A DNA stretch of 64,000 bases from an uncultured Pelagibacteraceae bacterium (GTDB lineage Bacteria; Pseudomonadota; Alphaproteobacteria; Pelagibacterales; Pelagibacteraceae), in assembly GCA_902558225.1 (NCBI GenBank), contig CACEDG010000003.1, positions 1-64,000 on the forward strand, read 5' to 3'. The notes under the pieces are model-generated. The model saw only the letters and a list, made by a program, of their open reading frames with translations. It did not search any database and was not told the DNA's origin. The stretch's first letter is position 1; every line of letters begins with the position of its first letter. A program made the position numbers and the translations under genes. Positions 1-64,000 of the stretch are shown here, in pieces.

Positions 1-10
1 ACAAGAATAA

Positions 11-562
11 ATGTATAAAGAAAATTTTTTAAGTAAAATAAAATATTTACCTGAGACTACAAAACAGTTTGGTGGCTTGATATTAATAATTCTAATTATA
101 TCATTATCTTTTTTTGTTTTAAATTTAAAGTTTGGTGGCGGTGATGAACTTGTAAGAAAAATGAAATTAGAAGAAGAGAGAATTGCTAAAGAAAAGAAAT
201 TAAGTGAATTAATTTCTAAATTGCCCTCAGGAATATTGGTAACTTTTGACGGCACAGATCACTTCAGGTTAACAGACGAAGTTTATGAGCAAGTTTGTAA
301 AGCTACAAAGTTAATTCCACAACGTGCAATTATGGGGGCAAACTTTCTAAATTTTAGAGCACATGAAATTTACACAATTAATGGTAACAAAATAGATGAA
401 ACTTTTGTTAGATGGGATGAGGAGAAAAATAAGTGTTTTGCAGGCTTTACAGTGAGTGGAAATAACGTTGGAGTTGACGAGTCAATTACTGTCAGTGGTG
501 AAGCATTAAGTTTTCTAAGTACCGGAATAGACACAAGGGTTTATTATATTAAAAATTTTTAA
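11..562 (+). CDS. Hypothetical membrane-anchored protein
   Basis: I do not recognise this family. The protein is 183 aa. One hydrophobic segment (about residues 22-39, GLILIILIISLSFFVLNL) follows a short basic N-terminus, which suggests a single-pass inner-membrane protein with a periplasmic C-terminus. A charged helix rich in K and E (about 48-66) comes next, then a mixed alpha/beta domain with two cysteines (in EQVCKAT and NKCFAG). It lies 63 nt ahead of the ABC transporter ATPase on the same strand and may be co-transcribed with it, but nothing in the sequence ties it to transport. The ATG start is taken from the ORF track. Confidence 0.7.
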   Translation: MYKENFLSKIKYLPETTKQFGGLILIILIISLSFFVLNLKFGGGDELVRKMKLEEERIAKEKKLSELISKLPSGILVTFDGTDHFRLTDEVYEQVCKATKLIPQRAIMGANFLNFRAHEIYTINGNKIDETFVRWDEEKNKCFAGFTVSGNNVGVDESITVSGEALSFLSTGIDTRVYYIKNF

Positions 563-625
563 GGGGAAAGTAACAATATTATGGATTTAATTTTATCCTA
601 ATTTCATATAACTTAATTGGAATTT

Positions 626-1654
626 ATGTCTGAGCCAGTAATCAAATGTGAAAACGTATATAAAATTTTTGGAGCAAATGCTCAGAAGATGCTTCAAGAC
701 TCAAACGGAAATGTTGATGCAAAAATATTTCAAGAAAATGGCTGTATAGTTGGAGTAAACAATGCTTCTTTTGAAGTTTCAAAAGGAGAGATGTTAGTTG
801 TTATGGGTTTATCTGGTTCAGGTAAATCAACTTTATTAAGATGTATCTCTAGATTAACTGATGCAACAGGAGGCAAAATATTTATTGAGGGTCAGAACTT
901 GTTACAATTAAATAATAAAGATCTAATAGATCTTAGAAGAAATAAAATGGGAATGGTTTTTCAAAGCTTCGCTTTACTCCCACATAAAACTGTTGTTGAA
1001 AATATAGCTTTCCCACTTCAGATTAAAGGAGTCAAAACTGAAGATAGTATCAGTAAAGCAATGGATATGGTTAAACTAGTTGGTCTTGATGGTAGAGAAA
1101 ATTATTTTCCCAGAGAACTTTCAGGAGGACAACAACAAAGAGTCGGTATAGCAAGATCTCTAGCAGTTGAGCCTGATATTTGGTTTTTAGATGAGCCTTT
1201 TTCAGCTTTAGATCCATTAATTAGAAAAGAGATGCAAGATGAGTTCTTGCGACTTCAAGAAAAATTACAAAAAACAATTATGTTTATTACACATGATTTT
1301 GATGAAGCTTTAAAACTTGCTGACCGTATTGCAATTATGAAAGATGGAATAATTGAACAGTTAGATACACCAGCTAATATTGTTTTAAATCCAGCGACAG
1401 AATATGTCAGAAAGTTCACTGAAGAAGTGCCAAGAGAAAAAGTTTTACTAATTGAAGATGTTATGGAGACTTCACAAGAAAATCTTGGTAATTTAAAAGT
1501 CTCAAAGGATGAAATCATTGAGAATGTTGCTGAAAAAATTCTTACGCAAGAAAAAGCTGTTGCAGTGATAGATGAAGATAATAAAATCATAGGTTCTATT
1601 AACCCATCTAAGATAATTAATACTGTATTCGGAGGAAGAAAAAATAATAATTAA
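626..1654 (+). CDS. Glycine betaine/TMAO-type ABC transporter ATP-binding protein (ProV/OpuAA/TmoV-like)
   Basis: This is the ATPase of a quaternary-amine ABC importer. It shows Walker A GLSGSGKST, signature LSGGQQQRVGIARSL, Walker B DIWFLDEPFSALDP and the switch His in ITHDFDEAL. The ~80-residue C-terminal extension (VLLIEDVMETSQ onward, with AVAVIDEDNKIIGSI) resembles the CBS-like tail of ProV/OpuAA. The track starts at a TTG (617); the ATG at 626 giving MSEPVIKCENVYK is the better start. The fused permease follows after 3 nt. Proximity to a trimethylamine monooxygenase makes TMAO (TmoV-like) as plausible as glycine betaine; sequence alone does not decide. The binding protein is not in the window. 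Confidence 0.93.
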   Translation: MSEPVIKCENVYKIFGANAQKMLQDSNGNVDAKIFQENGCIVGVNNASFEVSKGEMLVVMGLSGSGKSTLLRCISRLTDATGGKIFIEGQNLLQLNNKDLIDLRRNKMGMVFQSFALLPHKTVVENIAFPLQIKGVKTEDSISKAMDMVKLVGLDGRENYFPRELSGGQQQRVGIARSLAVEPDIWFLDEPFSALDPLIRKEMQDEFLRLQEKLQKTIMFITHDFDEALKLADRIAIMKDGIIEQLDTPANIVLNPATEYVRKFTEEVPREKVLLIEDVMETSQENLGNLKVSKDEIIENVAEKILTQEKAVAVIDEDNKIIGSINPSKIINTVFGGRKNNN

Positions 1655-1657
1655 ATT

Positions 1658-3811
1658 ATGGAACTTTTTAAGAAATATCCAAAAACTTTTCAGTGGTTAT
1701 TTTTATTAATTGTATTCTTTGCTCTTTGCTTTGCGATCGAGGTACCTGAGACATATAAATTTATCAGAGGCCAAGCAGAATTCGTCAAAGATCCCAATCA
1801 AAGTAGCTATGTATTTTTAGGTAAAGAGGTAAGATATTACGCTTTTGATGTTTTTTGGAGATTACCTCCATTGCTTGGATGGTTGCCCATTTGGATTAAT
1901 GACTCATTATTTTTCTTAATGAACGAGTGGATGCCAATAGAAGTTTGGAATGAAGATACTCAAGAATTTAAAAGTCGTCCTATAGTTTTACAAATTAGTA
2001 GAAATCTGACTGCCTTCATGACTTTTTTAATAGAATTAATTAGAGAAATCTTACTGGGAGGTTTAGAGACAATTGTTGCCTTTACTAGTTGGGATTGGAT
2101 AGATAAAAACCCATGGGCTGAATTACCAGGATTGCCGTGGACTATTGTTGCAGCAGGCGCAGCATTACTTTCGTATAAGCTTAGCGGCAAAGGTCTAGCT
2201 TTATTTGCAGGTTTAACTATGGTTTACATTTCTGTATTTGGTCAATGGAAGCCTTCAATGCAAACTCTTTCATTTATATTAGTTGCTGCTCCATTATCAT
2301 TTATTTTTGGTTTAGGATTAGGGATAGCAGCTTTTAAAAGTAAACGTGTAGAAAAAGCTTTATATCCAATATTACTTGTAATGCAAACAATGCCACAATA
2401 CGCTGTATTGGTTCCAGCATTAGTTCTTTTTGGAGTAGGTGACCATGCCGCTGTAATTATTACTATGGTTGTAGCAATACCACCGATGATATTATTAACT
2501 CTTTTAGGTCTAAGAGCAGTACCTCCAGAAGTTATTGAAGCAGGAAGAATGAGTGGATGTAATAATTTTCAATTAATGTTTAAAGTATTAATTCCAACTG
2601 CTAGGAGAGATATTTTAATAGGAGTTAATCAAGTCATCATGGTGTGTTTTTCAATGGCAGTTATCTCAGCATTTATTGGAGCAAAAGGTTTAGGGTTTAA
2701 TTTATTGTTAGCTCTGAACCAATTAAATATTGGACTAGCTTTAGAGGCAGGCTTATGTATCAGTTTAATTGCAATTCTTTTAGATAAAATGTCTTTAGCT
2801 TGGGCAAATAAACAAACAGATTATTTTGGTAATCTTACCTTCTATCAAAGAAACAAAAATCTTTTATTTTTTGGAGTTATATTTGTTATTGGAATAATAT
2901 TAGCTTACATTGGGACTTTTTTATTCAAAGATACTTTCAATTATTTATTTGAAATTCCCCATAACAAAGGAATATCAACTGCTGATTTTTGGAATAAAGG
3001 AGTAGATTGGATTTTTGAAACTTTCTTTGTTTATATTAAAGCGTTCAATACATGGTTGATACAAGATGTGCTTCAGCCAATGCGAGCATTATATTTAAGA
3101 ATGCCTGCAATCGCTACGATAGTTTTAGTTGTTGGTGCAGGATATTTAATTGGTGGCTTACGTTCAGCATTAGTGGTGTGTGCTTTAACACTTTTTATTG
3201 CATTAAGCCCTTGGTGGGATAGAGCTTTAGTAACAGCATATATGGCAACTTTTGGAGTTATTGTTTCTTGTATCATTGGATTTACAGTAGGAACTTTGTG
3301 TTTCCAAAATAAACATTCAGCAAACTTTATGCTGGGTGTTTGTGATATTTTTCAAACGTTCCCATCTTTTGTGTATTTAATTCCAGTAATGATGTTATTT
3401 GGTATTACAGATACATCTGTACTTATCGCAGTCATAGTTTATGCAACGATACCTGCTACAAGATATACAATCGAAGGATTAAGAAGTGTTCCAGCTGGTC
3501 TACATGATGCAGCAACTATGTCTGGTGTAAATAAATTTCAAAGATTGACTAAAATTGAATTTCCTTTGGCGTTCCCACATATGATGCTTGGTATAAATCA
3601 AACAATTGTTTTTGCTTTATTCATGGTAATTATCGGGGCATTTATTGGAACAGAAGATTTAGGACAATATATATTAAAAGCATTATCAGATAAAAAAGGC
3701 GCTGGTATTGGATTAACGCTTGGTATCTGTGTAGCTTTCATAGCTTTAATTTTTGATAATTTAATTAGAGCCTATGTCCAAAAAAGAAAAAAACATTTAG
3801 GTATTGATTAA
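1658..3811 (+). CDS. Fused double-domain betaine/TMAO ABC transporter permease (ProW/TmoW-like)
   Basis: At 717 aa this is about twice a usual ProW. It carries two copies of the BPD permease domain, roughly residues 200-385 and 515-715. Each copy has an EAA-type loop: VPPEVIEAGRMSGCNNFQ in the first, VPAGLHDAATMSGVNKFQ in the second. The duplication would let one polypeptide form the whole transmembrane channel. An N-terminal hydrophobic segment and a large loop (about 30-190) precede the first domain. The gene lies 3 nt after the ATPase, so the two are surely one operon. It converges on tmm with a 7-nt gap. The substrate is inferred as glycine betaine or TMAO. Confidence 0.92.
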   Translation: MELFKKYPKTFQWLFLLIVFFALCFAIEVPETYKFIRGQAEFVKDPNQSSYVFLGKEVRYYAFDVFWRLPPLLGWLPIWINDSLFFLMNEWMPIEVWNEDTQEFKSRPIVLQISRNLTAFMTFLIELIREILLGGLETIVAFTSWDWIDKNPWAELPGLPWTIVAAGAALLSYKLSGKGLALFAGLTMVYISVFGQWKPSMQTLSFILVAAPLSFIFGLGLGIAAFKSKRVEKALYPILLVMQTMPQYAVLVPALVLFGVGDHAAVIITMVVAIPPMILLTLLGLRAVPPEVIEAGRMSGCNNFQLMFKVLIPTARRDILIGVNQVIMVCFSMAVISAFIGAKGLGFNLLLALNQLNIGLALEAGLCISLIAILLDKMSLAWANKQTDYFGNLTFYQRNKNLLFFGVIFVIGIILAYIGTFLFKDTFNYLFEIPHNKGISTADFWNKGVDWIFETFFVYIKAFNTWLIQDVLQPMRALYLRMPAIATIVLVVGAGYLIGGLRSALVVCALTLFIALSPWWDRALVTAYMATFGVIVSCIIGFTVGTLCFQNKHSANFMLGVCDIFQTFPSFVYLIPVMMLFGITDTSVLIAVIVYATIPATRYTIEGLRSVPAGLHDAATMSGVNKFQRLTKIEFPLAFPHMMLGINQTIVFALFMVIIGAFIGTEDLGQYILKALSDKKGAGIGLTLGICVAFIALIFDNLIRAYVQKRKKHLGID

Positions 3812-3818
3812 CCTTAGA

Positions 3819-5150
3819 TTATTTGTCTAAAAAAGTTTTTGAAGAGTCATCCATAGCAGTTGCCCATGGCGTATGATGAATAGGAGCTACAGAACCAGTT
3901 ACAGGAGATGAAAAAGATTTATCTCTATATGTTGAAATATCTTCAACTTTATGGTGTTCCCACTCTTTAAAGTGTTTTCTTATTAACTCAAAATCAATTT
4001 TTGGATAATTGGACATTTCATAAAGCTCTTTTGTATACTCAGTTTGAAAATCAATCATTTGATCGGGGTTTTCTAGCTTTTCTTCCATTACAACCCATTT
4101 ATTAATATCTTTTTCAATTTCTTCATTATTAGGTATTTTGATTTTATTCATAATTACATCTCTTGCGTACCAAGCTTGGCAATCAAACATATTAAATGTA
4201 TGGAATTGATCTTGCATGCCAAGATATAAAAGTTTGTGATTATCTTGCCAAACCACTCCTTTATATAATTTTGGTGGATATAGTCGGTTTCTAGTTTTTA
4301 ATTGTAAATTTTCTTCTAAAAATGGAAAATGATGAAGGTAACCAGTGCATAGAATTATAACGTCAGCCTCTTGTTCAGTGCCATCTTTAAAGATTGCTTT
4401 TTTTCCCTCTAATCTATCAAGATAATGAACCTCTTTCATTCCATCAGGCCATTTAAATCCCATCGGGTTATGTCGATAACCAATGGTAACACTTTTAGCT
4501 CCGTATTTATTACATTGAAGTGCGATGTCTTCTGCTGAATAACTACTACCTAGTACTATTACATTTTTATTTCTAAATTCTTCTGCATCTCTAAAGTCAT
4601 GAGAATGCATTATTCTTCCAGGAAATATATCCATTCCTTTGTATTCTGGAATAAATGGAACTGAAAAGTGACCTGTTGATACAACAACAAAATCAAAATT
4701 ATCTTTTAATACTTTATTGTTAATTTTATCTTGATAACTAAGCTCAAATTTGTCATTTTTAAAAATAGTATTAATAACTCTAGTATTAAATTTTATCTTT
4801 TTTTTTAAATTCCCTTTGCTTACTCTTCCAACAATATAATCATATAAAACTTCTCTAGGTGGGAAAGATGGTATTGGCTTTCCAAAGTGCTCATCAAAGG
4901 GATAATCTGCAAACTCTAAACACTCCTTTGGTCCATTTGACCAAAGATATCTATACATGCTGTTAGGTACAGAGTCTCCGTATTGATCAGATCCTGTTCG
5001 CCAACTGTAATTCCACAAACCTCCCCAATTATCTTGTTTTTCAAAACAAACAACCTCAGGGATTTTTTCACCATTTTTTTCTGCTAATTCAAAAGACCGT
5101 AACATTGATAGTCCACAAGGCCCTGCACCAATAATTGCTACTTTTGTCAT
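3819..5150 (-). CDS. tmm: Flavin-containing monooxygenase, probable trimethylamine monooxygenase
   Basis: A 443-aa class B FMO, matching the usual length of bacterial Tmm. The FAD-binding GxGxxG motif is at the N-terminus (VAIIGAGPCGLS). The FMO fingerprint region follows (HSHDFRDAEEFRNKNVIVLGSSYSAEDIA), containing the second Rossmann GSSYSAED that binds NADPH. The C-terminal part has ILCTGYLHHFPFL. Known family members oxidise trimethylamine to TMAO and also dimethyl sulfide to DMSO. Being next to a betaine/TMAO-type transporter and upstream of one-carbon genes fits methylamine use. No TMAO demethylase (tdm, DUF1989+GcvT) is visible in the window. The gene is divergent from gpsA across 77 nt. 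Confidence 0.88.
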   Translation of the reverse strand: MTKVAIIGAGPCGLSMLRSFELAEKNGEKIPEVVCFEKQDNWGGLWNYSWRTGSDQYGDSVPNSMYRYLWSNGPKECLEFADYPFDEHFGKPIPSFPPREVLYDYIVGRVSKGNLKKKIKFNTRVINTIFKNDKFELSYQDKINNKVLKDNFDFVVVSTGHFSVPFIPEYKGMDIFPGRIMHSHDFRDAEEFRNKNVIVLGSSYSAEDIALQCNKYGAKSVTIGYRHNPMGFKWPDGMKEVHYLDRLEGKKAIFKDGTEQEADVIILCTGYLHHFPFLEENLQLKTRNRLYPPKLYKGVVWQDNHKLLYLGMQDQFHTFNMFDCQAWYARDVIMNKIKIPNNEEIEKDINKWVVMEEKLENPDQMIDFQTEYTKELYEMSNYPKIDFELIRKHFKEWEHHKVEDISTYRDKSFSSPVTGSVAPIHHTPWATAMDDSSKTFLDK

Positions 5151-5227
5151 TTATCTACTAAATTAAATAATTAATTATGTATTTTACTAACAAAATGATG
5201 ACAATTACAATAAAATAATCATTTGTT

Positions 5228-6190
5228 ATGAAAAATATTTTAGTTATCGGCGGAGGCGCAATGGGCTCTGCATTTACAATCCCAAGTTTAGAAAATAAAA
5301 ACAATGTGACAATTACTGAACCTTATAGCAAAAGATTCATTAAAGACTTATCCTCAAAAAAAAAATTTCATTCTGCTCTTAAGATAAAATTACCAAAACA
5401 ATTAAGATTTAGAAAATTTTCTAAAAATTTATTAAAAGAAAATTTTGACCTTATAGTAATAGCCTTAAGTCTTCCAGGTATTGACTTTATTGGCAAAGAA
5501 TTAAAAGATTTAAAAGTTAAAACTCCAATTTTGGTTTTGACTAAAGGATTAAAATTTGAAAAAAAAAAGGATAAGGTTTTAACAATTTCAGATCAACTTC
5601 AAAAAAACTATAATTTAAAAAATATTTCAGTCCTAAAAGGGCCTTGTTTGGCAAAGGAATTGGCCAGAAAAAATCAAACTAGTGTAATTATAGCAAATAA
5701 GAATATTAAGATTGCAAAATCTATTGGAAGAAAAATTTCTACAAAATATTATTTAACAGAATATTCTAAAGATGTAGTTGGAGTAGAAGTGTGTTCAGCA
5801 ATAAAGAATATATATTCAATGATAATTGGAGCTGGTCAAAGCCTTAATTCATCATCAAATTTATTTCAAAAAGCAATTCTTGAAATGAGATACTTAAACA
5901 AATATTTCAAAGGTAAAGATGAAACAATCTTAGGGCTTGCCGGGGTGGGTGACTTATATGTTAGTGCCGCAGGTGGAAGAAACAGTAAGATGGGTAGTTT
6001 TTTAGGAAAAGGATTTACATTTAAAACTGCAAAAAAAAGATTTATGCCAAAAGAAACTGTTGAAGGTGAAGAACTTGCAAAAGAAATTGCACCATTTATT
6101 TTAAAAAAAATTGATAAAAAGAAAATTCCGTTAATGATTAATTTACTTAAAACAATTAAAGAGAATAAAAAACTTAAGATAAAAGTTTAA
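5228..6190 (+). CDS. gpsA: NAD(P)-dependent glycerol-3-phosphate dehydrogenase-like protein
   Basis: At 320 aa it is close to the GpsA family length. It has a Rossmann motif at residues 5-12 ([11 protein letters not shown]) and the family blocks [11 protein letters not shown] and [21 protein letters not shown], which contains the catalytic Lys, then [21 protein letters not shown]. GpsA reduces dihydroxyacetone phosphate to sn-glycerol-3-phosphate for phospholipids. The basic, lysine-rich sequence is more divergent than core GpsA proteins, so it could be a paralogue. Its 3' end overlaps the convergent fhs by 4 nt. Confidence 0.85.
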
Positions 6191-7872
6191 AATAGACCCT
6201 CTATATCACCATCTTTATTAAGCTTAATGGAGTCAGCCGCAGGCACCCTTGGAAGTCCTGGCATTGTCATGATTGCTCCACAGACAACAACAATAAATTC
6301 TGCACCTGATGAAAGTCTAATTTCTCTAATTGGCAAAGAATGACCTGTCGGAGCACCTTTTAGACTAGGATCTGTTGAAAAACTATATTGAGTTTTCGCA
6401 ACACATATAGGTAATTCACCATACCCAGCTTCTTCAAAGTTTTTTAATTGATCTCTTATTTTTGTATCTGCGATAACCTCATCTGCTCTGTAAATCTCTT
6501 TTGCTATAGTTTCTATCTTTTTGAAAAGGGGAGTTTTACTTTCATATAAAAATTTAAATTTAGCTTCATTCTTTTCACATAAATCTGTTACATGTTTAGC
6601 TAAATCTTTTGTTCCCTCACCACCATCAGCCCAATGCTTACAAATACTAGCATTTACTTTTAGCTTTTTACAGAACTCAACTAAAGCATTTACCTCTTTA
6701 TCTGTGTCTTTTATAAAGTGATTTATGGCTACGGCCACTGGTAAACCAAATTTTTTTACGTTTTCAATATGTCTTTCAAGGTTTATCAATCCTTTCTTAA
6801 GTGCATCAACATTTTCATTTTTTAAATCATCTTTTGCAACACCACCATGCATCTTTAAAGCTCTTATAGTTGCAACTATAACAACACAACTCGGTTTTAA
6901 ATTTGATTTCCTACATTTAATGTCTAAAAATTTTTCTGCTCCTAAATCTGCACCAAAACCTGCTTCAGTTACAACATAGTCAGCAAGTTTTAATCCAGCT
7001 TTAGTTGCAATTACTGAATTACATCCATGTGCAATATTTGCGAATGGTCCACCATGAATTATTGCAGGATTATTTTCTAATGTTTGTGTAATATTAGGTC
7101 TGATTGCTTCTTTGAGTAAGACAGTCATTGGCCCATGAGCATTTAAATCTTTTGCATAAATTGGTTTTTTTTCTCGAGTATATGCTACTGTAATATTTCC
7201 AATCCTATTTTCTAAATCCTCAAGATTATTAGCAAGGCAAAAGATAGCCATTATCTCAGATGCAACCGTAATATCAAAACCATCTTCTCTTGGAAAACCA
7301 TTAGCAACACCACCAAGATTAATATTTATTGATCTTAAAGCTCTGTCGTTCATATCCATAACTCTTTTCCAAACAATTCTTCTGACATCTATATTTAATT
7401 TATTCCCCCAGTAGATATGATTATCAATTAAAGCAGATAAAAGATTATGTGCTGATGTTATTGCGTGAAAATCTCCTGTAAAATGAAGATTAATTTGTTC
7501 CATCGGGACTACTTGAGCATACCCTCCTCCTGCAGCACCACCTTTCATTCCAAAGGATGGACCTAAACTTGGTTCTCTTAAGCATACAATAGATTTTTTT
7601 CCAATTTTATTTAGTCCATCGTTTAATCCTACGGAAGTGGTTGTTTTACCTTCCCCGGCAGGAGTTGGAGTTATCGCCGTGACTAAAATTAATTTACCGT
7701 CTGGCTTATCTTTTAATGTATCTAAGTATTCCAAGTTTATTTTTGCAATATGTCTGCCCATCGGGCTAAAAGCTGAACTTTCGTCTGGAACATTTACTTT
7801 CGCTAAGATTTCCTTTATGGGAAGCATTTTTGCTTCACGAGCAATTTGAATATCTGATTTTATGTCGCTCAT
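6187..7872 (-). CDS. fhs: Formate-tetrahydrofolate ligase
   Basis: A 561-aa enzyme of normal family length. The P-loop-like motif [14 protein letters not shown] lies near residue 70, and the conserved [22 protein letters not shown] follows. The C-terminus has [14 protein letters not shown] and [16 protein letters not shown]. It catalyses the ATP-dependent, reversible exchange between formate and 10-formyl-THF. Sitting divergently beside soxBDAG, whose sarcosine oxidase product is methylene-THF, it gives the route for oxidising methyl groups to formate with ATP recovery, or for formate assimilation. Confidence 0.97.
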
Positions 7873-7998
7873 TGAATTTTATAAAAAATAATAAAAAACT
7901 GGTCGATTAGTATCTCTTTTTAAAGCCTTTGGAAATATCTAAAAATTATATATAAAAAAAATATGAACTATTTATACTCATTATTATAAAATTTACTT

Positions 7999-9255
7999 AT
8001 GCAAAAATATTCAGTTTTTAGTCTTGTTAAAAATGCCCTATCAAATCACGAAAATTGGGACTTAGCTTGGAAAGATCCAACTCCCAAGAAAGAGTATGAT
8101 GTTGTTATTATAGGTGGTGGTGGACATGGTTTAGCAACCGCATATTATCTAGCTAAAGAACACAATATTACTAATGTTGCTATAATTGAAAAAGGTTGGA
8201 TTGGTGGAGGTAATGTTGGTCGAAACACTACGATAATTAGATCAAATTATATGCATGATGACAATGCATTATTTAGCGAATTTGGAATGGATCTTTGGAG
8301 AAGAATGAGCCAAGATTTGAATTACAATGTGATGTTTTCTCCAAGAGGAATAATTAATCTTGCTCACTCAGATGCACAAATGAATACTTATGCTCGAAGA
8401 GGAAATTCAATGAGATTAAACGGTATCGATGCAGTTCTCTTAAATAGGGAAGAAGTGAGGGAGATTATTCCTATGGCTGATTTTTCTGACAATGTACGAT
8501 TTCCAATTTTTGGTGGATTAATGCAGCCTAGTGCGGGAACAGCTAGACACGATGCTGTAGCTTGGGGCTATGCACGTCAGGCAGATGATATGGGTGTAGA
8601 CATAATTCAAAATTGTGAAGTAATTGGATTTGATGTGTCTGCAGGAAAAATTAATGGAGTGAGAACTTCTCGTGGGGACATTAAAGCAAAAAAAATTGGA
8701 TTATGTGTTGCAGGTAGTACAAATATTTTAGCGGAAAAACTTAATATGACATTACCAATTGAGACTCATCTATTACAAGCATGTGTATCTGAGCCAGTGA
8801 AACCAGTTTTAGATAAAGTAGTTACCTTTGGTGCAGGACATTTTTATATCAGCCAGTCTGATAAAGGAGAAATGGTAATGGGTGGTGATCTTGATGGCTA
8901 CAATAGTTATGCACAAAGAGGCAATCTTCCAACACTTCAACATGTTCTAACGGAAGGAATAGCAATGATGCCTTTCTTGAGTAAATTAAAAATGCTTAGG
9001 ACTTGGGGAGGAATAATGGACATGTCTATGGATGGTTCTCCTATAATTGATAAAACTCACATTGAAGGTTTGTATTTAAATTGTGGTTGGTGTTATGGTG
9101 GATTTAAAGCAACACCTGCATCTGGCTGGACATTTGCACACACAATCGCACAAGATAGAGTTCATGAATTAAATGCAGGCTATAGTTTAAATAGATTTAA
9201 CACTGGTCACTTACTTGACGAAAAGGGACTTGGCACAAAAACTTGGATTTCATAA
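7999..9255 (+). CDS. soxB: Heterotetrameric sarcosine oxidase, beta subunit
   Basis: The 418-aa beta subunit is a DAO-family flavoprotein that oxidises sarcosine. The N-terminal FAD motif is VVIIGGGGHGLATAYYLA. GTARHDAVAWGYAR (about residues 178-191) contains the His that covalently holds FMN in characterised enzymes. The C-terminus carries GWCYGGFKATPASG. It is the first gene of the tight set soxB-soxD-soxA-soxG and directly abuts soxD. It is divergent from fhs across 126 AT-rich bases, which must hold both promoters; I could not pick a clear -35/-10 pair there. Confidence 0.96.
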   Translation: MQKYSVFSLVKNALSNHENWDLAWKDPTPKKEYDVVIIGGGGHGLATAYYLAKEHNITNVAIIEKGWIGGGNVGRNTTIIRSNYMHDDNALFSEFGMDLWRRMSQDLNYNVMFSPRGIINLAHSDAQMNTYARRGNSMRLNGIDAVLLNREEVREIIPMADFSDNVRFPIFGGLMQPSAGTARHDAVAWGYARQADDMGVDIIQNCEVIGFDVSAGKINGVRTSRGDIKAKKIGLCVAGSTNILAEKLNMTLPIETHLLQACVSEPVKPVLDKVVTFGAGHFYISQSDKGEMVMGGDLDGYNSYAQRGNLPTLQHVLTEGIAMMPFLSKLKMLRTWGGIMDMSMDGSPIIDKTHIEGLYLNCGWCYGGFKATPASGWTFAHTIAQDRVHELNAGYSLNRFNTGHLLDEKGLGTKTWIS

Positions 9256-9528
9256 ATGCTTTATATAAAATGTCCACACTGTGGAATGAGATCACAGAAT
9301 GAATTTTCATATGGTGGTGATGCAACTATAAAACGACCAGAATTAGGAAAAGAAATATCTGATCAAGATTGGGATAATTTTGTTTACAATAGAAAAAGCT
9401 TAAGAGGGAAACATTGGGAACTTTGGCAACATATATCAGGTTGTAGACAATGGATAAAAGTTGAAAGAGACACTGCTACTCACGAAATTTTCAATACTCT
9501 TAAAGCAAATGAAGAAATTTCATTATGA
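9256..9528 (+). CDS. soxD: Sarcosine oxidase, delta subunit
   Basis: A 90-aa zinc-binding structural subunit. It starts MLYIKCPHCGMR, giving the CxxC pair, and continues NEFSYGGDA. Near residues 60-68 is WQHISGCRQW, with the downstream His and Cys that complete the zinc site in the family. It bridges the alpha and beta subunits and has no catalytic site of its own. It begins immediately after the soxB stop and overlaps soxA by 4 nt (ATGA), which indicates translational coupling. Confidence 0.95.
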   Translation: MLYIKCPHCGMRSQNEFSYGGDATIKRPELGKEISDQDWDNFVYNRKSLRGKHWELWQHISGCRQWIKVERDTATHEIFNTLKANEEISL

Positions 9529-12521
9529 CGCAAAATTTTAGATTAGAAAGTGGTGGATTAATAAATAGAAGTAAAAAAATTTCTTTTAAATTTAATGGTA
9601 AAAATTATTTTGGTTATGAAGGAGACACTCTCGCCTCTGCATTAATTGCTAATGGAGTTCATTTAATTGGAAGAAGTTTCAAATATCATAGACCAAGAGG
9701 TTTTTTTGGAGCTGGGGTTGATGAGCCATATGCAATAGTTCAATTATACAGAAATGGAGAAACAGAACCTAATATAAAAGCTACTGAACAAGAACTTTTT
9801 GAAGGTCTAGAAGCTAAAAGTGTTAATTGTTGGCCGAGTGTGAATTTTGATGTTGGAGCTATAAATAATTTTTTAAAGATATTCCTTCCTGCTGGTTTTT
9901 ATTACAAGACTTTTATGTGGCCAAAAAGTTTTTGGTATAAAATTTATGAACCATTTATCAGAAAAGCTGCTGGTTTAGGCACAGCATCTATAAAACATGA
10001 TAAAGAAAGATATGAACACAAATATGAATATTGTGATCTATTAATCACAGGCTCAGGTCCATCTGGATTAGCGAGTGCTTATTCAGCTGCAAAAAATGGT
10101 GCTAAAGTAATTCTCGCAGAGGACAAATCACGATTTGGAGGAACTCTATTAACAAGTGATGTCAACATAGGAAATCAATCAGGTAAAGAGTGGGCTGACA
10201 GTATTGTTTCTGAACTTAAAGAAATGTCTAATGTTACTATAAAAAATAGGTCTCAAGTTTTTGGTTATTATGATCATAACATGTTGGTTATGTCAGAAAG
10301 AATTAGTGACCATTTACCAAAAACGAAAAAATATCATCCAAAGCAAAAACTTTGGTATATCAGAGCAAAAGAAGTATTAATTTCATCTGGATCAATTGAA
10401 AGACCTATCGTGTTTGGAAATAATGATACTCCAGGCGTAATGTTGTCTTCGGCCGCTAAAGAATACATGAAAGTGTATGGTGTATTAGTTGGAAAAAAAC
10501 CACTTGTTTTTACAAACAATGATAGTGGTTATGAAACAGCAATTGAATTTAAAAAAAATGGTATTAATCCAATAATCTTAGATACTAGAAAAGAACCACG
10601 GTCAGAAATTATTGATGAGGCAAAAAATATGAATATTAATATAAAAAATTCATATGTAGTTGTAGCTGCTCAAGGATATAAAAAAGTAAAATCAGCTGAC
10701 ATAGCTAAAATATCGGATGATAAAGAGAAACTAGGATCAATTGAAAATATAGACTGTGATTGTATTTGTGTTTCTGGTTTTTGGACACCCACAATTCATT
10801 TGGCGTCACAATCTGGGAATAAAACAAAATTTAAGGAGGAAATTGATGCATTTGTTCCTGGTATATCTAAACAAAATGAAAAAACTTTAGGTGCTGCGAA
10901 TGGTATCTTTACTTTAGAAGAAACTTTAAAAGACTCATTTGAACAAGGAAATCGATTGTCAAAAAAAATTACAAATAATGATAACAAAGTTTCTTTTCCT
11001 AATGTTGTTGAAAAAAAGTCTGCAGTGCATGATAAATTCTGGTGTGTACCATTACCAAAGGGAAAAAATTATAAGCGTTTTTTAGACTTTCAAAATGATG
11101 TTGCGGTTTCGGATATAGAGATTGCTCTTAAAGAGGGATATAGGTCTATTGAACACGTGAAAAGATACACTACACTTGGAATGGCTACTGACCAAGGTAA
11201 AACAAGTAATCTTAATGGTTTACAATTAGTATCGAAAATTGAAAATAAGGTTGTGCCAGCAGTTGGACATACAACTTTTAGACCACCTTATACACCAGTT
11301 TCTATTGGAGCAATTGTTGGAAGGGAGGTTGGAAAACACTCAAAACCAACAAGAAAATCTCCTATGCATTCATGGCATGAAAAAAATAATGCAGTTTTTG
11401 TTGATGCAGGAGTTTGGTTGAGGCCAAGATATTACAAACGTGGAGATGAAAACCTATTTGAGGCATCAAAAAGAGAGGCAAAAAATGTTAGAACTAATGT
11501 TGGTGTTTGCGATGTTACTACTTTAGGTAAAATTGATATTAAAGGACCAGACGCTGCAGAGCTTTTGAATAGAGTTTATACAAATGCATGGTTAAAATTA
11601 CCAGTTGGCAAAGCACGATATGGCGTGATGTTGAGAGAAGATGGAATTGTTATGGATGATGGAACAACAACAAGAATATCAGAAAATCACTATCATATGA
11701 CTACAACTACTGCACAAGCTGCCAATGTTCTCTCTCATCTAGAGTATTATCTACAACTAGTTTGGCCAGAGTTAAATGTAAATGTAGTTTCAACAACTGA
11801 ACAATGGGCAGGAGCTGCAATCGCTGGACCAAAATCAAGAGATGTATTAAAAAAACTTTTTCCAAAGTCTGATGTGACGAATGAAGGGCTTCCTTTTATG
11901 GGTTATATTGAAGGCGATTTATTTGGAGTTAAAGCTAAAATTTTTAGAATTTCATTTTCTGGCGAACTTGCATACGAAGTAAATGTTGAGTCAGATTATG
12001 GATATTATATGTGGGAAAAAATAATTGAAATTGGTGAAGAGTTTGGAATTCAACCATATGGAACAGAGGCACTTTCAACTTTAAGAATTGAGATGGGACA
12101 TGTTGCGGGTTCAGAGCTTGATGGTAGGACTATTCCTTATGACAATTCACTTGAAGGATTACTGAGCAAAAAGAAAGATTTTATTGGTAAAAGATCTTTA
12201 ACAAGAAAAGCTTTTGCTGCTGAAGATAGACAAAAAATTGTTGGTGTTGTTCCATTAGATAAAAAAACAAGTATTCCAGAGGGATCTCATTTAGTTAAAG
12301 ACTCAAATGCACCACTTCCAAACCCAAAATTAGGTTATATTTCAGCCTCATGTTGGAGTGTTGAACACGATAATCCTTTTTCCTTAGCAATTTTAAAAGA
12401 TGGAAAGAACATGATAGGAAAAAAATTATTTGTCATGTCACCTTTAAAAAATAAAGTTATTCCAGTTGAGATCGTATCTTCACATTATGTGGATCCTAAA
12501 GGTGAGCGAGTTAGATCATGA
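9525..12521 (+). CDS. soxA: Sarcosine oxidase, alpha subunit
   Basis: The 998-aa alpha subunit has three parts. Residues ~20-105 form a ferredoxin-like domain (FKFNGKNYFGYEGDTLASAL, RSFKYHRPRGFFG). The middle is a dinucleotide-binding flavoprotein domain (LLITGSGPSGLASAYSAAKNGAKV near 170). The C-terminal ~370 residues are a GcvT-type folate domain (RPRYYKRGDENL, GVCDVTTLGKIDIKGPDA, FSGELAYEVNV). The GcvT domain captures the methyl carbon as 5,10-methylene-THF. The gene overlaps soxD by 4 nt and soxG by 4 nt. Confidence 0.96.
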   Translation: MTQNFRLESGGLINRSKKISFKFNGKNYFGYEGDTLASALIANGVHLIGRSFKYHRPRGFFGAGVDEPYAIVQLYRNGETEPNIKATEQELFEGLEAKSVNCWPSVNFDVGAINNFLKIFLPAGFYYKTFMWPKSFWYKIYEPFIRKAAGLGTASIKHDKERYEHKYEYCDLLITGSGPSGLASAYSAAKNGAKVILAEDKSRFGGTLLTSDVNIGNQSGKEWADSIVSELKEMSNVTIKNRSQVFGYYDHNMLVMSERISDHLPKTKKYHPKQKLWYIRAKEVLISSGSIERPIVFGNNDTPGVMLSSAAKEYMKVYGVLVGKKPLVFTNNDSGYETAIEFKKNGINPIILDTRKEPRSEIIDEAKNMNINIKNSYVVVAAQGYKKVKSADIAKISDDKEKLGSIENIDCDCICVSGFWTPTIHLASQSGNKTKFKEEIDAFVPGISKQNEKTLGAANGIFTLEETLKDSFEQGNRLSKKITNNDNKVSFPNVVEKKSAVHDKFWCVPLPKGKNYKRFLDFQNDVAVSDIEIALKEGYRSIEHVKRYTTLGMATDQGKTSNLNGLQLVSKIENKVVPAVGHTTFRPPYTPVSIGAIVGREVGKHSKPTRKSPMHSWHEKNNAVFVDAGVWLRPRYYKRGDENLFEASKREAKNVRTNVGVCDVTTLGKIDIKGPDAAELLNRVYTNAWLKLPVGKARYGVMLREDGIVMDDGTTTRISENHYHMTTTTAQAANVLSHLEYYLQLVWPELNVNVVSTTEQWAGAAIAGPKSRDVLKKLFPKSDVTNEGLPFMGYIEGDLFGVKAKIFRISFSGELAYEVNVESDYGYYMWEKIIEIGEEFGIQPYGTEALSTLRIEMGHVAGSELDGRTIPYDNSLEGLLSKKKDFIGKRSLTRKAFAAEDRQKIVGVVPLDKKTSIPEGSHLVKDSNAPLPNPKLGYISASCWSVEHDNPFSLAILKDGKNMIGKKLFVMSPLKNKVIPVEIVSSHYVDPKGERVRS

Positions 12522-13105
12522 GTTTGATTTCTGCGCTAGCTAAAGTCCATCATCCAGGACAATTCGGTGATTTTGAAGACAAAAAAGGAGATAATCTTTT
12601 AAAAATTTCAGAGAAAAAAAATTTATTAATTGTACAAATAGTCCAGTTTAAGAATTCTAATATTTCAACTGATAGTATTGATATTGATGGTTTAAAATTT
12701 AAAGACACTCCTTTGAATGTGACTTTTAATGAAAATACAAGAATTTTATGGAATGGCCCCAAAAATTGGCTATTGGTGTCTTCAAAAAGAGATTTACTTA
12801 AAAATATTTCTTTAACATTTAAAGAAATGGATTTTGCAGTTACTGATTTATCTCATTCAAGAGCTGTAATTGAAATAGAAGGCAATTATGCAATAGAAGT
12901 TCTTAAGAAAGGATCACCTTTTAATTTTGACGTTTTAAAGAAAAATAATTCAATAAATTCTCTTTATAACAATATTACTTTCACAGTAGATTTACTCAAT
13001 GATAAACCATTCAAAGTAAGGTTATTTGCCTTAAGAAGTTTTGGAGAGTCTTTATATCACTCTATCACTGATTCATCACTAGAGTTTGGTTACGAAAATA
13101 AATAG
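12518..13105 (+). CDS. soxG: Sarcosine oxidase, gamma subunit
   Basis: The 195-aa last member of the sox operon, overlapping soxA by 4 nt. It has the family pattern of a GcvT-like fold: ILWNGPKNWLLVS, then TDLSHSRAVIEIEG, and a C-terminal SFGESLYHSITDSSLEFGYE. The subunit is structural. Sequence conservation within this family is low, so operon position is part of the evidence. It converges on the EamA gene with a 6-nt gap. Confidence 0.92.
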   Translation: MSLISALAKVHHPGQFGDFEDKKGDNLLKISEKKNLLIVQIVQFKNSNISTDSIDIDGLKFKDTPLNVTFNENTRILWNGPKNWLLVSSKRDLLKNISLTFKEMDFAVTDLSHSRAVIEIEGNYAIEVLKKGSPFNFDVLKKNNSINSLYNNITFTVDLLNDKPFKVRLFALRSFGESLYHSITDSSLEFGYENK

Positions 13106-13111
13106 CTTTGA

Positions 13112-13960
13112 TTAATCTCTTGTTGCAATATAAACTCCTATTGACGCGATCAAAAAACCTATAAGATCGGTTGCTGTTAAACTTTCTTCTAAAAAAAACC
13201 AAGCCATTAAAGCAGATGTTGCCGGGATAAGAAAAAAAATAGAAACAGTTTTGCTTGCAGAATTTTTTTTGATCAAAAACATCAATATAGTAAACGCTCC
13301 AAAAGAAACTAGAAATATCTGATGACTCATCGCTACAAAAAAAGTGATATTAAAATCTATAAAAGCTCTGGTAAAAAAAATAACTATTAAGAGGTGAAAT
13401 AAACATCCACCAATAGCTTGATAAAAATTACTTACTGATAAAGGGAGATTATTACTTAGTTTCTTTTGCCAAATTGTAGAGGTGGTTATTGCTATCAAAG
13501 CAATTATAGTTGCTATTAAACCAAATGTAGGTATCTCCTCTCCTAAATCTAACCCTAAAACCAAAGCTGCTCCTACAAAACCAAGAAAAGCTCCAATCCA
13601 TTGCTTAAACGTTACTTTTTCATTTAATATTGGGCCACTCAATATGTTTGTTAAAATAGGTTGTAAAGTGACAATTAACGCTGCTATTCCTGTCGGCATT
13701 CCAATTGAAATTGAGTAAAACACTCCACCCAAGTAAACGCCGTGGAAAAGAACACCACTTAAAACAGACTCTACAAGATTATTTCTGTTAATAAGTATTG
13801 AATTTTTTGAGATAAGTGAGAAAAAATAAAAACCTACAGCTACAAAAAAAAATCTAAAAGCTAGTGCGGAAAATGGATCGCTATTATCTACAATTGGTTT
13901 AGTTGTTATAAATGCAGAGGACCAAAGCAATATAAAAATAAATGGATAAATTCTGATCAT
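13112..13960 (-). CDS. EamA/DMT-family transporter
   Basis: A multi-pass inner-membrane protein of the drug/metabolite transporter superfamily with two EamA repeats, about ten predicted hydrophobic helices. Typical blocks are FILLWSSAFITTKPIV near the N-terminus and LNEKVTFKQWIGAFLGFVGAALVLG at the end of the first repeat; LEESLTATDLIGFLIASIGVYIATRD closes the second. The track start at 14002 is a TTG that adds a basic 14-residue tail; the ATG at 13960 (MIRIYPFIFILLWSS) fits the family better. The substrate is unknown. It lies convergent to soxG, with no operon partner. Confidence 0.88.
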   Translation of the reverse strand: MIRIYPFIFILLWSSAFITTKPIVDNSDPFSALAFRFFFVAVGFYFFSLISKNSILINRNNLVESVLSGVLFHGVYLGGVFYSISIGMPTGIAALIVTLQPILTNILSGPILNEKVTFKQWIGAFLGFVGAALVLGLDLGEEIPTFGLIATIIALIAITTSTIWQKKLSNNLPLSVSNFYQAIGGCLFHLLIVIFFTRAFIDFNITFFVAMSHQIFLVSFGAFTILMFLIKKNSASKTVSIFFLIPATSALMAWFFLEESLTATDLIGFLIASIGVYIATRD

Positions 13961-14095
13961 TTTAGGTTTTATAAATAAATTTTTCTTACAATTGATTCTC
14001 AAATTTAGTTAAATTTGTCTATGAAATTAAAGCTTTTACACAAAAAAATTAATTCTATCTTGAGTTGTGTCACAAAATGCTTAGGATTCTTTTTT

Positions 14096-14407
14096 ATGTT
14101 TCGTAAAAAAATAATTTTTGGTTTGTTATTATTTTTTTCTCTAGGAGCGTGCACAGCGCCGACTGCAATGTTGGGCCCAGCTTATACTTTAACTTCTACA
14201 GGAAATGTTGCTCAAGCTGGATTTTCATATGGATCAAGTGAGTTAATAACAATTTACACAGGAAAAACTCCAATGGAAAATGTAATTGAAATTACCTCAA
14301 AAGATGTAAACATCCAAAAACAAACTCTAGAAAGTGAAGATTTTAAAAATTTAGTAAAAACTAGAATTATAAAAACAAATAATATTTTAAAATCTACTAA
14401 TCAATAA
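14096..14407 (+). CDS. Putative lipoprotein
   Basis: The track starts at a TTG (14015), but the ATG at 14096 gives a clean lipoprotein signal: MFRKKIIFGLLLFFSLGACTAP, with the lipobox LGAC just before residue 20. The mature part is only about 85 aa and has no recognised domain. It contains AYTLTSTGNVAQAGFSYGSSELITIYTGKTPMENV. I cannot assign a role. It overlaps the tail of the minus-strand gene that follows by 11 nt. Confidence 0.72.
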   Translation: MFRKKIIFGLLLFFSLGACTAPTAMLGPAYTLTSTGNVAQAGFSYGSSELITIYTGKTPMENVIEITSKDVNIQKQTLESEDFKNLVKTRIIKTNNILKSTNQ

Positions 14408-14837
14408 TATTGAGTTTTATAAGTTTATTTTGTTTGGTTTCTTTGCACCATAGCTCATAACTTTCACACATTCGCCACAGATGATCGAATGCTCTTTGAG
14501 AAATTTCTAAAGGAAAATGACTTTTTGCGTAGTATAAATCTGGATAATGGATCAATTGTTTAACCATCATATCTTTTTGAATTTTAAGCAATCTTATTGT
14601 TTCTTGTGGAACTTTTTTTTGTGTTTTGGTATCGATAAAATTATCTTCAGTTAATTTTTCAAACCATTCATCATGAAATTTACCACTGCTAATTTTGTTA
14701 TAAGTATCAGAACTCATAAATGCATCAAAAGCATCTATAGTTGAAAAATCTGAATTTTTTGACTTAATTTCAAAAATTTTAGAATAAATTTTTTCAGCAA
14801 CATATAAAACGTAAGGCATTTCTTTATTTTTCATCAT
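14397..14837 (-). CDS. Hypothetical protein
   Basis: A 146-aa soluble, mostly helical protein that I do not recognise. It has no signal peptide, membrane segment or obvious metal motif. A conserved-looking C-terminal stretch is ISQRAFDHLWRMCESYELWCKE. It lies just downstream of the racemase-family gene with a 4-nt overlap, so the two are co-transcribed and probably translationally coupled. Confidence 0.7.
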   Translation of the reverse strand: MMKNKEMPYVLYVAEKIYSKIFEIKSKNSDFSTIDAFDAFMSSDTYNKISSGKFHDEWFEKLTEDNFIDTKTQKKVPQETIRLLKIQKDMMVKQLIHYPDLYYAKSHFPLEISQRAFDHLWRMCESYELWCKETKQNKLIKLNIID

Positions 14838-15577
14838 CTATATTTTTTCATAGTTGCCTTAGCCAATATTAAATTTGGATCTAAAAAAATTTTGGATGTT
14901 TCGATTTTTTTAAAGGATTTGAAAGCAAAAATAGCAATAGGTAATTCTGTACAGCCCAGAATTATCTTTTTACATTTTTTTTTTAATAAATAATCAATGG
15001 AAGGCTTTATAATCTTTGATGCAGCTCTTACATTACCCATCTTAACAAGCTTAATAGCTTTATTTACTGATTTTTTTTGAAGTTCCTTTTTTGGTATAAC
15101 AAGATTATATTTTTTATTAAAAAATCTATTATAAATTCCTGTTATAATTGTTCCCTCAGTTGCTAATAATCCAATAGATGTGTTTTTTTTACATTTGTTT
15201 TTAGTGTACTCAAAAACTTCTTTTGGCATATTGATGATAGGTAATTTAATCTTTTTTTTTAAATCATCGAACCAATAATGAGCAGTGTTACAAGGAATTA
15301 CTATAAACTTACATTTACTTTTCTTTAATAGATTACATCCCCTTAATAAACTTTTTAAAACAATTAAGTATTTTTTTTTGATTTTTTTGTTTGATTTTTT
15401 ATTTAACAGCTTACCTGTATGAATTCCTATTGACTCTGGCCTACCAGGTATGTTCGACTTATTATATAAAACAAATAGAGGATAATCCTGATCAATTTTC
15501 CCTCTATTTAAAATTGCAAGCTTATTACAAAAATCAAGACCTGCTTGTGTTCCCATGCCACCAAGAATACCAATCAT
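14834..15577 (-). CDS. Aspartate/glutamate racemase family protein
   Basis: The 247-aa protein has both catalytic cysteine motifs of cofactor-independent amino-acid racemases: VIPCNTAHYW near residue 98 and LGCTELPIAIF near residue 211. The N-terminus MIGILGGMGTQAG is typical of the aspartate-racemase branch (RacD/YgeA-like). These enzymes interconvert L- and D-Asp or Glu; the true substrate here is unknown. It is very lysine-rich. It overlaps the following 146-aa gene by 4 nt. Upstream, towards cspA, lies a strong inverted repeat. Confidence 0.88.
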   Translation of the reverse strand: MIGILGGMGTQAGLDFCNKLAILNRGKIDQDYPLFVLYNKSNIPGRPESIGIHTGKLLNKKSNKKIKKKYLIVLKSLLRGCNLLKKSKCKFIVIPCNTAHYWFDDLKKKIKLPIINMPKEVFEYTKNKCKKNTSIGLLATEGTIITGIYNRFFNKKYNLVIPKKELQKKSVNKAIKLVKMGNVRAASKIIKPSIDYLLKKKCKKIILGCTELPIAIFAFKSFKKIETSKIFLDPNLILAKATMKKYR

Positions 15578-15604
15578 AATAAAAAATAATATTCGATAGA
15601 TTAG

Positions 15605-15666
15605 TTTATTGGCTAAAAAAATAAATCAATTCTTAATTTAAATTGAGATATTTAATAGCCAATAAA
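15605..15666. repeat. Inverted repeat between cspA and the racemase gene
   Basis: Perfect 11-nt arms, TTTATTGGCTA and TAGCCAATAAA, flank an interior that also pairs partly (ATCAATT against AATTGAGAT). The structure begins 15 nt past the cspA stop codon, so on the minus strand it could fold in the cspA 3' UTR. It has no long U-run right after the stem. It may be a terminator, a stability element or an attenuator ahead of the racemase gene. Confidence 0.7.
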
Positions 15667-15680
15667 TGATATTTTGAAAA

Positions 15681-15887
15681 TTATGCAGTTTTTAAGTTCA
15701 CTGCTGAAGGACCTTTAGGACCATCTTCAACATCGAAAGTCAAAGCTTGACCCTCATCTAAACCGTTCATACCCGCATCTCTTACAGCTGAAACGTGTAC
15801 AAACACATCTTTCTCCCCATCTTCTCTAGAAATAAATCCAAAACCTTTGGTTGGATTAAACCATTTAACTTTACCTTGTAGACTCAT
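15681..15887 (-). CDS. cspA: Cold-shock domain protein (CspA family)
   Basis: The 68-aa protein is one complete cold-shock domain. RNP1 reads KGFGFI and RNP2 reads VFVHVSA; the start [18 protein letters not shown] is canonical. It binds single-stranded RNA and DNA and acts as an RNA chaperone. The gene is monocistronic-looking, with a 118-nt AT-rich leader before it and a stable inverted repeat after it, both usual for csp transcripts under post-transcriptional control. Confidence 0.97.
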
Positions 15888-16005
15888 ATTTTTTCTTCTT
15901 ACTTATAGTTATATTTATTTATTACTTATAATTAAGTAATATGGCTTTCTTCATAAATTATAAGGTTTTGTCAACTAATTTTGTGCTTTATGACAGTTTT
16001 TTTTA
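15888..16005 (-). promoter_or_regulatory. cspA leader and candidate promoter
   Basis: This interval lies between the cspA ATG and the end of the GNAT gene. On the minus strand it has a perfect -10-like TATAAT at 15962-15957, with only a weak -35 (CACAAA) 17 nt upstream. A TTGACA at 15974-15969 is too close to that -10 to pair with it. An A-rich AGAAGAAAAA sits just before the ATG. The long AT-rich leader suits a cold-shock mRNA, but no known motif is identifiable. Confidence 0.35.
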
Positions 16006-16473
16006 TTAATCGTGGTTAATAAGCTTTGTCAAATAAATAGAATTTACATCCTCTTTATAGTGTGCGAAAGGTTTACAGGGCTGAAAATCACATTTTTTAA
16101 ATAGTTTTCTAGCTGGATCAAAAAATTTTCCAGCACCAGTCTCTAAACTTATTCTTTTTATGTTCAATTTTTTAGCCTCTTCAATCAAATGATTAATTAC
16201 TTTAATACCATTACCTTGATTTCTAAAATCATCATGAATTCGTATTGATTTAAATTCTCCATGTTCTTTTTCTATGAATTTTAATGCTCCGCAACCAAAT
16301 ATTTTTTCACTTTCCCACAAACTCCAAAATTTTATAGATGGAATCTTCAATCCAGGGATATCCAAAACATGTGCACTTCCTTCTGGTGATGCAGCTCTTA
16401 ATTCAATAAAATGTTTTGTAAGAAGCTTATTGACCTCTGGATGATCAAAATTCCCCTCTATAGATTTAAGCAT
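16006..16473 (-). CDS. GNAT-family N-acetyltransferase
   Basis: The 155-aa protein shows the GNAT core: IFGCGALKFIEKEHGEFKSIRIHDDFRNQGNGIKVINHLIEEA, with the acetyl-CoA pyrophosphate loop RNQGNG (Q/RxxGxG/A type). LNIKRISLETG follows. The substrate is unknown; the C-terminus resembles small-molecule or amino-acid acetyltransferases of the PhnO/YhbS kind. It begins directly after the purK stop, so it is the third gene of the purE-purK operon, although no purine role is implied. Confidence 0.88.
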   Translation of the reverse strand: MLKSIEGNFDHPEVNKLLTKHFIELRAASPEGSAHVLDIPGLKIPSIKFWSLWESEKIFGCGALKFIEKEHGEFKSIRIHDDFRNQGNGIKVINHLIEEAKKLNIKRISLETGAGKFFDPARKLFKKCDFQPCKPFAHYKEDVNSIYLTKLINHD

Positions 16474-17520
16474 TTATATTAAAGTTGTTATATGACCCAT
16501 TTTTCGTTTATCTTTAATCTCTTTTTTTTGATAATCAAAGAAAAATTCATTTTCATTTAATTTAAAATTTTCTCTGTAGGGTTTAATCTGATTGCCTATG
16601 AGATTGACCATCTTTGCATTAGATATTTTTTTTAAGGCAATTTTTTCTAATCCGCAAACTGCTCTTACATGATTTTCAAATTGGCTTATATTAAAAGCAT
16701 TTATTGTCAGATGACCTGAATTATGAACCCTAGGAGCTATTTCGTTAACATAAAGATTTTCATTTTTGTCTATAAAAAATTCAACACAAAGAGTTCCTAT
16801 ATACTTTAATTCTTCTGCAATTCTAATTGCCCATTCTTTTGACTCATCAAATATTTTTTTGCTAATTTCTGCTGGTATTATTGAATGTTTTAATATTTGG
16901 TTTTCATGAGTATTTTCTATCGGTTCATATATTTCATAACTATTATTCCCAAATCTAGTAATAATCACTGATATTTCTTTTTTTAGTTTTACTAATTTTT
17001 CAAGTATATATCCTTTGGAAAAATCAAGATTAAGAGATCCAATTTCTTCAATTTTTTTAATTGGGTATTGACCTTTGCCATCATAACCCAAAGTTGTTGT
17101 TTTTAAGATACCTGGTAAAAAATCTCCTAAAGGCTCAATATCAGATTTACTTTCTATTGCAGCGTATCTGGTTGTTCTGATATTTAGTTTATTTATAAAG
17201 TCTTTTTCCGAAATTCTATGTTGTATCAATTTATTCACTGATGGTTTAGGTAAAACAGGCTTTGATAAGTTAATATTATTTAAGGTTTCATAAGGAATAT
17301 TTTCAAATTCATAAGTTATTATATCAACAACTTTTGTAAATTCTTGGATTTTATGTTTATCATCATATTTTCCAAAAATAAAGTTGTCACAAAAATTTTG
17401 AGCTGGAGCATCAATATCATCACAATAGATCGTTGTTTGAATATTAAATTTTTTTGCAGCATCAGCAAGCAGACTTCCTAATTGACCACCACCAATAATA
17501 CCCAAATTTTTTATTGACAT
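16474..17520 (-). CDS. purK: N5-carboxyaminoimidazole ribonucleotide synthase
   Basis: The 348-aa ATP-grasp enzyme uses ATP and bicarbonate to carboxylate AIR in purine synthesis. The N-terminus LGIIGGGQLGSLLADAAKK is the PurK fingerprint. Mid-protein TTTLGYDGKGQYPI is the ATP-grasp glycine loop, and ECSVIITRF-type and CVEFFIDKNENLYVNEIAPRVHNSGHLTINA blocks follow. It lies 3 nt downstream of purE, so the two consecutive pathway steps are encoded together. Confidence 0.96.
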   Translation of the reverse strand: MSIKNLGIIGGGQLGSLLADAAKKFNIQTTIYCDDIDAPAQNFCDNFIFGKYDDKHKIQEFTKVVDIITYEFENIPYETLNNINLSKPVLPKPSVNKLIQHRISEKDFINKLNIRTTRYAAIESKSDIEPLGDFLPGILKTTTLGYDGKGQYPIKKIEEIGSLNLDFSKGYILEKLVKLKKEISVIITRFGNNSYEIYEPIENTHENQILKHSIIPAEISKKIFDESKEWAIRIAEELKYIGTLCVEFFIDKNENLYVNEIAPRVHNSGHLTINAFNISQFENHVRAVCGLEKIALKKISNAKMVNLIGNQIKPYRENFKLNENEFFFDYQKKEIKDKRKMGHITTLI

Positions 17521-17523
17521 TTT

Positions 17524-18015
17524 CTATCGTGGATTTTTTTTGACTGATCTTGTTTGAGACAACCGCCAATTATTTAGTTTTTTTTTAACAATGGGATTAT
17601 TATTACTGATTATAGCGGCAGCCAACAAAGCAGCGTTTATTGCACCATCATCACCTATTGCAAGAGTTCCAACTGGAATACCTTTAGGCATTTGCGCAAT
17701 TGATAATAAACTATCAAGTCCTTTTAGCTTTTTACTCTCTATAGGAACTCCTAAAACTGGTATTGAAGTTATAGCAGAGATCATACCAGGTAAATGTGCC
17801 GATCCACCTGCACCAGCAATTATAACCCCAATATTATTTTTTGATGCATTTTCTGCAAACTCATACATTCGTTTGGGAGTTCTGTGAGCCGAAATAATTT
17901 TAGTTTCGAATTTAACACCCATAGTTTTTAGTATTTTTGCAGATAATTTCATAGTTTTGAAGTCAGACTGACTTCCCATAACAATAGCAACTTTAAGATT
18001 TCTATTCTTTTTCAT
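17524..18015 (-). CDS. purE: N5-carboxyaminoimidazole ribonucleotide mutase
   Basis: The 163-aa protein has the class I PurE blocks [14 protein letters not shown] and [11 protein letters not shown] (catalytic His), then [28 protein letters not shown]. It shifts the carboxylate of N5-CAIR to give CAIR. It is the first gene of purE-purK-GNAT. The promoter must lie in the 102-nt AT-rich gap shared with the divergent M19-like gene. Confidence 0.97.
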
Positions 18016-18117
18016 GATTTTTTTGCATTTTATTTATTTCAAAATTAGATAAAAATTTCAATAAAATAAATAGTATTTAAAAAAACAACTTGGTATGGTT
18101 AATCATTATTAATCAAA

Positions 18118-19083
18118 ATGAAATTTAAAATTGATAATCTTCAATACTGTAATTGGTCTAGAAAAGTATTTGAAATAAATCGCGAGGCAGGTTTAGATGC
18201 AGTTCATGTTACAATAGTCTATCATGAAGACTTTGACGAACTTCAAAATGAAATTAAAAAGTGGCAAACTTTATTAAAAGAAAATTCAGATTTAATTTTT
18301 TTAGGTCAAAGTTTTAAGGATATTGAAAAAGCCAATAAGGAGAATAAAACTGCAATTTTTTTTGGTTTCCAAAATTGTTCTCCAATAGAAGATGATATCA
18401 ATTTAGTTGAAAAAGTTCATAGTCTTGGATGTAGATTTATGCAACTCACTTACAACAATCAATCATTGCTAGCCACAGGTTGTTATGAAAAAAATGATAG
18501 TGGGGTAACTAATTTTGGAAGGGAAGTTATCCGAGAAATGAATAGAGTAGGTATTGTAGTGGATATGTCTCATTCAGCAGAAAAAAGCACTTTTGATGCA
18601 ATTGAGTTTAGTGAAAAACCAATAGCAATCACTCATGCAAACCCATCCTTTTGGCACGCCGCGAAAAGAAATAAATCTTCTGAGTTATTAAAAACTTTAA
18701 GTGATAGTGGTGGAATATTAGGATTATCTTTATACCCGCATCATCTTAAGGACAATACAAATTGTTCTCTGGAAAGCTTTTGTGAAATGGTGGCGAAAAC
18801 AGCAGAAATAATGAATATTAATAATATTGGTATAGGATCAGATCTTTGTTTAAATCAACCAGATGAGGTTGTTGAATGGATGAGAAATGGAACCTGGTCT
18901 AAAAATAAAAATTATGGAGAAGGCTCTAAAAATAAACAAGGGTTTCCTAAACAGCCCAATTGGTTTGAGGATGCAAGAGGTTTTAAAAATTTAGAAGTAG
19001 GTTTAAAAAAGATTGGTTTTTCAGAGACTGAGACTAATGGGATACTAGGTAACAATTGGTATAACTTTTATAAAACTATCTAA
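18118..19083 (+). CDS. M19 (renal dipeptidase)-like protein lacking several metal ligands
   Basis: The 321-aa protein has the M19 amidohydrolase fold signatures VVDMSHS, AITHANP and IGIGSDLCL, matching three of the usual zinc ligands (two His, one Asp). The N-terminal HxD of classical members (DGHND) is replaced by IDNLQYC, and the bridging Glu region (EGGH) reads GFQNCSPI. Three expected ligands are therefore absent, so ordinary dipeptidase activity is doubtful. It leads a tight operon with a 553-aa unknown, a DUF3726-like protein and a 52-aa CxxC protein. It may act on a different substrate or with one metal. Confidence 0.82.
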   Translation: MKFKIDNLQYCNWSRKVFEINREAGLDAVHVTIVYHEDFDELQNEIKKWQTLLKENSDLIFLGQSFKDIEKANKENKTAIFFGFQNCSPIEDDINLVEKVHSLGCRFMQLTYNNQSLLATGCYEKNDSGVTNFGREVIREMNRVGIVVDMSHSAEKSTFDAIEFSEKPIAITHANPSFWHAAKRNKSSELLKTLSDSGGILGLSLYPHHLKDNTNCSLESFCEMVAKTAEIMNINNIGIGSDLCLNQPDEVVEWMRNGTWSKNKNYGEGSKNKQGFPKQPNWFEDARGFKNLEVGLKKIGFSETETNGILGNNWYNFYKTI

Positions 19084-19085
19084 AT

Positions 19086-20747
19086 ATGAATATAGAATTA
19101 AGAGATCCAAACATCATAATGAAGTTATCAAGACTTGGTTCGTTTCATCAATCAAGATTATCTTTTTTACGAAGTTTTTTAAGTGAATTTAAAGATTGGC
19201 AATATAAAAGAGACTTGTTTGATTTAGACCAAGAGGGTCATGGCACAGCAGTATACTCATTTAAAAAAAAAGACAGGGCTTATTCTTTAATTTGTTATGC
19301 AAACAAAATAAAAGATGATGAAAGATCAGATAGAGTTATAGCAACCAAGTGGGATGCAGCTTTTACGTTACATGATGGAATACCTTTAAAAGAAGACATT
19401 GACAGATTAAGAAATGAAGTTCCAAAACAGGAAGTTGGCAGGTTGTCTTACAAAGAGTTAACATTATCTAGAGCAAATAAATCTGTTAGGATTTTTGATT
19501 ATGTTGTTGAAAGTTTAAGTAATGGAAACCAACCTAATTCAGAACTACTCGAAAAAGTCGGGTATTTATATAGAACGACTGCAGTTTATGGATCAGGTAA
19601 GTTTGGTTTAGCAGATCGATTCAGAATAAAAAATAGAGAGGAAATTAATGGACCATTCAGATTAGAGATGATGTTAGTTTATTTAGTTAGACAATTTACT
19701 TTTGATCAAGTTAATCATGTTGCAAAAAATAAAAATCCCAATTCTGCTGTTAAACTAGATCCTAAAATTTGTAGAAATTTGGGCATAGGAAATTCTACTG
19801 GATTAGGAATGGCCCCATTTATTGTAAATCATCCAACTCTATTAAATAATTGGATACTTAGTAGAGAAATTGCACTTAAAAAAATAAGAGAAATAAAAAT
19901 TGTTAAAAAACAAGATAGAGATTTGTTTAAAGATTGTGTGAAAAGTTCTCTTAGAAATATAACTAATTGGAATACAGAGAGTGAGTATCAACTCAAAAAA
20001 ATTAAACTTTTGCTAAAAGACATCAAAAAATTTATCAGTTTCTTAGATAACGAATTTGATTTTCAAAAAGATTATCCTTTTAATGAAATTTATTTTTGGC
20101 TAGAGAAAGAAACTTGTGAGGAGTGCATAGAATACGTTGTCTCAATAATGATGGAGCCATTTGGTGATATAGTTCAGCCGTTGGTTGCGCAAATGAGCTC
20201 CGAGGAAGAAAAATATTTTAATATTCCAACTGAACGTAATGTTGGAGATTTGAAAAAGATTTTAGAGAATAAATATTCGGATATTTTGAAAATTAATTTT
20301 AATATAGAAGAGAGTAATCAGAAATTTTGGTTTATCTCAAAAAATAAAGAAGAACCAAGATTAGCTAATCGTTTTGAGGAAAATGGTGCAGATTTAGAGC
20401 AACCCTTGGCAATAGCCAGGGATATAAAAAAATTATATGAAAGATTATTACCTTTCAAAGATGTTTTAAAAATAAATCAATTTTTAATTGATAATTCTGA
20501 TTTAAGACACGTTGTTAGAAGAGCTTTTATTATTGAAAAATTTCCATATTCAGAAATACAAGATAACACTATCGGAGAAAATTTAGTTCCAATTGATATG
20601 TTGCGATTAAAATTATCTTTTTTTGGAGCTTTAAAATTTGATCCAAGGTCTGATAAGTGGTTGAGAATATGTATGTTTCAAGGTGCGCCATTACCAAATG
20701 AATTAAAAGATTATGATGAGCAATGGGTTTATAAAACCTACTCTTAA
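19086..20747 (+). CDS. Conserved hypothetical protein of the M19-like/DUF3726 operon
   Basis: A 553-aa soluble protein that I cannot place in a named family. It starts 2 nt after the M19-like gene and ends 3 nt before the DUF3726-like gene, so it is a core member of the operon. Visible features are an N-terminal LGSFHQSRLSFLRSFL and a charged region RVIATKWDAAFTLHDG near residues 95-110, then TAVYGSGKFGLADRF near 166-180. The middle is helical. There is no signal peptide, membrane span or nucleotide-binding loop. The length and well-defined blocks suggest an enzyme or scaffold rather than a spurious ORF. Confidence 0.8.
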   Translation: MNIELRDPNIIMKLSRLGSFHQSRLSFLRSFLSEFKDWQYKRDLFDLDQEGHGTAVYSFKKKDRAYSLICYANKIKDDERSDRVIATKWDAAFTLHDGIPLKEDIDRLRNEVPKQEVGRLSYKELTLSRANKSVRIFDYVVESLSNGNQPNSELLEKVGYLYRTTAVYGSGKFGLADRFRIKNREEINGPFRLEMMLVYLVRQFTFDQVNHVAKNKNPNSAVKLDPKICRNLGIGNSTGLGMAPFIVNHPTLLNNWILSREIALKKIREIKIVKKQDRDLFKDCVKSSLRNITNWNTESEYQLKKIKLLLKDIKKFISFLDNEFDFQKDYPFNEIYFWLEKETCEECIEYVVSIMMEPFGDIVQPLVAQMSSEEEKYFNIPTERNVGDLKKILENKYSDILKINFNIEESNQKFWFISKNKEEPRLANRFEENGADLEQPLAIARDIKKLYERLLPFKDVLKINQFLIDNSDLRHVVRRAFIIEKFPYSEIQDNTIGENLVPIDMLRLKLSFFGALKFDPRSDKWLRICMFQGAPLPNELKDYDEQWVYKTYS

Positions 20748-20750
20748 ATT

Positions 20751-21362
20751 ATGAAATCCTTAAGTGAGATAGAAACTACAGCTAAGAGGGCAAGTCGAGC
20801 CGCTGGTTATTCGTGGGGTATAGCAGAAGAGGTCGGTAAATCTATAAGATTATCTGAATTATTTGGTCTTCCAGCGATCAAACATCTTAATCAATATTAT
20901 CAGAATAAAAAAAAAGAAAATTTTGATGAAATAAAATTTATCAATGAGATTAATAAATCAGATGGAGCACCTTTCTGTCCAATTATTTTGGGTGTTAATT
21001 TTATTGACCAAGTAAAAAACATCGAGACTTTAAAAAAGTGCTTAGTTGAAAATCTTGCTCATCCATTGTTGCTTTTACCTTTTTTAAGTAGAGCTTCGGA
21101 AATTATTGGAAAAAAATTATTAATTTCATTTGATGATTGTAAATTTTTATTGAATTTTAATTTGAGTATCTCATCTAATATTTGGGATAAAGAAATGCCA
21201 ATGTTAGCAAAAAAAGTAGAAATAAGTTTTTTAAACAATGAAGATAATTTTTCAGATCAAGATTGGAAAAATCTCTACAAACTTGCAGAGGACACATTTG
21301 TGGAGGAAACTGATAGTTTAAAAGAGGGTGCAGCGGGGGCTGGTTTGACTGATAATGACTGA
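20751..21362 (+). CDS. DUF3726-like protein
   Basis: The 203-aa protein begins MKSLSEIETTAKRASRAAGYSWGIAEEVGKSIRLSELFGLPAI. This resembles DUF3726, a family of unknown function known from other alphaproteobacteria; the match is from memory of the pattern, so moderately sure. A second block, DGAPFCPIILGVNFIDQ, contains the only N-terminal cysteine. The C-terminus ends KEGAAGAGLTDND. It overlaps the next small CxxC ORF by 8 nt, a sign of coupled translation. Confidence 0.75.
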   Translation: MKSLSEIETTAKRASRAAGYSWGIAEEVGKSIRLSELFGLPAIKHLNQYYQNKKKENFDEIKFINEINKSDGAPFCPIILGVNFIDQVKNIETLKKCLVENLAHPLLLLPFLSRASEIIGKKLLISFDDCKFLLNFNLSISSNIWDKEMPMLAKKVEISFLNNEDNFSDQDWKNLYKLAEDTFVEETDSLKEGAAGAGLTDND

Positions 21363-21513
21363 AGACAAAGAAATAAAAAAAAATCTAAAGGATTTAGATG
21401 ATATTTGTGATGAATGTAAAGAACAAGATGAAAGTGTTACTCAAAACTTGATTCTAACTGGTTTTAAAATTTGTAAGTCTTGCAGAGTTTCTAAAACTAT
21501 TTTTCCAATTTAG
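21355..21513 (+). CDS. 52-aa CxxC/CxxC small protein (not in ORF track)
   Basis: An ATG at 21355, inside the end of the DUF3726-like gene, opens a 52-codon frame ending TAG at 21511-21513. The product has two CxxC pairs, CDEC (18-21) and CKSC (40-43), spaced like a small zinc ribbon or rubredoxin-type knuckle. The N-terminal half is acidic and lysine-rich. It is the fourth member of the M19-like operon and could deliver or hold a metal for it. Its 3' end overlaps the convergent YIP1 gene by 4 nt. Below the track's length limit but well supported by position and motif. Confidence 0.68.
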   Translation: MTEDKEIKKNLKDLDDICDECKEQDESVTQNLILTGFKICKSCRVSKTIFPI

Positions 21514-22055
21514 ATATGGTTGACCGGCAAAGCATTCATTCTACTCATTACAAAAGTAATAGACAAAATAGCAATTATTAAAAAAGATAAAAAAACTATT
21601 CCAAAAGATTTAAAACCTGATTTAAGATTTAATATTTGTTTTGTTGAAATTATCAAAGCTGCAAAAATCCAAAATTGAGTTAAAAAAATTATAGGTATCA
21701 TTAAATCTGGAGTGATTGCGAAAAATCTTAGCAAACCTGGTGCATGTGCAAATCCAACTGCAGTCAATACTTTTTTGAATGGCACTTTTGAAGTTTGTTT
21801 ATCTGGAAAAAGTTTTACTCCAATTACGTATATAAATAATCCCCAAATTAACCAAGTTAAGATCGCGGTGAGACCAGACATACCTATTGCAGTTTTCATT
21901 ATTGTGTTTGCCGCAACAGCACCTGCCATTCCATCAAGTATCATAATCAGACCAGCAAAATATATTGAAGCTTCACCAAAATTTCTATTATCGCTGTATA
22001 GGGTTTTATCTAATTTAATAGACCTAAAAACTATATTTAAAAATTCACCTAACAT
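21510..22055 (-). CDS. YIP1-family membrane protein
   Basis: The 181-aa protein has about five hydrophobic segments. The Yip1-domain pattern is visible: an N-terminal amphipathic part (MLGEFLNIVFRSIKLDKTLYSD), LTWLIWGLFIYVIGVKLFPDKQT, and then the family block VLTAVGFAHAPGLLRFFAITP. Bacterial YIP1 proteins are inner-membrane proteins of unknown function. It follows a 34-aa membrane peptide gene with no gap and is probably expressed with it. Confidence 0.85.
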   Translation of the reverse strand: MLGEFLNIVFRSIKLDKTLYSDNRNFGEASIYFAGLIMILDGMAGAVAANTIMKTAIGMSGLTAILTWLIWGLFIYVIGVKLFPDKQTSKVPFKKVLTAVGFAHAPGLLRFFAITPDLMIPIIFLTQFWIFAALIISTKQILNLKSGFKSFGIVFLSFLIIAILSITFVMSRMNALPVNHI

Positions 22056-22160
22056 TTATTTTTTTTTATCTTTTTGCTCTTTATAAGAAACGATTAATGG
22101 AAATATTATTAAAGCAATAGCTATAAGAATGCAAATTACTATTAAGAAACTTTTAGTCAT
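22056..22160 (-). CDS. 34-aa single-pass membrane peptide (not in ORF track)
   Basis: The ATG at 22160 opens a 34-codon frame ending TAA at 22058-22056, which abuts the YIP1 ATG (22055) exactly. The product is MTKSFLIVICILIAIALI followed by more hydrophobic residues and a basic tail, KEQKDKKK, the layout of a small bitopic inner-membrane protein. Similar micro-proteins often accompany transport or membrane-remodelling genes. The function is unknown. Confidence 0.55.
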   Translation of the reverse strand: MTKSFLIVICILIAIALIIFPLIVSYKEQKDKKK

Positions 22161-22194
22161 TAAAGATAAAGATAAAGGGGGAGTAAACTCCCCC
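22161..22194 (-). terminator. Intrinsic terminator of the demethylase operon
   Basis: On the minus strand GGGGGAG-TTTA-CTCCCCC forms a perfect 7-bp GC-rich stem with a 4-nt loop. A T-rich tract (TTTATCTTTATCTTT) follows. It starts 10 nt past the stop of the DmdA-like gene. In a genome this AT-rich the run of G and C is striking. Confidence 0.9.
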
Positions 22195-22204
22195 ATAAAT
22201 CAGA

Positions 22205-23563
22205 TTAACCTTTTGAAACTTCTCTTGTATTAGCGTTGAAAGATTCTTTAAATGGAATATCTACAATAACTGCATCTACAGGTTTACCTGGAGTATCAGA
22301 GTATTTTTCAGGTAAATGAACTTTATATTTAGTTCCAACTTTACCTTTTGGAAATCCATTCGCATTTAATGTTCCATCAAAAGGAACATATCCCATTGCA
22401 ATGTTTGTTTTCTTTTCAGGATGCCACCATGGTGACGTAATGAAACCAACCGGATCTCCGCCGCTCTCATTTGATATTAACCAAAAATCTGGCGCATAAT
22501 CATCAATTGGTTTACCACCCATTTCAAATCCAACTAATTGAAGTGCGTATGGTTTCTTACCATCCTTAAGTTCTTTACCCATTTTTTCAAGTGCAGCTTT
22601 GCCAACATAATCAGAAGATTTATTCCATTCACCTTTTCCTGATAAAGAAACCTGGTAACCTAAATTACACTGATAAGGGTTATGTTGCTGGTCCATATCT
22701 TGTCCCCAAGACAGAATTCCAGCTTGAATTCTTCTATGGTGAGCAGGAGCAATAACCATTAAATTATGTTTTTTTCCTGCTTCTAGTACAGCATTCCACA
22801 TTTCATCAGCATATAGAGTTGCATCTCTTAAATAAATCTCATAGCCAGCTTCACCTGAAAAACCTGATTGAGAAATAACACAACTTCTACCAGCAACTTT
22901 TACTTCCGCTAAACCGTAAAATGGCATATTTTCTAAATCAACTTGATCACCTAACAAATCTTTCATTAGAGCCTTTGATTTAGGTCCTTGAATTTGAACA
23001 GGACATGCATCAATTTCCTCAATGGTACAATTAAATCTTCCATCAGCGTTCACACCTTGCAAATACATACCAATATCAGAGTCTGATAAAGAAAACCAAA
23101 ACTCGTCTTTTGAAATTCTTAAAAGAATTGGATCATTTAAAACACCACCATAAGCATTGCATAAAATTACATATCTTGCTCTCATAGGTGAAATTTTTGT
23201 TGCATCTCTTGTAATTACATAATCAACAAATTTTTCTGCATCAGGACCTTTTACTTGTATTTGTCTTTCAACCGCAACATTCCACATTGTTACGTGATTG
23301 ACGATAGCATCATATTCGACCATTGCACCACCGTCCTCTGGTTTAACATAACCTCTTGGGTGATAGATACGATTATAAACTGTTGCTCTCCAACAACCTG
23401 CTTGCATTGATAAATGCCAATATGGTGATTTTCTCACCCTCGTTGAAATTAACATTTCAACTTTTGTTGGCCCACTTTGTCTCAAATTATATGGTACTTT
23501 TCGATCTGATTGATCAACTGAAGTAACATGTTTTAGTTTAGTATAGTCAAATTCTTTAGACAT
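22205..23563 (-). CDS. GcvT-family tetrahydrofolate-dependent methyltransferase, DmdA-like paralogue
   Basis: A 452-aa aminomethyltransferase-family protein. Blocks match the DMSP demethylase branch: ISTRVRKSPYWH, MWNVAVERQIQVKGPDAEKFVDY, LNDPILLRISKDEFWFSLSDSDIGMYLQG and QSGFSGEAGYEIYL. It is about 80 residues longer than typical SAR11 DmdA, so it is probably a different demethylase using THF as methyl acceptor, of unknown methyl donor. The Shine-Dalgarno AAGGAGA sits correctly for the ATG at 23563, not the track's 23569. It overlaps the upstream MetF-like gene by 8 nt, which implies that the methyl-THF made here is handled by that partner. Confidence 0.85.
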   Translation of the reverse strand: MSKEFDYTKLKHVTSVDQSDRKVPYNLRQSGPTKVEMLISTRVRKSPYWHLSMQAGCWRATVYNRIYHPRGYVKPEDGGAMVEYDAIVNHVTMWNVAVERQIQVKGPDAEKFVDYVITRDATKISPMRARYVILCNAYGGVLNDPILLRISKDEFWFSLSDSDIGMYLQGVNADGRFNCTIEEIDACPVQIQGPKSKALMKDLLGDQVDLENMPFYGLAEVKVAGRSCVISQSGFSGEAGYEIYLRDATLYADEMWNAVLEAGKKHNLMVIAPAHHRRIQAGILSWGQDMDQQHNPYQCNLGYQVSLSGKGEWNKSSDYVGKAALEKMGKELKDGKKPYALQLVGFEMGGKPIDDYAPDFWLISNESGGDPVGFITSPWWHPEKKTNIAMGYVPFDGTLNANGFPKGKVGTKYKVHLPEKYSDTPGKPVDAVIVDIPFKESFNANTREVSKG

Positions 23564-24284
23564 AACCATTCTCCTTCAACCACTTGTTAGTTTCCTTCAA
23601 GCCGCCGAATGTATAAATGTGGAAGAAATCAGTATGCGATTTAACTTTCCCAATTAAATCATTAGGGTCTTTAGGTTTCAATAAATCTAATGCCTTACTA
23701 AAGTTAGATTTAAGAAAGTTTAAGGAATTTTTTGCTCCTACAATATTGGCAAATTTAATTAAGCTAGATATTTTTAGAGGTCCAGTAATTCCCACATGCA
23801 CTGGTACGCTTTGTTTAGATATAAAATCTATAATAGGCTGAGGATCCAATAACCATTGGGTTACAATATAATCAGCATAAGGCTTTTTATCTATCATAGC
23901 TTTTTCTAAGTCTGAGTCGGATATATCAGGACTCCCCTCGGGGTGTCCAGCAATTCCTATAGTCATCTTCTCAAAATAACCAGTTTCCAAAAGTTGGAAA
24001 GAACTGTCAAATTTTCCCATTGGCTCTCTACCACCACCAATTATTAAAACTTGTTTCACCCCTCCATCCTTACATCTAGAAACATAATCTTTGAGCTGCT
24101 TTTCATCTTGCATTGATCTTGCCGGAAAGTGCGGCACTGGATTAAAGCCTTTTTTTACTAACTCAACTGCTTGTTGAGCTGTTTGTCTGTAATCTCCCCC
24201 AGGTAGCATAGTAATATAAATGTCATTTACTGCTGGGACTGTATCAAGATCAGTTTGAGGGCCTATTTCGAGTGAAAATTTCAT
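23556..24284 (-). CDS. Methylenetetrahydrofolate reductase-like protein
   Basis: The 242-aa protein is shorter than standard MetF (about 290 aa) and belongs to the divergent MTHFR-like group found with GcvT-family demethylases. Typical blocks are MLPGGDYRQTAQQAVELVKKGFNPVPHFPARSM, GVKQVLIIGGGREPMGKF, TIGIAGHPEGSPDI and PVHVGITGPLKISSLIKFA. It most likely interconverts 5-methyl-THF and 5,10-methylene-THF with a flavin. It is the first gene of the two-gene operon and is divergent from the APS-kinase-like gene across 46 nt. Confidence 0.87.
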   Translation of the reverse strand: MKFSLEIGPQTDLDTVPAVNDIYITMLPGGDYRQTAQQAVELVKKGFNPVPHFPARSMQDEKQLKDYVSRCKDGGVKQVLIIGGGREPMGKFDSSFQLLETGYFEKMTIGIAGHPEGSPDISDSDLEKAMIDKKPYADYIVTQWLLDPQPIIDFISKQSVPVHVGITGPLKISSLIKFANIVGAKNSLNFLKSNFSKALDLLKPKDPNDLIGKVKSHTDFFHIYTFGGLKETNKWLKENGYV

Positions 24285-24330
24285 TTTAAGATCTTTATCT
24301 TTTTTGAAAAAGCTGTCAAATTAATATGAT

Positions 24331-24741
24331 ATGAAAATAATTCTCATAATGGGGTTACCCGGCTCTGGAAAAACAACTTTAGCAAATGAGCTAGCTCCAT
24401 TAATCAATGCAAAAAGGCTAAATGCAGACGAAGTTAGAAAAGAAGCAAATGATTGGGATTTTTCAGAAGAGGGGAGAAAAAGACAATCTAAAAGAATGGC
24501 CGATTTCGCATTAAAGATGAGAGATGATGGCAGTAATGTTGTTGCAGATTTTATTTGCCCAACACCTGAGGCAAGAAGCTTATTTCCAGCTGATTATACT
24601 ATCTGGGTTGATACCATTAAAGAGGGTAGATATGATGATACTAATAAGATGTTTGTAAAGCCTGATAAGTATGACTTTCATGTCACTACACAAGATGCAA
24701 AAAACTGGGCACCCAAAATATTTGAAGATTTAAAAAAATAA
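24331..24741 (+). CDS. Short adenylylsulfate-kinase-like P-loop kinase
   Basis: The 136-aa P-loop protein has Walker A GLPGSGKTTLA at residues 7-17, the APS-kinase-like LNADEVRKEANDWDFSEEGRKRQSKRMADFA, and VVADFICPTPEARSLF. True CysC has about 175-200 aa and an RDVxxRDPKGLY-type motif that is missing here, so the phosphate acceptor may not be APS. The C-terminus (DKYDFHVTTQDAKNW) looks complete rather than truncated. It is followed 55 nt later by a small nucleotidyltransferase, a suggestive kinase plus nucleotidyltransferase pair. Confidence 0.75.
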   Translation: MKIILIMGLPGSGKTTLANELAPLINAKRLNADEVRKEANDWDFSEEGRKRQSKRMADFALKMRDDGSNVVADFICPTPEARSLFPADYTIWVDTIKEGRYDDTNKMFVKPDKYDFHVTTQDAKNWAPKIFEDLKK

Positions 24742-24796
24742 ACTAAAGTCTTTTAATTTTTCTTAATAAGAATAAACTTAAAGCCAAAGATTATAT

Positions 24797-25171
24797 ATGA
24801 CTTATCAGTGGGACAATAAAAAACCAACAGCGCAAATGTTAGGAAGATGGCAACCTTTTCATGACGGACATTATTCATTATTTAAAGAGATAATAAAAAA
24901 AACAGGGCAAGTTTGCATTCAAATTCGAGATGTTCAGGGCGTTGATGATAATCCTTTCGATTTTGAAACTGTGAAAAAAAATATAGAGGAAAGATTAAAT
25001 CCAGAATTTGAGGGACGATTTAAAATCATGTTAGTCCCAAATGTAACAAATATTTGTTATGGTAGGGGTGTTGGATATAAAATTGAGGAAATAGTGTTAC
25101 CTGAAGAGATACAAAAAATTTCAGCTACTAAAATTAGAGCTAAAATGAGAGAAGAAGGCAAACTTAAATAG
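24797..25171 (+). CDS. Small cytidylyltransferase-like (HxGH-superfamily) nucleotidyltransferase
   Basis: The 124-aa protein carries the nucleotidyltransferase signature GRWQPFHDGHYSLF (HxGH variant) at residues ~17-30. The second family motif, ISATKIRAKMREEG (ISxTKIR), is at the C-terminus. QIRDVQGVDDNPFDFETV lies between. It probably transfers AMP or CMP onto a phosphorylated small molecule. The substrate is unknown. With the adjacent P-loop kinase it could form a two-step kinase/nucleotidyl-transfer pathway. The C-terminal motif also resembles that of ATP sulfurylase, but the protein is far too short to be one. Confidence 0.75.
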   Translation: MTYQWDNKKPTAQMLGRWQPFHDGHYSLFKEIIKKTGQVCIQIRDVQGVDDNPFDFETVKKNIEERLNPEFEGRFKIMLVPNVTNICYGRGVGYKIEEIVLPEEIQKISATKIRAKMREEGKLK

Positions 25172-25179
25172 AATTTTTA

Positions 25180-25953
25180 ATGAATATAAAAATTAAAAAT
25201 TTTGTAAGTGGAATATCAATAATCACAATTAATGAGCCCAAAACATACAACGCATTATCATTTAAAAATTTAAACGATTTAATTAAAGTTTTTAAAAAAC
25301 TTGATAAAGATAAAAAAACAAAAGTAATTATTATAGAAGGTGCTGGTAAAGGTTTTAGTGCGGGACATAACTTAAAAGAGGTAAAAAATTTAAAAGTTAA
25401 AAACAAATATCAAAAATTATTTAATTTATGTTCTAAATTGATGCTTCAAATAGTTGAGGGTAATAAGCCTGTTATTGCTAAGGTGCATGGTGCAGCTTAT
25501 GCTGCAGGCTGTCAATTAGTTGCAAGTTGTGATTTAGCTTATAGTACCAAAGATGCATTATTTGCTACTCCTGGAGTAAATATTGGATTGTTCTGCAGTA
25601 CCCCTATGGTTGCAGTGAGTAGAAAAATAAAAAAAAAACCAATGATGAAAATGTTACTTACTGGTGAGCCAATTAAAGCAAATTTTGCAAAAGAAATTGG
25701 TTTAATTAATGATTGTTTTTCTAAATCTAAATTAAATAGTGAGGTTTTTAAAATTGCAAAAAAAATTGCGTCTAAATCAAATTTAACTATTAAAATTGGT
25801 AAACAAACATTTTATAAACAGTTAGAAATGCCTCTTCGAAAAGCTTACGCTTATACAAGCAAAATGATGACTATTAATATGATGGCTTTAGATGCCAAAG
25901 AAGGAATTTCAGCTTTTTTAGAAAAAAGAAAGCCAAAATGGAAAAATAGATAA
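25180..25953 (+). CDS. Enoyl-CoA hydratase/isomerase family protein
   Basis: The 257-aa crotonase-fold protein has the CoA-binding and oxyanion segment VIIIEGAGKGFSAGHNLKEV near residue 50. The second loop is KPVIAKVHGAAYAAGCQLVASCDLAYSTKDALFATPGVNIGLFCSTPMVAV. The usual Glu of classical hydratases (AxGGGCELA region) is not obvious, which leaves hydratase, isomerase or hydrolase activity open. It begins 8 nt after the nucleotidyltransferase and its stop overlaps the start of the next small gene by 1 nt. Confidence 0.88.
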   Translation: MNIKIKNFVSGISIITINEPKTYNALSFKNLNDLIKVFKKLDKDKKTKVIIIEGAGKGFSAGHNLKEVKNLKVKNKYQKLFNLCSKLMLQIVEGNKPVIAKVHGAAYAAGCQLVASCDLAYSTKDALFATPGVNIGLFCSTPMVAVSRKIKKKPMMKMLLTGEPIKANFAKEIGLINDCFSKSKLNSEVFKIAKKIASKSNLTIKIGKQTFYKQLEMPLRKAYAYTSKMMTINMMALDAKEGISAFLEKRKPKWKNR

Positions 25954-26138
25954 TGAAAAAAAATATTTTACTTATATTTTTTTTTATCATTGGAATAATT
26001 ATTATCTTTAATTTTAGAGGGCATAATCAAAATAAAGCAATAGAAGCATGTATTGCAGGAAGTAAAAAATTGGATCAACCTATGACTGTTGAAGAGGCAA
26101 GAGTGTTTTGTAAAGAAAAAATTCAAAAAAATCGATGA
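25953..26138 (+). CDS. Small membrane-anchored hypothetical protein
   Basis: A 61-aa protein with an N-terminal hydrophobic segment (MKKNILLIFFFIIGIIIIF), which is either a signal anchor or an uncleaved signal. The short soluble tail has two cysteines (EACIAGS and VFCKEKI) that could form a disulfide in the periplasm. It overlaps the gene before it by 1 nt and the gene after it by 4 nt, so it is translated as part of the operon. The family is not recognised. Confidence 0.7.
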   Translation: MKKNILLIFFFIIGIIIIFNFRGHNQNKAIEACIAGSKKLDQPMTVEEARVFCKEKIQKNR

Positions 26139-26539
26139 GTCATATTAAAGAAATCCTTTCAAAATATAAAAAGATTGCAATGGTTGGGGTTAGTAATGAT
26201 CCAACTAAAGCATCAACAATCGTTATGAAGTATATGCAAAAATATGGTTTTAAAGTTTATCCTGTAAATCCTAAAGCCAAAGATCAAATAATTTTAGGAG
26301 AAAAGGTATTTGAAAAAATCACTGACATTAAAGAAGTTGTAGAAATTGTAGATGTTTTTCGACCTTCTAATGAAACAATAGATATTGCAAAAGATGCAAT
26401 TAGTATTGGTGCGAAAGTTTTATGGTTACAACTTGATATTAAAAATCAAGAGGCACAGCGTCTTGCTGAGACAAATGATATAATTTACATTGAAAATAAG
26501 TGCACGAAGATTGAATACGAGAGAAATTTTAAAACTTAA
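26135..26539 (+). CDS. CoA-binding domain protein (YccU-like)
   Basis: The 134-aa protein is a single CoA-binding Rossmann domain: IAMVGVSNDPTKASTIVMKYMQKYGFKVYPVNP, then VFEKITDIKEVVEIVDVFRPSNE and VLWLQLDIKNQEA, closing with the family's ENKCTKIEY, whose Cys is characteristic. Proteins of this type (YccU/succinyl-CoA synthetase-alpha N-domain) have no firmly established role. ATGA overlap with the previous gene. Confidence 0.9.
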   Translation: MSHIKEILSKYKKIAMVGVSNDPTKASTIVMKYMQKYGFKVYPVNPKAKDQIILGEKVFEKITDIKEVVEIVDVFRPSNETIDIAKDAISIGAKVLWLQLDIKNQEAQRLAETNDIIYIENKCTKIEYERNFKT

Positions 26540-26542
26540 TTA

Positions 26543-27112
26543 ATGAAAAAAATTTTTATTGTTTATGGACATTATAACGAAAAATCTTTCAACGCAGCTA
26601 TAAGAGACACATTTATTGAAACTGTCAAAAAAAGTGATCATCAAGTTGATATTGTAGATTTATATAAAGAAAAATTTGATCCAGTTTTTTCAGGAGAGGA
26701 ACCAGACAATCAAGTCCTAGATCATAGAAAAAGAATTGAACAGTCTGATGCAATAGTTTTAATCGCTCCAATTTGGAATTTTAGAATGCCTGCTATTGTT
26801 GAAGGTTGGATAGATAAAGTATTAGCTCCGCCTTGGGCGTTTAGGTTTAAGAAGTTATTTGGAAACTATGGTTATCCTTTAGGAAATTTAAAGGGAAAAA
26901 AAGCAATTGTATTTTGTACTTATGGTTCTCCACAATTTGCAGTAAGAACCTTCTTTTTAAATATGCCAACAAAAAGACTAAGAAGAGGAGTTTTTAATAT
27001 ATGTGGCATAACGGATGTTGTGTATCGAAGATACTTTGCTGTACCATTTGTTGGAGATAAAAAACGACAAAAATTTTTAGAAGATGTTAAAAGTACTGCA
27101 AATAACATTTAG
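26543..27112 (+). CDS. NAD(P)H dehydrogenase (quinone)/flavodoxin-fold protein
   Basis: The 189-aa protein has the flavodoxin-2 (NQO1/KefF/MdaB) fold. It opens IFIVYGHYNEKSFNAAIRDTF, which binds the FMN or FAD phosphate, then IVDLYKEKFDPVFSGEEP and AIVLIAPIWNFRMPAIVEGWIDKV. The block IVFCTYGSP follows. It would carry out two-electron reduction of quinones or nitro compounds in the cytosol. It lies 3 nt after the CoA-binding gene, and its 3' end overlaps the next gene by 29 nt. Confidence 0.88.
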   Translation: MKKIFIVYGHYNEKSFNAAIRDTFIETVKKSDHQVDIVDLYKEKFDPVFSGEEPDNQVLDHRKRIEQSDAIVLIAPIWNFRMPAIVEGWIDKVLAPPWAFRFKKLFGNYGYPLGNLKGKKAIVFCTYGSPQFAVRTFFLNMPTKRLRRGVFNICGITDVVYRRYFAVPFVGDKKRQKFLEDVKSTANNI

Positions 27113-27557
27113 TTCTTTATTAATCACTTTCACCTTAATTTCTTTATCAAAAGCAGATTTAATTAAACCAAGAAGTGATATAAAACCTGCTGAAGTAATC
27201 AAAATACAGCTTAATGGACTTCAAAAAAACGATGATAATTATAAGGATAGTGGCATTGAACAAACATGGAATTTTGCCCATCCTAATAATAAAAAAAATA
27301 CTGGGCCATTATTAAATTTTAAAATGATGATCAAAGGCAGGTCCTATCAAATGCTTTTAAACCATGTAAGTCATACCATCACTGAAATTGGAAGTGGTGA
27401 CAAATGGGCTCAATTTGAGGTAGTTATCTTAGATAAAGAAAAAATTTATCATAAATTTAATTGGCAAGTTGAAAAATATACTGATGAGGGGCCTTTGAAA
27501 GACTGCTGGCTGACAACTATGGTTTCTAGCCCAATCCCATTAGGAAGTTCAATTTGA
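27084..27557 (+). CDS. Secreted hypothetical protein, possibly DUF4864
   Basis: The 157-aa protein has an N-terminal signal (MLKVLQITFSSLLITFTLISLSKADLI, cleavage near KA-D). The mature region contains PAEVIKIQLNGLQKNDD, WNFAHPNNKKNTGPLLNFKMMIKGRSYQMLLNH and a C-terminal CWLTTMVSSP. The pattern recalls DUF4864, but I cannot confirm this without a search. Its start lies 29 nt inside the flavodoxin-fold gene, a rather long overlap; no better start is available without losing the signal peptide. Confidence 0.72.
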   Translation: MLKVLQITFSSLLITFTLISLSKADLIKPRSDIKPAEVIKIQLNGLQKNDDNYKDSGIEQTWNFAHPNNKKNTGPLLNFKMMIKGRSYQMLLNHVSHTITEIGSGDKWAQFEVVILDKEKIYHKFNWQVEKYTDEGPLKDCWLTTMVSSPIPLGSSI

Positions 27558-27612
27558 CTTTATTAATACAATTTTGTTTCGTTATGAATAAAAATTTAGT
27601 AGGAATCGCTTA

Positions 27613-30045
27613 ATGAAATCAAAAACTAAAGTTGTTGTAGTTGGAGGTGGTGTAGTAGGCGTAAGTGCTCTTTATCACCTAGCAAAAAAAGGCTGGTCAG
27701 ATGTTGTCTTAGTTGAAAGAAAAGAACTTACATCTGGATCAACTTGGCATGCAGCAGGCTTGCTCCCACTTTTTAATATGAGCTATTCTGTTGGCCAATT
27801 ACATAAATATGCAGTTAACCTTTATAAAACATTAGAAGAAGAAACAGGAAAAAATGTTGGCTTTAGTGTTGTTTCAAATATTCGTTTAGCAAGCACTAAA
27901 GATAGAATGGATGAATATCACCAATATGCAGGTGTTGCCAAAACGATTGGTGTTGATGTTAAATTCTTAACACCGCAACAAGTAAAAGAAATTTGGCCCC
28001 TATGTCATACAGATGATTTAGTTGGAGCTATTCAGCATCCAGAAGATGGATATATTCAACCAGCTGACTTAACACAGGCATTAGCAACAGGTGCAAGAAA
28101 TAGAGGAGCTGAGATTTACAGAAACACAGCTGTATTATCAATGAGACAAACTAAAGATGGATGGATAGTTGAAACAGACAAAGGATCAATTGAGTGTGAA
28201 CATGTAATTTCTTGTTCTGGAAATTTTGCAAGACAAACTGGAGAAATGGTTGGATTAGATATTCCAGTTATACCTGTAGAACATCAATACATTGTAACAG
28301 AACCACACCCTGAAATTCAAAAAAGAAAAAAAGCAGGTCTTCCTGAAATGGGAGTTTTAAGAGACAGTGATAGTAGATGGTATATGAGAGAAGAGGCTGG
28401 TGGATTAATTTTAGGTCCATATGAAGATGGAGCGCCTGCATGTTATATAGAAGGTCCATCAAAAGATTCTGAATATGAATTATTCCAAGAGGATTTGGAT
28501 AGACTTGCACCTCATATAGAAGGAGCAATTCATAGAGTGCCTGCTTTCGGAGAAGTTGGAGTAAAAAAAGTTTATAACGGTGCAATATGTTATACACCAG
28601 ATGGTAATCCTATTGTTGGTCCAGCTTGGGGATTAAAAAATTTTTGGATCAATGAGGGACATAGTTTTGGAATAACTGCAGCTGGCGGAGCAGGCTGGCA
28701 ATTAGCAGAATGGATCATTGATGGGGAACCAACAATAGATATGCTTGGGGTTGAACCAAGACGTTATGGAAATTACGCAACTAAATCTTATCTTAAGGCA
28801 AAAAATGAAGAAGCCTATAGTCATGTTTTTATTGTTCATTATCCTGATGAAGAAAGACCAGCAGCGAGACCTTTAAGAACATCACCTTGCTATGAGAGAA
28901 TGAAAGAATTAGGAGCTGTTTTTGGACAAAAATTTGGATGGGAAAGACCGAACTTTTTTGCAACTGATGGAATGGAACAAAAAGATGATTGGTCGTTTAG
29001 ACGATCAAAATGGTTTGATGCAATTAAAAAAGAATGTGAAAATGTAAAAAAAAATGTTGGTCTTTTAGATATGACTGCATTTGCAAAATGTAGAATTAAA
29101 GGACCAAAGGCTGAAGAATTTTTAGATTATTTAGTAGCTAACAAACTTCCAAAGAAAATTGGTAGAATTAATTTATGTCATGCACTTAATACTAAAGGGG
29201 GTGTTCATTCTGAATTTACAATTATGAAAGAAGCTGAGAATAGTTATTATTTGGTGTCAGCTGGAGCAAATTTAAGATTAGATCATGACTGGATACAAAA
29301 ATGGATGCCAACAGATGGTTCGGTAATATTTGAAGATTTAACTAACAGCACTGGTGTATTAGTCGTTGCTGGTCCAAAAGCTAGACAATTGATGCAAAAA
29401 GTTTCCACTGATGACTTTTCAAATGAGAATTTTAAATGGTTAACTGCTAAAAATGTCAATGTTGGTTATGCGCCTGTTAATGCAATGAGAGTAAATTTTG
29501 TCGGAGAGCTAGGCTGGGAATTGCATCACCCAATTGAATACCAAAATCATATTTTTGATAAGTTAATGGAAGCTGGAAAAGATTTGGGATTAAAACCTTT
29601 TGGAATAAGAGCAATGAACAGTTTAAGAGTTGAAAAATCATATAAACTCGTTGGAACTGAATTATCAATTGAATATTCACCTTACGAGTCCGGACTAGAT
29701 AGATTTATCCACCCTAACAAAGGTAATTTTATTGGACTTGAAGCCTTAAATAAATGGAGAGAAAAAGGTTTTGATAATAAGTTGGTAACATTGGAAGTTC
29801 ATAACACCACTGACTCAGATGTGCTGGGTAATAATCCAATCTATAAAGATGATAAAGTTGTTGGAAGAGCAACAGGTGGAGAATATGGATTTAGATTAGA
29901 TAAATCAATTGCACTAGCGATGGTAAAACCTAATTTAGCAAATGTTGGAGAAAAACTTAAAGTTGATATTCTCGGTAAAATGTATGAAGCTACAATACTT
30001 GATGAAAGCCCTTATGATGCAGAAAATAAATTGTTGAGAGCTTAA
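27613..30045 (+). CDS. Dimethylglycine/sarcosine dehydrogenase-type FAD-GcvT protein
   Basis: The 810-aa protein matches the DMGDH/SARDH length and order: an N-terminal FAD domain ([19 protein letters not shown]) containing [11 protein letters not shown], whose His is the covalent flavin site in characterised DMGDH; a linker; and a C-terminal GcvT domain ([39 protein letters not shown]). It demethylates dimethylglycine or a relative to sarcosine, giving methylene-THF. Its stop overlaps the etfB start by 1 nt, so electrons are expected to pass to the co-encoded ETF. The exact amine is an inference. Confidence 0.92.
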
Positions 30046-30794
30046 TGAAAATTTTAGTCGCAGTAAAAAGAGTAATTGATTATAACGTTCAAGTAAGAGT
30101 GAAAGAAGATAACACGGGTGTTGTTACAGATAACGTTAAAATGTCTACTAATCCACCGGATGATAATGCAATTGAAGAAGCAGTTAAAATTAAGGAAGCT
30201 GGTAAAGCTACTGAAGTAATTGCTGTTAGTATTGGTGAAGAAAAAGCTCAAGAGACTGTTCGTAAAGCTTTAGCTGTTGGAGCTGATAGAGGAATTTTAG
30301 TTAAGGCTGAAGGTATTATAGAGCCTTTAGCAGTTTCAAAACTTTTGCAAAAAATAGTTGAAAAAGAAAAACCAGATTTAGTTTTTATGGGAAAACAAGC
30401 AATCGATGATGATTGTAATCAAACAGGACAAATGTTAAGTGCTTTGTTAAATTGGCCTCAAGCAACTTTTGCATCAAAAATTGAAATTAAAGATAAAAAA
30501 TTAGAGGTCACAAGAGAGATTGACGAGGGTCTTGAGACAATTGAAATCAATATACCTGCAATTGTTACATGTGATCTAAGATTAAATGAACCAAGATATG
30601 CTTCTTTACCTAATATTATGAAAGCTAAGAAAAAACCTATTGAACAACTAAATGCGTCAGATTTAGGAGTAGATACTTCTCCAAGAATCGAGCAAATTAA
30701 AGTTGAAGAGCCTCCAAAGCGAAAAGCTGGAATAAAAGTTTCTAGTGTAGCTGAGTTGGTTCAAAAATTAAAAAATGAAGCAAAGGTAATATAA
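30045..30794 (+). CDS. etfB: Electron transfer flavoprotein, beta subunit
   Basis: The 249-aa protein starts [20 protein letters not shown] and contains [18 protein letters not shown], the beta-subunit signature [44 protein letters not shown], and a C-terminal arm that contacts EtfA. It binds AMP and forms the dehydrogenase-docking surface. It overlaps the dehydrogenase stop by 1 nt and directly abuts etfA. Confidence 0.97.
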
Positions 30795-31748
30795 ATGTCA
30801 GTTTTATTAATAGCAGAACATAATAATAAAGAACTAAGACCTTTTACTCTAAACGCTGTAACTGCTGCATCACAAATTGATGGTGATGTTCATGCAGTAA
30901 TTATAGGTCAAAATTGTGATGAAGCTGCTAAATCTTTGTCAGAATTACCGTTAATAAAAAAAGTTATTCACGTAGATGCACCTCACTACCAAAATTTTGT
31001 TGCTGAAAATTTTGCACCTGTGATTGTAAAATTAGCTGAAAATTATTCTCATGTTGTGTGTTCAGCTAATACTTTTGGTAAAAACTTGATGCCAAGAATT
31101 GCAGCTGCCTTAGATACATCGCAAATTAGTGATATTATCAAAGTCATATCTCCTGATACTTTCTTAAGACCAATTTATGCTGGAAATGCTTTTGCGACTG
31201 TAAAAAGTAATGATACAAAAAAATGTGTCACAATAAGACCAACTTCATTTGACCCATGTGAAAGTTCTGGTGGATCTGCTGTAATTGAAAAAGCTGAGCC
31301 AGGTGAAGAATTTGGACATACAAAATTTATTAAAAGAGAAGAAATTAAATCTGATAGACCTGAACTTGGAACTGCAAGAGTCGTTATTTCCGGAGGCAGA
31401 GGGATGCAAAATGGTGATAATTTTAAGTTGATTACTTCAATTGCAGATAAATTAAATGCAGCAATTGGTGCATCTAGAGCTGCTGTTGATGCAGGTTATA
31501 TAAGTAATGATCATCAGGTTGGTCAAACTGGTAAAGTAGTAGTACCTGATTTATATATTGCTGTTGGAATTTCAGGAGCTATTCAACATTTAGCAGGCAT
31601 GAAAGAAAGTAAAGTAATAGTTGCAATAAATAAAGATGGTGAGGCACCTATTTTCAGTGTTGCTGATTATGGTTTAGAAGCTGATCTTTTTGAAGCACTG
31701 CCACAATTCTTAGAAGAATTGAACAAATTAAACACTATACAAAAATAA
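30795..31748 (+). CDS. etfA: Electron transfer flavoprotein, alpha subunit
   Basis: The 317-aa protein carries the FAD-binding C-terminal domain: ARVVISGGRGMQNGDNFKLITSIADKLNAAIGASRAAVDAGYISNDHQVGQTGKVVVPDLYIAVGISGAIQHLAGMKESKVIVAINKD. The block is textbook EtfA. It begins right after etfB and precedes the ETF-QO gene by about 25 nt. It holds the FAD that shuttles electrons from the dehydrogenase to the membrane quinone reductase. Confidence 0.98.
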   Translation: MSVLLIAEHNNKELRPFTLNAVTAASQIDGDVHAVIIGQNCDEAAKSLSELPLIKKVIHVDAPHYQNFVAENFAPVIVKLAENYSHVVCSANTFGKNLMPRIAAALDTSQISDIIKVISPDTFLRPIYAGNAFATVKSNDTKKCVTIRPTSFDPCESSGGSAVIEKAEPGEEFGHTKFIKREEIKSDRPELGTARVVISGGRGMQNGDNFKLITSIADKLNAAIGASRAAVDAGYISNDHQVGQTGKVVVPDLYIAVGISGAIQHLAGMKESKVIVAINKDGEAPIFSVADYGLEADLFEALPQFLEELNKLNTIQK

Positions 31749-31773
31749 TATAATCTGTAAAAAATTGTCAATT

Positions 31774-33393
31774 ATGTCCAGAGAGACGATGGAATATGAT
31801 GTTGTAATAGTTGGTGGAGGTCCATCGGGACTATCTACAGCAATAAAACTTAAACAATTAGATCCAAATTTAAATGTTTGTTTATTAGAAAAAGCATCAG
31901 AGATAGGTGCGCATATTTTAAGTGGAAATGTTTTTGAAACTAGAGCCTTAGATGAACTCTTGCCAAATTGGCGAGAGCTTAATTCACCAATCAAAACAAA
32001 AGTAACAAAAGAAAAATTTTTGTTTTTAGGCAAAAAAAGATCTCTTAGCTGGCCAACCTGGTTACTGCCATCAGTACAGCAAAATCATAACAACTATATC
32101 ATTAGCTTAGCAAACTTATGTAGATGGCTTGCAGAACAGGCTGAGTCATTAGGTGTAGAAATTTTTCCAGGTTTTCCAGCAAATGAAATTTTATATAATG
32201 ATGATGGCTCTGTAAAAGGTGTAGCTACTCAAGATATGGGGATTGATAAAGATGGAAATAAAAAAGATAGTTTCGAACCTGGTATAGAATTATTAGGTAA
32301 AGTTACAGTTTTTGCTGAAGGCTGTAGAGGTCATTTAGGAAAAAAGTTAATTAAAAAATTTGAGCTAGATAAAAATAAAGATCCTCAACAATATGGAATT
32401 GGTTTTAAAGAAATTTGGGAGATAGATGAAAAAAATCATGAGGAAGGATTAGTAATGCACACAGCAGGCTGGCCGTTAGATAACAATACTTATGGTGGTA
32501 GTTTTATGTATCACGCAGAAAACAAACAAGTATTTTTAGGCTATGTGATAGGTCTAGATTATCAAAACCCACACCTATCTCCATTTGATGAATTTCAAAG
32601 ATTTAAAACACATCCAGCTATAAAGAAAATTATCGAAGGTGGAAAAAGAATTTCTTATGGTGCCAGAGCTTTGATAGAGGGAGGTTTCCAAAGTTTACCA
32701 AAAATGTTTATGCCAGGTGCTTTATTAATTGGATGTGATGCTGGAACTTTGAATATGCCAAAAATTAAAGGGTCTCATACAGCGATGAAAAGTGGAATTA
32801 TCGCTGCTGAAACTATTATTCAAAATATTAAAGAAAAAAAAGACCTTTCAATTTATGAAGATAATTTTAAAAAAAGTTGGCTATATGAAGAGTTATACAA
32901 AGCTAGAAATGTAAAACCAAGTTTTAGTTGGGGTTTAATTCTAGGTATTATTTTTACAGGTATTGATCAAATTTTGTTTCGAGGCAAATTACCATTTACT
33001 TTAAAACATAAGCATGCTGATCATGAAACCTTAAAATTAGCAAGTGAAATGCCAAAAATTGATTACCCCAAACCTGACAATGTAATTACTTTTGACAAGA
33101 CGACCTCAGTTTACTTAACAGGTACTAATCATGCAGATAATCAACCAGTCCATTTGCAATTAAAAGATCCTAATTTACCAATAAATTATACTTTAGAAAA
33201 ATATGACGAACCTGCCCAAAGATATTGTCCAGCTGGAGTATATGAGGTGCAAATAGAAAACGGATCTAATAAATTTGTTATAAATTCACAAAATTGTATT
33301 CATTGCAAAACTTGTGATATTAAAGAACCATCACAAAATATCACTTGGGTTACTCCTGAAGGTGGGGGTGGTCCTAAATATGGAAATATGTAA
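31774..33393 (+). CDS. Electron transfer flavoprotein:ubiquinone oxidoreductase
   Basis: About 539 aa, the usual ETF-QO length. The N-terminal FAD motif is VVIVGGGPSGLSTAIKL. YGGSFMYHAENKQVFLGYVIGLDYQNPHLSPFDEFQRFKTHP and GARALIEGGFQSLPK are typical family blocks. The C-terminus has the 4Fe-4S site: CPAGVYEV, then NCIHCKTCDIKEPSQNITWVTPEGGGGP. It is a monotopic membrane protein that passes ETF electrons to ubiquinone. The ATG at 31774 is preferred over the track's TTG at 31765. It closes the DMGDH-etfBA operon. Confidence 0.96.
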   Translation: MSRETMEYDVVIVGGGPSGLSTAIKLKQLDPNLNVCLLEKASEIGAHILSGNVFETRALDELLPNWRELNSPIKTKVTKEKFLFLGKKRSLSWPTWLLPSVQQNHNNYIISLANLCRWLAEQAESLGVEIFPGFPANEILYNDDGSVKGVATQDMGIDKDGNKKDSFEPGIELLGKVTVFAEGCRGHLGKKLIKKFELDKNKDPQQYGIGFKEIWEIDEKNHEEGLVMHTAGWPLDNNTYGGSFMYHAENKQVFLGYVIGLDYQNPHLSPFDEFQRFKTHPAIKKIIEGGKRISYGARALIEGGFQSLPKMFMPGALLIGCDAGTLNMPKIKGSHTAMKSGIIAAETIIQNIKEKKDLSIYEDNFKKSWLYEELYKARNVKPSFSWGLILGIIFTGIDQILFRGKLPFTLKHKHADHETLKLASEMPKIDYPKPDNVITFDKTTSVYLTGTNHADNQPVHLQLKDPNLPINYTLEKYDEPAQRYCPAGVYEVQIENGSNKFVINSQNCIHCKTCDIKEPSQNITWVTPEGGGGPKYGNM

Positions 33394-33561
33394 TTAGTTA
33401 TAGAAAAGATTTATTAAAACTATAATTATTCCAATAATTCCTGCCCAAATCATCAAATTTTTGAAAAAAACTTTTTTATTTCTATTAGCATAATAAAAAC
33501 CTGGAAAAACTAAAGCTATTACCAGTAAGAGATATATGGTTGATAAAATTTCGTCACTCAT
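33394..33561 (-). CDS. 55-aa two-helix membrane protein (not in ORF track)
   Basis: The ATG at 33561 opens a 55-codon frame ending TAA at 33396-33394, immediately against the ETF-QO stop on the other strand. The product has two hydrophobic segments (IYLLLVIALVFPGFYY and MIWAGIIGIIIVLINLF) joined by a basic loop, ANRNKKVFFKN. It is thus a likely inner-membrane hairpin. It lies 13 nt downstream of the DUF2237 gene and could be the last gene of the minus-strand operon. Function unknown. Confidence 0.6.
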   Translation of the reverse strand: MSDEILSTIYLLLVIALVFPGFYYANRNKKVFFKNLMIWAGIIGIIIVLINLFYN

Positions 33562-33574
33562 TCAAATATTTATT

Positions 33575-33949
33575 TCACGATAGATCAATTGCAAATTTCT
33601 TGAGAGTTTCGATAGGTAGAATTTTTAAAGTATTTTCATGGGTTCTTTTTAAATAAATAGGACAACCTTTTCCCGCCTCAACAGCTCTAGCATACCATGT
33701 TGCACAAACACACCAACCATCCCCATCTTTTAAACCTGGAAAACCGTATTCAGGATGAGGTGTAATTAAGTCATTACCAGCGGCTTTACACCACTCTAAG
33801 AACTCCGTTGTCACTTTAGCACAGACAGTATGTAATCCATGGTCATTGTCATCTGTGTTGCAACATCCATCTCTATACCATCCAGTTAATGGATCTAAAG
33901 AGCACTCTTCCAAAGGAGCACCAAGAACATTTTTTTGCGATTTACTCAA
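33575..33949 (-). CDS. DUF2237-family protein
   Basis: A 124-aa cysteine-rich protein with the DUF2237 pattern: NVLGAPLEECSLDPLTGWYRDGCCNTDDNDHGLHTVCAKVTTEFLEW, then NDLITPHPEYGFPGLKDGDGWCVCATWYARA. The family is widespread and uncharacterised; cysteines and His suggest metal binding. Translation probably begins at a TTG at 33949 that overlaps the upstream stop (TTGA), a coupled start. Confidence 0.92.
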   Translation of the reverse strand: MSKSQKNVLGAPLEECSLDPLTGWYRDGCCNTDDNDHGLHTVCAKVTTEFLEWCKAAGNDLITPHPEYGFPGLKDGDGWCVCATWYARAVEAGKGCPIYLKRTHENTLKILPIETLKKFAIDLS

Positions 33950-34581
33950 TATTTACCGTAAACATCATAAATTCTTTCATCTATCGTTGCATTAAACGAA
34001 ATAGATCTTCTCTCTTCTTCCGTTCCTTTGAAAGGATAAACAGTATGCATTACATAATGAGGAAAAAAATAAAAATCTCCAACCTCTGGTTTTATTTCAT
34101 ACATTGATCTTGATAAAAACATATTAGAACCGTGAATTAAATTTAAGTTTCCTCCAGAATACTTCTTGTCACCCTTGTCTTGTAAATGGCTACCTAGAGT
34201 TTTTGGAACTTTTAAAAAACCAGCACCAGAGATATGACCTGAGTGCCAATGAATTGGATTGTATTCATTTTTAAATTGTCTAACTATCCAAGAACTTGTA
34301 ACATTAAATTCAGTTATTTTTTTTCCAGTTTCAAATTTTATCCATTGCGAAGTTACATTTGCTAAAAATCCTAACCAGCCGATTTTTTTTGCAAATTCTC
34401 CCTCTAACTGGAATTCTTGAGTTACATCTCCAGCTAATTTAGGTCCAAGGTCTAACTTTTTAGCTTTTTCTTTATCTTCAATAATTTTATCCACATATTC
34501 ATTTAAATCGTTCAAAAGTTTTTCAGGGATTTTTGCTTTTACGATTGAAGGTCCAAACGTTTTAATAAATTTTGCTTCCAT
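33946..34581 (-). CDS. Putative 2OG-Fe(II) oxygenase
   Basis: The 211-aa protein resembles the small 2OG-Fe(II) oxygenase-like group also seen in marine phages. NPIHWHSGHISGAGFLKVP provides the proximal His region, while GDFYFFPHYVMHTVYPFKGTEEERRSISFNATI gives the distal His and the Arg that binds 2-oxoglutarate. A classical HxD is not clear, so iron binding should be checked. It sits between hisI (2 nt away) and DUF2237 (4-nt overlap). The substrate is unknown. Confidence 0.78.
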   Translation of the reverse strand: MEAKFIKTFGPSIVKAKIPEKLLNDLNEYVDKIIEDKEKAKKLDLGPKLAGDVTQEFQLEGEFAKKIGWLGFLANVTSQWIKFETGKKITEFNVTSSWIVRQFKNEYNPIHWHSGHISGAGFLKVPKTLGSHLQDKGDKKYSGGNLNLIHGSNMFLSRSMYEIKPEVGDFYFFPHYVMHTVYPFKGTEEERRSISFNATIDERIYDVYGKY

Positions 34582-34583
34582 CT

Positions 34584-35051
34584 TTAAATTTTAGTTGGAT
34601 TAGGTTGATCTTTATAAACTTTTTTAGGATCAAATTTTTTTTCTTTTTCTAAAAATTTCATCTCAATTTTTCTACCGTTTTCTATGGGACCAAGTGGAAC
34701 TTCTCTATAAAAACAAGATCTGTAACCTACATGACAACTTGCTCCATCCCCAATATCCACTGTAAGCCAAATAGAGTCTTGATCATCATCAATTCTAATT
34801 TCTTTAACTAATTGAGTAAAACCACTTGTTTTTCCTTTATGCCAAATTGCATTTCTAGAACGACTAAAATAATGAGCTTCTTTAGTCTCAATAGTTTTTT
34901 TTAAAGCTTCAACATTCATATATCCGTGCATCAATATATCTCTCGTTTTTGAGCACATTGTGATAACTGGAATTAAACCATCATTATCAAATTTTGGAGA
35001 AAGAAGATTTCCCTCTTCAATTTCTTCTACATTTTCTCTTTTTTTAAACAT
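34584..35051 (-). CDS. hisI: Phosphoribosyl-AMP cyclohydrolase
   Basis: The 155-aa protein shows the PRA-CH blocks LIPVITMCSKTRDILMHGYMNVEALKKTIETKEAHYFSRSRNAIWHKGKTSG and the zinc/metal site VDIGDGASCHVGYRSCFYREV. It opens the imidazole-pathway intermediate PRAMP in histidine synthesis. It is slightly longer than usual, with an N-terminal acidic lead and a C-terminal lysine-rich tail. It is the first gene of the minus-strand hisI-2OG-DUF2237 operon, away from other his genes. Confidence 0.96.
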   Translation of the reverse strand: MFKKRENVEEIEEGNLLSPKFDNDGLIPVITMCSKTRDILMHGYMNVEALKKTIETKEAHYFSRSRNAIWHKGKTSGFTQLVKEIRIDDDQDSIWLTVDIGDGASCHVGYRSCFYREVPLGPIENGRKIEMKFLEKEKKFDPKKVYKDQPNPTKI

Positions 35052-35127
35052 AATTGGTAATTATGTAGCACATATCTGGATATATTAAATATTTTAAAAA
35101 TTACTATTTATAGGTATAAAACGTCCA

Positions 35128-35742
35128 ATGAAAATTGTTAAAAATACCGAGAATAATAATGATCCCAAGAAAGTATCTGACAAAGATGCTGAAGATGCAT
35201 TTAAAACAATTTTAACATGGATGGGAGAAGACCCTAACAGAGAAGGATTGTTAGAAACTCCAAAAAGAGTTGTAAAAGCCTTTAAAGAATATTTTAAGGG
35301 TTACAAAGAGGATCCTAACCAAATATTGGACAAAACTTTTGGTGATGTTGAGGGATATGACGATATGGTTATTCAAAAAAATATTTCAGTTCAAAGCCAC
35401 TGTGAACATCATATGGCTCCAATTATAGGTAAAGCACATGTTGCATACATCCCAAAAGATCGAGTAGTTGGGTTAAGTAAGTTAGCAAGAGTAGTAGAAG
35501 TTTTTTCAAAAAGATTACAAACTCAAGAGAGATTAACTATGCAAATAGCGAATACCCTAATGCAATCACTTGATGCAAAAGGTGTTGCTGTCACAATAGA
35601 TTCAACTCATCAATGTATGACAATGAGGGGTATTAAAAAAGAACAAGCTTCAACAGTGACAAATTATTATTTAGGTCAATTTAAAGAAGATCTTAGTTAT
35701 CAAAATAGATACTTAAGATTTATCAGTATAAGCAAAGAATAA
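35128..35742 (+). CDS. folE: GTP cyclohydrolase I
   Basis: The 204-aa protein carries the FolE signature: NREGLLETPKRVVKAFKEYFKGY, then SVQSHCEHHMAPIIGKAHVAYIPKDRVVGLSKLARVVEVFSKRLQTQERLT and DSTHQCMTMRGIKK. The zinc ligands Cys-His and Cys are present (SHCEHH, QCM), so it is the zinc-dependent FolE type. It makes dihydroneopterin triphosphate, the start of folate synthesis, which suits a genome rich in THF-dependent demethylases. It is followed 1 nt later by acuI. Confidence 0.97.
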   Translation: MKIVKNTENNNDPKKVSDKDAEDAFKTILTWMGEDPNREGLLETPKRVVKAFKEYFKGYKEDPNQILDKTFGDVEGYDDMVIQKNISVQSHCEHHMAPIIGKAHVAYIPKDRVVGLSKLARVVEVFSKRLQTQERLTMQIANTLMQSLDAKGVAVTIDSTHQCMTMRGIKKEQASTVTNYYLGQFKEDLSYQNRYLRFISISKE

Positions 35743-35743
35743 A

Positions 35744-36745
35744 GTGTCAGACAAATTTAAAGCATTAGTTTTAAATCAAGAAGGTGACAATTTTACTAGG
35801 GAAATAAAATCATTAGATAAAAGTTTTTTAAAACACGGTGATGTAACTATCAAAGTAGAATATTCAGATCTTAATTTTAAAGATGGAATGATCTTAAAAA
35901 ATGGTGGAAGATTAGTAAAAGAATTCCCACATATCCCTGGGATTGATTTTTCAGGAACTGTTTTAGAAAGTGAGAATTCAAAGTTTAAATCAGGCGATGA
36001 AGTTATCTTAACAGGTTTTAGAGTTGGAGAAATTTTTTATGGCGGCTATTCTCAAATTGCAAAAGTTAACGGAGATTTTCTAGTAAAAAAACCAACTGAT
36101 TTGACAAGCAAGCAAGCAATGATTTTAGGAACGGCTGGATTTACGTCGCTAATGGCTGCATTTGCAATTAAAGCAAGAGAAGAAATATTACTTGGCGCAA
36201 AAGTAAACGATGTCTTGGTGACAGGTGCTTCTGGTGGAGTTGGAAGTATTGCAGTTATGATATTAAATAAAATGGGATACAATGTTACAGCTGTATCAGG
36301 AAAAGATTCTAAAATTGATTACTTAAAGTCACTAGGTGCCAAAAACGTTATAAATCGTAGTGAATTTGATAAAGATCCAAAACTTATAGACAAAGGTTTA
36401 TGGGATGGAGTAGTTGATACAGTTGGTGGTAAAATTTTAGCTAACGCAATAGTCCAAACTAATTCGAATGGTATTATTGCTGTTTGTGGTAATGCTAGTA
36501 CTAATGAACTTAATACCAATGTAATTCCATTTATGTTACGAGGAATAAAACTTTGGGGAATGGACTCGGCAAATTGTAGTATTAAAAGAAGAGAATTTAT
36601 TTGGGGCGAAGCAGCAAAACTAATTGACTTTAATTTAATAGAAAAATCAGTTCAAACAGTTAGCTTAGAGGAGTTAATTGAAACTTATCCTAAAATATTA
36701 AAAGGTGAAATTTCTGGAAGGGTTTTAGTTGATTTAAATAAATAA
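35744..36745 (+). CDS. acuI: Acryloyl-CoA reductase-like MDR oxidoreductase
   Basis: The 333-aa medium-chain reductase starts at a GTG. It shows the AcuI/YhdH pattern: FKALVLNQEGDNFTREIKSLDKSFLKHGDVTIKVEYSDLNFKDGMILKN, FPHIPGIDFSGTV, then VLVTGASGGVGSIAVMILNKMGYNVTAVSGK and LWGMDSANCSIKRRE. AcuI reduces acryloyl-CoA to propionyl-CoA with NADPH and is linked to DMSP cleavage in marine alphaproteobacteria. No DMSP lyase lies in the window. The stop overlaps the LysR start by 1 nt. Confidence 0.88.
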   Translation: MSDKFKALVLNQEGDNFTREIKSLDKSFLKHGDVTIKVEYSDLNFKDGMILKNGGRLVKEFPHIPGIDFSGTVLESENSKFKSGDEVILTGFRVGEIFYGGYSQIAKVNGDFLVKKPTDLTSKQAMILGTAGFTSLMAAFAIKAREEILLGAKVNDVLVTGASGGVGSIAVMILNKMGYNVTAVSGKDSKIDYLKSLGAKNVINRSEFDKDPKLIDKGLWDGVVDTVGGKILANAIVQTNSNGIIAVCGNASTNELNTNVIPFMLRGIKLWGMDSANCSIKRREFIWGEAAKLIDFNLIEKSVQTVSLEELIETYPKILKGEISGRVLVDLNK

Positions 36746-37638
36746 TGGATTGGGATAAACTTAAGATTTTTCATGCAGTAGCGGAGGCCGGAAGTTTTAC
36801 TAATGCCACTGTAAACTTAAATCTGAGTCAATCTGCAATTAGTAGACAAATTCAATCTTTAGAACAGGATTTAAAGGTACAATTATTCGAAAGACATGCA
36901 AGAGGTCTTACACTTACAGAAAACGGAGAATATGTTTTTAAAACTGCTCATGAAGTTATCAGCAAATTAAAAGAAGTTGAAACTTCTCTAGGAGACCAAA
37001 AAAATAAACCAACTGGAAAATTAACAATCACAACAGTTAGAAGTTTTGGTACACATTGGTTAACACCAAGAATTGAAGAATTTATGCGTCTTAACCCTGA
37101 GGTAGAAATAGAGCTTATTTTTGAGGATAAAGAGCTAGATTTAAGCACTAGACAAGCTGATATTGGTATTTTTATGAGAAGACCAAAACAACTTAATTAT
37201 ATTCAAAAAAAATTAATTGACCTTAAGTACTTTATATATGGTTCAAATAAGTATTTAGAGAAACATGGTATGCCTAAGACTATAGCTGATTTAAATAAGC
37301 ATAAATTTATATCTTTTGGAAAAGGGGCACCATCACCAGTTTATAATCCAGATTGGGCGCTAAAATTAGGAATGCATGATGGTAAAAAGCGAAAGACTAT
37401 TATGAAGGTAAATAGCGTAATGGGACTGCTTTTAGCAGTAGAGGCTGGTGTTGGTTTAGCTGCATTACCAGAATATCTTGTCAGTAATTCGAGAAATATA
37501 ATTAAAGTTCTCCCAAAATCAGAAGGACCAATAACAGAAGCACACTTTGTGTATCCACAATCACTAAAAAACACAGCTAGAGTTACAGCTTTCAGAAATT
37601 TCTTATTTAGCAAAATAGGTGATTGGAAGTCCCAGTAG
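36745..37638 (+). CDS. LysR-family transcriptional regulator
   Basis: The 297-aa protein has an N-terminal winged helix (WDKLKIFHAVAEAGSFTNATVNLNLSQSAISRQIQSLEQDLKVQLFERHARGLTLTENG) and a periplasmic-binding-like effector domain (GKLTITTVRSFGTHWLTPRIEEFMRLNPEVEIELIFEDKELDLSTRQADIGIFMRRP). It overlaps acuI by 1 nt on the same strand, so it is not the usual divergent arrangement. A role in acrylate or DMSP-related control is possible. It ends 34 nt before the iron-responsive palindrome. Confidence 0.95.
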   Translation: MDWDKLKIFHAVAEAGSFTNATVNLNLSQSAISRQIQSLEQDLKVQLFERHARGLTLTENGEYVFKTAHEVISKLKEVETSLGDQKNKPTGKLTITTVRSFGTHWLTPRIEEFMRLNPEVEIELIFEDKELDLSTRQADIGIFMRRPKQLNYIQKKLIDLKYFIYGSNKYLEKHGMPKTIADLNKHKFISFGKGAPSPVYNPDWALKLGMHDGKKRKTIMKVNSVMGLLLAVEAGVGLAALPEYLVSNSRNIIKVLPKSEGPITEAHFVYPQSLKNTARVTAFRNFLFSKIGDWKSQ

Positions 37639-37654
37639 ACTGCGACATTATTGC

Positions 37655-37690
37655 GATTGATAATCATTCTCAATGAGAATAGTTCTCATT
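37655..37690 (+). promoter_or_regulatory. Fur/Irr-like iron-responsive operator upstream of the iron transporter
   Basis: The stretch contains GATTGATAATCATTCTCAAT followed by a perfect 8-bp palindrome with a 3-nt centre, AATGAGAA-TAG-TTCTCATT (37672-37690). Overlapping repeats of GATAAT/ATTCTC type resemble tandem Fur boxes (consensus GATAATGATAATCATTATC). It lies about 42 nt ahead of the iron-binding protein start. The likely action is repression by an iron-loaded Fur-family regulator. Confidence 0.78.
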
Positions 37691-37732
37691 CTCATTAAAT
37701 CATGCGGAAGAACTAAGAATAATGGAGAATAA

Positions 37733-38761
37733 ATGAGGAAGATTTCAATTTTAACGTTAATCTTTTCAGTAATTACATCATCATTTGCAATTGCAAATGA
37801 GGTTAATGTTTTTAATGCAAGACATTATAAAGCAGATTCTGAGCTTTATTCTAAGTTTACAAATATGACTGGTATTAAAGTTAATTTGATAAACGGAAAA
37901 TCAGGTGCTTTAGAAAAAAGAATCGTAAGTGAGGGTGCAGACTCTTCCGCTGACTTATATATAACTGCAGATGCAGGAAGATGCGGTGCCATGGATGCTA
38001 AAGGTTTGCTTCAAAGTGGTTTAACATCTGCAGCTATTAAAAATGCTGTCCCAAAAAGCTTTAGAACAAATAAGTGGGTTGGAATCGCAAAGAGAGCAAG
38101 AATAATTTATTATTCACCAGAAAGAGTAACTGGTGCTGAATTATCTGGGATGACTTATGAAGGGCTAGCTGATCCAAAGTGGAAAGGTAGATTGGTAATT
38201 AGAAAATCTAGCAACATTTATAATAAATCTCTTGTAGCGTCTTTAATTAAGAATAATGGTAAAGCTGCAACAGCAGCATGGGCAGAGGGAGTTGTTGCAA
38301 ACATGGCAAGAACACCAACAGGTAATGATAGAGCTCAAATTATGGCAGTCGCAGCGGGTGAAGCTGATATTGCTGTAGCTAATACTTATTATTTGGCTCT
38401 TATGTTATCTGGCAAGAAAGGTGCAGAGCAACAAGAAGCTGCAAAAAAAGTTAAAGCTTTTTTTCCTAATCAAAACGATAGAGGAACGCACATGAATGTT
38501 AGTTGTGCTGCCTTAGTAAAAGGTGCACCTAACAAAGCTAACGCTGTTAAACTTGTAGAGTTTTTATTAACTCCTGGGTCTCAAGAGCATTTTACGAATA
38601 ATACTTTTGAGTTTCCAATGATTGATGGTGTTTCACCAAGTCCATTAGTAGTCAATAATTTAGGATTAGATTTCAAACAAGATATGAAAACTAAACTAGC
38701 ATCTTATGGAAAAAATCAAGCTGCCGCAGTAGAAGTAATGACAGCTGCTGGTTGGAAGTAA
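37733..38761 (+). CDS. futA: Fe3+ ABC transporter substrate-binding protein (FutA/FbpA-like)
   Basis: The 342-aa protein has a cleavable signal (MRKISILTLIFSVITSSFAIANE, cleavage near AIA-NE). It follows the ferric-binding-protein pattern: VNVFNARHYKADSELYSKFTNMTGIKVNLINGKSGALEKRIVSEG, SADLYITADAGRCGAMDAKGLLQ, YEGLADPKWKGRLVIRKSSN and the C-terminal VANTYYLALML with the paired Tyr that bind iron. It captures Fe3+ in the periplasm. A 56-aa ORF and a long hairpin separate it from the permease. Confidence 0.95.
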   Translation: MRKISILTLIFSVITSSFAIANEVNVFNARHYKADSELYSKFTNMTGIKVNLINGKSGALEKRIVSEGADSSADLYITADAGRCGAMDAKGLLQSGLTSAAIKNAVPKSFRTNKWVGIAKRARIIYYSPERVTGAELSGMTYEGLADPKWKGRLVIRKSSNIYNKSLVASLIKNNGKAATAAWAEGVVANMARTPTGNDRAQIMAVAAGEADIAVANTYYLALMLSGKKGAEQQEAAKKVKAFFPNQNDRGTHMNVSCAALVKGAPNKANAVKLVEFLLTPGSQEHFTNNTFEFPMIDGVSPSPLVVNNLGLDFKQDMKTKLASYGKNQAAAVEVMTAAGWK

Positions 38762-38764
38762 CAA

Positions 38765-38935
38765 ATGAAAGAAAAAAAGAAATTTATTTCTGAAGTTGAT
38801 TTAAATAATTCTTCTAAAGCATGTTCCCCATGTAGTTTGGAGTGTGAAAAAATCAACAAAAGAGTAAATAACAGAAAGCTTTCAGAAATTGAAACAAAGG
38901 AGGTTCCGCATATCCTAAAAGTATTTGATTTTTGA
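38765..38935 (+). CDS. 56-aa Cys-motif ORF in iron-uptake operon (not in ORF track)
   Basis: The ATG at 38765, 3 nt after the futA stop, opens a 56-codon frame ending TGA at 38933-38935. The product is very basic and contains CSPCSLEC (residues 20-27), three cysteines in a CxxCxxxC layout, plus a second conserved-looking end, EVPHILKVFDF. The layout could bind iron or zinc. Its place between the binding protein and the long hairpin, with no terminator in between, suggests that it is expressed with futA. Function unknown. Confidence 0.55.
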   Translation: MKEKKKFISEVDLNNSSKACSPCSLECEKINKRVNNRKLSEIETKEVPHILKVFDF

Positions 38936-38945
38936 TTTTTCTGGG

Positions 38946-38992
38946 TGTTCATGAGCCTTAACTAAGATGTTTCCTTATTAAGGCCATGAACA
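38946..38992 (+). promoter_or_regulatory. Long RNA hairpin between iron-binding protein and permease genes
   Basis: TGTTCATG-a-GCCTTAA is followed, after a partly self-pairing interior (TAAG against CTTA), by TTAAGGC-CATGAACA. The outer arms pair over 15 bp with one bulged A. There is no U-run after it, so it is a poor intrinsic terminator. Such elements often protect the abundant binding-protein mRNA from 3' decay and lower permease expression. It ends about 35 nt before the permease ATG. Confidence 0.8.
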
Positions 38993-39027
38993 TAATACTT
39001 TCATGTTTATAAGGCGGATTATAAATT

Positions 39028-40647
39028 ATGAGAATAAATTTTTGGTACGTATCTTCTTTTGTAATTTCATTATTTGTAATCATTCCTATTTTAACTGTTT
39101 TTAGCAGTTTTTTTGAAAGCACTTCTAACTATTATCAAGTATTAAAAGATACTTTTTTAATGGAGTATATTTTCAATTCCTTAATTTTATTAGTGAGTGT
39201 TTTGATTTTAACTTTTTTAATTGGGACAGGATCTGCCTACCTGGTTTCATTTTTCAATTTCCCATTCAGTAATTTTTTTAAATGGGCACTAATATTATCT
39301 TTTGCTGTACCACCTTATATTTATGCATATTCTTTGACAGCTTTTTTTGAAAATTATGGCACAGCTTTTACTATTTTAAAAAATTTATTTGGCGAGGGAA
39401 GTTATAATCAAAGCATTCCAAAGTTTGATGGCTTATTGGGAGCAGTTTTGTCAATTTCTTTTTCACTTTATGCCTATGTATATATTCTAGCTAGAGCGTC
39501 ATTTTTATATCAATCACAAAACATAATTGATTTAGGAAAAAATCTAGGGTTTACAAAATTTAAGGTATTTTATTCAATCATTCTTCCAGCTGCACGGCCT
39601 GCTATAGTTGCTGGCTTATCGCTAGTGGCTATGGAAACACTTGCTGAATTCGGTGCAGTAGATTTCTTCTCAATAAATACATTAACAACGGGTATCTATA
39701 ATTCATGGATTGCTTTTGATGATTTGGCATTTGCAAATCAATTATCGTTCTTCCTATTGTTATTTATTTTTGCACTTTTTATTATAGAAAATTTATCTAG
39801 AAAAAACGCCAAATATCACTTCAATACTAAAGCAGGATTTAAACAAAAACAAAAAATACAACTTTCAGGTAAAAAAGCTTTCTTAGCATTTTCTTTTTGT
39901 TTTTTTATATTCTTTTTAAGCTTTTTATTTCCACTTAGTCAGATGATGTATTGGACAATAAAATTTCCAGAAAATTTGTTTGATTTAAAAATTTTGGATT
40001 TGTTAATGAATACTCTTTACTTAGTAATTTTATCAAGTCTAATGTTGATAATATTTGGTTTGGTTTCTAATTATGGAAACAGAGTAAATAAAAATAAAAC
40101 TTTAAATATTTTATCAACATTATCTATTTCAGGTTATGCAATTCCTGGAGTAATTTTAGCTGTAGCATTCATAACCTTTATTGCATGGTTTGATAATAGT
40201 GTAATTAAAAATTTGGGTTTTGTTTCTATTAAAAAAGTTTTTATAGGATCAATTCTTGGATTAGTACTTGTATATTTTATTAGATTTTATTCTCTTGCAT
40301 ATAATGGAATTAAATCTGGCTATGAAAAAATCAATATTTCAGTTGATGAAAGCTCATATTTACTTGGTTACTCAAAAAGAAAAACTTTTATGAATATTCA
40401 TATTCCTTTTCTAAGAAATTCTTTATTGTTTGTTGGAATATTAGTCTCTTTAGAAATAATAAGAGAATTACCAATTACTCTCATTTTAAGACCGTTTAAT
40501 TTTGAAACTTTTGCAACAACAGCTTATATCTCTGCATCGGAGGATTTACTTGAGGCTGCTGCGGTGCCTTCATTATTTTTGATTTTGATTGCAACTTTCT
40601 TCATAATTGTTACATCTAAATATATTTTAAGAGATTATAATGAATAA
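39028..40647 (+). CDS. futB: Fe3+ ABC transporter permease (FutB/FbpB-like), double domain
   Basis: The 539-aa protein has about 12 hydrophobic segments arranged as two permease domains. The first carries the EAA-like loop IDLGKNLGFTKFKVFYSIILPAARPAIVAGL, the second ESSYLLGYSKRKTFMNIHIPFLRNSL. The first domain also has VAMETLAEFGAVDFFSINTLTTGIYNSW, typical of FbpB. The start is preceded by an AAGGCGG Shine-Dalgarno. It overlaps the ATPase by 8 nt. Confidence 0.95.
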   Translation: MRINFWYVSSFVISLFVIIPILTVFSSFFESTSNYYQVLKDTFLMEYIFNSLILLVSVLILTFLIGTGSAYLVSFFNFPFSNFFKWALILSFAVPPYIYAYSLTAFFENYGTAFTILKNLFGEGSYNQSIPKFDGLLGAVLSISFSLYAYVYILARASFLYQSQNIIDLGKNLGFTKFKVFYSIILPAARPAIVAGLSLVAMETLAEFGAVDFFSINTLTTGIYNSWIAFDDLAFANQLSFFLLLFIFALFIIENLSRKNAKYHFNTKAGFKQKQKIQLSGKKAFLAFSFCFFIFFLSFLFPLSQMMYWTIKFPENLFDLKILDLLMNTLYLVILSSLMLIIFGLVSNYGNRVNKNKTLNILSTLSISGYAIPGVILAVAFITFIAWFDNSVIKNLGFVSIKKVFIGSILGLVLVYFIRFYSLAYNGIKSGYEKINISVDESSYLLGYSKRKTFMNIHIPFLRNSLLFVGILVSLEIIRELPITLILRPFNFETFATTAYISASEDLLEAAAVPSLFLILIATFFIIVTSKYILRDYNE

Positions 40648-41701
40648 AAATTTTTTTGAAGTTAAAAACGTTGATTTTAATGTAGGTAACAAAACTAAAG
40701 TTAAAAATGTTTCTTTTGCAATTGAAAATCAAGGCGACGTAATATGTCTTTTAGGTCCTTCAGGAATTGGAAAAACCACAATCTTAAGAACTATTGCCGG
40801 CCTCGAAAAATTAAAAAAAGGATCAATAATATTAAATGGAAAAACTTTATCTTCTGAAAATATTAATTTAGAGCCAGAGGATAGAAATGTTTCACTCGCT
40901 TTTCAAGATAACAGCCTATTCCCGCATTACACTATTGAAAAAAATATTTCGCTTGGTTCTGAAAGAAATAAGGAAAAAAAAGAGAAAAAAATTAGTTTAA
41001 AAGAAATGGTAGATTTATTAGATATATTTCACATTCTTAATAAATATCCTCATGAAATAAGTGCTGGTGAAGCCCAAAGAGCGTCATTAGCAAGATCATT
41101 GATAATGCAACCAGACTTATTGTTACTTGATGAGCCATTATCAAATGTGGATCAAAGTTTTAAAGAAGAAATCCAAGTAAGATTAAAAAAAATTTTAAAT
41201 CAATTAAAGATCACAACAATCATTGTTACTCATGACTCTTATGAGGCATTTTATTTAGGATCTAAATGTGGAATAATTTTAAATCAAGAACTGAAACAAT
41301 TTGATGATCCTTATAAGATTTATCATTTGCCAAATTCTATTGAAGTAGTAAATTTTTTAAATAGAGGAATTTTAGTTCCAGCAAAGGTGACTGGAAAAAA
41401 TACTTTAGAAAATTGGGATTTAGGCACTATTGAAGGGAATTTTATAAAGGAGTATCCAGAAGGGGCCAATGTGCAATTATTACTTCAACCAGAAGATTTA
41501 GAGCATGATGATACAAGTAATTTAAAACTTGAGGTAGTTGATCGAAAATTTAGAGGCACTAATTTTATTTATACTCTCAGAACTCCAAGCAATACTTTAA
41601 TTCCAGTATTTGTTCATTCACACCATATACATCAACATGAAGTTGATGAAAAATTTGGTATCAAAAGACCAATTCATATTGATCATATAGTTTGCTTCTA
41701 A
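40640..41701 (+). CDS. futC: Fe3+ ABC transporter ATP-binding protein (FutC/FbpC-like)
   Basis: The 353-aa protein shows Walker A LLGPSGIGKTTILRTIAGL and signature HEISAGEAQRASLARSL, where ISAGE replaces the more common LSGGQ. Walker B is PDLLLLDEPLSNVD and the switch His is in VTHDSYEAF. The C-terminal ~110 residues form the regulatory beta domain of the FbpC type (LLLQPEDLEHDDTSNLKLEVVDRKFRGTNFIY). It overlaps the permease gene by 8 nt. Confidence 0.95.
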   Translation: MNKNFFEVKNVDFNVGNKTKVKNVSFAIENQGDVICLLGPSGIGKTTILRTIAGLEKLKKGSIILNGKTLSSENINLEPEDRNVSLAFQDNSLFPHYTIEKNISLGSERNKEKKEKKISLKEMVDLLDIFHILNKYPHEISAGEAQRASLARSLIMQPDLLLLDEPLSNVDQSFKEEIQVRLKKILNQLKITTIIVTHDSYEAFYLGSKCGIILNQELKQFDDPYKIYHLPNSIEVVNFLNRGILVPAKVTGKNTLENWDLGTIEGNFIKEYPEGANVQLLLQPEDLEHDDTSNLKLEVVDRKFRGTNFIYTLRTPSNTLIPVFVHSHHIHQHEVDEKFGIKRPIHIDHIVCF

Positions 41702-41718
41702 TAAAAACCTTTTAGAAA

Positions 41719-42411
41719 ATGAAAAGTAACTTTAAAGTTTTTTTAAAGGGAATTATCGATGTAAGCCCACTTATGATACCAGTGGTTCCATTTGGTTTGA
41801 TATTTGGCGTTTTGGCTATTGATATTGGATTTACTCCAATTGAAACAATGGCAATGTCTCTAATAATTTTTGGTGGCGCTTCGCAAATTGTATTATTGCA
41901 ATTATTTTCAGGAGGAGCTTCATCGCTAGTAATAATAAGTTCAGTTGGAGCTGTTAATTCAAGACACCTACTTTATGGTGCGGTAGTATCTGAACATCTT
42001 TCAGATTTAAAATTAATCTGGAAAATTATCATTTCATACTTTCTAATCGATCAGGCATTTGCAATATCAAATGAATATTTAAAAAAGAATAAAGATAATA
42101 ATAGATATTTTCATTTAGTGGGTGGGGGAGCTACTTGTTGGGTAATATGGCAATCTACAACATTTTTAGGGATTATACTTGGAGCAGCAATTCCGGAAAA
42201 ACTTGGTCTTAGTTTTGCAGTTCCTTTAACCTTTTTAGCTTTATTAGTTAATGACTTTAGAAAATTAATAAATGTGATTGTAATAATTATTTCAGGATTG
42301 GTTGCTACTTTTGGATATAATTATATTCCTTTTAAAGCCTACGTCATAGTTGCTGCTTTAGCAGGGCTATTTACGGCAATGATATTAACAATGAAAAACA
42401 AAAAAGCATGA
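41719..42411 (+). CDS. azlC: AzlC-family branched-chain amino acid exporter subunit
   Basis: The 230-aa membrane protein follows the AzlC pattern: VSPLMIPVVPFGLIFGVLAIDIGFTPIETMAMSLIIFGGASQIVLLQLFSGGASSLVIISSVGAVNSRHLLYGAVVSEHL, then ISYFLIDQAFAIS. It forms an exporter with the small AzlD partner, which overlaps it by 4 nt. Export of branched-chain amino acids or analogues is the known activity of the family. Confidence 0.93.
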   Translation: MKSNFKVFLKGIIDVSPLMIPVVPFGLIFGVLAIDIGFTPIETMAMSLIIFGGASQIVLLQLFSGGASSLVIISSVGAVNSRHLLYGAVVSEHLSDLKLIWKIIISYFLIDQAFAISNEYLKKNKDNNRYFHLVGGGATCWVIWQSTTFLGIILGAAIPEKLGLSFAVPLTFLALLVNDFRKLINVIVIIISGLVATFGYNYIPFKAYVIVAALAGLFTAMILTMKNKKA

Positions 42412-42722
42412 GTAACTGGGCATTAATTTTATGTTGTGGATTGATTACTTATTTAACAAGATTTTCTATGATAGCTTTAATTAAAAAGGAAATGTTTAAT
42501 GATAGAATTAGAGAAATATTATCATTTGTACCCTCTGCAATATTTCCAGCAATAATTTTTCCTGCAATTTTTATTAATGACAAAGGGTTATTCGAAATAG
42601 ATGATAATCCAAAGATATTAGCTGCAATAATTGCAATGGTAATTGGTATTTTTTCTAGAAGTATTATTGCGACAATATTTTCAGGGTTAGCCTCTTACTG
42701 GTTATTAATATATGCTGTATAA
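42408..42722 (+). CDS. azlD: AzlD-family small subunit
   Basis: The 104-aa protein with four hydrophobic segments matches AzlD: NWALILCCGLITYLTRFSMIALIKKEMFNDRIREILSFVPSAIFPAIIFPAIF, and RSIIATIFSGLASYWLL at the end. It overlaps azlC by 4 nt and is its obligate partner. The thioredoxin-fold gene follows 6 nt later. Confidence 0.92.
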   Translation: MSNWALILCCGLITYLTRFSMIALIKKEMFNDRIREILSFVPSAIFPAIIFPAIFINDKGLFEIDDNPKILAAIIAMVIGIFSRSIIATIFSGLASYWLLIYAV

Positions 42723-42728
42723 CTAATT

Positions 42729-43118
42729 ATGAAAAAAATTTTAACATTTTGTTTTCTTTTATTTGCATTCAATGTCAATGCAATGGAGAAAGAGACAACT
42801 TTCAAAAAAGAATTATTTGATAAAGCTCAATCTGAGGGGAAAGTTGTAATTATAAGCTCTTGGATTAAATATTGTCCATCATGTGCTGGTCAAATGAAAA
42901 TATTACAAAAAGCGAAAAGAGAAGGAAAATTATCCGACATAAAATTTGATAATATTGAATATTTTTCTTTTGATGTAACAAATAGAGAAATTGCCGATTT
43001 CTTTAATATTCAATATCAAACTACATTATTGATTTTTAAAGGCGATAATGAAGTTTATAGAAGTATTGGTGAAACTACAGAAGAATTAATCTATGAAGCT
43101 TTAAAAGCTTCGATCTAA
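42729..43118 (+). CDS. Periplasmic thioredoxin-fold protein
   Basis: The 129-aa protein has a signal peptide (MKKILTFCFLLFAFNVNAME, cleavage near VNA-ME) and one thioredoxin-like domain. The redox motif WIKYCPSCAGQMKIL gives CPSC, and YQTTLLIFKGDNEVYRSIGETTEELIYEAL holds the region near the cis-Pro, here replaced by Thr (QTTLL). This would make a periplasmic disulfide reductase or sensor. It converges on the MBL-fold gene with a 1-nt gap. Confidence 0.8.
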   Translation: MKKILTFCFLLFAFNVNAMEKETTFKKELFDKAQSEGKVVIISSWIKYCPSCAGQMKILQKAKREGKLSDIKFDNIEYFSFDVTNREIADFFNIQYQTTLLIFKGDNEVYRSIGETTEELIYEALKASI

Positions 43119-43119
43119 A

Positions 43120-43800
43120 CTAAGCACCTAGATTTATATTTTTAGCAACATTAAAATCTATTTCTTTTGGCTTTTTTAAATTTAAATTATTCATAATCTC
43201 AACGTACTCATCCACACTATTAACTTGTAATCTTGGGTTTTGTTTTTTTTCTTTTCCAATTGTGCTTACTTTTTCACCTTTGTAATCATGTGCAGGGTAT
43301 AAGAGTGTATCTTCCGGAAGTTTCAAAAGTTTATTAAAAATTGAGTTATAGGCATCTGTAGCACTACCATTTTGAAAATCAGTTCTACCTGTTCCATTTA
43401 TTAGTAAAGTATCACCAGAAAAAAGCTGCTTGTCCATCAAAAAACAATAACTATCAGAGGTATGTCCTGGAGTATACATAGCTCTTATTTTTAAATTATC
43501 CAAATTAATATATTCATCATCTTTCACTTTTATTTCAACAGATTCTGCTGGAGTGTGGTCACCCATTATCGTTGAGCATTTTGTAATATCTTTTAGTTTT
43601 GATGCTCCAGTTACATGGTCAGCATGGATATGTGTATCGATTACTTTAACTAATCTTAAATCTAATTGCTTTAATAATTCAATATATTGATTAACATTTT
43701 CAAGTACGGGATCAATAATTAGCGCTTCTCTACCTTCAGCTGAGGCAATTAAGTAAGTGTAAGTGCTAGATTTTTGATCAAATAATTGTTTAAAAATCAT
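43120..43800 (-). CDS. MBL-fold hydrolase, ETHE1-like persulfide dioxygenase
   Basis: The 226-aa protein has the metallo-beta-lactamase motif THIHADHVTGASKL and matches the ETHE1 type: PGHTSDSYCFLMDKQLFSGDTLLINGTGRTDFQNGSATDAYNSI and LYPAHDYKGEKVSTIGKEKKQNPRL. In ETHE1 enzymes one iron (two His, one Asp) oxidises glutathione persulfide to sulfite. In this organism it would protect against sulfide from organosulfur breakdown. It is divergent from the DUF4396 gene. Confidence 0.88.
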   Translation of the reverse strand: MIFKQLFDQKSSTYTYLIASAEGREALIIDPVLENVNQYIELLKQLDLRLVKVIDTHIHADHVTGASKLKDITKCSTIMGDHTPAESVEIKVKDDEYINLDNLKIRAMYTPGHTSDSYCFLMDKQLFSGDTLLINGTGRTDFQNGSATDAYNSIFNKLLKLPEDTLLYPAHDYKGEKVSTIGKEKKQNPRLQVNSVDEYVEIMNNLNLKKPKEIDFNVAKNINLGA

Positions 43801-43822
43801 AAGTAAATATTATCATATAACT

Positions 43823-44260
43823 ATGGAAACCACTACATTTGACTGGTCTTGTAATCATACGTGGAAACAGAGTGCTAAAAATACTGCTTGGTGTCTATTG
43901 GGTTGTGCGATTGGTGATTTTGGAACTATTCTTTTTTTCCAATTAACCGAAATCCCATTTCCAGTTTTAGCTATTATGATATTAGCAATAATTAATGGAT
44001 TAATTACTAGCATAATTTTAGAGACTATTATTCTACTTCGTCAAAATTTAGATTTTAAAAAAGCTTTAAAAACAGCCTTGGGTATGAGTTTTATTTCTAT
44101 GATAAGCATGGAAACAACAATGAATTTAACTGATTACCTCTTAACTGGTGGAGCGATGTTAACGTGGTGGGTTGTACCTTTAATGCTTATTGTTGGTTTT
44201 TTAACACCATGGCCATATAATTATTGGAGATTAAAAAAATATGGCATCAACTGTCATTAA
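43823..44260 (+). CDS. DUF4396-family membrane protein
   Basis: The 145-aa protein has four hydrophobic segments. The N-terminus WSCNHTWKQSAKNTAWCLLGCAIGDFGTILFFQ and the later MSFISMISMETTMNLTDYLLTGGAMLTWWVVPLMLIVGFLTPWPYNYWRLKKYGINCH fit the DUF4396 family of unknown function, which is rich in Met, His and Cys and might bind a metal. It is divergent from the ETHE1-like gene across 22 nt. Its 3' end overlaps the methyltransferase start by 20 nt. Confidence 0.82.
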   Translation: METTTFDWSCNHTWKQSAKNTAWCLLGCAIGDFGTILFFQLTEIPFPVLAIMILAIINGLITSIILETIILLRQNLDFKKALKTALGMSFISMISMETTMNLTDYLLTGGAMLTWWVVPLMLIVGFLTPWPYNYWRLKKYGINCH

Positions 44261-44952
44261 AAATTGGGATAACAAAACTTGGCTGTCTTCAAAAAAATAT
44301 ATAGATTCATTTAATAAATTTTTAGTCAAAAATATTAATATTAATTCCAAATCTAAAGTTTTAGATATTGGATGTGGTAGAGGAAAAATTTTAGGATCTT
44401 TAAGTAAAAAATTAAATTTTGAAAATAAACCTTTAGGAATTGACATAATTAATCATCAAGATAGGGATAAAAGAATTGATTTTAAAAGAATTAACGCAAT
44501 AGATTTTTCATTAAGAAATAAACAAAAATTTGATTTAATTTTGATAAAACAAACGATTCATTTGATGAAATTAAATGAGATTAAAAAAATGTTATATCTA
44601 TTAAAAAAAAAATTAAGTCCAAATGGTAAAATTTTTATTTTTACCCTTGATGCAAGAAAGAATGAAATTCCAACTTTCAAAAAAAATGAATTATAGACTT
44701 GATAAATCTCTTAAAAGAGACATGAGAATACTAAAGATTATTACAAAATTATACCCCAAGAGGATTAAAAAAAAATTTGTTTACAATGTAGAAATAAAGA
44801 AAAAGAAATATTTAGAAATGATCAAAAATAGATATATTTCAACATTAATACCTTTATCTAAAAAACAACTTGTCCTAGGTATACAAGAAATAAATTCAAA
44901 ATATAAAAATATTTTAAGATTTAAAGATAAATTAATTTGTATAATTTTATAA
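44241..44952 (+). pseudogene. SAM-dependent methyltransferase, frameshifted at an A8 run
   Basis: Two track ORFs (44241-44696 and 44623-44952) are halves of one protein. The first has the SAM motif VLDIGCGRGKILGSL and FDLILIKQTIHLMKLNEI, then stops right after EIPTFKKNEL. The second only becomes protein-like from KKMNYRLDKSLKRDM and continues VNRYISTLIPLSKKQL-type C-terminal sequence. The break is in eight consecutive A (44679-44686). Removing one A joins ..EIPTF to KKMNYRL.., giving about 236 aa. It may be a true mutation, a sequencing error, or slippage that makes both forms. The gene may be functional; its substrate is unknown. Confidence 0.82.
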
Positions 44953-45474
44953 AATTCTTTTTAATAAATTTTCTTTAAATAATACTTTGTGAATTATTAC
45001 AGCTGAAATATGCAATGTAATTAATCCTATCAATGTATAATTTCCGATAATATGAATTTCATAAAATATTTCTGCTAATTCAAAGTTATCTTTAATTTCA
45101 AGATTAAAAAATAGCATATCAAGCTCTTCTCCATTATATAGTTTCTTTAAAGCCCCTGAAGTTGTAATCGTTAAAATTGAAAGATATAAAAGTATGTGAT
45201 TCAATTTTGCTATAAGTTTTTGTCCAATAAAAATACTATTTTGTAAACGTGGTGTGGGATTAAATATTTTATAAATTAGCCTTAATATAGTTAAATATAA
45301 TATGCTTAATCCTAGAGTGACGTGAATATTTTCAACAGTTATTCTTTTTTCACTAAAATCCATATCAACTAGATAAAAACCCAAAGGTATTTGAATAATC
45401 AATACTGCGGCACTTAACCAATGAAATATTTTGGAAAAGACTCCATATTCTGTTAAGGTGTTAAGTAATTTCAT
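44947..45474 (-). CDS. Cytochrome b561-family protein
   Basis: The 175-aa protein has four hydrophobic helices of the di-haem b561 type. Likely haem-ligand His are in FSKIFHWLSAA, ENIHVTLGLSILY, AKLNHILLYLSILTI, and HIIGNYTLIGLITLHISAVIIHKV. It would move electrons between quinol and a periplasmic acceptor. It is divergent from the cytochrome c' gene, with start codons back to back in the palindrome CATATG. The 3' end overlaps the methyltransferase by 6 nt. Confidence 0.88.
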   Translation of the reverse strand: MKLLNTLTEYGVFSKIFHWLSAAVLIIQIPLGFYLVDMDFSEKRITVENIHVTLGLSILYLTILRLIYKIFNPTPRLQNSIFIGQKLIAKLNHILLYLSILTITTSGALKKLYNGEELDMLFFNLEIKDNFELAEIFYEIHIIGNYTLIGLITLHISAVIIHKVLFKENLLKRIL

Positions 45475-45945
45475 ATGGGATTAAAATATATCATTAATAG
45501 CTTTAAGTATATTTTCTTAATTTCAACTTTTGTTATTTTGTCGCTTCCTGCAAACTCTGAATTATCAGTAGAGGAAACAATTAAAGGGAGAAAAGCTTTA
45601 TTTAGTAAGAATTATAGTACTGCAAAGAGAGTTCAAGCCTTGTCATCTAAAGGCGATTTTGAAAAAGCAAAAAAATTAATGTTGGAGATGAGTGAGAATT
45701 ACAAAGTTTTGATTAATTATTTTCCAGATAATACTAAGGAAGGTTTTAAAACTGAGGCTTTGCCAATAATTTGGGAAAATAAAGATGAATTTAATGCCTT
45801 AATGACCAAATCATCCAATGACATGATCAAATTAGCATCTGTTATTGAAGACACTGAAAGTGTAGACGAAGTAAGGGAAGTTTTGACAAAAATGATGTGG
45901 GGAAACTGCAAATCTTGCCACTCTAAATTTAGGGCTCCTCACTAA
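45475..45945 (+). CDS. Cytochrome c'/c556-like protein
   Basis: The 156-aa protein has a signal peptide (MGLKYIINSFKYIFLISTFVILSLPANSE). The C-terminal haem-binding CKSCHSKFRAPH is typical of four-helix cytochrome c'/c556, where CxxCH lies near the end. A helical bundle of about 120 residues precedes it. It is periplasmic, probably the partner of the divergent b561 protein. The start lies at the CATATG junction, so either no 5' UTR exists or the transcript begins inside the neighbour. Confidence 0.92.
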   Translation: MGLKYIINSFKYIFLISTFVILSLPANSELSVEETIKGRKALFSKNYSTAKRVQALSSKGDFEKAKKLMLEMSENYKVLINYFPDNTKEGFKTEALPIIWENKDEFNALMTKSSNDMIKLASVIEDTESVDEVREVLTKMMWGNCKSCHSKFRAPH

Positions 45946-45960
45946 TTCTAATTATATTTG

Positions 45961-45990
45961 AAAAACTTAAAAGAGAGGTTCGCTCTTTTA
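45961..45990 (-). terminator. Possible minus-strand intrinsic terminator
   Basis: On the minus strand AAAAGAG-CGAACCT-CTCTTTT forms a 7-bp stem, extendable by one A-T pair, followed by AAGTTTTTC. It could end the putative minus-strand transcript starting near 46.2 kb. On the plus strand the same stem sits 23 nt after the cytochrome c' stop but lacks a U-run. Confidence 0.5.
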
Positions 45991-46013
45991 GTTAAGTTAC
46001 CAAAAGAGCTCCT

Positions 46014-46121
46014 CTATTCAGCCTCTTTGGCTATCAAATCCAAATGGATTTTAAGTTTTTTATTTATGTATATTTGAAATATAAAGCTACCCAGCTAAGT
46101 ATCAGGTGGCATTAAATTCAT
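46014..46121 (-). pseudogene. Possible small ORF with an internal amber codon
   Basis: A perfect AAGGAGG lies 8 nt before an ATG at 46121. The frame reads MNLMPPDT, then TAG (46097-46095), then 26 more sense codons (LGSFIFQIYINKKLKIHLD..AKEAE) to a second TAG at 46016-46014. It is either an 8-aa leader peptide, a broken 35-codon gene (TGG to TAG would restore it), or chance. The strong Shine-Dalgarno argues that the ATG is used. It lies 5' to a plausible terminator and 3' to the long hairpin. Confidence 0.35.
46036..46064 (+). terminator. Plus-strand terminator candidate after cytochrome c'
   Basis: AAATCC-AAAT-GGATTT forms a 6-bp stem with a 4-nt loop, followed by TAAGTTTTTTATTT. The U-run is good, the stem weak, as usual in AT-rich genomes. 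It lies about 90 nt past the cytochrome c' stop, after a second imperfect hairpin (CCAAAAGAG..CTCTTTGG, 46000-46030). Confidence 0.5.
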
Positions 46122-46125
46122 TATA

Positions 46126-46222
46126 ACAACCTCCTTAATTCAAAATAAAATTTAAGCAGGTTGTATTCAATATATTTTTTTAAATTTGGATAAAATATAT
46201 TTCTTGAATACAACCTTCTTAA
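46126..46222 (-). promoter_or_regulatory. Structured leader with alternative Shine-Dalgarno-masking helix
   Basis: On the minus strand the arm TTAAGAAGGTTGTATTCA (46222-46205) pairs with TGAATACAACCTGCTTAA (46169-46152), one mismatch in 18 bp. A further A/T-rich helix of about 9 bp inside makes a 71-nt inverted repeat. The same second arm (ACAACCTGCTTAA) can instead pair, one mismatch in 13, with TTAAGGAGGTTGT (46138-46126), which contains the Shine-Dalgarno of the small ORF. Two exclusive helices competing for one strand is the layout of a translational switch or attenuator. Confidence 0.5.
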
Positions 46223-46328
46223 GTATTAGATTCCCGATATCAAAAAAGAACTTCATAAAATTAAGAATTTAAACTTTTAATAACTATTTCATAATTGAAT
46301 ATTCTGAAAATTTATATATTCTGTTTTT

Positions 46329-46508
46329 ATGAAATATCTCAGTGGTTTAATAAGATTAATTGTAAGTCTTATTGGTTCTACAATAATTATTTATGCAATA
46401 AATTTTGTTGCTGGTTTTGCTGGCGCTGACTATTCGTTTACAAATGGAGAAGTATTTGTAATTTGGATTTTAATGGCAATATTAATTAATAATTGTTTTA
46501 AAAATTAA
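46329..46508 (+). CDS. 59-aa two-helix membrane protein (not in ORF track)
   Basis: The ATG at 46329 opens a 59-codon frame ending TAA at 46506-46508. It has two hydrophobic segments, LIRLIVSLIGSTIIIYAINFVAGF and EVFVIWILMAILINNCF, separated by AGADYSFTNG, so it is a likely inner-membrane hairpin. Codon use looks like its neighbours. The end overlaps the convergent dioxygenase gene by 11 nt. Family unknown. Confidence 0.55.
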   Translation: MKYLSGLIRLIVSLIGSTIIIYAINFVAGFAGADYSFTNGEVFVIWILMAILINNCFKN

Positions 46509-47598
46509 ATTTTCTTTTTAAATGCTTAAGTTTACCCTCAGTGCTATCATAATCAATGTAACAACCTTGTAAAAAACGATTACCTTGATTAGCATCATAT
46601 GACGTCCTGCCGTGTAAAAGTCTGTAATTATCCATCATTAACAAATCTCCAGGCATAAGTCTAAACTCAATTTTGTACTCATCAGAATTGTAAAGTTCAG
46701 AAATTTTATTTCTTGCAGAGTAATATAAGTCTAATTTTTCTTTTTCCATCAAAGGTACAAAATCTAATCTTGGGCTAAATCTTACTTGTTTAAAATTATT
46801 GTTTTCATCTAATTGGATCATTTCAGCCCAATCTTCTAAAACAACGTCTTTATCTATAAATTGATATCGAACCTTAATTTCAGTTAAAATTTTATAATAA
46901 TTTGGGTGATCTTCTTTTAATTTTTCTGAAACCGTAAAACCATCTACTAGAGTTGAAAATCCTCCCTTAACATCATTTTCAATACAATGTAATAATTGAA
47001 TACACGGAACAGGATTTCTGTAAGGATTATCTGTATGCGGAGCTAAAGATAAAGACGTGTATGCTAAATCATTTGGATTTGGTTTCGATTTAACATTGAA
47101 AAATTCACCGAAATTAGTCCTTCGAATACTACCAATTGAATTTGCAAAATTTGTTATAAAATTGTTTTTTGTTGGAACTTTTTTAAATATTATAAATCCA
47201 TATTTATAAAAATTTATTAAAGCTTCATACATTATTTTTTGATCAAATATATCTGCTTCAAATTCATATTTATTAATATTTTTTAGTTTTGAGTCCCATT
47301 TTATTTTTTTTATTATTTTAACGTCATTTATATTTGAAAATTCATTTATAATATTCTGAACTGGTAATTTCGTCTTTACACCATCTGTGAATGAAACTTT
47401 TAAAAATCTCTCTGATAATTCAAGGTCTCTTATCTCTATATCTTTATTTAATTCTGTAGGATCAAATAATCTTTGTTTTGAACCTTCATCCACTAAGTTC
47501 TCACCAATTGCTCTTTCTCTTAACCAAAAAGGATGAATTTCTTTTTTTGACCCGTCATTTTCAAAAAAAACTTTGTTATCAGACAATTCAATTTTCAT
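46498..47598 (-). CDS. TauD/gamma-butyrobetaine dioxygenase-like 2OG oxygenase
   Basis: The 366-aa protein has the two-part layout of gamma-butyrobetaine hydroxylases: an N-terminal GBBH-like domain (FFENDGSKKEIHPFWLRERA, DPTELNKDIEIRDLELSERFLKVSFTDG) and a TauD catalytic domain. Iron ligands are HTDNPYRNPVP (HxD) and the distal His in LLHGRTSYD; the 2OG-binding Arg is in GNRFLQGCYID. The likely substrate is a trimethylated amine (butyrobetaine, trimethyllysine or a phosphonate analogue). No carnitine gene is nearby. It stands alone. Confidence 0.88.
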   Translation of the reverse strand: MKIELSDNKVFFENDGSKKEIHPFWLRERAIGENLVDEGSKQRLFDPTELNKDIEIRDLELSERFLKVSFTDGVKTKLPVQNIINEFSNINDVKIIKKIKWDSKLKNINKYEFEADIFDQKIMYEALINFYKYGFIIFKKVPTKNNFITNFANSIGSIRRTNFGEFFNVKSKPNPNDLAYTSLSLAPHTDNPYRNPVPCIQLLHCIENDVKGGFSTLVDGFTVSEKLKEDHPNYYKILTEIKVRYQFIDKDVVLEDWAEMIQLDENNNFKQVRFSPRLDFVPLMEKEKLDLYYSARNKISELYNSDEYKIEFRLMPGDLLMMDNYRLLHGRTSYDANQGNRFLQGCYIDYDSTEGKLKHLKRKFNF

Positions 47599-47663
47599 GA
47601 TATTTTAGATGATTATTTAAAATTTTACTTTAATCAATAGTAATAAAACTGTATTAGTTAAAC

Positions 47664-48473
47664 GTGGTTAAATTAAAATCTTCAGAGTACGCAAAATATT
47701 CAAAATTTTTAAGTATTTTAGCTAATAAACTTAATAAGTTTTATTTTTCAAAGTTAAACAAGCCTTTCAAAGTTTCTAATAAATCAAGAGGTAAAGGTTA
47801 TGACCCTGTTACCAACATTGATAGAGCCTTTGAAAAATTTATAAGTAAAGAAATTAAAAAGAAATTTCCAAATCACCAAATAATAGGAGAAGAATTTAAT
47901 TACAAAAAAAGTAATAGCGATTTTTCTTGGGTAATTGACCCAATAGATGGCACAAGATCATTTGTGATTGGAAACCCTACCTGGAGTAACTTAATTTCTT
48001 TGAATTTTAAAGGTTATCCTGTAATTGGCCTTGCAAATTTTCCTATGTTAAAAAAATTTTATTTTAACTCATCAAATAAAAAAGCTTTTTTAGTGGAAAA
48101 TAATAAACGAAAAAAAATTAGTGTTAACAAAAAAGTCTCATTTTCTAACATAAAAATGTCAGCTGCTTTTTATGATAGGATATCTCTTAATCAACAAAAA
48201 AAAATTCCAAAAATTTTAAAACTTATGCAGTTTCCATGTGCAGATGCTCTTAGTTATGCACACCTTGCAGAGGGAAAAATTGATGTAGTAATCCAATGTG
48301 GAAATAAAATATGGGATATTCACCCCTTGATACCTATAATACAGGCAGCAGGTGGAATAGTTTCAAGGTGGAATAATGATACTCCAATTAAAGCAGGTAA
48401 TATTTTAGTTACTACAAACAGGGGAGTGCACAATAAGATTATCAAAATCTTAAAACCACTTTCAAAATTATAA
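47664..48473 (+). CDS. hisN: Inositol monophosphatase-family protein, probable histidinol-phosphatase
   Basis: The 269-aa protein starts at a GTG (MVKLKSSEYAKY). The family motifs are GEEFNYKKSNSDFSWVIDPIDGTRSFVIGNPTWSNLISL, with metal-binding DPIDGT, and NKIWDIHPLIPIIQAAGGIVSRW. The RSFVIGNPTW block is the one seen in HisN-type histidinol-phosphate phosphatases of alphaproteobacteria, so histidine synthesis is the best guess; inositol or other sugar phosphates are possible. The secreted hypothetical follows after 1 nt. Confidence 0.85.
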   Translation: MVKLKSSEYAKYSKFLSILANKLNKFYFSKLNKPFKVSNKSRGKGYDPVTNIDRAFEKFISKEIKKKFPNHQIIGEEFNYKKSNSDFSWVIDPIDGTRSFVIGNPTWSNLISLNFKGYPVIGLANFPMLKKFYFNSSNKKAFLVENNKRKKISVNKKVSFSNIKMSAAFYDRISLNQQKKIPKILKLMQFPCADALSYAHLAEGKIDVVIQCGNKIWDIHPLIPIIQAAGGIVSRWNNDTPIKAGNILVTTNRGVHNKIIKILKPLSKL

Positions 48474-48474
48474 G

Positions 48475-49038
48475 ATGAAATATAATTTTTTTTTAAAATT
48501 ATTTTTTTTATTAATTTTTTCAAGTAGTGTATTTGCTCAAAAAATTGATTTATCTAATATAAATATTTCAGTAAGAGATTTTATATTGTTAAAATATGAT
48601 TTATTTTTTTTAAAGAATAAACAAAGACTTGTCACGAACCAAGTTTTAAGACTTATGGTAGATTATCAATATGTTAATTTTGATTTAAAGGTTGATAATA
48701 GAAATAAATTTGTTCTTAGAATTACAGCTGTAATGAATAAAAAAAGGTATAAACAAAAAAGATATTATCCTAAAAATAGTGACTGTAATATAGTTAGGAA
48801 TAAGCTCTTTATGAATAAGTATGGGTACACTTTTTGGAAAAGAAAACAAAGTTATGCTTTTGATGAAGATGATTTAAGAGATGTTATTTTAAATCAGATA
48901 TATAAATCAGACAATTTGTCTGAAAAACAATTAAATCAATTAATAGATCAAACCACAATTGAAATAGAAATTATTCATCCAAAAATAGAAAAAAGTATAA
49001 AGTGTAAAGGAAAAATAACTCAGTTAATTTTAAATTAA
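48475..49038 (+). CDS. Secreted hypothetical protein
   Basis: The 187-aa protein has a clear signal peptide (MKYNFFLKLFFLLIFSSSVFAQ, cleavage VFA-Q). The mature domain is basic and tyrosine-rich, with two cysteines (SDCNIV and SIKCKGK) that may form a disulfide. I do not recognise it. It begins 1 nt after hisN, so the two are co-transcribed. A possible periplasmic or envelope role is all that can be said. Confidence 0.75.
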   Translation: MKYNFFLKLFFLLIFSSSVFAQKIDLSNINISVRDFILLKYDLFFLKNKQRLVTNQVLRLMVDYQYVNFDLKVDNRNKFVLRITAVMNKKRYKQKRYYPKNSDCNIVRNKLFMNKYGYTFWKRKQSYAFDEDDLRDVILNQIYKSDNLSEKQLNQLIDQTTIEIEIIHPKIEKSIKCKGKITQLILN

Positions 49039-49042
49039 AACT

Positions 49043-49378
49043 TTAGGATGTTTTACCCAAAGTATTTAACAGGACTACCCCTACAATAATAAGAGCAATC
49101 CCTATAACACCATAAAAGTTGGGCGTTTGATTATATTTAAAAACTCCAAAAAAAGTTACAGCAGTAATTGTTAAGCCTCCATAAGTTGCATAAGTAAAAC
49201 CAACTGGAATAATGTTCATTGCTTTTGATAAACAAAAAATACATGCAACTATTGAAATTATACAAAAGATAGTTGGACCAATATTAGTAAAGCCGTTTGT
49301 AGACTTTAAAAAACCATTAGAAGTTATTCCAAGAATAATAGCTAAAAGAAGAAATATGTATCCTGATAAATTTGTCAT
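49043..49378 (-). CDS. Small multidrug resistance (SMR)-type transporter subunit
   Basis: The 111-aa protein has four hydrophobic helices and the SMR/DMT half-size pattern: ILGITSNGFLKSTNGFTNIGPTIFCIISIVACIFCLSKAMNIIPVGFTYATYGGLTI. The usual Glu14 of EmrE is not present at the start, where the equivalent is ILGITSN. The track start (49399) adds seven residues; the ATG at 49378, just past the partner's stop, gives a protein the same length as its twin. It probably pairs with the next protein as a heterodimer. Confidence 0.85.
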   Translation of the reverse strand: MTNLSGYIFLLLAIILGITSNGFLKSTNGFTNIGPTIFCIISIVACIFCLSKAMNIIPVGFTYATYGGLTITAVTFFGVFKYNQTPNFYGVIGIALIIVGVVLLNTLGKTS

Positions 49379-49382
49379 AAAT

Positions 49383-49718
49383 TTAACCTGTTTTACCAAG
49401 TAGGTTTACTATTAAAACACCAGAGATAATAAGAGTTAAACCAATTATAGTAAAAAAATCTGGCATTTGGTTAAATTTAAAAATTCCAACTATTGTTGTA
49501 GCTATTATACATAAACCAGCAAAAGATGCGTAAGTAATGCCAACTGGAATTGTTTTCATTACAATTGATAATGTAAACATACAGCCAACTATCATAACTG
49601 CTGTTAACAAGCTTGGTATCAATAATGTGAAACCATTTGCACCTTTAGCAAAACCATTAGCTGCAGTACCCAAAATAACTGCAATAATAAGAACAAAATA
49701 AGCAATTATATTACTCAC
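49383..49718 (-). CDS. Small multidrug resistance (SMR)-type transporter subunit, paralogue
   Basis: The 111-aa twin of the neighbouring SMR protein: VILGTAANGFAKGANGFTLLIPSLLTAVMIVGCMFTLSIVMKTIPVGITYASFAGLCIIATTIVGIFKFNQMPDF. The start codon is a GTG. Tandem SMR pairs often form antiparallel heterodimers that export cationic or polyamine-type substrates. The membrane-embedded acidic residue of EmrE is absent in this member too, so coupling may differ or the family may be SMR-like only. Confidence 0.85.
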   Translation of the reverse strand: MSNIIAYFVLIIAVILGTAANGFAKGANGFTLLIPSLLTAVMIVGCMFTLSIVMKTIPVGITYASFAGLCIIATTIVGIFKFNQMPDFFTIIGLTLIISGVLIVNLLGKTG

Positions 49719-49734
49719 AATTTTAAGAGTAATC

Positions 49735-49956
49735 TTATTTGGTAATTTTATCTACAAATTTTTTAATTGGGGGACCCAGGATAAGTGCTGCAATAATTGC
49801 AATTGGCAAACTAACTGTCCAAGCTTTTAAAAATCTATTAATATATTCACTATCCATACCTGTATTAATGTAAGTTATGATTAAAGTCATAAGCAAACTC
49901 ATGCCAAAACCCATGATTAATATAAATATGAGATCAAAATATTTTTTTGGCAACAT
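49735..49956 (-). CDS. DUF2798-like small membrane protein
   Basis: The 73-aa protein has two hydrophobic helices and the DUF2798 pattern (LIFILIMGFGMSLLMTLIITYINTG, then FLKAWTVSLPIAIIAALILGPPIKKFVDKI). Function unknown. Its ATG overlaps the stop of the NTF2-like gene by 1 nt; it is the last gene of the seven-gene minus-strand chain. Confidence 0.82.
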   Translation of the reverse strand: MLPKKYFDLIFILIMGFGMSLLMTLIITYINTGMDSEYINRFLKAWTVSLPIAIIAALILGPPIKKFVDKITK

Positions 49957-50276
49957 TATTTAGACATTGGTGTTGCGCCGGTTTCTAAACTAATAATTTT
50001 TCCGTCTTTGTATTTGTAAACTGCCATTACAGCTTCAATATTACCATCATTAAATGTTACAAAAGAATGGTGTACGCCCACTTCATCATTTTCATATATA
50101 ACTCTTACTTTATCTTGATTTATATCACCGCTCATTGCCCATTTAATTACATCTGCTTTTCCTAGCGAATTTCCAGATTTATGCATTGTGAATTTAAAAT
50201 CATCATGCAAAAGTTCATTCATCGTTGCTTCATCTTTCTTATCTATTGCATCATTATATCTTTTTAATATCGACAT
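49956..50276 (-). CDS. SnoaL/NTF2-like domain protein
   Basis: The 106-aa alpha+beta-barrel protein starts MSILKRYNDAIDKKDEATMNELLHDDFKFTMHKSGNSLGKADVIKWAM, the usual NTF2-like opening, and ends with the sheet VIYENDEVGVHHSFVTFNDGNIEAVMAVYKYKDGKIISLETG. These domains act as small hydrolases, isomerases or binding modules. It overlaps DUF2798 by 1 nt and lies 1 nt after the DUF1330 gene. Confidence 0.85.
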   Translation of the reverse strand: MSILKRYNDAIDKKDEATMNELLHDDFKFTMHKSGNSLGKADVIKWAMSGDINQDKVRVIYENDEVGVHHSFVTFNDGNIEAVMAVYKYKDGKIISLETGATPMSK

Positions 50277-50277
50277 T

Positions 50278-50565
50278 TTATACTCCTTTAACTATTATTC
50301 CGTTACCAATTGAGTTTTTTAAACGGATTTGTTTAATTGGTTTGTATTCATCTGAGTTATACCAATCCAAAGCTTTTTCATAACTTGGAAATTTGATAAC
50401 GACTGTTCTAGGATATGCCCAACTTCCTTCTAACACTTTAGTTTCACCACCTCTTACAATATATTCTCCACCAAATTTTTCAGCAATTGGTTTCACTTTT
50501 TCTACGTATTCTTTATATTCCTCCGGCTTTTTTACTTCTATGTTGAATATCGCAAATCCAGGCAT
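50278..50565 (-). CDS. DUF1330-family protein
   Basis: The 95-aa dimeric alpha-beta barrel protein shows the DUF1330 pattern: PGFAIFNIEVKKPEEYKEYVEKVKPIAEKFGGEYIVRGGETKVLEGSWAYPRTVVIKFPSYEKALDWYNSDEYKPIKQIRL. The family is of unknown function. It overlaps the membrane-protein gene by 1 nt. The fold is related to that of the two small proteins further upstream in the chain. Confidence 0.93.
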   Translation of the reverse strand: MPGFAIFNIEVKKPEEYKEYVEKVKPIAEKFGGEYIVRGGETKVLEGSWAYPRTVVIKFPSYEKALDWYNSDEYKPIKQIRLKNSIGNGIIVKGV

Positions 50566-50981
50566 TAAGTGTAAATTTTATCAGCTAAACCGTAGCATAA
50601 AATTGCACTCATAACTGTAAACACAAACGGTGCAATTACACCTTCATTTGTAGTTTTCTCGTTCACACCTGTTTTGTTTATTTTGATAGAATAAAAATTA
50701 CATAAAAAAATACAAAGATTATTTATAAAAACTAAATTTAAGAATCCCCATGTATTTTCCAAACCTCCAGGTCTTATAAAACCTACATAGATTGACATTA
50801 AAAATACAGCAAGCATAAATGCTCCTGCCATTCTAATCATTATTGCGCCACTCGGATCGATACCAAATCTTTCCATGAAGCTTTTAGTGCCAAAAATAGT
50901 TTGAAATGCGTAAACACCAACTCCAATAAAATGAACTAAGTAAATTATTAAATAAAATATCCCATTAAATTTTTCTAACAT
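50565..50981 (-). CDS. Four-helix hypothetical membrane protein
   Basis: The 138-aa protein has four hydrophobic segments: FYLIIYLVHFIGVGVYAFQTIFG, MIRMAGAFMLAVFLMSIYVGF, WGFLNLVFINNLCIFLCNFY and VIAPFVFTVMSAILCYGL. A family name does not come to mind. It lies in the chain of small minus-strand genes, 1-nt overlap with DUF1330 and 50 nt from the next. Confidence 0.75.
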   Translation of the reverse strand: MLEKFNGIFYLIIYLVHFIGVGVYAFQTIFGTKSFMERFGIDPSGAIMIRMAGAFMLAVFLMSIYVGFIRPGGLENTWGFLNLVFINNLCIFLCNFYSIKINKTGVNEKTTNEGVIAPFVFTVMSAILCYGLADKIYT

Positions 50982-51031
50982 TTTGTCTCCTTTATTTAAT
51001 TAATATAAAGATTGCTTAATAAATCTTCCTC

Positions 51032-51319
51032 TTAAGCGTTATAGTCCATCACTTGGTCAGTACACTCAGTAAATTTATGAGGCTCAAAGAAATCATTCAT
51101 TTGACCTAACTGATTATTAATATCTGCTTCACTGTTCGCTTTCCACCAGCAAAACATTTGCATTGTATCACCTGGAGTGTTCCAAGTCATTTGACATGCC
51201 GCTTTATCGCTTGTCATTGATTTAACAATATCTTCCATTTTCATTGAAGCTACTGTTTCACTAAATTTAGCTTTCATCTCTTTTGATTTGAAAGTGTGAG
51301 TTACCATATAGTTTTTCAT
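51032..51319 (-). CDS. Small hypothetical protein, possible alpha/beta barrel
   Basis: The 95-aa protein begins MKNYMVTHTFKSKEMKAKFSETVASMKMEDIVKSMTSDKAACQMTW and is rich in Met and in the pattern expected for a ferredoxin-like dimeric barrel. It ends FEPHKFTECTDQVMDYNA. No family recognised. A good Shine-Dalgarno (AAAGGAAA) precedes it. Together with the next gene it looks like a pair of small paralogous barrels. Confidence 0.72.
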   Translation of the reverse strand: MKNYMVTHTFKSKEMKAKFSETVASMKMEDIVKSMTSDKAACQMTWNTPGDTMQMFCWWKANSEADINNQLGQMNDFFEPHKFTECTDQVMDYNA

Positions 51320-51332
51320 TTTTTCCTTTCAA

Positions 51333-51617
51333 TTATTTTGCTTTAGTTAAGTGATAAACTGAGTAACTATCTAATACTGCTGACATAATAGGTTTTGATA
51401 CTTCAGTTCCTTCTATAAATTTATACAGAGCTGCTTCATCAGTACAAAAAATTTTAAACATAACAGTGCTTTTATCTGGTGTTACTGTTCCAATTGTTTT
51501 TTCCACTACTGCAACTTTTGCTCTTTCTGCCAAACCCTCAGGTGATTGCATAAAACCCATAAATTTTTCAAACATACCTTCTTTTAGTTTGGCAACTACT
51601 AACATTTCTTTTTCCAT
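51333..51617 (-). CDS. Small hypothetical protein
   Basis: The track begins at 51671, but a strong Shine-Dalgarno (AAGGAGATAG) precedes the ATG at 51617, giving a 94-aa product starting MEKEMLVVAKLKEGMFEKFMGF. The sequence (VAVVEKTIGTVTPDKSTVMFKIFCTDEAALYKFIEG) suggests a small alpha/beta barrel like its neighbour. Function unknown. Shortening the ORF removes the overlap with the upstream gene. Confidence 0.74.
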   Translation of the reverse strand: MEKEMLVVAKLKEGMFEKFMGFMQSPEGLAERAKVAVVEKTIGTVTPDKSTVMFKIFCTDEAALYKFIEGTEVSKPIMSAVLDSYSVYHLTKAK

Positions 51618-51627
51618 ATCTATCTCC

Positions 51628-51999
51628 TTAATATAAAGTTTGAACCACTTTTTTAACTCTTTCGGCTCCATTTGGAACTAAAGCTTCAACAAACGTATGA
51701 CATTTGTCAGTTTTAGCTTTGTCGTATTTGGAACCATAATGTTTATCTACTGCTTTGTTTACTCCTGCATCCCAATCTTTTTCTGGAATACCTATCTCAA
51801 GTGCATAGGTTTTTAAAACTTTCACAGTTGAAATTGATTTTTCTTTCATTCCATATTCAAATTTTTCTCCTGATGGAAGAAAGTAGTTAGCCATATAAAT
51901 ACCAATACAATCCCACGCTTTTGATTTATCTTTGTCACTCATTCCTGCATTAGCAGATGTAAAAATGAAAAAAGATAAAACTATAATAATTTTTTTCAT
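51628..51999 (-). CDS. Secreted hypothetical protein
   Basis: The 123-aa protein has a signal peptide (MKKIIIVLSFFIFTSANAG, cleavage ANA-G). The mature part is helical with two cysteines (KAWDCIGIYMANYF and TDKCHTFVEAL) that likely form a disulfide. It is the first gene of the seven-gene chain; 10 nt separates it from the next start. No family recognised. Confidence 0.74.
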   Translation of the reverse strand: MKKIIIVLSFFIFTSANAGMSDKDKSKAWDCIGIYMANYFLPSGEKFEYGMKEKSISTVKVLKTYALEIGIPEKDWDAGVNKAVDKHYGSKYDKAKTDKCHTFVEALVPNGAERVKKVVQTLY

Positions 52000-52067
52000 A
52001 ATTTCTCGACGTTAAATAATATTAATATGAAAATGTAACTTTTTTGTTACATGCCTGGTATGCGTTA

Positions 52068-53069
52068 TTATAACCAGCTAGGAATGGGAAGGTTTTTTTC
52101 CTTTAAAAAAGATTTATTAAACATCTTTGAGTTGTATTTATCTGATCTATCACAGAGAATTGTTACAATTGTTTTTCCTGGACCCAACTCCTTTCCTAAT
52201 CTAATTGCACCTGCAATGTTTACTCCACAACTAGTTCCTAAACTTAATCCCTCATTTTGTATTAAATCATAAAGTACAGGTAAAGATTCTTGATCACTGA
52301 TTGAAAAAGCACCATCAATTTTAGCTTCAGCAAAGTTTTTAGTTATTCTGCTTGAACCAATGCCCTCAGTTATTGATCCACCCTCAGCTTTAAGTTCTCC
52401 ATTCATAATATGATTATAGAGTGCAGAGCCTGTTGGATCTGATAAATAAATTTTTATATCTTTATTTTTTTCCTTTAGAAATTTACTAACACCACCGATG
52501 GTGCCCCCAGTTCCTGATGCACAGACAAAGCCATCTACTTTTCCATCTGTTTGATCCCAAATTTCTGGTCCTGTTGTTTCATAATGACCTTTTGCATTAG
52601 CAGTGTTATCAAATTGATTTGCCCAAACTACACCATTATTATTTGTACTTTTTAATTCTTCAGCAAGACGACCTGCAACTTTTACATAATTACCATCATC
52701 TTTGTATGGTTTGGGTGGTACTAGTCTAAGATCTGCACCAATATTTTTTAAAGTATCTTTTTTTTCTTGGGTTTGGTTATCATTCATTACAATAATTGTC
52801 TTATAACCTAAAGAATTTCCTAAAAGACATAAACCAATCCCAGTATTACCCGCAGTACCTTCAACAACAATTCCACCTTTTGAAATTAGTTTCTTTTCTT
52901 GTGCATCTTTTATTAGTGCTAGAGCAGCCCTGTCTTTGACTGATCCACCTGGATTTAAGTACTCTGCTTTACCATAAATATTACATCCAGTTATTTCAGA
53001 GGCTGCTTTTAATTTTATTAAAGGTGTATTACCAACTGACTCAATAAAGTTATGTTTAATTTGTGACAT
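52068..53069 (-). CDS. cysK: Cysteine synthase A (O-acetylserine sulfhydrylase)
   Basis: The 333-aa PLP enzyme has the Lys motif NPGGSVKDRAALALIKDA near residue 40, EGTAGNTGIGLCLLGNSLGYKTIIVMNDNQTQEK, and the phosphate-binding GTGGTIGGVSKFLKEKN. It combines O-acetylserine with sulfide to give cysteine. The EGTAGNTG motif and the longer C-terminus place it near the CysK/Cys2-like branch. It overlaps the cysE start-stop junction by 1 nt. A sulfide source is needed because SAR11 generally cannot reduce sulfate. Confidence 0.95.
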   Translation of the reverse strand: MSQIKHNFIESVGNTPLIKLKAASEITGCNIYGKAEYLNPGGSVKDRAALALIKDAQEKKLISKGGIVVEGTAGNTGIGLCLLGNSLGYKTIIVMNDNQTQEKKDTLKNIGADLRLVPPKPYKDDGNYVKVAGRLAEELKSTNNNGVVWANQFDNTANAKGHYETTGPEIWDQTDGKVDGFVCASGTGGTIGGVSKFLKEKNKDIKIYLSDPTGSALYNHIMNGELKAEGGSITEGIGSSRITKNFAEAKIDGAFSISDQESLPVLYDLIQNEGLSLGTSCGVNIAGAIRLGKELGPGKTIVTILCDRSDKYNSKMFNKSFLKEKNLPIPSWL

Positions 53070-53638
53070 TAATCTTTATCTTTATCAGTAACAGCATAAG
53101 GTTGAAATCCTTTTGTAGCATCACCAACTCTTGTAGCTGGAATTCCTACCATTATTGATTTCTCTGGAACATTTTTTGTAACTACCGCATTAGCACCGAT
53201 CAATGAATTTTTCCCAATTATTATTGGTCCTAAAATTTGAGCACCAGATCCAATAACAACATTATCTTCTAAAGTTGGATGTCTTTTAGTATTTCTTTGA
53301 TCATTTGTGTTTATACTTGGCGCGATCCCTCCTAAAGTTACATTATGATAAATAGTAACATTATTTCCTATCTCGGATGTCTCACCGATAACTACTCCCA
53401 TACCATGATCAATAAATAAATTTTTTCCAATTTTTGCTTTTGGATGAATCTCTATTCCTGTTAAGAATCTTGAAAATTGAGATATGATTCTTGCGATTAA
53501 ATCAAATTTGGCTATCGCAAAAAAGTTTGCAATTTTATGAAAAAAAATAGCTTTTACTCCTGGATAGGTAAGAACTAAACTCACTTTTGATTTTGCCGCA
53601 GGGTCTCTGTCTATTATAGATTGTAAAAAGTCATTCAT
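53069..53638 (-). CDS. cysE: Serine O-acetyltransferase
   Basis: The 189-aa protein has the left-handed beta-helix of short CysE/Eps[45 protein letters not shown], with the catalytic His in [10 protein letters not shown], then [40 protein letters not shown]. It makes O-acetylserine for the downstream cysK, whose start overlaps its stop by 1 nt. The two can form the cysteine synthase complex. Confidence 0.96.
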
Positions 53639-53709
53639 TGTTATTTGCCAACTTGATTTAAAATTTAATGCTTATATAGTTATTCTGTTAAGTATTTAAA
53701 GGAGAAATT

Positions 53710-54120
53710 ATGTACAAAAACACAAACTGCTTTCATTTAGCAATACCATGCGGTGATTTAGAGACAGCAAAAAAATTTTATAGCGAAACATTAGGGTGCA
53801 GACTAGACAATTCAGCGCAAGAGTGGGCTGATGTTGATTTTTGGGGGAATGAACTAACACTTCATGCAAGTGAACATAAACTTGATAATGAAAGACACGA
53901 TGTTGATATGGGTAATGTTTCAGTACCTCATTTTGGTGTTCATTTATCTAGAAAAGATTTTGATACTTTAAAACAAAGATTGAAAGACAAAGGTGCAAAA
54001 TACTATGATGAACCTTATCTAAGATTTAAGGGTACAAAGTATGAGCAAGAAACATTCTTTGTTAAGGATCCAAACGAAAATATTTTAGAAATTAAGACAT
54101 TAACTGCAAATCCTGAATAA
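53710..54120 (+). CDS. VOC-family (glyoxalase/dioxygenase superfamily) protein
   Basis: The 136-aa protein has two beta-alpha-beta-beta-beta units of the VOC fold: NCFHLAIPCGDLETAKKFYSETLGCRLDNSAQEWADVDFWGNELTLHAS, then VPHFGVHLSRKDFDTLKQRLKDKGAKYYDEPYLRFKGTKYEQETFFVKDPNENILEIKT. Metal ligands would be His in CFHLAIP and HFGVH and the Glu near the end (ILEIK). The substrate is unknown. A GGAGAAAT Shine-Dalgarno precedes the ATG. Confidence 0.88.
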   Translation: MYKNTNCFHLAIPCGDLETAKKFYSETLGCRLDNSAQEWADVDFWGNELTLHASEHKLDNERHDVDMGNVSVPHFGVHLSRKDFDTLKQRLKDKGAKYYDEPYLRFKGTKYEQETFFVKDPNENILEIKTLTANPE

Positions 54121-54151
54121 TCTTAATTAAATTATTCTTTCTTATGTATTA

Positions 54152-54612
54152 ATGAGAAATCGAAGGAGTCTATTAAAAATTATTAGTTTATCTTGTTTGT
54201 CATGGATTTTATATCCATATAACTTTGTACTTTCAGAGACCAAAAAATAATAAATCAGAATCTTACCAGTAAACAAAAAGAAATTATGTTTAATGAAGGT
54301 ACTGAAAGACCGTTTACTAGCGAATTATTAACAGAAAAAAGAAAAGGCTTTTATCATTGTGCGAATTGTGGAAATAAATTATTTTCCTCTGAGGCCAAAT
54401 TCGATAGCGGCACTGGTTGGCCGTCATTTAGTGAAGCTCTACCTGGGGCTTTTAAAACAAAAGTAGATTATTCATTTGGAATGAAAAGGATAGAATATCA
54501 TTGTGCAAAGTGTGGAGTCCATCATGGACACGTTTTTGATGATGGTCCAAGCTCTACTGGTAAAAGATTTTGTAATAATGGGCTATGTCTATTATTTATT
54601 CCTGAAACTTGA
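54152..54612 (+). pseudogene. msrB: Peptide methionine (R)-S-oxide reductase, frameshifted after the signal peptide
   Basis: The track ORF (54286-54612, 108 aa) begins mid-domain at MFNEGTERPFTSELL. It has the zinc CxxC pairs (CANCG, CAKCG), GTGWPSF and the catalytic Cys in RFCNN. Upstream, an ATG at 54152 opens MRNRRSLLKIISLSCLSWILYP.., a Tat-like (RRSLLK) signal, which stops at TAA 54248-54250. The two meet at a run of six A; one added A would join ETKK to IINQNLTSKQKEIMFNEGTERPF, the normal MsrB start. It may be a real mutation or a sequencing error. From 54286 alone the first helix would be missing. Confidence 0.85.
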
Positions 54613-54670
54613 TAATTATTTTTATTTTCTAAAGATTTAAAGTAAGTTCAGTAAATTTAAATATCACGTT

Positions 54671-55279
54671 ATGGAATTTGCTTTATTAGGTTTTCTTACA
54701 GGGTTAAGTCTTATATTAGCTATTGGTGCTCAAAATATTTTTGTAATAGAACAAGGTTTAAAAAAACAACATGTCTTTTTGGTTTGTTTAATTTGTTCTA
54801 TATCTGATTTTATTTTAATATTTTTAGGAATATTTCTTTTTCATTATTTTATACAATACTTTAATCCAACAATAGAGTTAATCTTTAATATTTTATTAAT
54901 TATTTTTTTAATTTATTTTATATATTCAAAACTAAAGTCCTTTAATTCAATAGTAAGTTTTGATGACAGAGTGCCAAATGATTCAAAAATAAATATATTA
55001 GTAAAAACACTTGGTTTCACCTATTTAAACCCACATGTTTATTCTGACACTGTATTTTTTTTAGGAAATTTTTCTAAAAGTTTTATTTTAGATCAAAAAA
55101 TATTATTTGGAGCAGGAGCTTCAATAGCATCATTTCTATTCTTTTTTGTTATTGGTTATCTATCTAAATATTTATCTCAATATGCTCAGAGTTTAAAAGT
55201 CTGGAAAGTAATAAACATTCTTATTATTAGTTTTATGTGTCTACTTACAATTTTTGTTATAATGGAAACTATTAATTAG
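54671..55279 (+). CDS. LysE/ArgO-family amino-acid exporter
   Basis: The 202-aa protein has six hydrophobic segments and the LysE family blocks: FLTGLSLILAIGAQNIFVIEQGLKKQHVFLVCLICSISDFILIFLGIF and LVKTLGFTYLNPHVYSDTVFFLGNFS. The GAQNIFVIEQGL segment is close to ArgO. Export of basic amino acids is the known activity. It overlaps the hpsN-like gene tail by 8 nt on the opposite strand. Confidence 0.93.
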   Translation: MEFALLGFLTGLSLILAIGAQNIFVIEQGLKKQHVFLVCLICSISDFILIFLGIFLFHYFIQYFNPTIELIFNILLIIFLIYFIYSKLKSFNSIVSFDDRVPNDSKINILVKTLGFTYLNPHVYSDTVFFLGNFSKSFILDQKILFGAGASIASFLFFFVIGYLSKYLSQYAQSLKVWKVINILIISFMCLLTIFVIMETIN

Positions 55280-56558
55280 AATATCCATATTTTTTTAGTC
55301 TTACATCTCCAGTTCTAGCATGGGCTTCCATTCCTTCATATCTAGATATTCTTGCAGCAGCAGCACCAACTAGTTCTGTAGATTCTTTGGTCATTCTTTG
55401 AAAACTTAAAGTTTTAATAAACTTACCAACAAATAAACCTCCGGTATATCTACCAGCTCCTTTAGTTGGTAAAATGTGGTTTGTGCCTGAACATTTATCT
55501 CCGTAAGCAACAGTAGTTTCCTCACCGACAAATAGTGATCCGTAATTTGTTAATCGTTCGTGGAACCATTTTAAATTTTCTGTTTGAACTTCTAAATGCT
55601 CTGGAGCGTATTCATCACTAATTTTTACGATCTCTTCATCTGTGTCACAAAGAATAACCTCACCGTAATCTCTCCAAGCCGCCTCCGCACTAGTTCTTGG
55701 AATCTCTGGTAACTCTGCAATTAACTCTGGAACTCTTTTCATAACTTTTTCAGCTAATTCTTTACTAGTTGTATACAGCCAACATGGAGAATTATAACCA
55801 TGTTCAGCTTGACCTACCAAATCAACAGCAACTATTTCTGGATCAGCTTTTGCATCAGCAATAATTCCAATTTCAGTTGGACCTGCAAACAAATCAATAC
55901 CTACTTTGCCATATAAAATTCTTTTTGCTTCAGCAACAAACTGGTTTCCTGGACCAACAATTATATCTGCTGGAGGGTTTTTAAATAATCCATTAGTCAT
56001 TGCAGCAATCGCAGGAACACCACCTAGGTTTAAAATTACATCTGCACCACAAAGATCAGCAGTGTAAACAATAGTAGGGTGGGCACCAATACCTTCTTTT
56101 GGTGGACTACAAGCAATAATATTTTTAACACCAGCAACTTTGGCTGTCGTAACACTCATTACAGCAGAGGCGATATGAGCATATCTCCCTCCAGGTATGT
56201 AGCACCCTGCAGTATTGACGGGAACTAATTTTTGACCTGCATACAAACCATCGGATAATTCCACTTCAAAGTCTTGTCCGTAATTTTTAAGTTGAGCTTC
56301 AGCAAATTTTCTTACTCGATCAAATGAAAACTGAATATCGTCTTTAGTTTTTTGATCTAAAGTTTTTTTAATTTCTTCAATTCTCTCTTTTGAAATAATG
56401 ATTTCACCATCATATTTGTCAAACTTCTTTGTTAAATCAACACAACCCTGTTCTTTTGTGCTCTCAATATCTTTTAATAAATCTTGAACGATTCCTGTTG
56501 TTTTATTGTCGTCTGTTGACGATGTTTTTGGAGATTTTTTTAAATACGTGATTGCCAT
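55272..56558 (-). CDS. hpsN: HpsN-like sulfopropanediol 3-dehydrogenase (HisD family)
   Basis: The 428-aa protein is a histidinol-dehydrogenase-family enzyme. The N-terminus MAITYLKKSPKTSS and the block LYAGQKLVPVNTAGCYIPGGRYAHIASAVMSVTTAKVAGVKNIIACSPP look like HpsN rather than HisD. Zinc-ligand positions are kept: QAEHGYNSP, YGDKCSGTNHILPT and EGMEAHARTGDVR. HpsN oxidises (R)-2,3-dihydroxypropane-1-sulfonate to (R)-sulfolactate with NAD+. It is the last gene of the tauABC-ldh-pta operon, which supports a sulfonate role. True histidinol dehydrogenase remains possible but less likely. Confidence 0.82.
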   Translation of the reverse strand: MAITYLKKSPKTSSTDDNKTTGIVQDLLKDIESTKEQGCVDLTKKFDKYDGEIIISKERIEEIKKTLDQKTKDDIQFSFDRVRKFAEAQLKNYGQDFEVELSDGLYAGQKLVPVNTAGCYIPGGRYAHIASAVMSVTTAKVAGVKNIIACSPPKEGIGAHPTIVYTADLCGADVILNLGGVPAIAAMTNGLFKNPPADIIVGPGNQFVAEAKRILYGKVGIDLFAGPTEIGIIADAKADPEIVAVDLVGQAEHGYNSPCWLYTTSKELAEKVMKRVPELIAELPEIPRTSAEAAWRDYGEVILCDTDEEIVKISDEYAPEHLEVQTENLKWFHERLTNYGSLFVGEETTVAYGDKCSGTNHILPTKGAGRYTGGLFVGKFIKTLSFQRMTKESTELVGAAAARISRYEGMEAHARTGDVRLKKYGYSN

Positions 56559-56619
56559 ATTATTTGTTTGTTATTGTTGAATTATTTAAGACAATTTCAA
56601 TTTTATTGCAATCAAACAA

Positions 56620-57531
56620 TTAATCTAAAGCTACAACGGCAGCTGCAATTGATGCCAATCTTGCCGGTGCATCATCAGATCTGCTGGTAATTACAACTGG
56701 AACTTTTCCACCAACAACAACTCCAGCAGCACATGCTCCACAAAAATAAATAAGCATCTTAACCAATCCATTTCCTGTTTCTACACTTGGTACTAATAGA
56801 ACGTCAGCCATGCCCGCGACCTCATTTTTAATTCCCTTAATAGATGCTGATTTTTTGGAGATACTATTGTCGAATGCTAGTGGGCCAAAAACATCAGCAT
56901 TAAGATTTTCTTTCTTAGCAAGTTTTGTTATTTCGTCTGCATCTAAAGAACTTGGCACACTATCCAACACCTCCTCAGTAGCAGACAATATTGCAATCTT
57001 TGGTCTTTCAATTCCAATTCTATTAGAAAAATTAATAACATTTTTAAGTATATGCATTTTTGTTTTTACATTGGGTAATACATTTAATGCTCCATCAGTT
57101 ATTATGAGTGGTTTATCCTCTTTATCTAACGTCATGTGCCAAATGTGACTTAATCTAGTTTTTCCTAATAAATGATATTCTCTTTTAAGGACTTCTTTCA
57201 TTAAAACGTCAGTATGAATATGCCCTTTTACGATAATTCTAATTTTTTTATCACTTGCAAGTTTTGCAGCAATAGCAGCAGTATTATTTTCTATTGGCTC
57301 ATGAATAATTTCATATTTTGAAATATCCCACTTAAGATCTTGTGCACATTTTACTATTTCACTCTTATCTCCTATAAAAATTGGTTCAATCAAATTTTCG
57401 TTTACAGCATCTTGAACGGAAAGCATTGGTAAAGGTTTCCCTGCATTAACTATACCTGCTTTTACACCTTTTTTTTTATGTGCAGCGTTTAAAAGATTAT
57501 TAGGACAAACAATTTCTTTATTTGAAAGCAT
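56620..57531 (-). CDS. Phosphate acetyl/butyryltransferase-family protein
   Basis: The 303-aa protein shows the Pta/Ptb catalytic fold: AGIVNAGKPLPMLSVQDAVNENLIEPIFIGD, VKGHIHTDVLMKEVLKREYHLLGKTRLSHIWHM, ITDGALNVLPNVKTKMHILKN and VLLVPSVETGNGLVKMLIYFCGACAAGVVVGGKVPVVITSRSD. In sulfonate catabolism Pta converts acetyl phosphate, released by Xsc, into acetyl-CoA. Its place between an Ldh-family gene and hpsN supports that use. The Xsc gene itself is not in the window. Confidence 0.88.
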   Translation of the reverse strand: MLSNKEIVCPNNLLNAAHKKKGVKAGIVNAGKPLPMLSVQDAVNENLIEPIFIGDKSEIVKCAQDLKWDISKYEIIHEPIENNTAAIAAKLASDKKIRIIVKGHIHTDVLMKEVLKREYHLLGKTRLSHIWHMTLDKEDKPLIITDGALNVLPNVKTKMHILKNVINFSNRIGIERPKIAILSATEEVLDSVPSSLDADEITKLAKKENLNADVFGPLAFDNSISKKSASIKGIKNEVAGMADVLLVPSVETGNGLVKMLIYFCGACAAGVVVGGKVPVVITSRSDDAPARLASIAAAVVALD

Positions 57532-57533
57532 AT

Positions 57534-58538
57534 TTAATTTTTTAAATTTTCTAAATCTCTTTTGGTTATTTCAGAAATTTTTATCTCTTTTTTTGAATTT
57601 AATTTAAATCTTTGATATTTATTTTGACCAGGATACATAATTTCTTTTATTCCTTTTATTTTTGGTAATCGTTTAACTTTCTTAATATTATCTTTTATTC
57701 TTTTATTGAAATCTTTTACAAATAAATTTGTTTTAAATGTGATAAACAGGTGTCCAATATTTTGTGGGCCAGTAAAATCATCAAAAGGATCTTTTACTCT
57801 TCCTGCATGATTACCGCCTGTTAAAACACCACTTAATATATCTACCATCCAAGCTAAACCGGAACCCCTAAAACTTGCAATGGGTAATTGAACACCTTTT
57901 AAAGCCTTTTTGGCATTTGTTGTTGGTTTACCAAATCGATCTAAAGCAACTCCATCTGGTATCTTTTTATTATTTCTTGCAGCAACTCTAATCTTACCTC
58001 TATTTATCATTGATATCGAAGTGTCCAAAATAAAAGGGATTTTTGAGCTGGTGGGTGTTCCAAAACAAATTGGGTTCGTGCCAAACAAACTTTTTAATGC
58101 ACCATGGGGAGCAATAGCAGGGGGTGCATTTGTATAAATCATTGTAATCAAATTTTTTTTTACAGCTTGCTCAGCGTAATAACCTGATAAGCCATAATGA
58201 CCACTATTTTTAACAGCCACCAAACCGATACCAGTCTTTTTTGCATTTTGAATTGCTTTTTTAATTGCAACGTCTGCAGCAACAAAACCAATACTATCGT
58301 CAGCATCTATATGAGAGATTGATTGAGATATTTTTTTTATCTTTATTTTAGGTTTAGGATTAATTAATTTTTTAGAAATTCGATCACAATACATTTTCAA
58401 TCGTGATAACCCATGACCATATGCACCAACTAATTCTGCATTTATTAGTGCATTAGCAGATATTAAAGAATGTTTATTACTCAAGCCAAATTTTTGAAAA
58501 ATATTGATTATCTCTTTTTTTAATTTTTCAGTTCTCAA
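57534..58538 (-). CDS. Ldh-family malate/sulfolactate-type dehydrogenase
   Basis: The protein is about 334 aa from a TTG at 58538 (1 nt past the tauC stop, after the Shine-Dalgarno GGAAAGG); the track start at 58574 would overlap tauC. It shows the Ldh/ComC family pattern: ALINAELVGAYGHGLSRLKMYCDRI, GIGLVAVKNSGHYGLSGYYAEQAVKKNLITMIYTNAPPAIAPHGA and FGTNPICFGTP. Such NAD(P)-dependent enzymes act on malate, lactate or (in ComC) sulfolactate. Position between tauC and pta-hpsN makes sulfolactate the best guess. Substrate not proven. Confidence 0.85.
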   Translation of the reverse strand: MRTEKLKKEIINIFQKFGLSNKHSLISANALINAELVGAYGHGLSRLKMYCDRISKKLINPKPKIKIKKISQSISHIDADDSIGFVAADVAIKKAIQNAKKTGIGLVAVKNSGHYGLSGYYAEQAVKKNLITMIYTNAPPAIAPHGALKSLFGTNPICFGTPTSSKIPFILDTSISMINRGKIRVAARNNKKIPDGVALDRFGKPTTNAKKALKGVQLPIASFRGSGLAWMVDILSGVLTGGNHAGRVKDPFDDFTGPQNIGHLFITFKTNLFVKDFNKRIKDNIKKVKRLPKIKGIKEIMYPGQNKYQRFKLNSKKEIKISEITKRDLENLKN

Positions 58539-58539
58539 T

Positions 58540-60462
58540 TTAACCTTTCCCACGCCAAGGTATTGTTTTATCAATTATTTTTCTTAAAGTTATGTCAAAC
58601 AAAAGACCAAGCATACCCATTATGAATATCGTGATCCAAATAACTTCATATTGAAAATATTTTTTTGCTACATTCTCAACAAAACCAATACCCGTAGTTC
58701 CTGCTAAGAACTCTGCAGCTACTAAAGTTCCCCAGCACATACCAACAGCAACTCTTATTCCAGTTAATATCTCTGGAAGAGAGTTGGGAAAAATGACGTA
58801 TCTTAATATTTGTTTTTTTGAAGCGCCTAAAGAGTGAGCTGCATGAATTTTTGATAATTGAGTTCCTGATGCCCCAGCTCTTGCCGAAATAATCATAATA
58901 GATAATGAAACCATAAATAATAAGAAAACTTTACCCGTATTATCAATTCCTAAAACGGAAATAATAAGAGGAGCCCAAGCTAAAGGAGGAACTGGTCTGT
59001 AAAGTTCAATTAATGGATCAAAAAAACCTTTAGCAAATCTATTTAAACCCATGAATAAACCTAGGGGGACGCCAATAAGTATTCCAAAAACCAATCCTAA
59101 AAATACTCTCAAAAAAGAATCCCAAATATGACCATAAGGTACAGGCACTTTAAATAACTCAAAGTCGCCAGTGACAACTTTAAGTACGTAGCCCTTAAAG
59201 TTTTGTTTCACTATTCCTTCTTTAGTATGAACTGGGTAATCACCTGGAAGGATATCAGCTATCCAATCTGGTAAAAGAAAACCAATCATCTTACTTACAT
59301 CAACCATATCTATCCATAAAAGAGGAATGTCTTTGTAGCCTACACTGGGTTTCAACATAAGTACGAACTTGTTAAAAGTATCTGAAGGTTTTGGAAGCCA
59401 TCGACCTGAGCCTTGCTCAGAACAACTTGGACCACTTGCAACAATTGTTCCTGCTGGAAATAAAAAAATATCAATGAACCTTAAACCACCCTGAGCTTCC
59501 TTTTGTGCAACATCAAATTTAATAATTGCATTTTGCATTTTATCTAATGCTTTAGGGGGGTATATGCTGGCAAATTCTATTCTTCTTGCAATCTTAACAA
59601 TATTTTTTGCATAATTTGAAGATAGGTCTTCACTATCTAAATCTTTTCTATAAGATTTAATTTCATCTTTAAGCTCTTTAATATGATTTTTGAATTCTGG
59701 ATTATGATTTCTTAATTTAAAAAATTCATCGCTTATCAAATTTAATTCTTTAGCAGCTGTATGAAATTTTAAACCTCTATCTGTTGCAGGAATTAATGGC
59801 ACCTCTATTGTATTTTCTATAGATCCAGTTCCTGCACTTACTTTAACTATACCCCATCCACCTTCCTCACCTACAGCTCTTTGTCTTTCACTATATTGTT
59901 GTTCCGTTTCAAAAGGATAATCAGGTTTCTTAAAATTCTCAGTTAAAAGATTTATCTTACCGGTGATATCATCAATTTTTTGTTTTGTTTCAATTTCAAG
60001 TAAGTCTTCATTAGTTAGTAAAGGAATTAATTGGCTAGTTTTATTTACATAGCTAGCAAGGATTGTTTTTTGTTGACCATTTAATTCATCAGAAGTTTGT
60101 ATTTCTTCCAGGATTTGTTGAAGATTTTTATTCTCTTTTTTTATTTGAGAAGTGCTTTTAAATTCTCTTTCTTCAATTGGAAATTGATATTTTAAACCTA
60201 ATAACGAGTCATTAACTTTAGCTACTTGGCAAAGTTCATTAGCAGATTTTGGATAAAATCCCTTTGCGATATCCCATGAATAATAAAGCCATACTAAAAG
60301 AAGAAAACTACTTCCAACTATGATCCAATGCGTACCGCCTTTTGCTCTTTCAGGATTTCCAAAAACTGCATCAACTTTTTCAGTTCTTATTAATCGTCTC
60401 CCATAAAGAATACATCCAATAACAGCAAAAAAAATTAAAAAAGTTACTATTTGAGTTAACAT
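58540..60462 (-). CDS. tauC: Taurine-type ABC transporter permease with long N-terminal extension
   Basis: The C-terminal ~230 residues are a normal TauC/SsuC permease (IWDSFLRVFLGLVFGILIGVPLGLFMGLNRFAKGFFDPLIELYRPVPPLAWAPLIIS, EAA-like loop HAAHSLGASKKQILRYVIFPNSLPEILTGIR). Before it lie about 400 extra residues: two N-terminal helices (IVTFLIFFAVIGCILYG and WIIVGSSFLLLVWLYYSW) and a large hydrophilic, coiled-coil-prone domain, probably periplasmic. Total 640 aa against about 270 for the family. The extension has IDIFLFPAGTIVASGPSCSEQGSGRWLPKPSDTFN at its end. Its function is unknown. It abuts tauB. Confidence 0.85.
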   Translation of the reverse strand: MLTQIVTFLIFFAVIGCILYGRRLIRTEKVDAVFGNPERAKGGTHWIIVGSSFLLLVWLYYSWDIAKGFYPKSANELCQVAKVNDSLLGLKYQFPIEEREFKSTSQIKKENKNLQQILEEIQTSDELNGQQKTILASYVNKTSQLIPLLTNEDLLEIETKQKIDDITGKINLLTENFKKPDYPFETEQQYSERQRAVGEEGGWGIVKVSAGTGSIENTIEVPLIPATDRGLKFHTAAKELNLISDEFFKLRNHNPEFKNHIKELKDEIKSYRKDLDSEDLSSNYAKNIVKIARRIEFASIYPPKALDKMQNAIIKFDVAQKEAQGGLRFIDIFLFPAGTIVASGPSCSEQGSGRWLPKPSDTFNKFVLMLKPSVGYKDIPLLWIDMVDVSKMIGFLLPDWIADILPGDYPVHTKEGIVKQNFKGYVLKVVTGDFELFKVPVPYGHIWDSFLRVFLGLVFGILIGVPLGLFMGLNRFAKGFFDPLIELYRPVPPLAWAPLIISVLGIDNTGKVFLLFMVSLSIMIISARAGASGTQLSKIHAAHSLGASKKQILRYVIFPNSLPEILTGIRVAVGMCWGTLVAAEFLAGTTGIGFVENVAKKYFQYEVIWITIFIMGMLGLLFDITLRKIIDKTIPWRGKG

Positions 60463-61260
60463 CTAATTTTCTTTCCCCATTATTTCTTCTTCCATATTCC
60501 AAATCATTTCTAAAATTTCTTCTCGTTTTGCAGAAAAATCTTTATTTTTTTTTATTTCTCTTAAATCCTCCTTCAAGCCCATTGACGCAAAGGGAAGATT
60601 ATATTCTTTATGTATTCGTCCTGGCCTTGGAGCCATTACATATAATCTTTCACCAAGTAATAAAGCTTCTTCAACAGAGTGAGTAATTAGTATGATTGTT
60701 TTTCCGGTTTCTTTCCAAATTTTAAGAACTAACGATTGCATTTTTTCTCTGGTTAATGCATCAAGTGCCCCCAATGGTTCATCCATAAGAATTAAATCTG
60801 GATCATTTATCAAACATCTAGCAAGCGCAACTCTCTGCTGCATTCCTCCTGATAATTGATATGTTGGGGTATTTCCAAATCCTTTAAGCCCAACTATTTC
60901 TAACCATTCATCAACTTTATTTTGTGTTTTGATTGGATCCTCATTTTTCATTCTTAGTCCAAAGTTCACATTTTCGGCGACTGTTAACCACTCAAACAAA
61001 GCACCTTGTTGAAAGACCATTCCTCTTTCAACTCCAGGGCCATCTATTTCTTTATTATTTAAAGTTATAACTCCTGAAGTTGGTCTGATAAATCCTGCTG
61101 TTATATTTAGTAAAGTTGTTTTTCCGCACCCAGAAGGACCTAATACGGTAAGGAGCTCTCCTTTTTTAAGAGTAAAATTTAAATCTTTCAATGCATGAAC
61201 TGTTTCTCCTTTAGGAGTTTTAAAAATCATATTTAGGTTTTGAGAAACTAAATCACTCAT
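60463..61260 (-). CDS. tauB: Taurine-type ABC transporter ATP-binding protein
   Basis: The 265-aa protein has Walker A LGPSGCGKTTLLNITAGF, signature YQLSGGMQQRVALARCL, Walker B PDLILMDEPLGALDALTRE and the switch His in ITHSVEEAL. FQQGALFEWLTVAENVNFGLRMK is typical of the TauB/SsuB branch, which also serves nitrate and cyanate systems. It starts 0 nt before tauC and 87 nt after tauA, that gap holding a strong terminator. Confidence 0.93.
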   Translation of the reverse strand: MSDLVSQNLNMIFKTPKGETVHALKDLNFTLKKGELLTVLGPSGCGKTTLLNITAGFIRPTSGVITLNNKEIDGPGVERGMVFQQGALFEWLTVAENVNFGLRMKNEDPIKTQNKVDEWLEIVGLKGFGNTPTYQLSGGMQQRVALARCLINDPDLILMDEPLGALDALTREKMQSLVLKIWKETGKTIILITHSVEEALLLGERLYVMAPRPGRIHKEYNLPFASMGLKEDLREIKKNKDFSAKREEILEMIWNMEEEIMGKEN

Positions 61261-61285
61261 AAAAGACTTTATATTAGAATTTCTT

Positions 61286-61327
61286 ATAAAAAAATAGGCA
61301 CCAATTTATACAAATTGGCGCCTATTT
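61286..61327 (-). terminator. Strong hairpin terminator between tauA and tauB
   Basis: On the minus strand AAATAGGCGCCAATTT-GTAT-AAATTGGTGCCTATTT forms a 16-bp stem with one G-U pair, followed by a run of seven T. It lies between the tauA stop and the tauB start. Part of the transcripts would end here, giving more binding protein than transporter. Confidence 0.9.
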
Positions 61328-61347
61328 AAATTTTATCTACCTTTAGA

Positions 61348-62289
61348 TTATAAAGGTAAGAAACTTGTGTCTACGTTTCCTCTTGGTGTTCCCATTCCTT
61401 TTAAGAATGCATCAAGATTTCCGCTTTCCATTGACTCTTTTGTTTCTTCTGGAGTAAGGAATTTAAATCCACTTAAAGTTTCTTTCATGTCTGCAACTTT
61501 CATTTCAGAAGCTTTTGACATAGAGTTCATATCACTTTTTCCAGCTCTATATCTAGCATTTGCTTCATGAGTTACTTCGATAAAAGTTCTTAGCATTCCA
61601 GGATTTTCCTTCATAAACTTTGTGGTTACAGAAGTAATATCTATTCCTAAAATACCAGCGTCTCTAGCTTCTTGAACTGTAAGCAATCTAGATCCAACAG
61701 CAGTTGCAGCTTTAATAGAGTTACCACCAAATAAACATGCCATCACAACATCACCACTTACTAAAGCAGCAGCTCCTTCTTCAGGATCCATTTGAATAAT
61801 ATCCATCTTTTTTCTATCAGCTCCAACAACCTTCATACTTTCATCAAAAACATACTCTGCCATTGTTCCAAGCGGAACAGCAACTTTTTTACCTTCTAAC
61901 TCAGTAGCATTTGCCTTTGTAATACCAGATGCATTAGATGTTACACATGTTGTACCACCCATTCCGTATTCCATTGCAATATCAACAAGTTTGATAGGTG
62001 CTTTAGATTTTACAGCATTTATGAAAGGAACTAAACCTTGAGAGTATGAGATATCAATATCTCCAGCCAGCATAGCATCAGTCATTGCTCCACCATTTGT
62101 GAAGTTTGTCCACTTCACTGGAACTCCTAGAGCTTTAGCAAAGTTTTTTTTCATCATGTCCTCAAGATTAGGACTTGGCCATTCCAAAAAGTAAGCAACT
62201 CTTACTTCATTCGCAGCAGAATTAGCAACTGAGATTGATAGATTTAGAGCTACAAAACATCCAAGAATAAAACTAATTATTTTTTTCAT
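61348..62289 (-). CDS. tauA: Taurine-type ABC transporter substrate-binding protein
   Basis: The 313-aa protein has a signal peptide (MKKIISFILGCFVALNLSISVANSAANE, cleavage near NSA-ANE). The periplasmic-binding pattern is VRVAYFLEWPSPNLEDMMKKNFAKALGVPVKWTNFTNGGAMTDAMLAGDIDISYSQGLVPFINAVKS, then LEGKKVAVPLGTMAEYVFDESMKVVGADRKKMDIIQMDPEEGAAALVSGDVVMACLFGGNS. It resembles the taurine binders of alphaproteobacteria. It is the first gene of the operon and divergent from the aminotransferase across 180 nt of AT-rich sequence. Confidence 0.9.
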   Translation of the reverse strand: MKKIISFILGCFVALNLSISVANSAANEVRVAYFLEWPSPNLEDMMKKNFAKALGVPVKWTNFTNGGAMTDAMLAGDIDISYSQGLVPFINAVKSKAPIKLVDIAMEYGMGGTTCVTSNASGITKANATELEGKKVAVPLGTMAEYVFDESMKVVGADRKKMDIIQMDPEEGAAALVSGDVVMACLFGGNSIKAATAVGSRLLTVQEARDAGILGIDITSVTTKFMKENPGMLRTFIEVTHEANARYRAGKSDMNSMSKASEMKVADMKETLSGFKFLTPEETKESMESGNLDAFLKGMGTPRGNVDTSFLPL

Positions 62290-62469
62290 TTAATCCTCTT
62301 AGTTGATTATTTATATGTGCTAAGTTTAAAATTAAATTGGTGGATAAGTAAAACAAAAAAGTGTCTAATTTGAATACAACTTTTAGTTGCGTCAATTATT
62401 TTGGTGGTTTATTAAGCTTAAGTAGTCTAAAGAATCTATAAAGCAATAAAATTAAAAACTAATTTACAT

Positions 62470-63816
62470 ATGAGCTCAGAAAAAAGAACATCAGTACCTA
62501 ATTCACTTAATGAACATTGGATGCCATTTACATCTAATAAGGATTTTAAAGAAAATCCAAAGTTGATCGTTGAGGCTAAAGGTGTTTATTTAAAAAACCA
62601 TCATGGTAAAACACAAATTGACGCGAGCTCTGGATTATTTTGTAATCCATTAGGACATGGCAGAAAAGAAATTATCGAAGCAATCACAAACCAATTAAAT
62701 ACCCTAGATTATTGCCAGCCTTTCCAACAAGGGTTTGGTGGATCATTTGAATTAGCAACAAGAATTTCAAAACACACACCAGGAAACTTGAATAAAATTT
62801 TTTATACTATATGTGGATCGACTGCGGTAGAGACTGCAATTAAAATTAGCATTGCTTACCATAAAGCAAGAGGAGAAGGTCAAAGATTTAGATTTGTTGG
62901 ACGAGAGCGTGCTTACCATGGAATGAATATTGGAGCAACATCAGTAGGTGGTATGATCAATAACGTTAAAGCATATGCAAGTGTATTGATGCCAGGTGTT
63001 GTTCACATGAGACATACACATCTAGATGAGCATAAATTTATTTCAGGTCAACCTGAAACAGGTGCTGAGATTGCTAATGACTTAGAGAGAATTTGTACTA
63101 ATTTCGGTTCTGAAAATATTGCAGCATGTATTGTTGAGCCTATTGCTGGCTCTACAGGTACTTTAGTCCCTCCAGTTGGATATTTGCAAAGACTTAGAGA
63201 ACTATGTGACAAACATAAAATACTTTTGATTTTTGATGAAGTTATTACTGGTTGGGGAAGAACTGGTTCAGCTTTTGGAGCTCAAGAATTTGGTGTAACA
63301 CCTGATATTATGACAATGGCAAAAGCAACAACGAATGGAATAGTTCCTTTTGGTGTAGTTGCCTGCAAAGAAGAAATTTATGATGCTGTAATGGATAATA
63401 CTCCAAAAGGTGCAATAGAACTATTTCATGGCTATACATATTCTGGGATTCCAGTTTCAGTAGCTGCAGCATTGGCTGTTCAAGATATTTTTGAAAAAGA
63501 AGACATTTTTAATCGAGCAAAAGAGCTTGCTCCTTATTTCCAAGAAGGTCTATTTTCTCTTAAAGATATTGACGTTGTAGATAATATTAGAGGTTATGGA
63601 ATGATGGGTGGGATAGATATTAAAACTGATGGAAGACCCGGTAAAGCAGGTTTAGCTACTTTCAAACATTGCTATGATGCAGGGGTAAATTTCAAAGCTA
63701 CTGGTGATTGCTTAATTATAGCACCAATGTTTATTTGTGAAAAAAAACATATTGATGAAATCATAGAAAAATTAAGAACTGGAATTACTAATTACGCAAA
63801 GAGTAAAAAGAATTAA
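62470..63816 (+). CDS. Class III aminotransferase, possible taurine:pyruvate aminotransferase
   Basis: The 448-aa PLP enzyme shows the omega-aminotransferase pattern: LNEHWMPFTSNKDFKENPKLIVEAKGVYLKNHHGKTQIDASSGLFCNPLGHG, IFYTICGSTAVETAIKISIAYHKARGEGQRFRFVGRERAYHGMNIGATSVGG, and LLIFDEVITGWGRTGSAFGAQEFGVTPDIMTMAKATTNG with the PLP-binding Lys. It is divergent from tauA and followed by alanine dehydrogenase 9 nt later. That layout fits Tpa, which turns taurine and pyruvate into sulfoacetaldehyde and alanine. Beta-alanine:pyruvate aminotransferase is the main alternative. Confidence 0.86.
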   Translation: MSSEKRTSVPNSLNEHWMPFTSNKDFKENPKLIVEAKGVYLKNHHGKTQIDASSGLFCNPLGHGRKEIIEAITNQLNTLDYCQPFQQGFGGSFELATRISKHTPGNLNKIFYTICGSTAVETAIKISIAYHKARGEGQRFRFVGRERAYHGMNIGATSVGGMINNVKAYASVLMPGVVHMRHTHLDEHKFISGQPETGAEIANDLERICTNFGSENIAACIVEPIAGSTGTLVPPVGYLQRLRELCDKHKILLIFDEVITGWGRTGSAFGAQEFGVTPDIMTMAKATTNGIVPFGVVACKEEIYDAVMDNTPKGAIELFHGYTYSGIPVSVAAALAVQDIFEKEDIFNRAKELAPYFQEGLFSLKDIDVVDNIRGYGMMGGIDIKTDGRPGKAGLATFKHCYDAGVNFKATGDCLIIAPMFICEKKHIDEIIEKLRTGITNYAKSKKN

Positions 63817-63825
63817 ATTTCGTTA

Positions 63826-64000
63826 ATGAGAATTGGCGTTCCTAAAGAAATAAAACCTCAAGAAAATAGAATTGGCCTGACACCGGATAGTGTAAAAACT
63901 CTCGTTTCAGAGGGTCATGAAGTTTTAGTTGAAAATAATGGAGGTTTTGAGGCAGGTTTTGACAATGATCAGTATAAAAATGCTGGTGCAAAAATTATAG
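63826..64000 (+). CDS. ald: Alanine dehydrogenase, partial (cut by window end)
   Basis: The first 58 codons read MRIGVPKEIKPQENRIGLTPDSVKTLVSEGHEVLVE and then GAGFDNDQYKNAGAKI-like sequence, the usual N-terminus of alanine dehydrogenase and its relative pyridine-nucleotide transhydrogenase alpha; the GLTPDSV block favours Ald. It would regenerate pyruvate from the alanine made by the aminotransferase, releasing ammonium. The ORF runs off the 3' edge, so it is not in the track. Confidence 0.82.
   Translation, partial: MRIGVPKEIKPQENRIGLTPDSVKTLVSEGHEVLVENNGGFEAGFDNDQYKNAGAKII

Follow-up and report, generated by a model that had tools for sequence, protein, structure and literature searches.

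The window analysed here, a stretch of 64,000 nucleotides from an uncultured Pelagibacteraceae bacterium, carries four plus-strand genes between positions 18118 and 21513. Their tight packing, pointed out in the initial annotation, is confirmed by the ORF coordinates, which place gaps of 2 nt and 3 nt between the first three genes and an 8-nt overlap between the last two. The features of the locus are the following:
18016..18117, no strand assigned: purE-M19 intergenic region, with a sequence block similar to one upstream of the 52-aa gene at sites that lack the core trio
18118..19083, plus strand: M19-like protein of 321 aa (Pfam Peptidase_M19), member of the core trio
19086..20747, plus strand: 553-aa protein without a Pfam or NCBIfam family, likewise in the core trio
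20751..21362, plus strand: DUF3726 protein of 203 aa, member of the core trio
21355..21513, plus strand: 52-aa CxxC/CxxC protein with no family above cut-off, outside the core module
Searches of the window for Rfam families found none, and promoter-like sites are no more frequent in it than in shuffled sequences.

The product of the first gene matches Pfam Peptidase_M19 (PF01244) with an E value of 2e-70 in a profile search, which assigns it to the M19 fold. The loss of the HxD motif and of the bridging Glu claimed by the initial annotation is borne out, LQY standing in place of the former and Gln85 in place of the latter, and the ligands that were said to be retained, His152, His173 and Asp242, are indeed present. 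Across 118 homologues from trio loci, H152, H173 and D242 are kept in every sequence, Gln85 is found in 117 (the remaining one is gapped), and the sequences show no variation at D6, Q9, Q85, N86, H152, H173 and D242 wherever these positions are covered; given this invariance, the altered site is not noise. Three of the six metal ligands of binuclear M19 dipeptidases are thus absent from every homologue examined, and the conservation of two His and the catalytic Asp suggests a single-metal (beta) site. Beta-mononuclear amidohydrolases such as E. coli NagA and PpOngB use one metal to hydrolyse N-acyl groups (PMC12017989, PMC6016474). E. coli NagA has also lost its alpha-site motif (QxN replaces HxH) and keeps the two His and the catalytic Asp; the third ligand of NagA and PpOngB is Glu or Cys, however, whereas the M19-like protein has Gln85 there. 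The nearest solved structure among PDB sequences is the 'amidohydrolase' 2i5g (E 7e-57), which is about a third identical to the M19-like protein and likewise lacks the HxD motif, with GFQN replacing the bridging Glu, but is devoid of Gln9. We take 2i5g to be the predicted dipeptidase encoded in the pepD-hypothetical-dgcAB operons that Pseudomonas and Vibrio carry. A predicted dipeptidase adjoins dimethylglycine demethylase genes in P. aeruginosa and V. natriegens (PMC12093977). Neither a 553-aa nor a DUF3726 partner is annotated in the two 2i5g-like loci that were viewed.

The 553-aa protein has no match in Pfam, NCBIfam or PDB. Homologues 25-46% identical to it occur in Proteobacteria and in a haloarchaeon; a profile of ten diverse homologues gave only chance-level hits against PDB sequences, and its AF2 model (mean pLDDT 69) had no PDB fold match (best E 0.69), so that no function can be assigned to it from its fold. 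We note that neither fold nor cofactor supports a ring cleavage by this protein of the kind considered below. The third protein matches the DUF3726 profile with an E value of 9e-21. The top 21 PDB fold matches of its AF2 model (pLDDT 87) all belong to the Ldh_2 family of type 2 malate/lactate dehydrogenases, most of them with a probability of 0.94-1.00, yet at E values of 0.01-0.35. Among the members of this family is Delta1-piperideine-2-carboxylate reductase. Direct hhalign comparison of DUF3726 with Ldh_2 is weak (probability 9%, E 0.0035), and it is from the fold search and from an archaeal counterpart that matches Ldh_2 at 4.8e-9, acting as a bridge sequence, that we draw the Ldh_2-like reading. 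Compared with Ldh_2 proteins, the DUF3726 protein is shorter (about 200 aa) and lacks the conserved SHG motif, H48 and G49, both invariant in the Ldh_2 alignment, being absent. It is therefore predicted to be a degenerate, truncated Ldh_2-fold subunit.

The M19-like, 553-aa and DUF3726 genes form a true module that is present or absent as a whole across genomes. Among 61 relatives, the 553-aa and M19 genes occur in the same 40, and DUF3726 is found in 39 of these (the exception, G008, is a genome whose contig ends there) as well as in three contig-end fragments. All 80 named SAR11 loci have the three genes on one strand, and the same trio recurs across Proteobacteria; viral contigs yielded no relatives. 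The fourth gene is not part of this module, though it is probably co-transcribed with it here. The initial annotation had proposed an operon of all four genes, in which an M19 enzyme with altered metal binding would be loaded or supported by the zinc-ribbon-like 52-aa protein. Such an arrangement would be in keeping with the invariance of the four Cys in 72 homologues of the 52-aa protein and with the overlap of exactly 8 nt between its gene and DUF3726 in 72 of the 72 SAR11 loci that have the 52-aa gene, a uniformity that points to co-transcription of the two. The 52-aa gene does not, however, follow the trio in its presence and absence: it is kept at three sites without the trio (L200, L201 and L202, in genomes G029, G036 and G016), lies apart from the trio in G030, is missing from six testable intact trio loci and from a whole related family that carries the trio, and is not annotated in the non-SAR11 clusters. 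On this distribution we reject the 52-aa protein as a metal handler and regard a dedicated four-gene operon as very improbable; the other neighbour of the 52-aa gene in the window lies at 21510-22055. The idea of a changed activity served by dedicated partners is supported for the trio, whose genes stay together across SAR11 and other Proteobacteria, but not for the 52-aa protein. A TTATTTCAAAATTA.ATAAA.ATTTCAATAAAAT-like block, read by eye, is common to the purE-M19 gap of the window, L200, L201 and L030.

In 29 loci outside SAR11, the genes found were M19 (28 loci), DUF3726 (26), LysR (22), ALDH (21), BCCT (14) and Ldh_2 (11), arranged in the order LysR-ALDH-M19-(BCCT)-553-DUF3726-(Ldh_2). 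The nearest models of the cluster ALDH, although below cut-off, are 2,5-dioxovalerate/alpha-ketoglutaric semialdehyde dehydrogenases and would suit a C5 semialdehyde. These partners bear on whether the M19-like protein might be a dipeptidase or peptide-recycling enzyme of the ordinary kind, with two unknown genes as chance neighbours, as its strong Pfam match might lead one to think. The catabolic dehydrogenases and osmolyte transporters of the clusters, the three missing metal ligands and the finding that the M19 gene never occurs without the 553-aa gene among the 61 relatives render this explanation extremely improbable. SoxBDAG-type genes lie beside the cluster in Phaeobacter, Roseateles and Ruegeria TM1040, an AraC/GbdR-type regulator intervening at two loci (L022 and L027), and in G050, a genome of the same order as that of the window, they are contiguous with ALDH-Ldh_2-DUF3726-553-M19. 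The window itself has such genes 5 kb from the trio, next to a one-carbon gene:
6187..7872, minus strand: formate-THF ligase (fhs; PF01268, 1e-270)
7999..9255, plus strand: soxB-like beta subunit, candidate N-methylglutamate dehydrogenase (Mgd) or sarcosine oxidase (TIGR01373)
9265..9489, plus strand: soxD-like delta subunit (tblastn, 41% to Roseateles SoxD; the extent given is that of the match)
9525..12521, plus strand: soxA-like alpha subunit, candidate Mgd (TIGR01372, above cut-off; 44% to the SoxA beside the Roseateles cluster)
12518..13105, plus strand: soxG-like gamma subunit, candidate Mgd (TIGR01375, 1e-14, below cut-off)
The soxB-like protein is 61% identical to the SoxB beside the Roseateles cluster, and orthologues of its gene are contiguous with the trio in L053. 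Family models cannot separate Mgd from sarcosine oxidase, and the choice between the two for the SAR11 soxBDAG genes has been called unclear (PMC3160333).

We propose, with a probability of about 0.7, that the trio represents, in SAR11, the core of a module that breaks down an N-methylated osmolyte of betaine type (homarine being the most likely one) and would feed N-methylglutamate to Mgd. A homarine operon, homABCDER, was reportedly described by Ferrer-Gonzalez and colleagues in 2026 (Nat Microbiol 11:1531) and is said to consist of five enzyme genes and a regulator in Rhodobacterales and SAR11, its products being N-methylglutamate and then, via Mgd, glutamate. On that description the non-SAR11 clusters would resemble it, with five enzyme-type genes, a LysR gene and Mgd-type neighbours, the five enzyme genes and the regulator lying in one cluster in the Roseobacter group and Roseateles; the window, in contrast, has only three genes together, with no adjoining LysR, ALDH or Ldh_2. 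The initial annotation knew of no assigned pathway, a statement that is probably outdated given the fit of the neighbourhood to this operon and the linked Mgd-type genes. Homarine is cleared within hours by R. pomeroyi, which is related to the Ruegeria carrier.

Both the substrate and the chemistry of the module are what we infer from this gene content. Homarine is N-methylpicolinate and has seven carbons, and N-methylglutamate has six, so that one ring carbon (C6) must leave. The 553-aa protein, the candidate catalytic centre of the module, would open the pyridinium ring at C5-C6 together with DUF3726 as a non-catalytic Ldh_2-like partner. The resulting C5 semialdehyde would be oxidised by the aldehyde dehydrogenase, the N-formyl group removed as formate by the M19-like protein in the role of an amidohydrolase with one metal at the beta site, and the N-methylimine reduced to N-methylglutamate by the Ldh_2 enzyme, before a heterotetrameric, sarcosine-oxidase-type Mgd would demethylate N-methylglutamate to glutamate and methylene-THF. 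That the trio amounts to a new pyridinium-ring-opening system, with a new-fold 553-aa catalyst, a subunit of Ldh_2 fold that has lost catalysis and an M19-fold N-deformylase using one metal, is a tentative suggestion; if true, this enzyme system sits in the most abundant ocean bacteria.

Alternatively, the module may degrade another N-methylated or betaine-type osmolyte (e.g. trigonelline, stachydrine, hydroxyproline betaine or a DMSP-linked compound), the final oxidation again falling to sarcosine-oxidase-type enzymes. BCCT and glycine-betaine ABC transporters occur in the clusters, their flanking genes are annotated as sarcosine oxidase, and the rhizobial trios are divergent (25-28% identity in the 553-aa protein, other transporters), suggestive of more than one substrate for the trio. 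A dmdA/dmdD cluster adjoins the trio cluster in P. inhibens, but no dmd neighbours were seen in the P. gallaeciensis cluster, and a picolinate ring accords better with an end product of the N-methylglutamate type and with an ALDH close to alpha-ketoglutaric semialdehyde dehydrogenases; we regard such other substrates as unlikely. If true, the homarine reading shows which SAR11 genomes are equipped with the core genes for exploiting a common nitrogen osmolyte of algae, and presents these genes as a cassette gained or lost at a defined position. The 553-aa family, DUF3726 and a mis-annotated 'membrane dipeptidase' would then share one role. Such a reading would also offer a route to settling which SAR11 soxBDAG operon encodes N-methylglutamate dehydrogenase, the question raised in PMC3160333.

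In the genus of the window, no close orthologue of the cluster ALDH was found (best 41%), and the closest Ldh_2 gene (38%) has neighbours unrelated to the cluster; the pathway is thus either incomplete there or reliant on general enzymes. The Ldh_2 gene at 57534-58574 of the window was rejected as the cluster Ldh_2, being about 28% identical and part of an organosulfonate-type locus. A genus-wide Ldh_2 (contig C8) is not supported as a dedicated partner, as it lies among housekeeping genes and is present without the trio in G009. Nor is strict coupling of the related family's ALDH to the trio supported, as G041, G042 and G047 have this ALDH and no detected M19 or 553 genes. The fhs gene of the window could, in a role inferred for it, take up the one-carbon unit freed by the proposed pathway.

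The four closely packed ORFs that the initial annotation had grouped into one operon are present in the window exactly as described:

18118-19083, plus strand: M19-like gene (321 aa)
19086-20747, plus strand: gene for a 553-aa protein
20751-21362, plus strand: DUF3726 gene (203 aa)
21355-21513, plus strand: gene for a 52-aa CxxC/CxxC protein, overlapping the DUF3726 gene by 8 nt

The first product has an M19 fold (Pfam, 2e-70) and the third matches DUF3726 (9e-21); profile searches assigned no family to the 553-aa protein, and none above cut-off to the 52-aa protein. The closest named relatives of the window are SAR11 (Pelagibacteraceae), the 553-aa protein being up to 96% identical.

As a functional unit, the proposed operon stands for the first three genes, which co-occur within and outside SAR11, but not for the 52-aa gene, whose distribution is independent. 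Of the 61 relatives, 40 carry the 553-aa gene and the same 40 carry the M19 gene; DUF3726 occurs in 39 of those 40 and in three contig-end fragments, the contig of genome G008 being cut at that point. The trio is complete, on a single strand and almost gapless in 80 named SAR11 loci. Because the genomes of several relatives are incomplete, absence of the trio is firm only at three loci with intact flanks (L200, L201, L202). Given that gene order is generally conserved in SAR11, such linkage is by itself weak evidence for a module; the same trio in unrelated surroundings is stronger evidence.

The 553-aa protein was found in 40 of 398 sampled Pseudomonadota genomes, most belonging to one family, and on 168 plasmid records, including those of Phaeobacter, Sinorhizobium, Caballeronia, Vibrio and the haloarchaeon Natrinema. 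The common gene order is LysR - aldehyde dehydrogenase (ALDH) - M19 - (BCCT transporter) - 553 - DUF3726 - (Ldh_2 oxidoreductase); among 29 non-SAR11 loci, the neighbours were M19 (28), DUF3726 (26), LysR (22), ALDH (21), BCCT (14) and Ldh_2 (11). In Phaeobacter gallaeciensis and Roseateles, soxBDAG genes of the sarcosine-oxidase type adjoin the cluster, together with a regulator of the AraC/GbdR type; the arrangement in Ruegeria TM1040 is similar. In G050, a genome of the same order as the window, ALDH, Ldh_2, DUF3726, 553, M19, SoxB and SoxA are contiguous. In rhizobial loci (L026 10001-13390, L028 9851-13259, L194) the trio is divergent, comprising an M19 gene, a third gene and a 553-aa homologue of 25-28% identity. 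This version has different ABC transporters and probably serves another substrate; its neighbours in Aminobacter include trimethylamine methyltransferase-type and B12-binding genes. At a haloarchaeal locus (L023, 9965-12621), where no M19 gene was found, the next gene after the 553-aa homologue encodes a 317-aa protein similar to Ldh_2, which forms a bridge between DUF3726 and Ldh_2; ALDH and BCCT genes lie close by.

A homarine (N-methylpicolinate) pathway reported in 2026 is said to be encoded by homABCDER in Rhodobacterales and SAR11, and to yield N-methylglutamate and glutamate. The clusters found here, with five enzyme-type genes, a LysR regulator and neighbours of the N-methylglutamate dehydrogenase (Mgd) type, fit that description; we infer that they encode this pathway, homarine being the most likely substrate among other remaining candidates. 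PMC13390433, citing the 2026 report of this conserved pathway, implicates Mgd in homarine catabolism and describes a frequent linkage of mgd with tmaR, an AraC-type regulator. Since N-methylglutamate has six carbons and homarine seven, one ring carbon must be lost. The 553-aa and DUF3726 proteins would open the ring, ALDH would oxidise the semialdehyde, the M19-like protein would take off an N-formyl group, the Ldh_2 enzyme would reduce the imine and Mgd would demethylate. The nearest models of the cluster ALDH are 2,5-dioxovalerate/alpha-ketoglutaric semialdehyde dehydrogenases, below cut-offs. Neither a close orthologue of this ALDH nor a trio-linked Ldh_2 was found in the window's genus, so that the pathway there is either partial or completed by general enzymes. 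The window's soxBDAG genes (7999-13105, plus strand) are candidates, by similarity, for an Mgd or a sarcosine oxidase.

The loss of the HxD motif and bridging Glu, noted initially, was borne out by comparison with renal dipeptidase: Gln85 occupies the bridging position, and His152, His173 and Asp242 are kept. These four residues, together with D6, Q9 and N86, are conserved in every covered sequence among 118 homologues, and the nearest solved structure (2i5g) likewise lacks HxD and the bridging Glu. Amidohydrolases with one beta-site metal exist, among them E. coli NagA (QxN replacing HxH) and PpOngB. Their third ligand is Glu or Cys whereas here it is Gln, so that a single-metal site is a suggestion; a metal-free site is possible.

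The AlphaFold model of the DUF3726 protein is good (pLDDT 87), and the first 21 PDB matches in a fold search were all Ldh_2-family enzymes (E-values 0.01-0.35). The haloarchaeal counterpart matches Ldh_2 at 4.8e-9, and that of Vibrio matches DUF3726 and, weakly, Ldh_2. The SHG motif conserved in aligned Ldh_2 proteins is absent. The best reading of the DUF3726 protein is a degenerate subunit of Ldh_2 fold that is probably non-catalytic. The same search with the 553-aa model gave no fold assignment.

The window resembles the one-carbon/osmolyte gene set of strain HTCC1062, as described in PMC3160333, in having fhs and soxBDAG, ETF genes, a gene like that of dimethylglycine dehydrogenase, and a GcvT-like/MetF-like pair. 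In that pair (22205-24284), similar to SAR11_1265/SAR11_1264 of the same paper, a GcvT-like gene that comes close to DMSP demethylase in sequence, though below cut-off, overlaps a short MetF-like gene. Further along (57534-63816) lies what looks like an organosulfonate (DHPS/taurine) locus: its Ldh_2 gene comes closest to L-sulfolactate dehydrogenase, and it also holds genes resembling those of PTA and histidinol dehydrogenase, an ABC transporter of the taurine type and an AptA-like omega-aminotransferase gene. The 640-aa ORF within it (58540-60462), matched by an ABC permease domain in its C-terminal third only (residues 464-627), may be a permease fusion or carry a long N-terminal extension.

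Of the 80 named SAR11 trio loci, 72 carry the 52-aa gene, and all 72 show the identical 8-nt overlap; the four cysteines of its product are invariant among aligned homologues. The gene is missing from six testable trio loci and from the related family f2. In three genomes missing the trio (G029, G036, G016) it directly follows purE, and in G030 it still lies beside the 181-aa neighbour gene (21510-22055 in the window), the trio being on another contig without it. Compared by eye, the sequence that precedes the M19 gene where the trio is present resembles the one preceding the 52-aa gene where the trio is absent. Hence, given also the distribution of the 52-aa gene, the trio behaves like a cassette that lies between this shared upstream sequence and a small gene older than itself. 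The 52-aa gene and the convergent 181-aa gene, which belongs to no family (21355-22055 together), are adjacent in SAR11 loci with or without the trio and may be the real functional pair.
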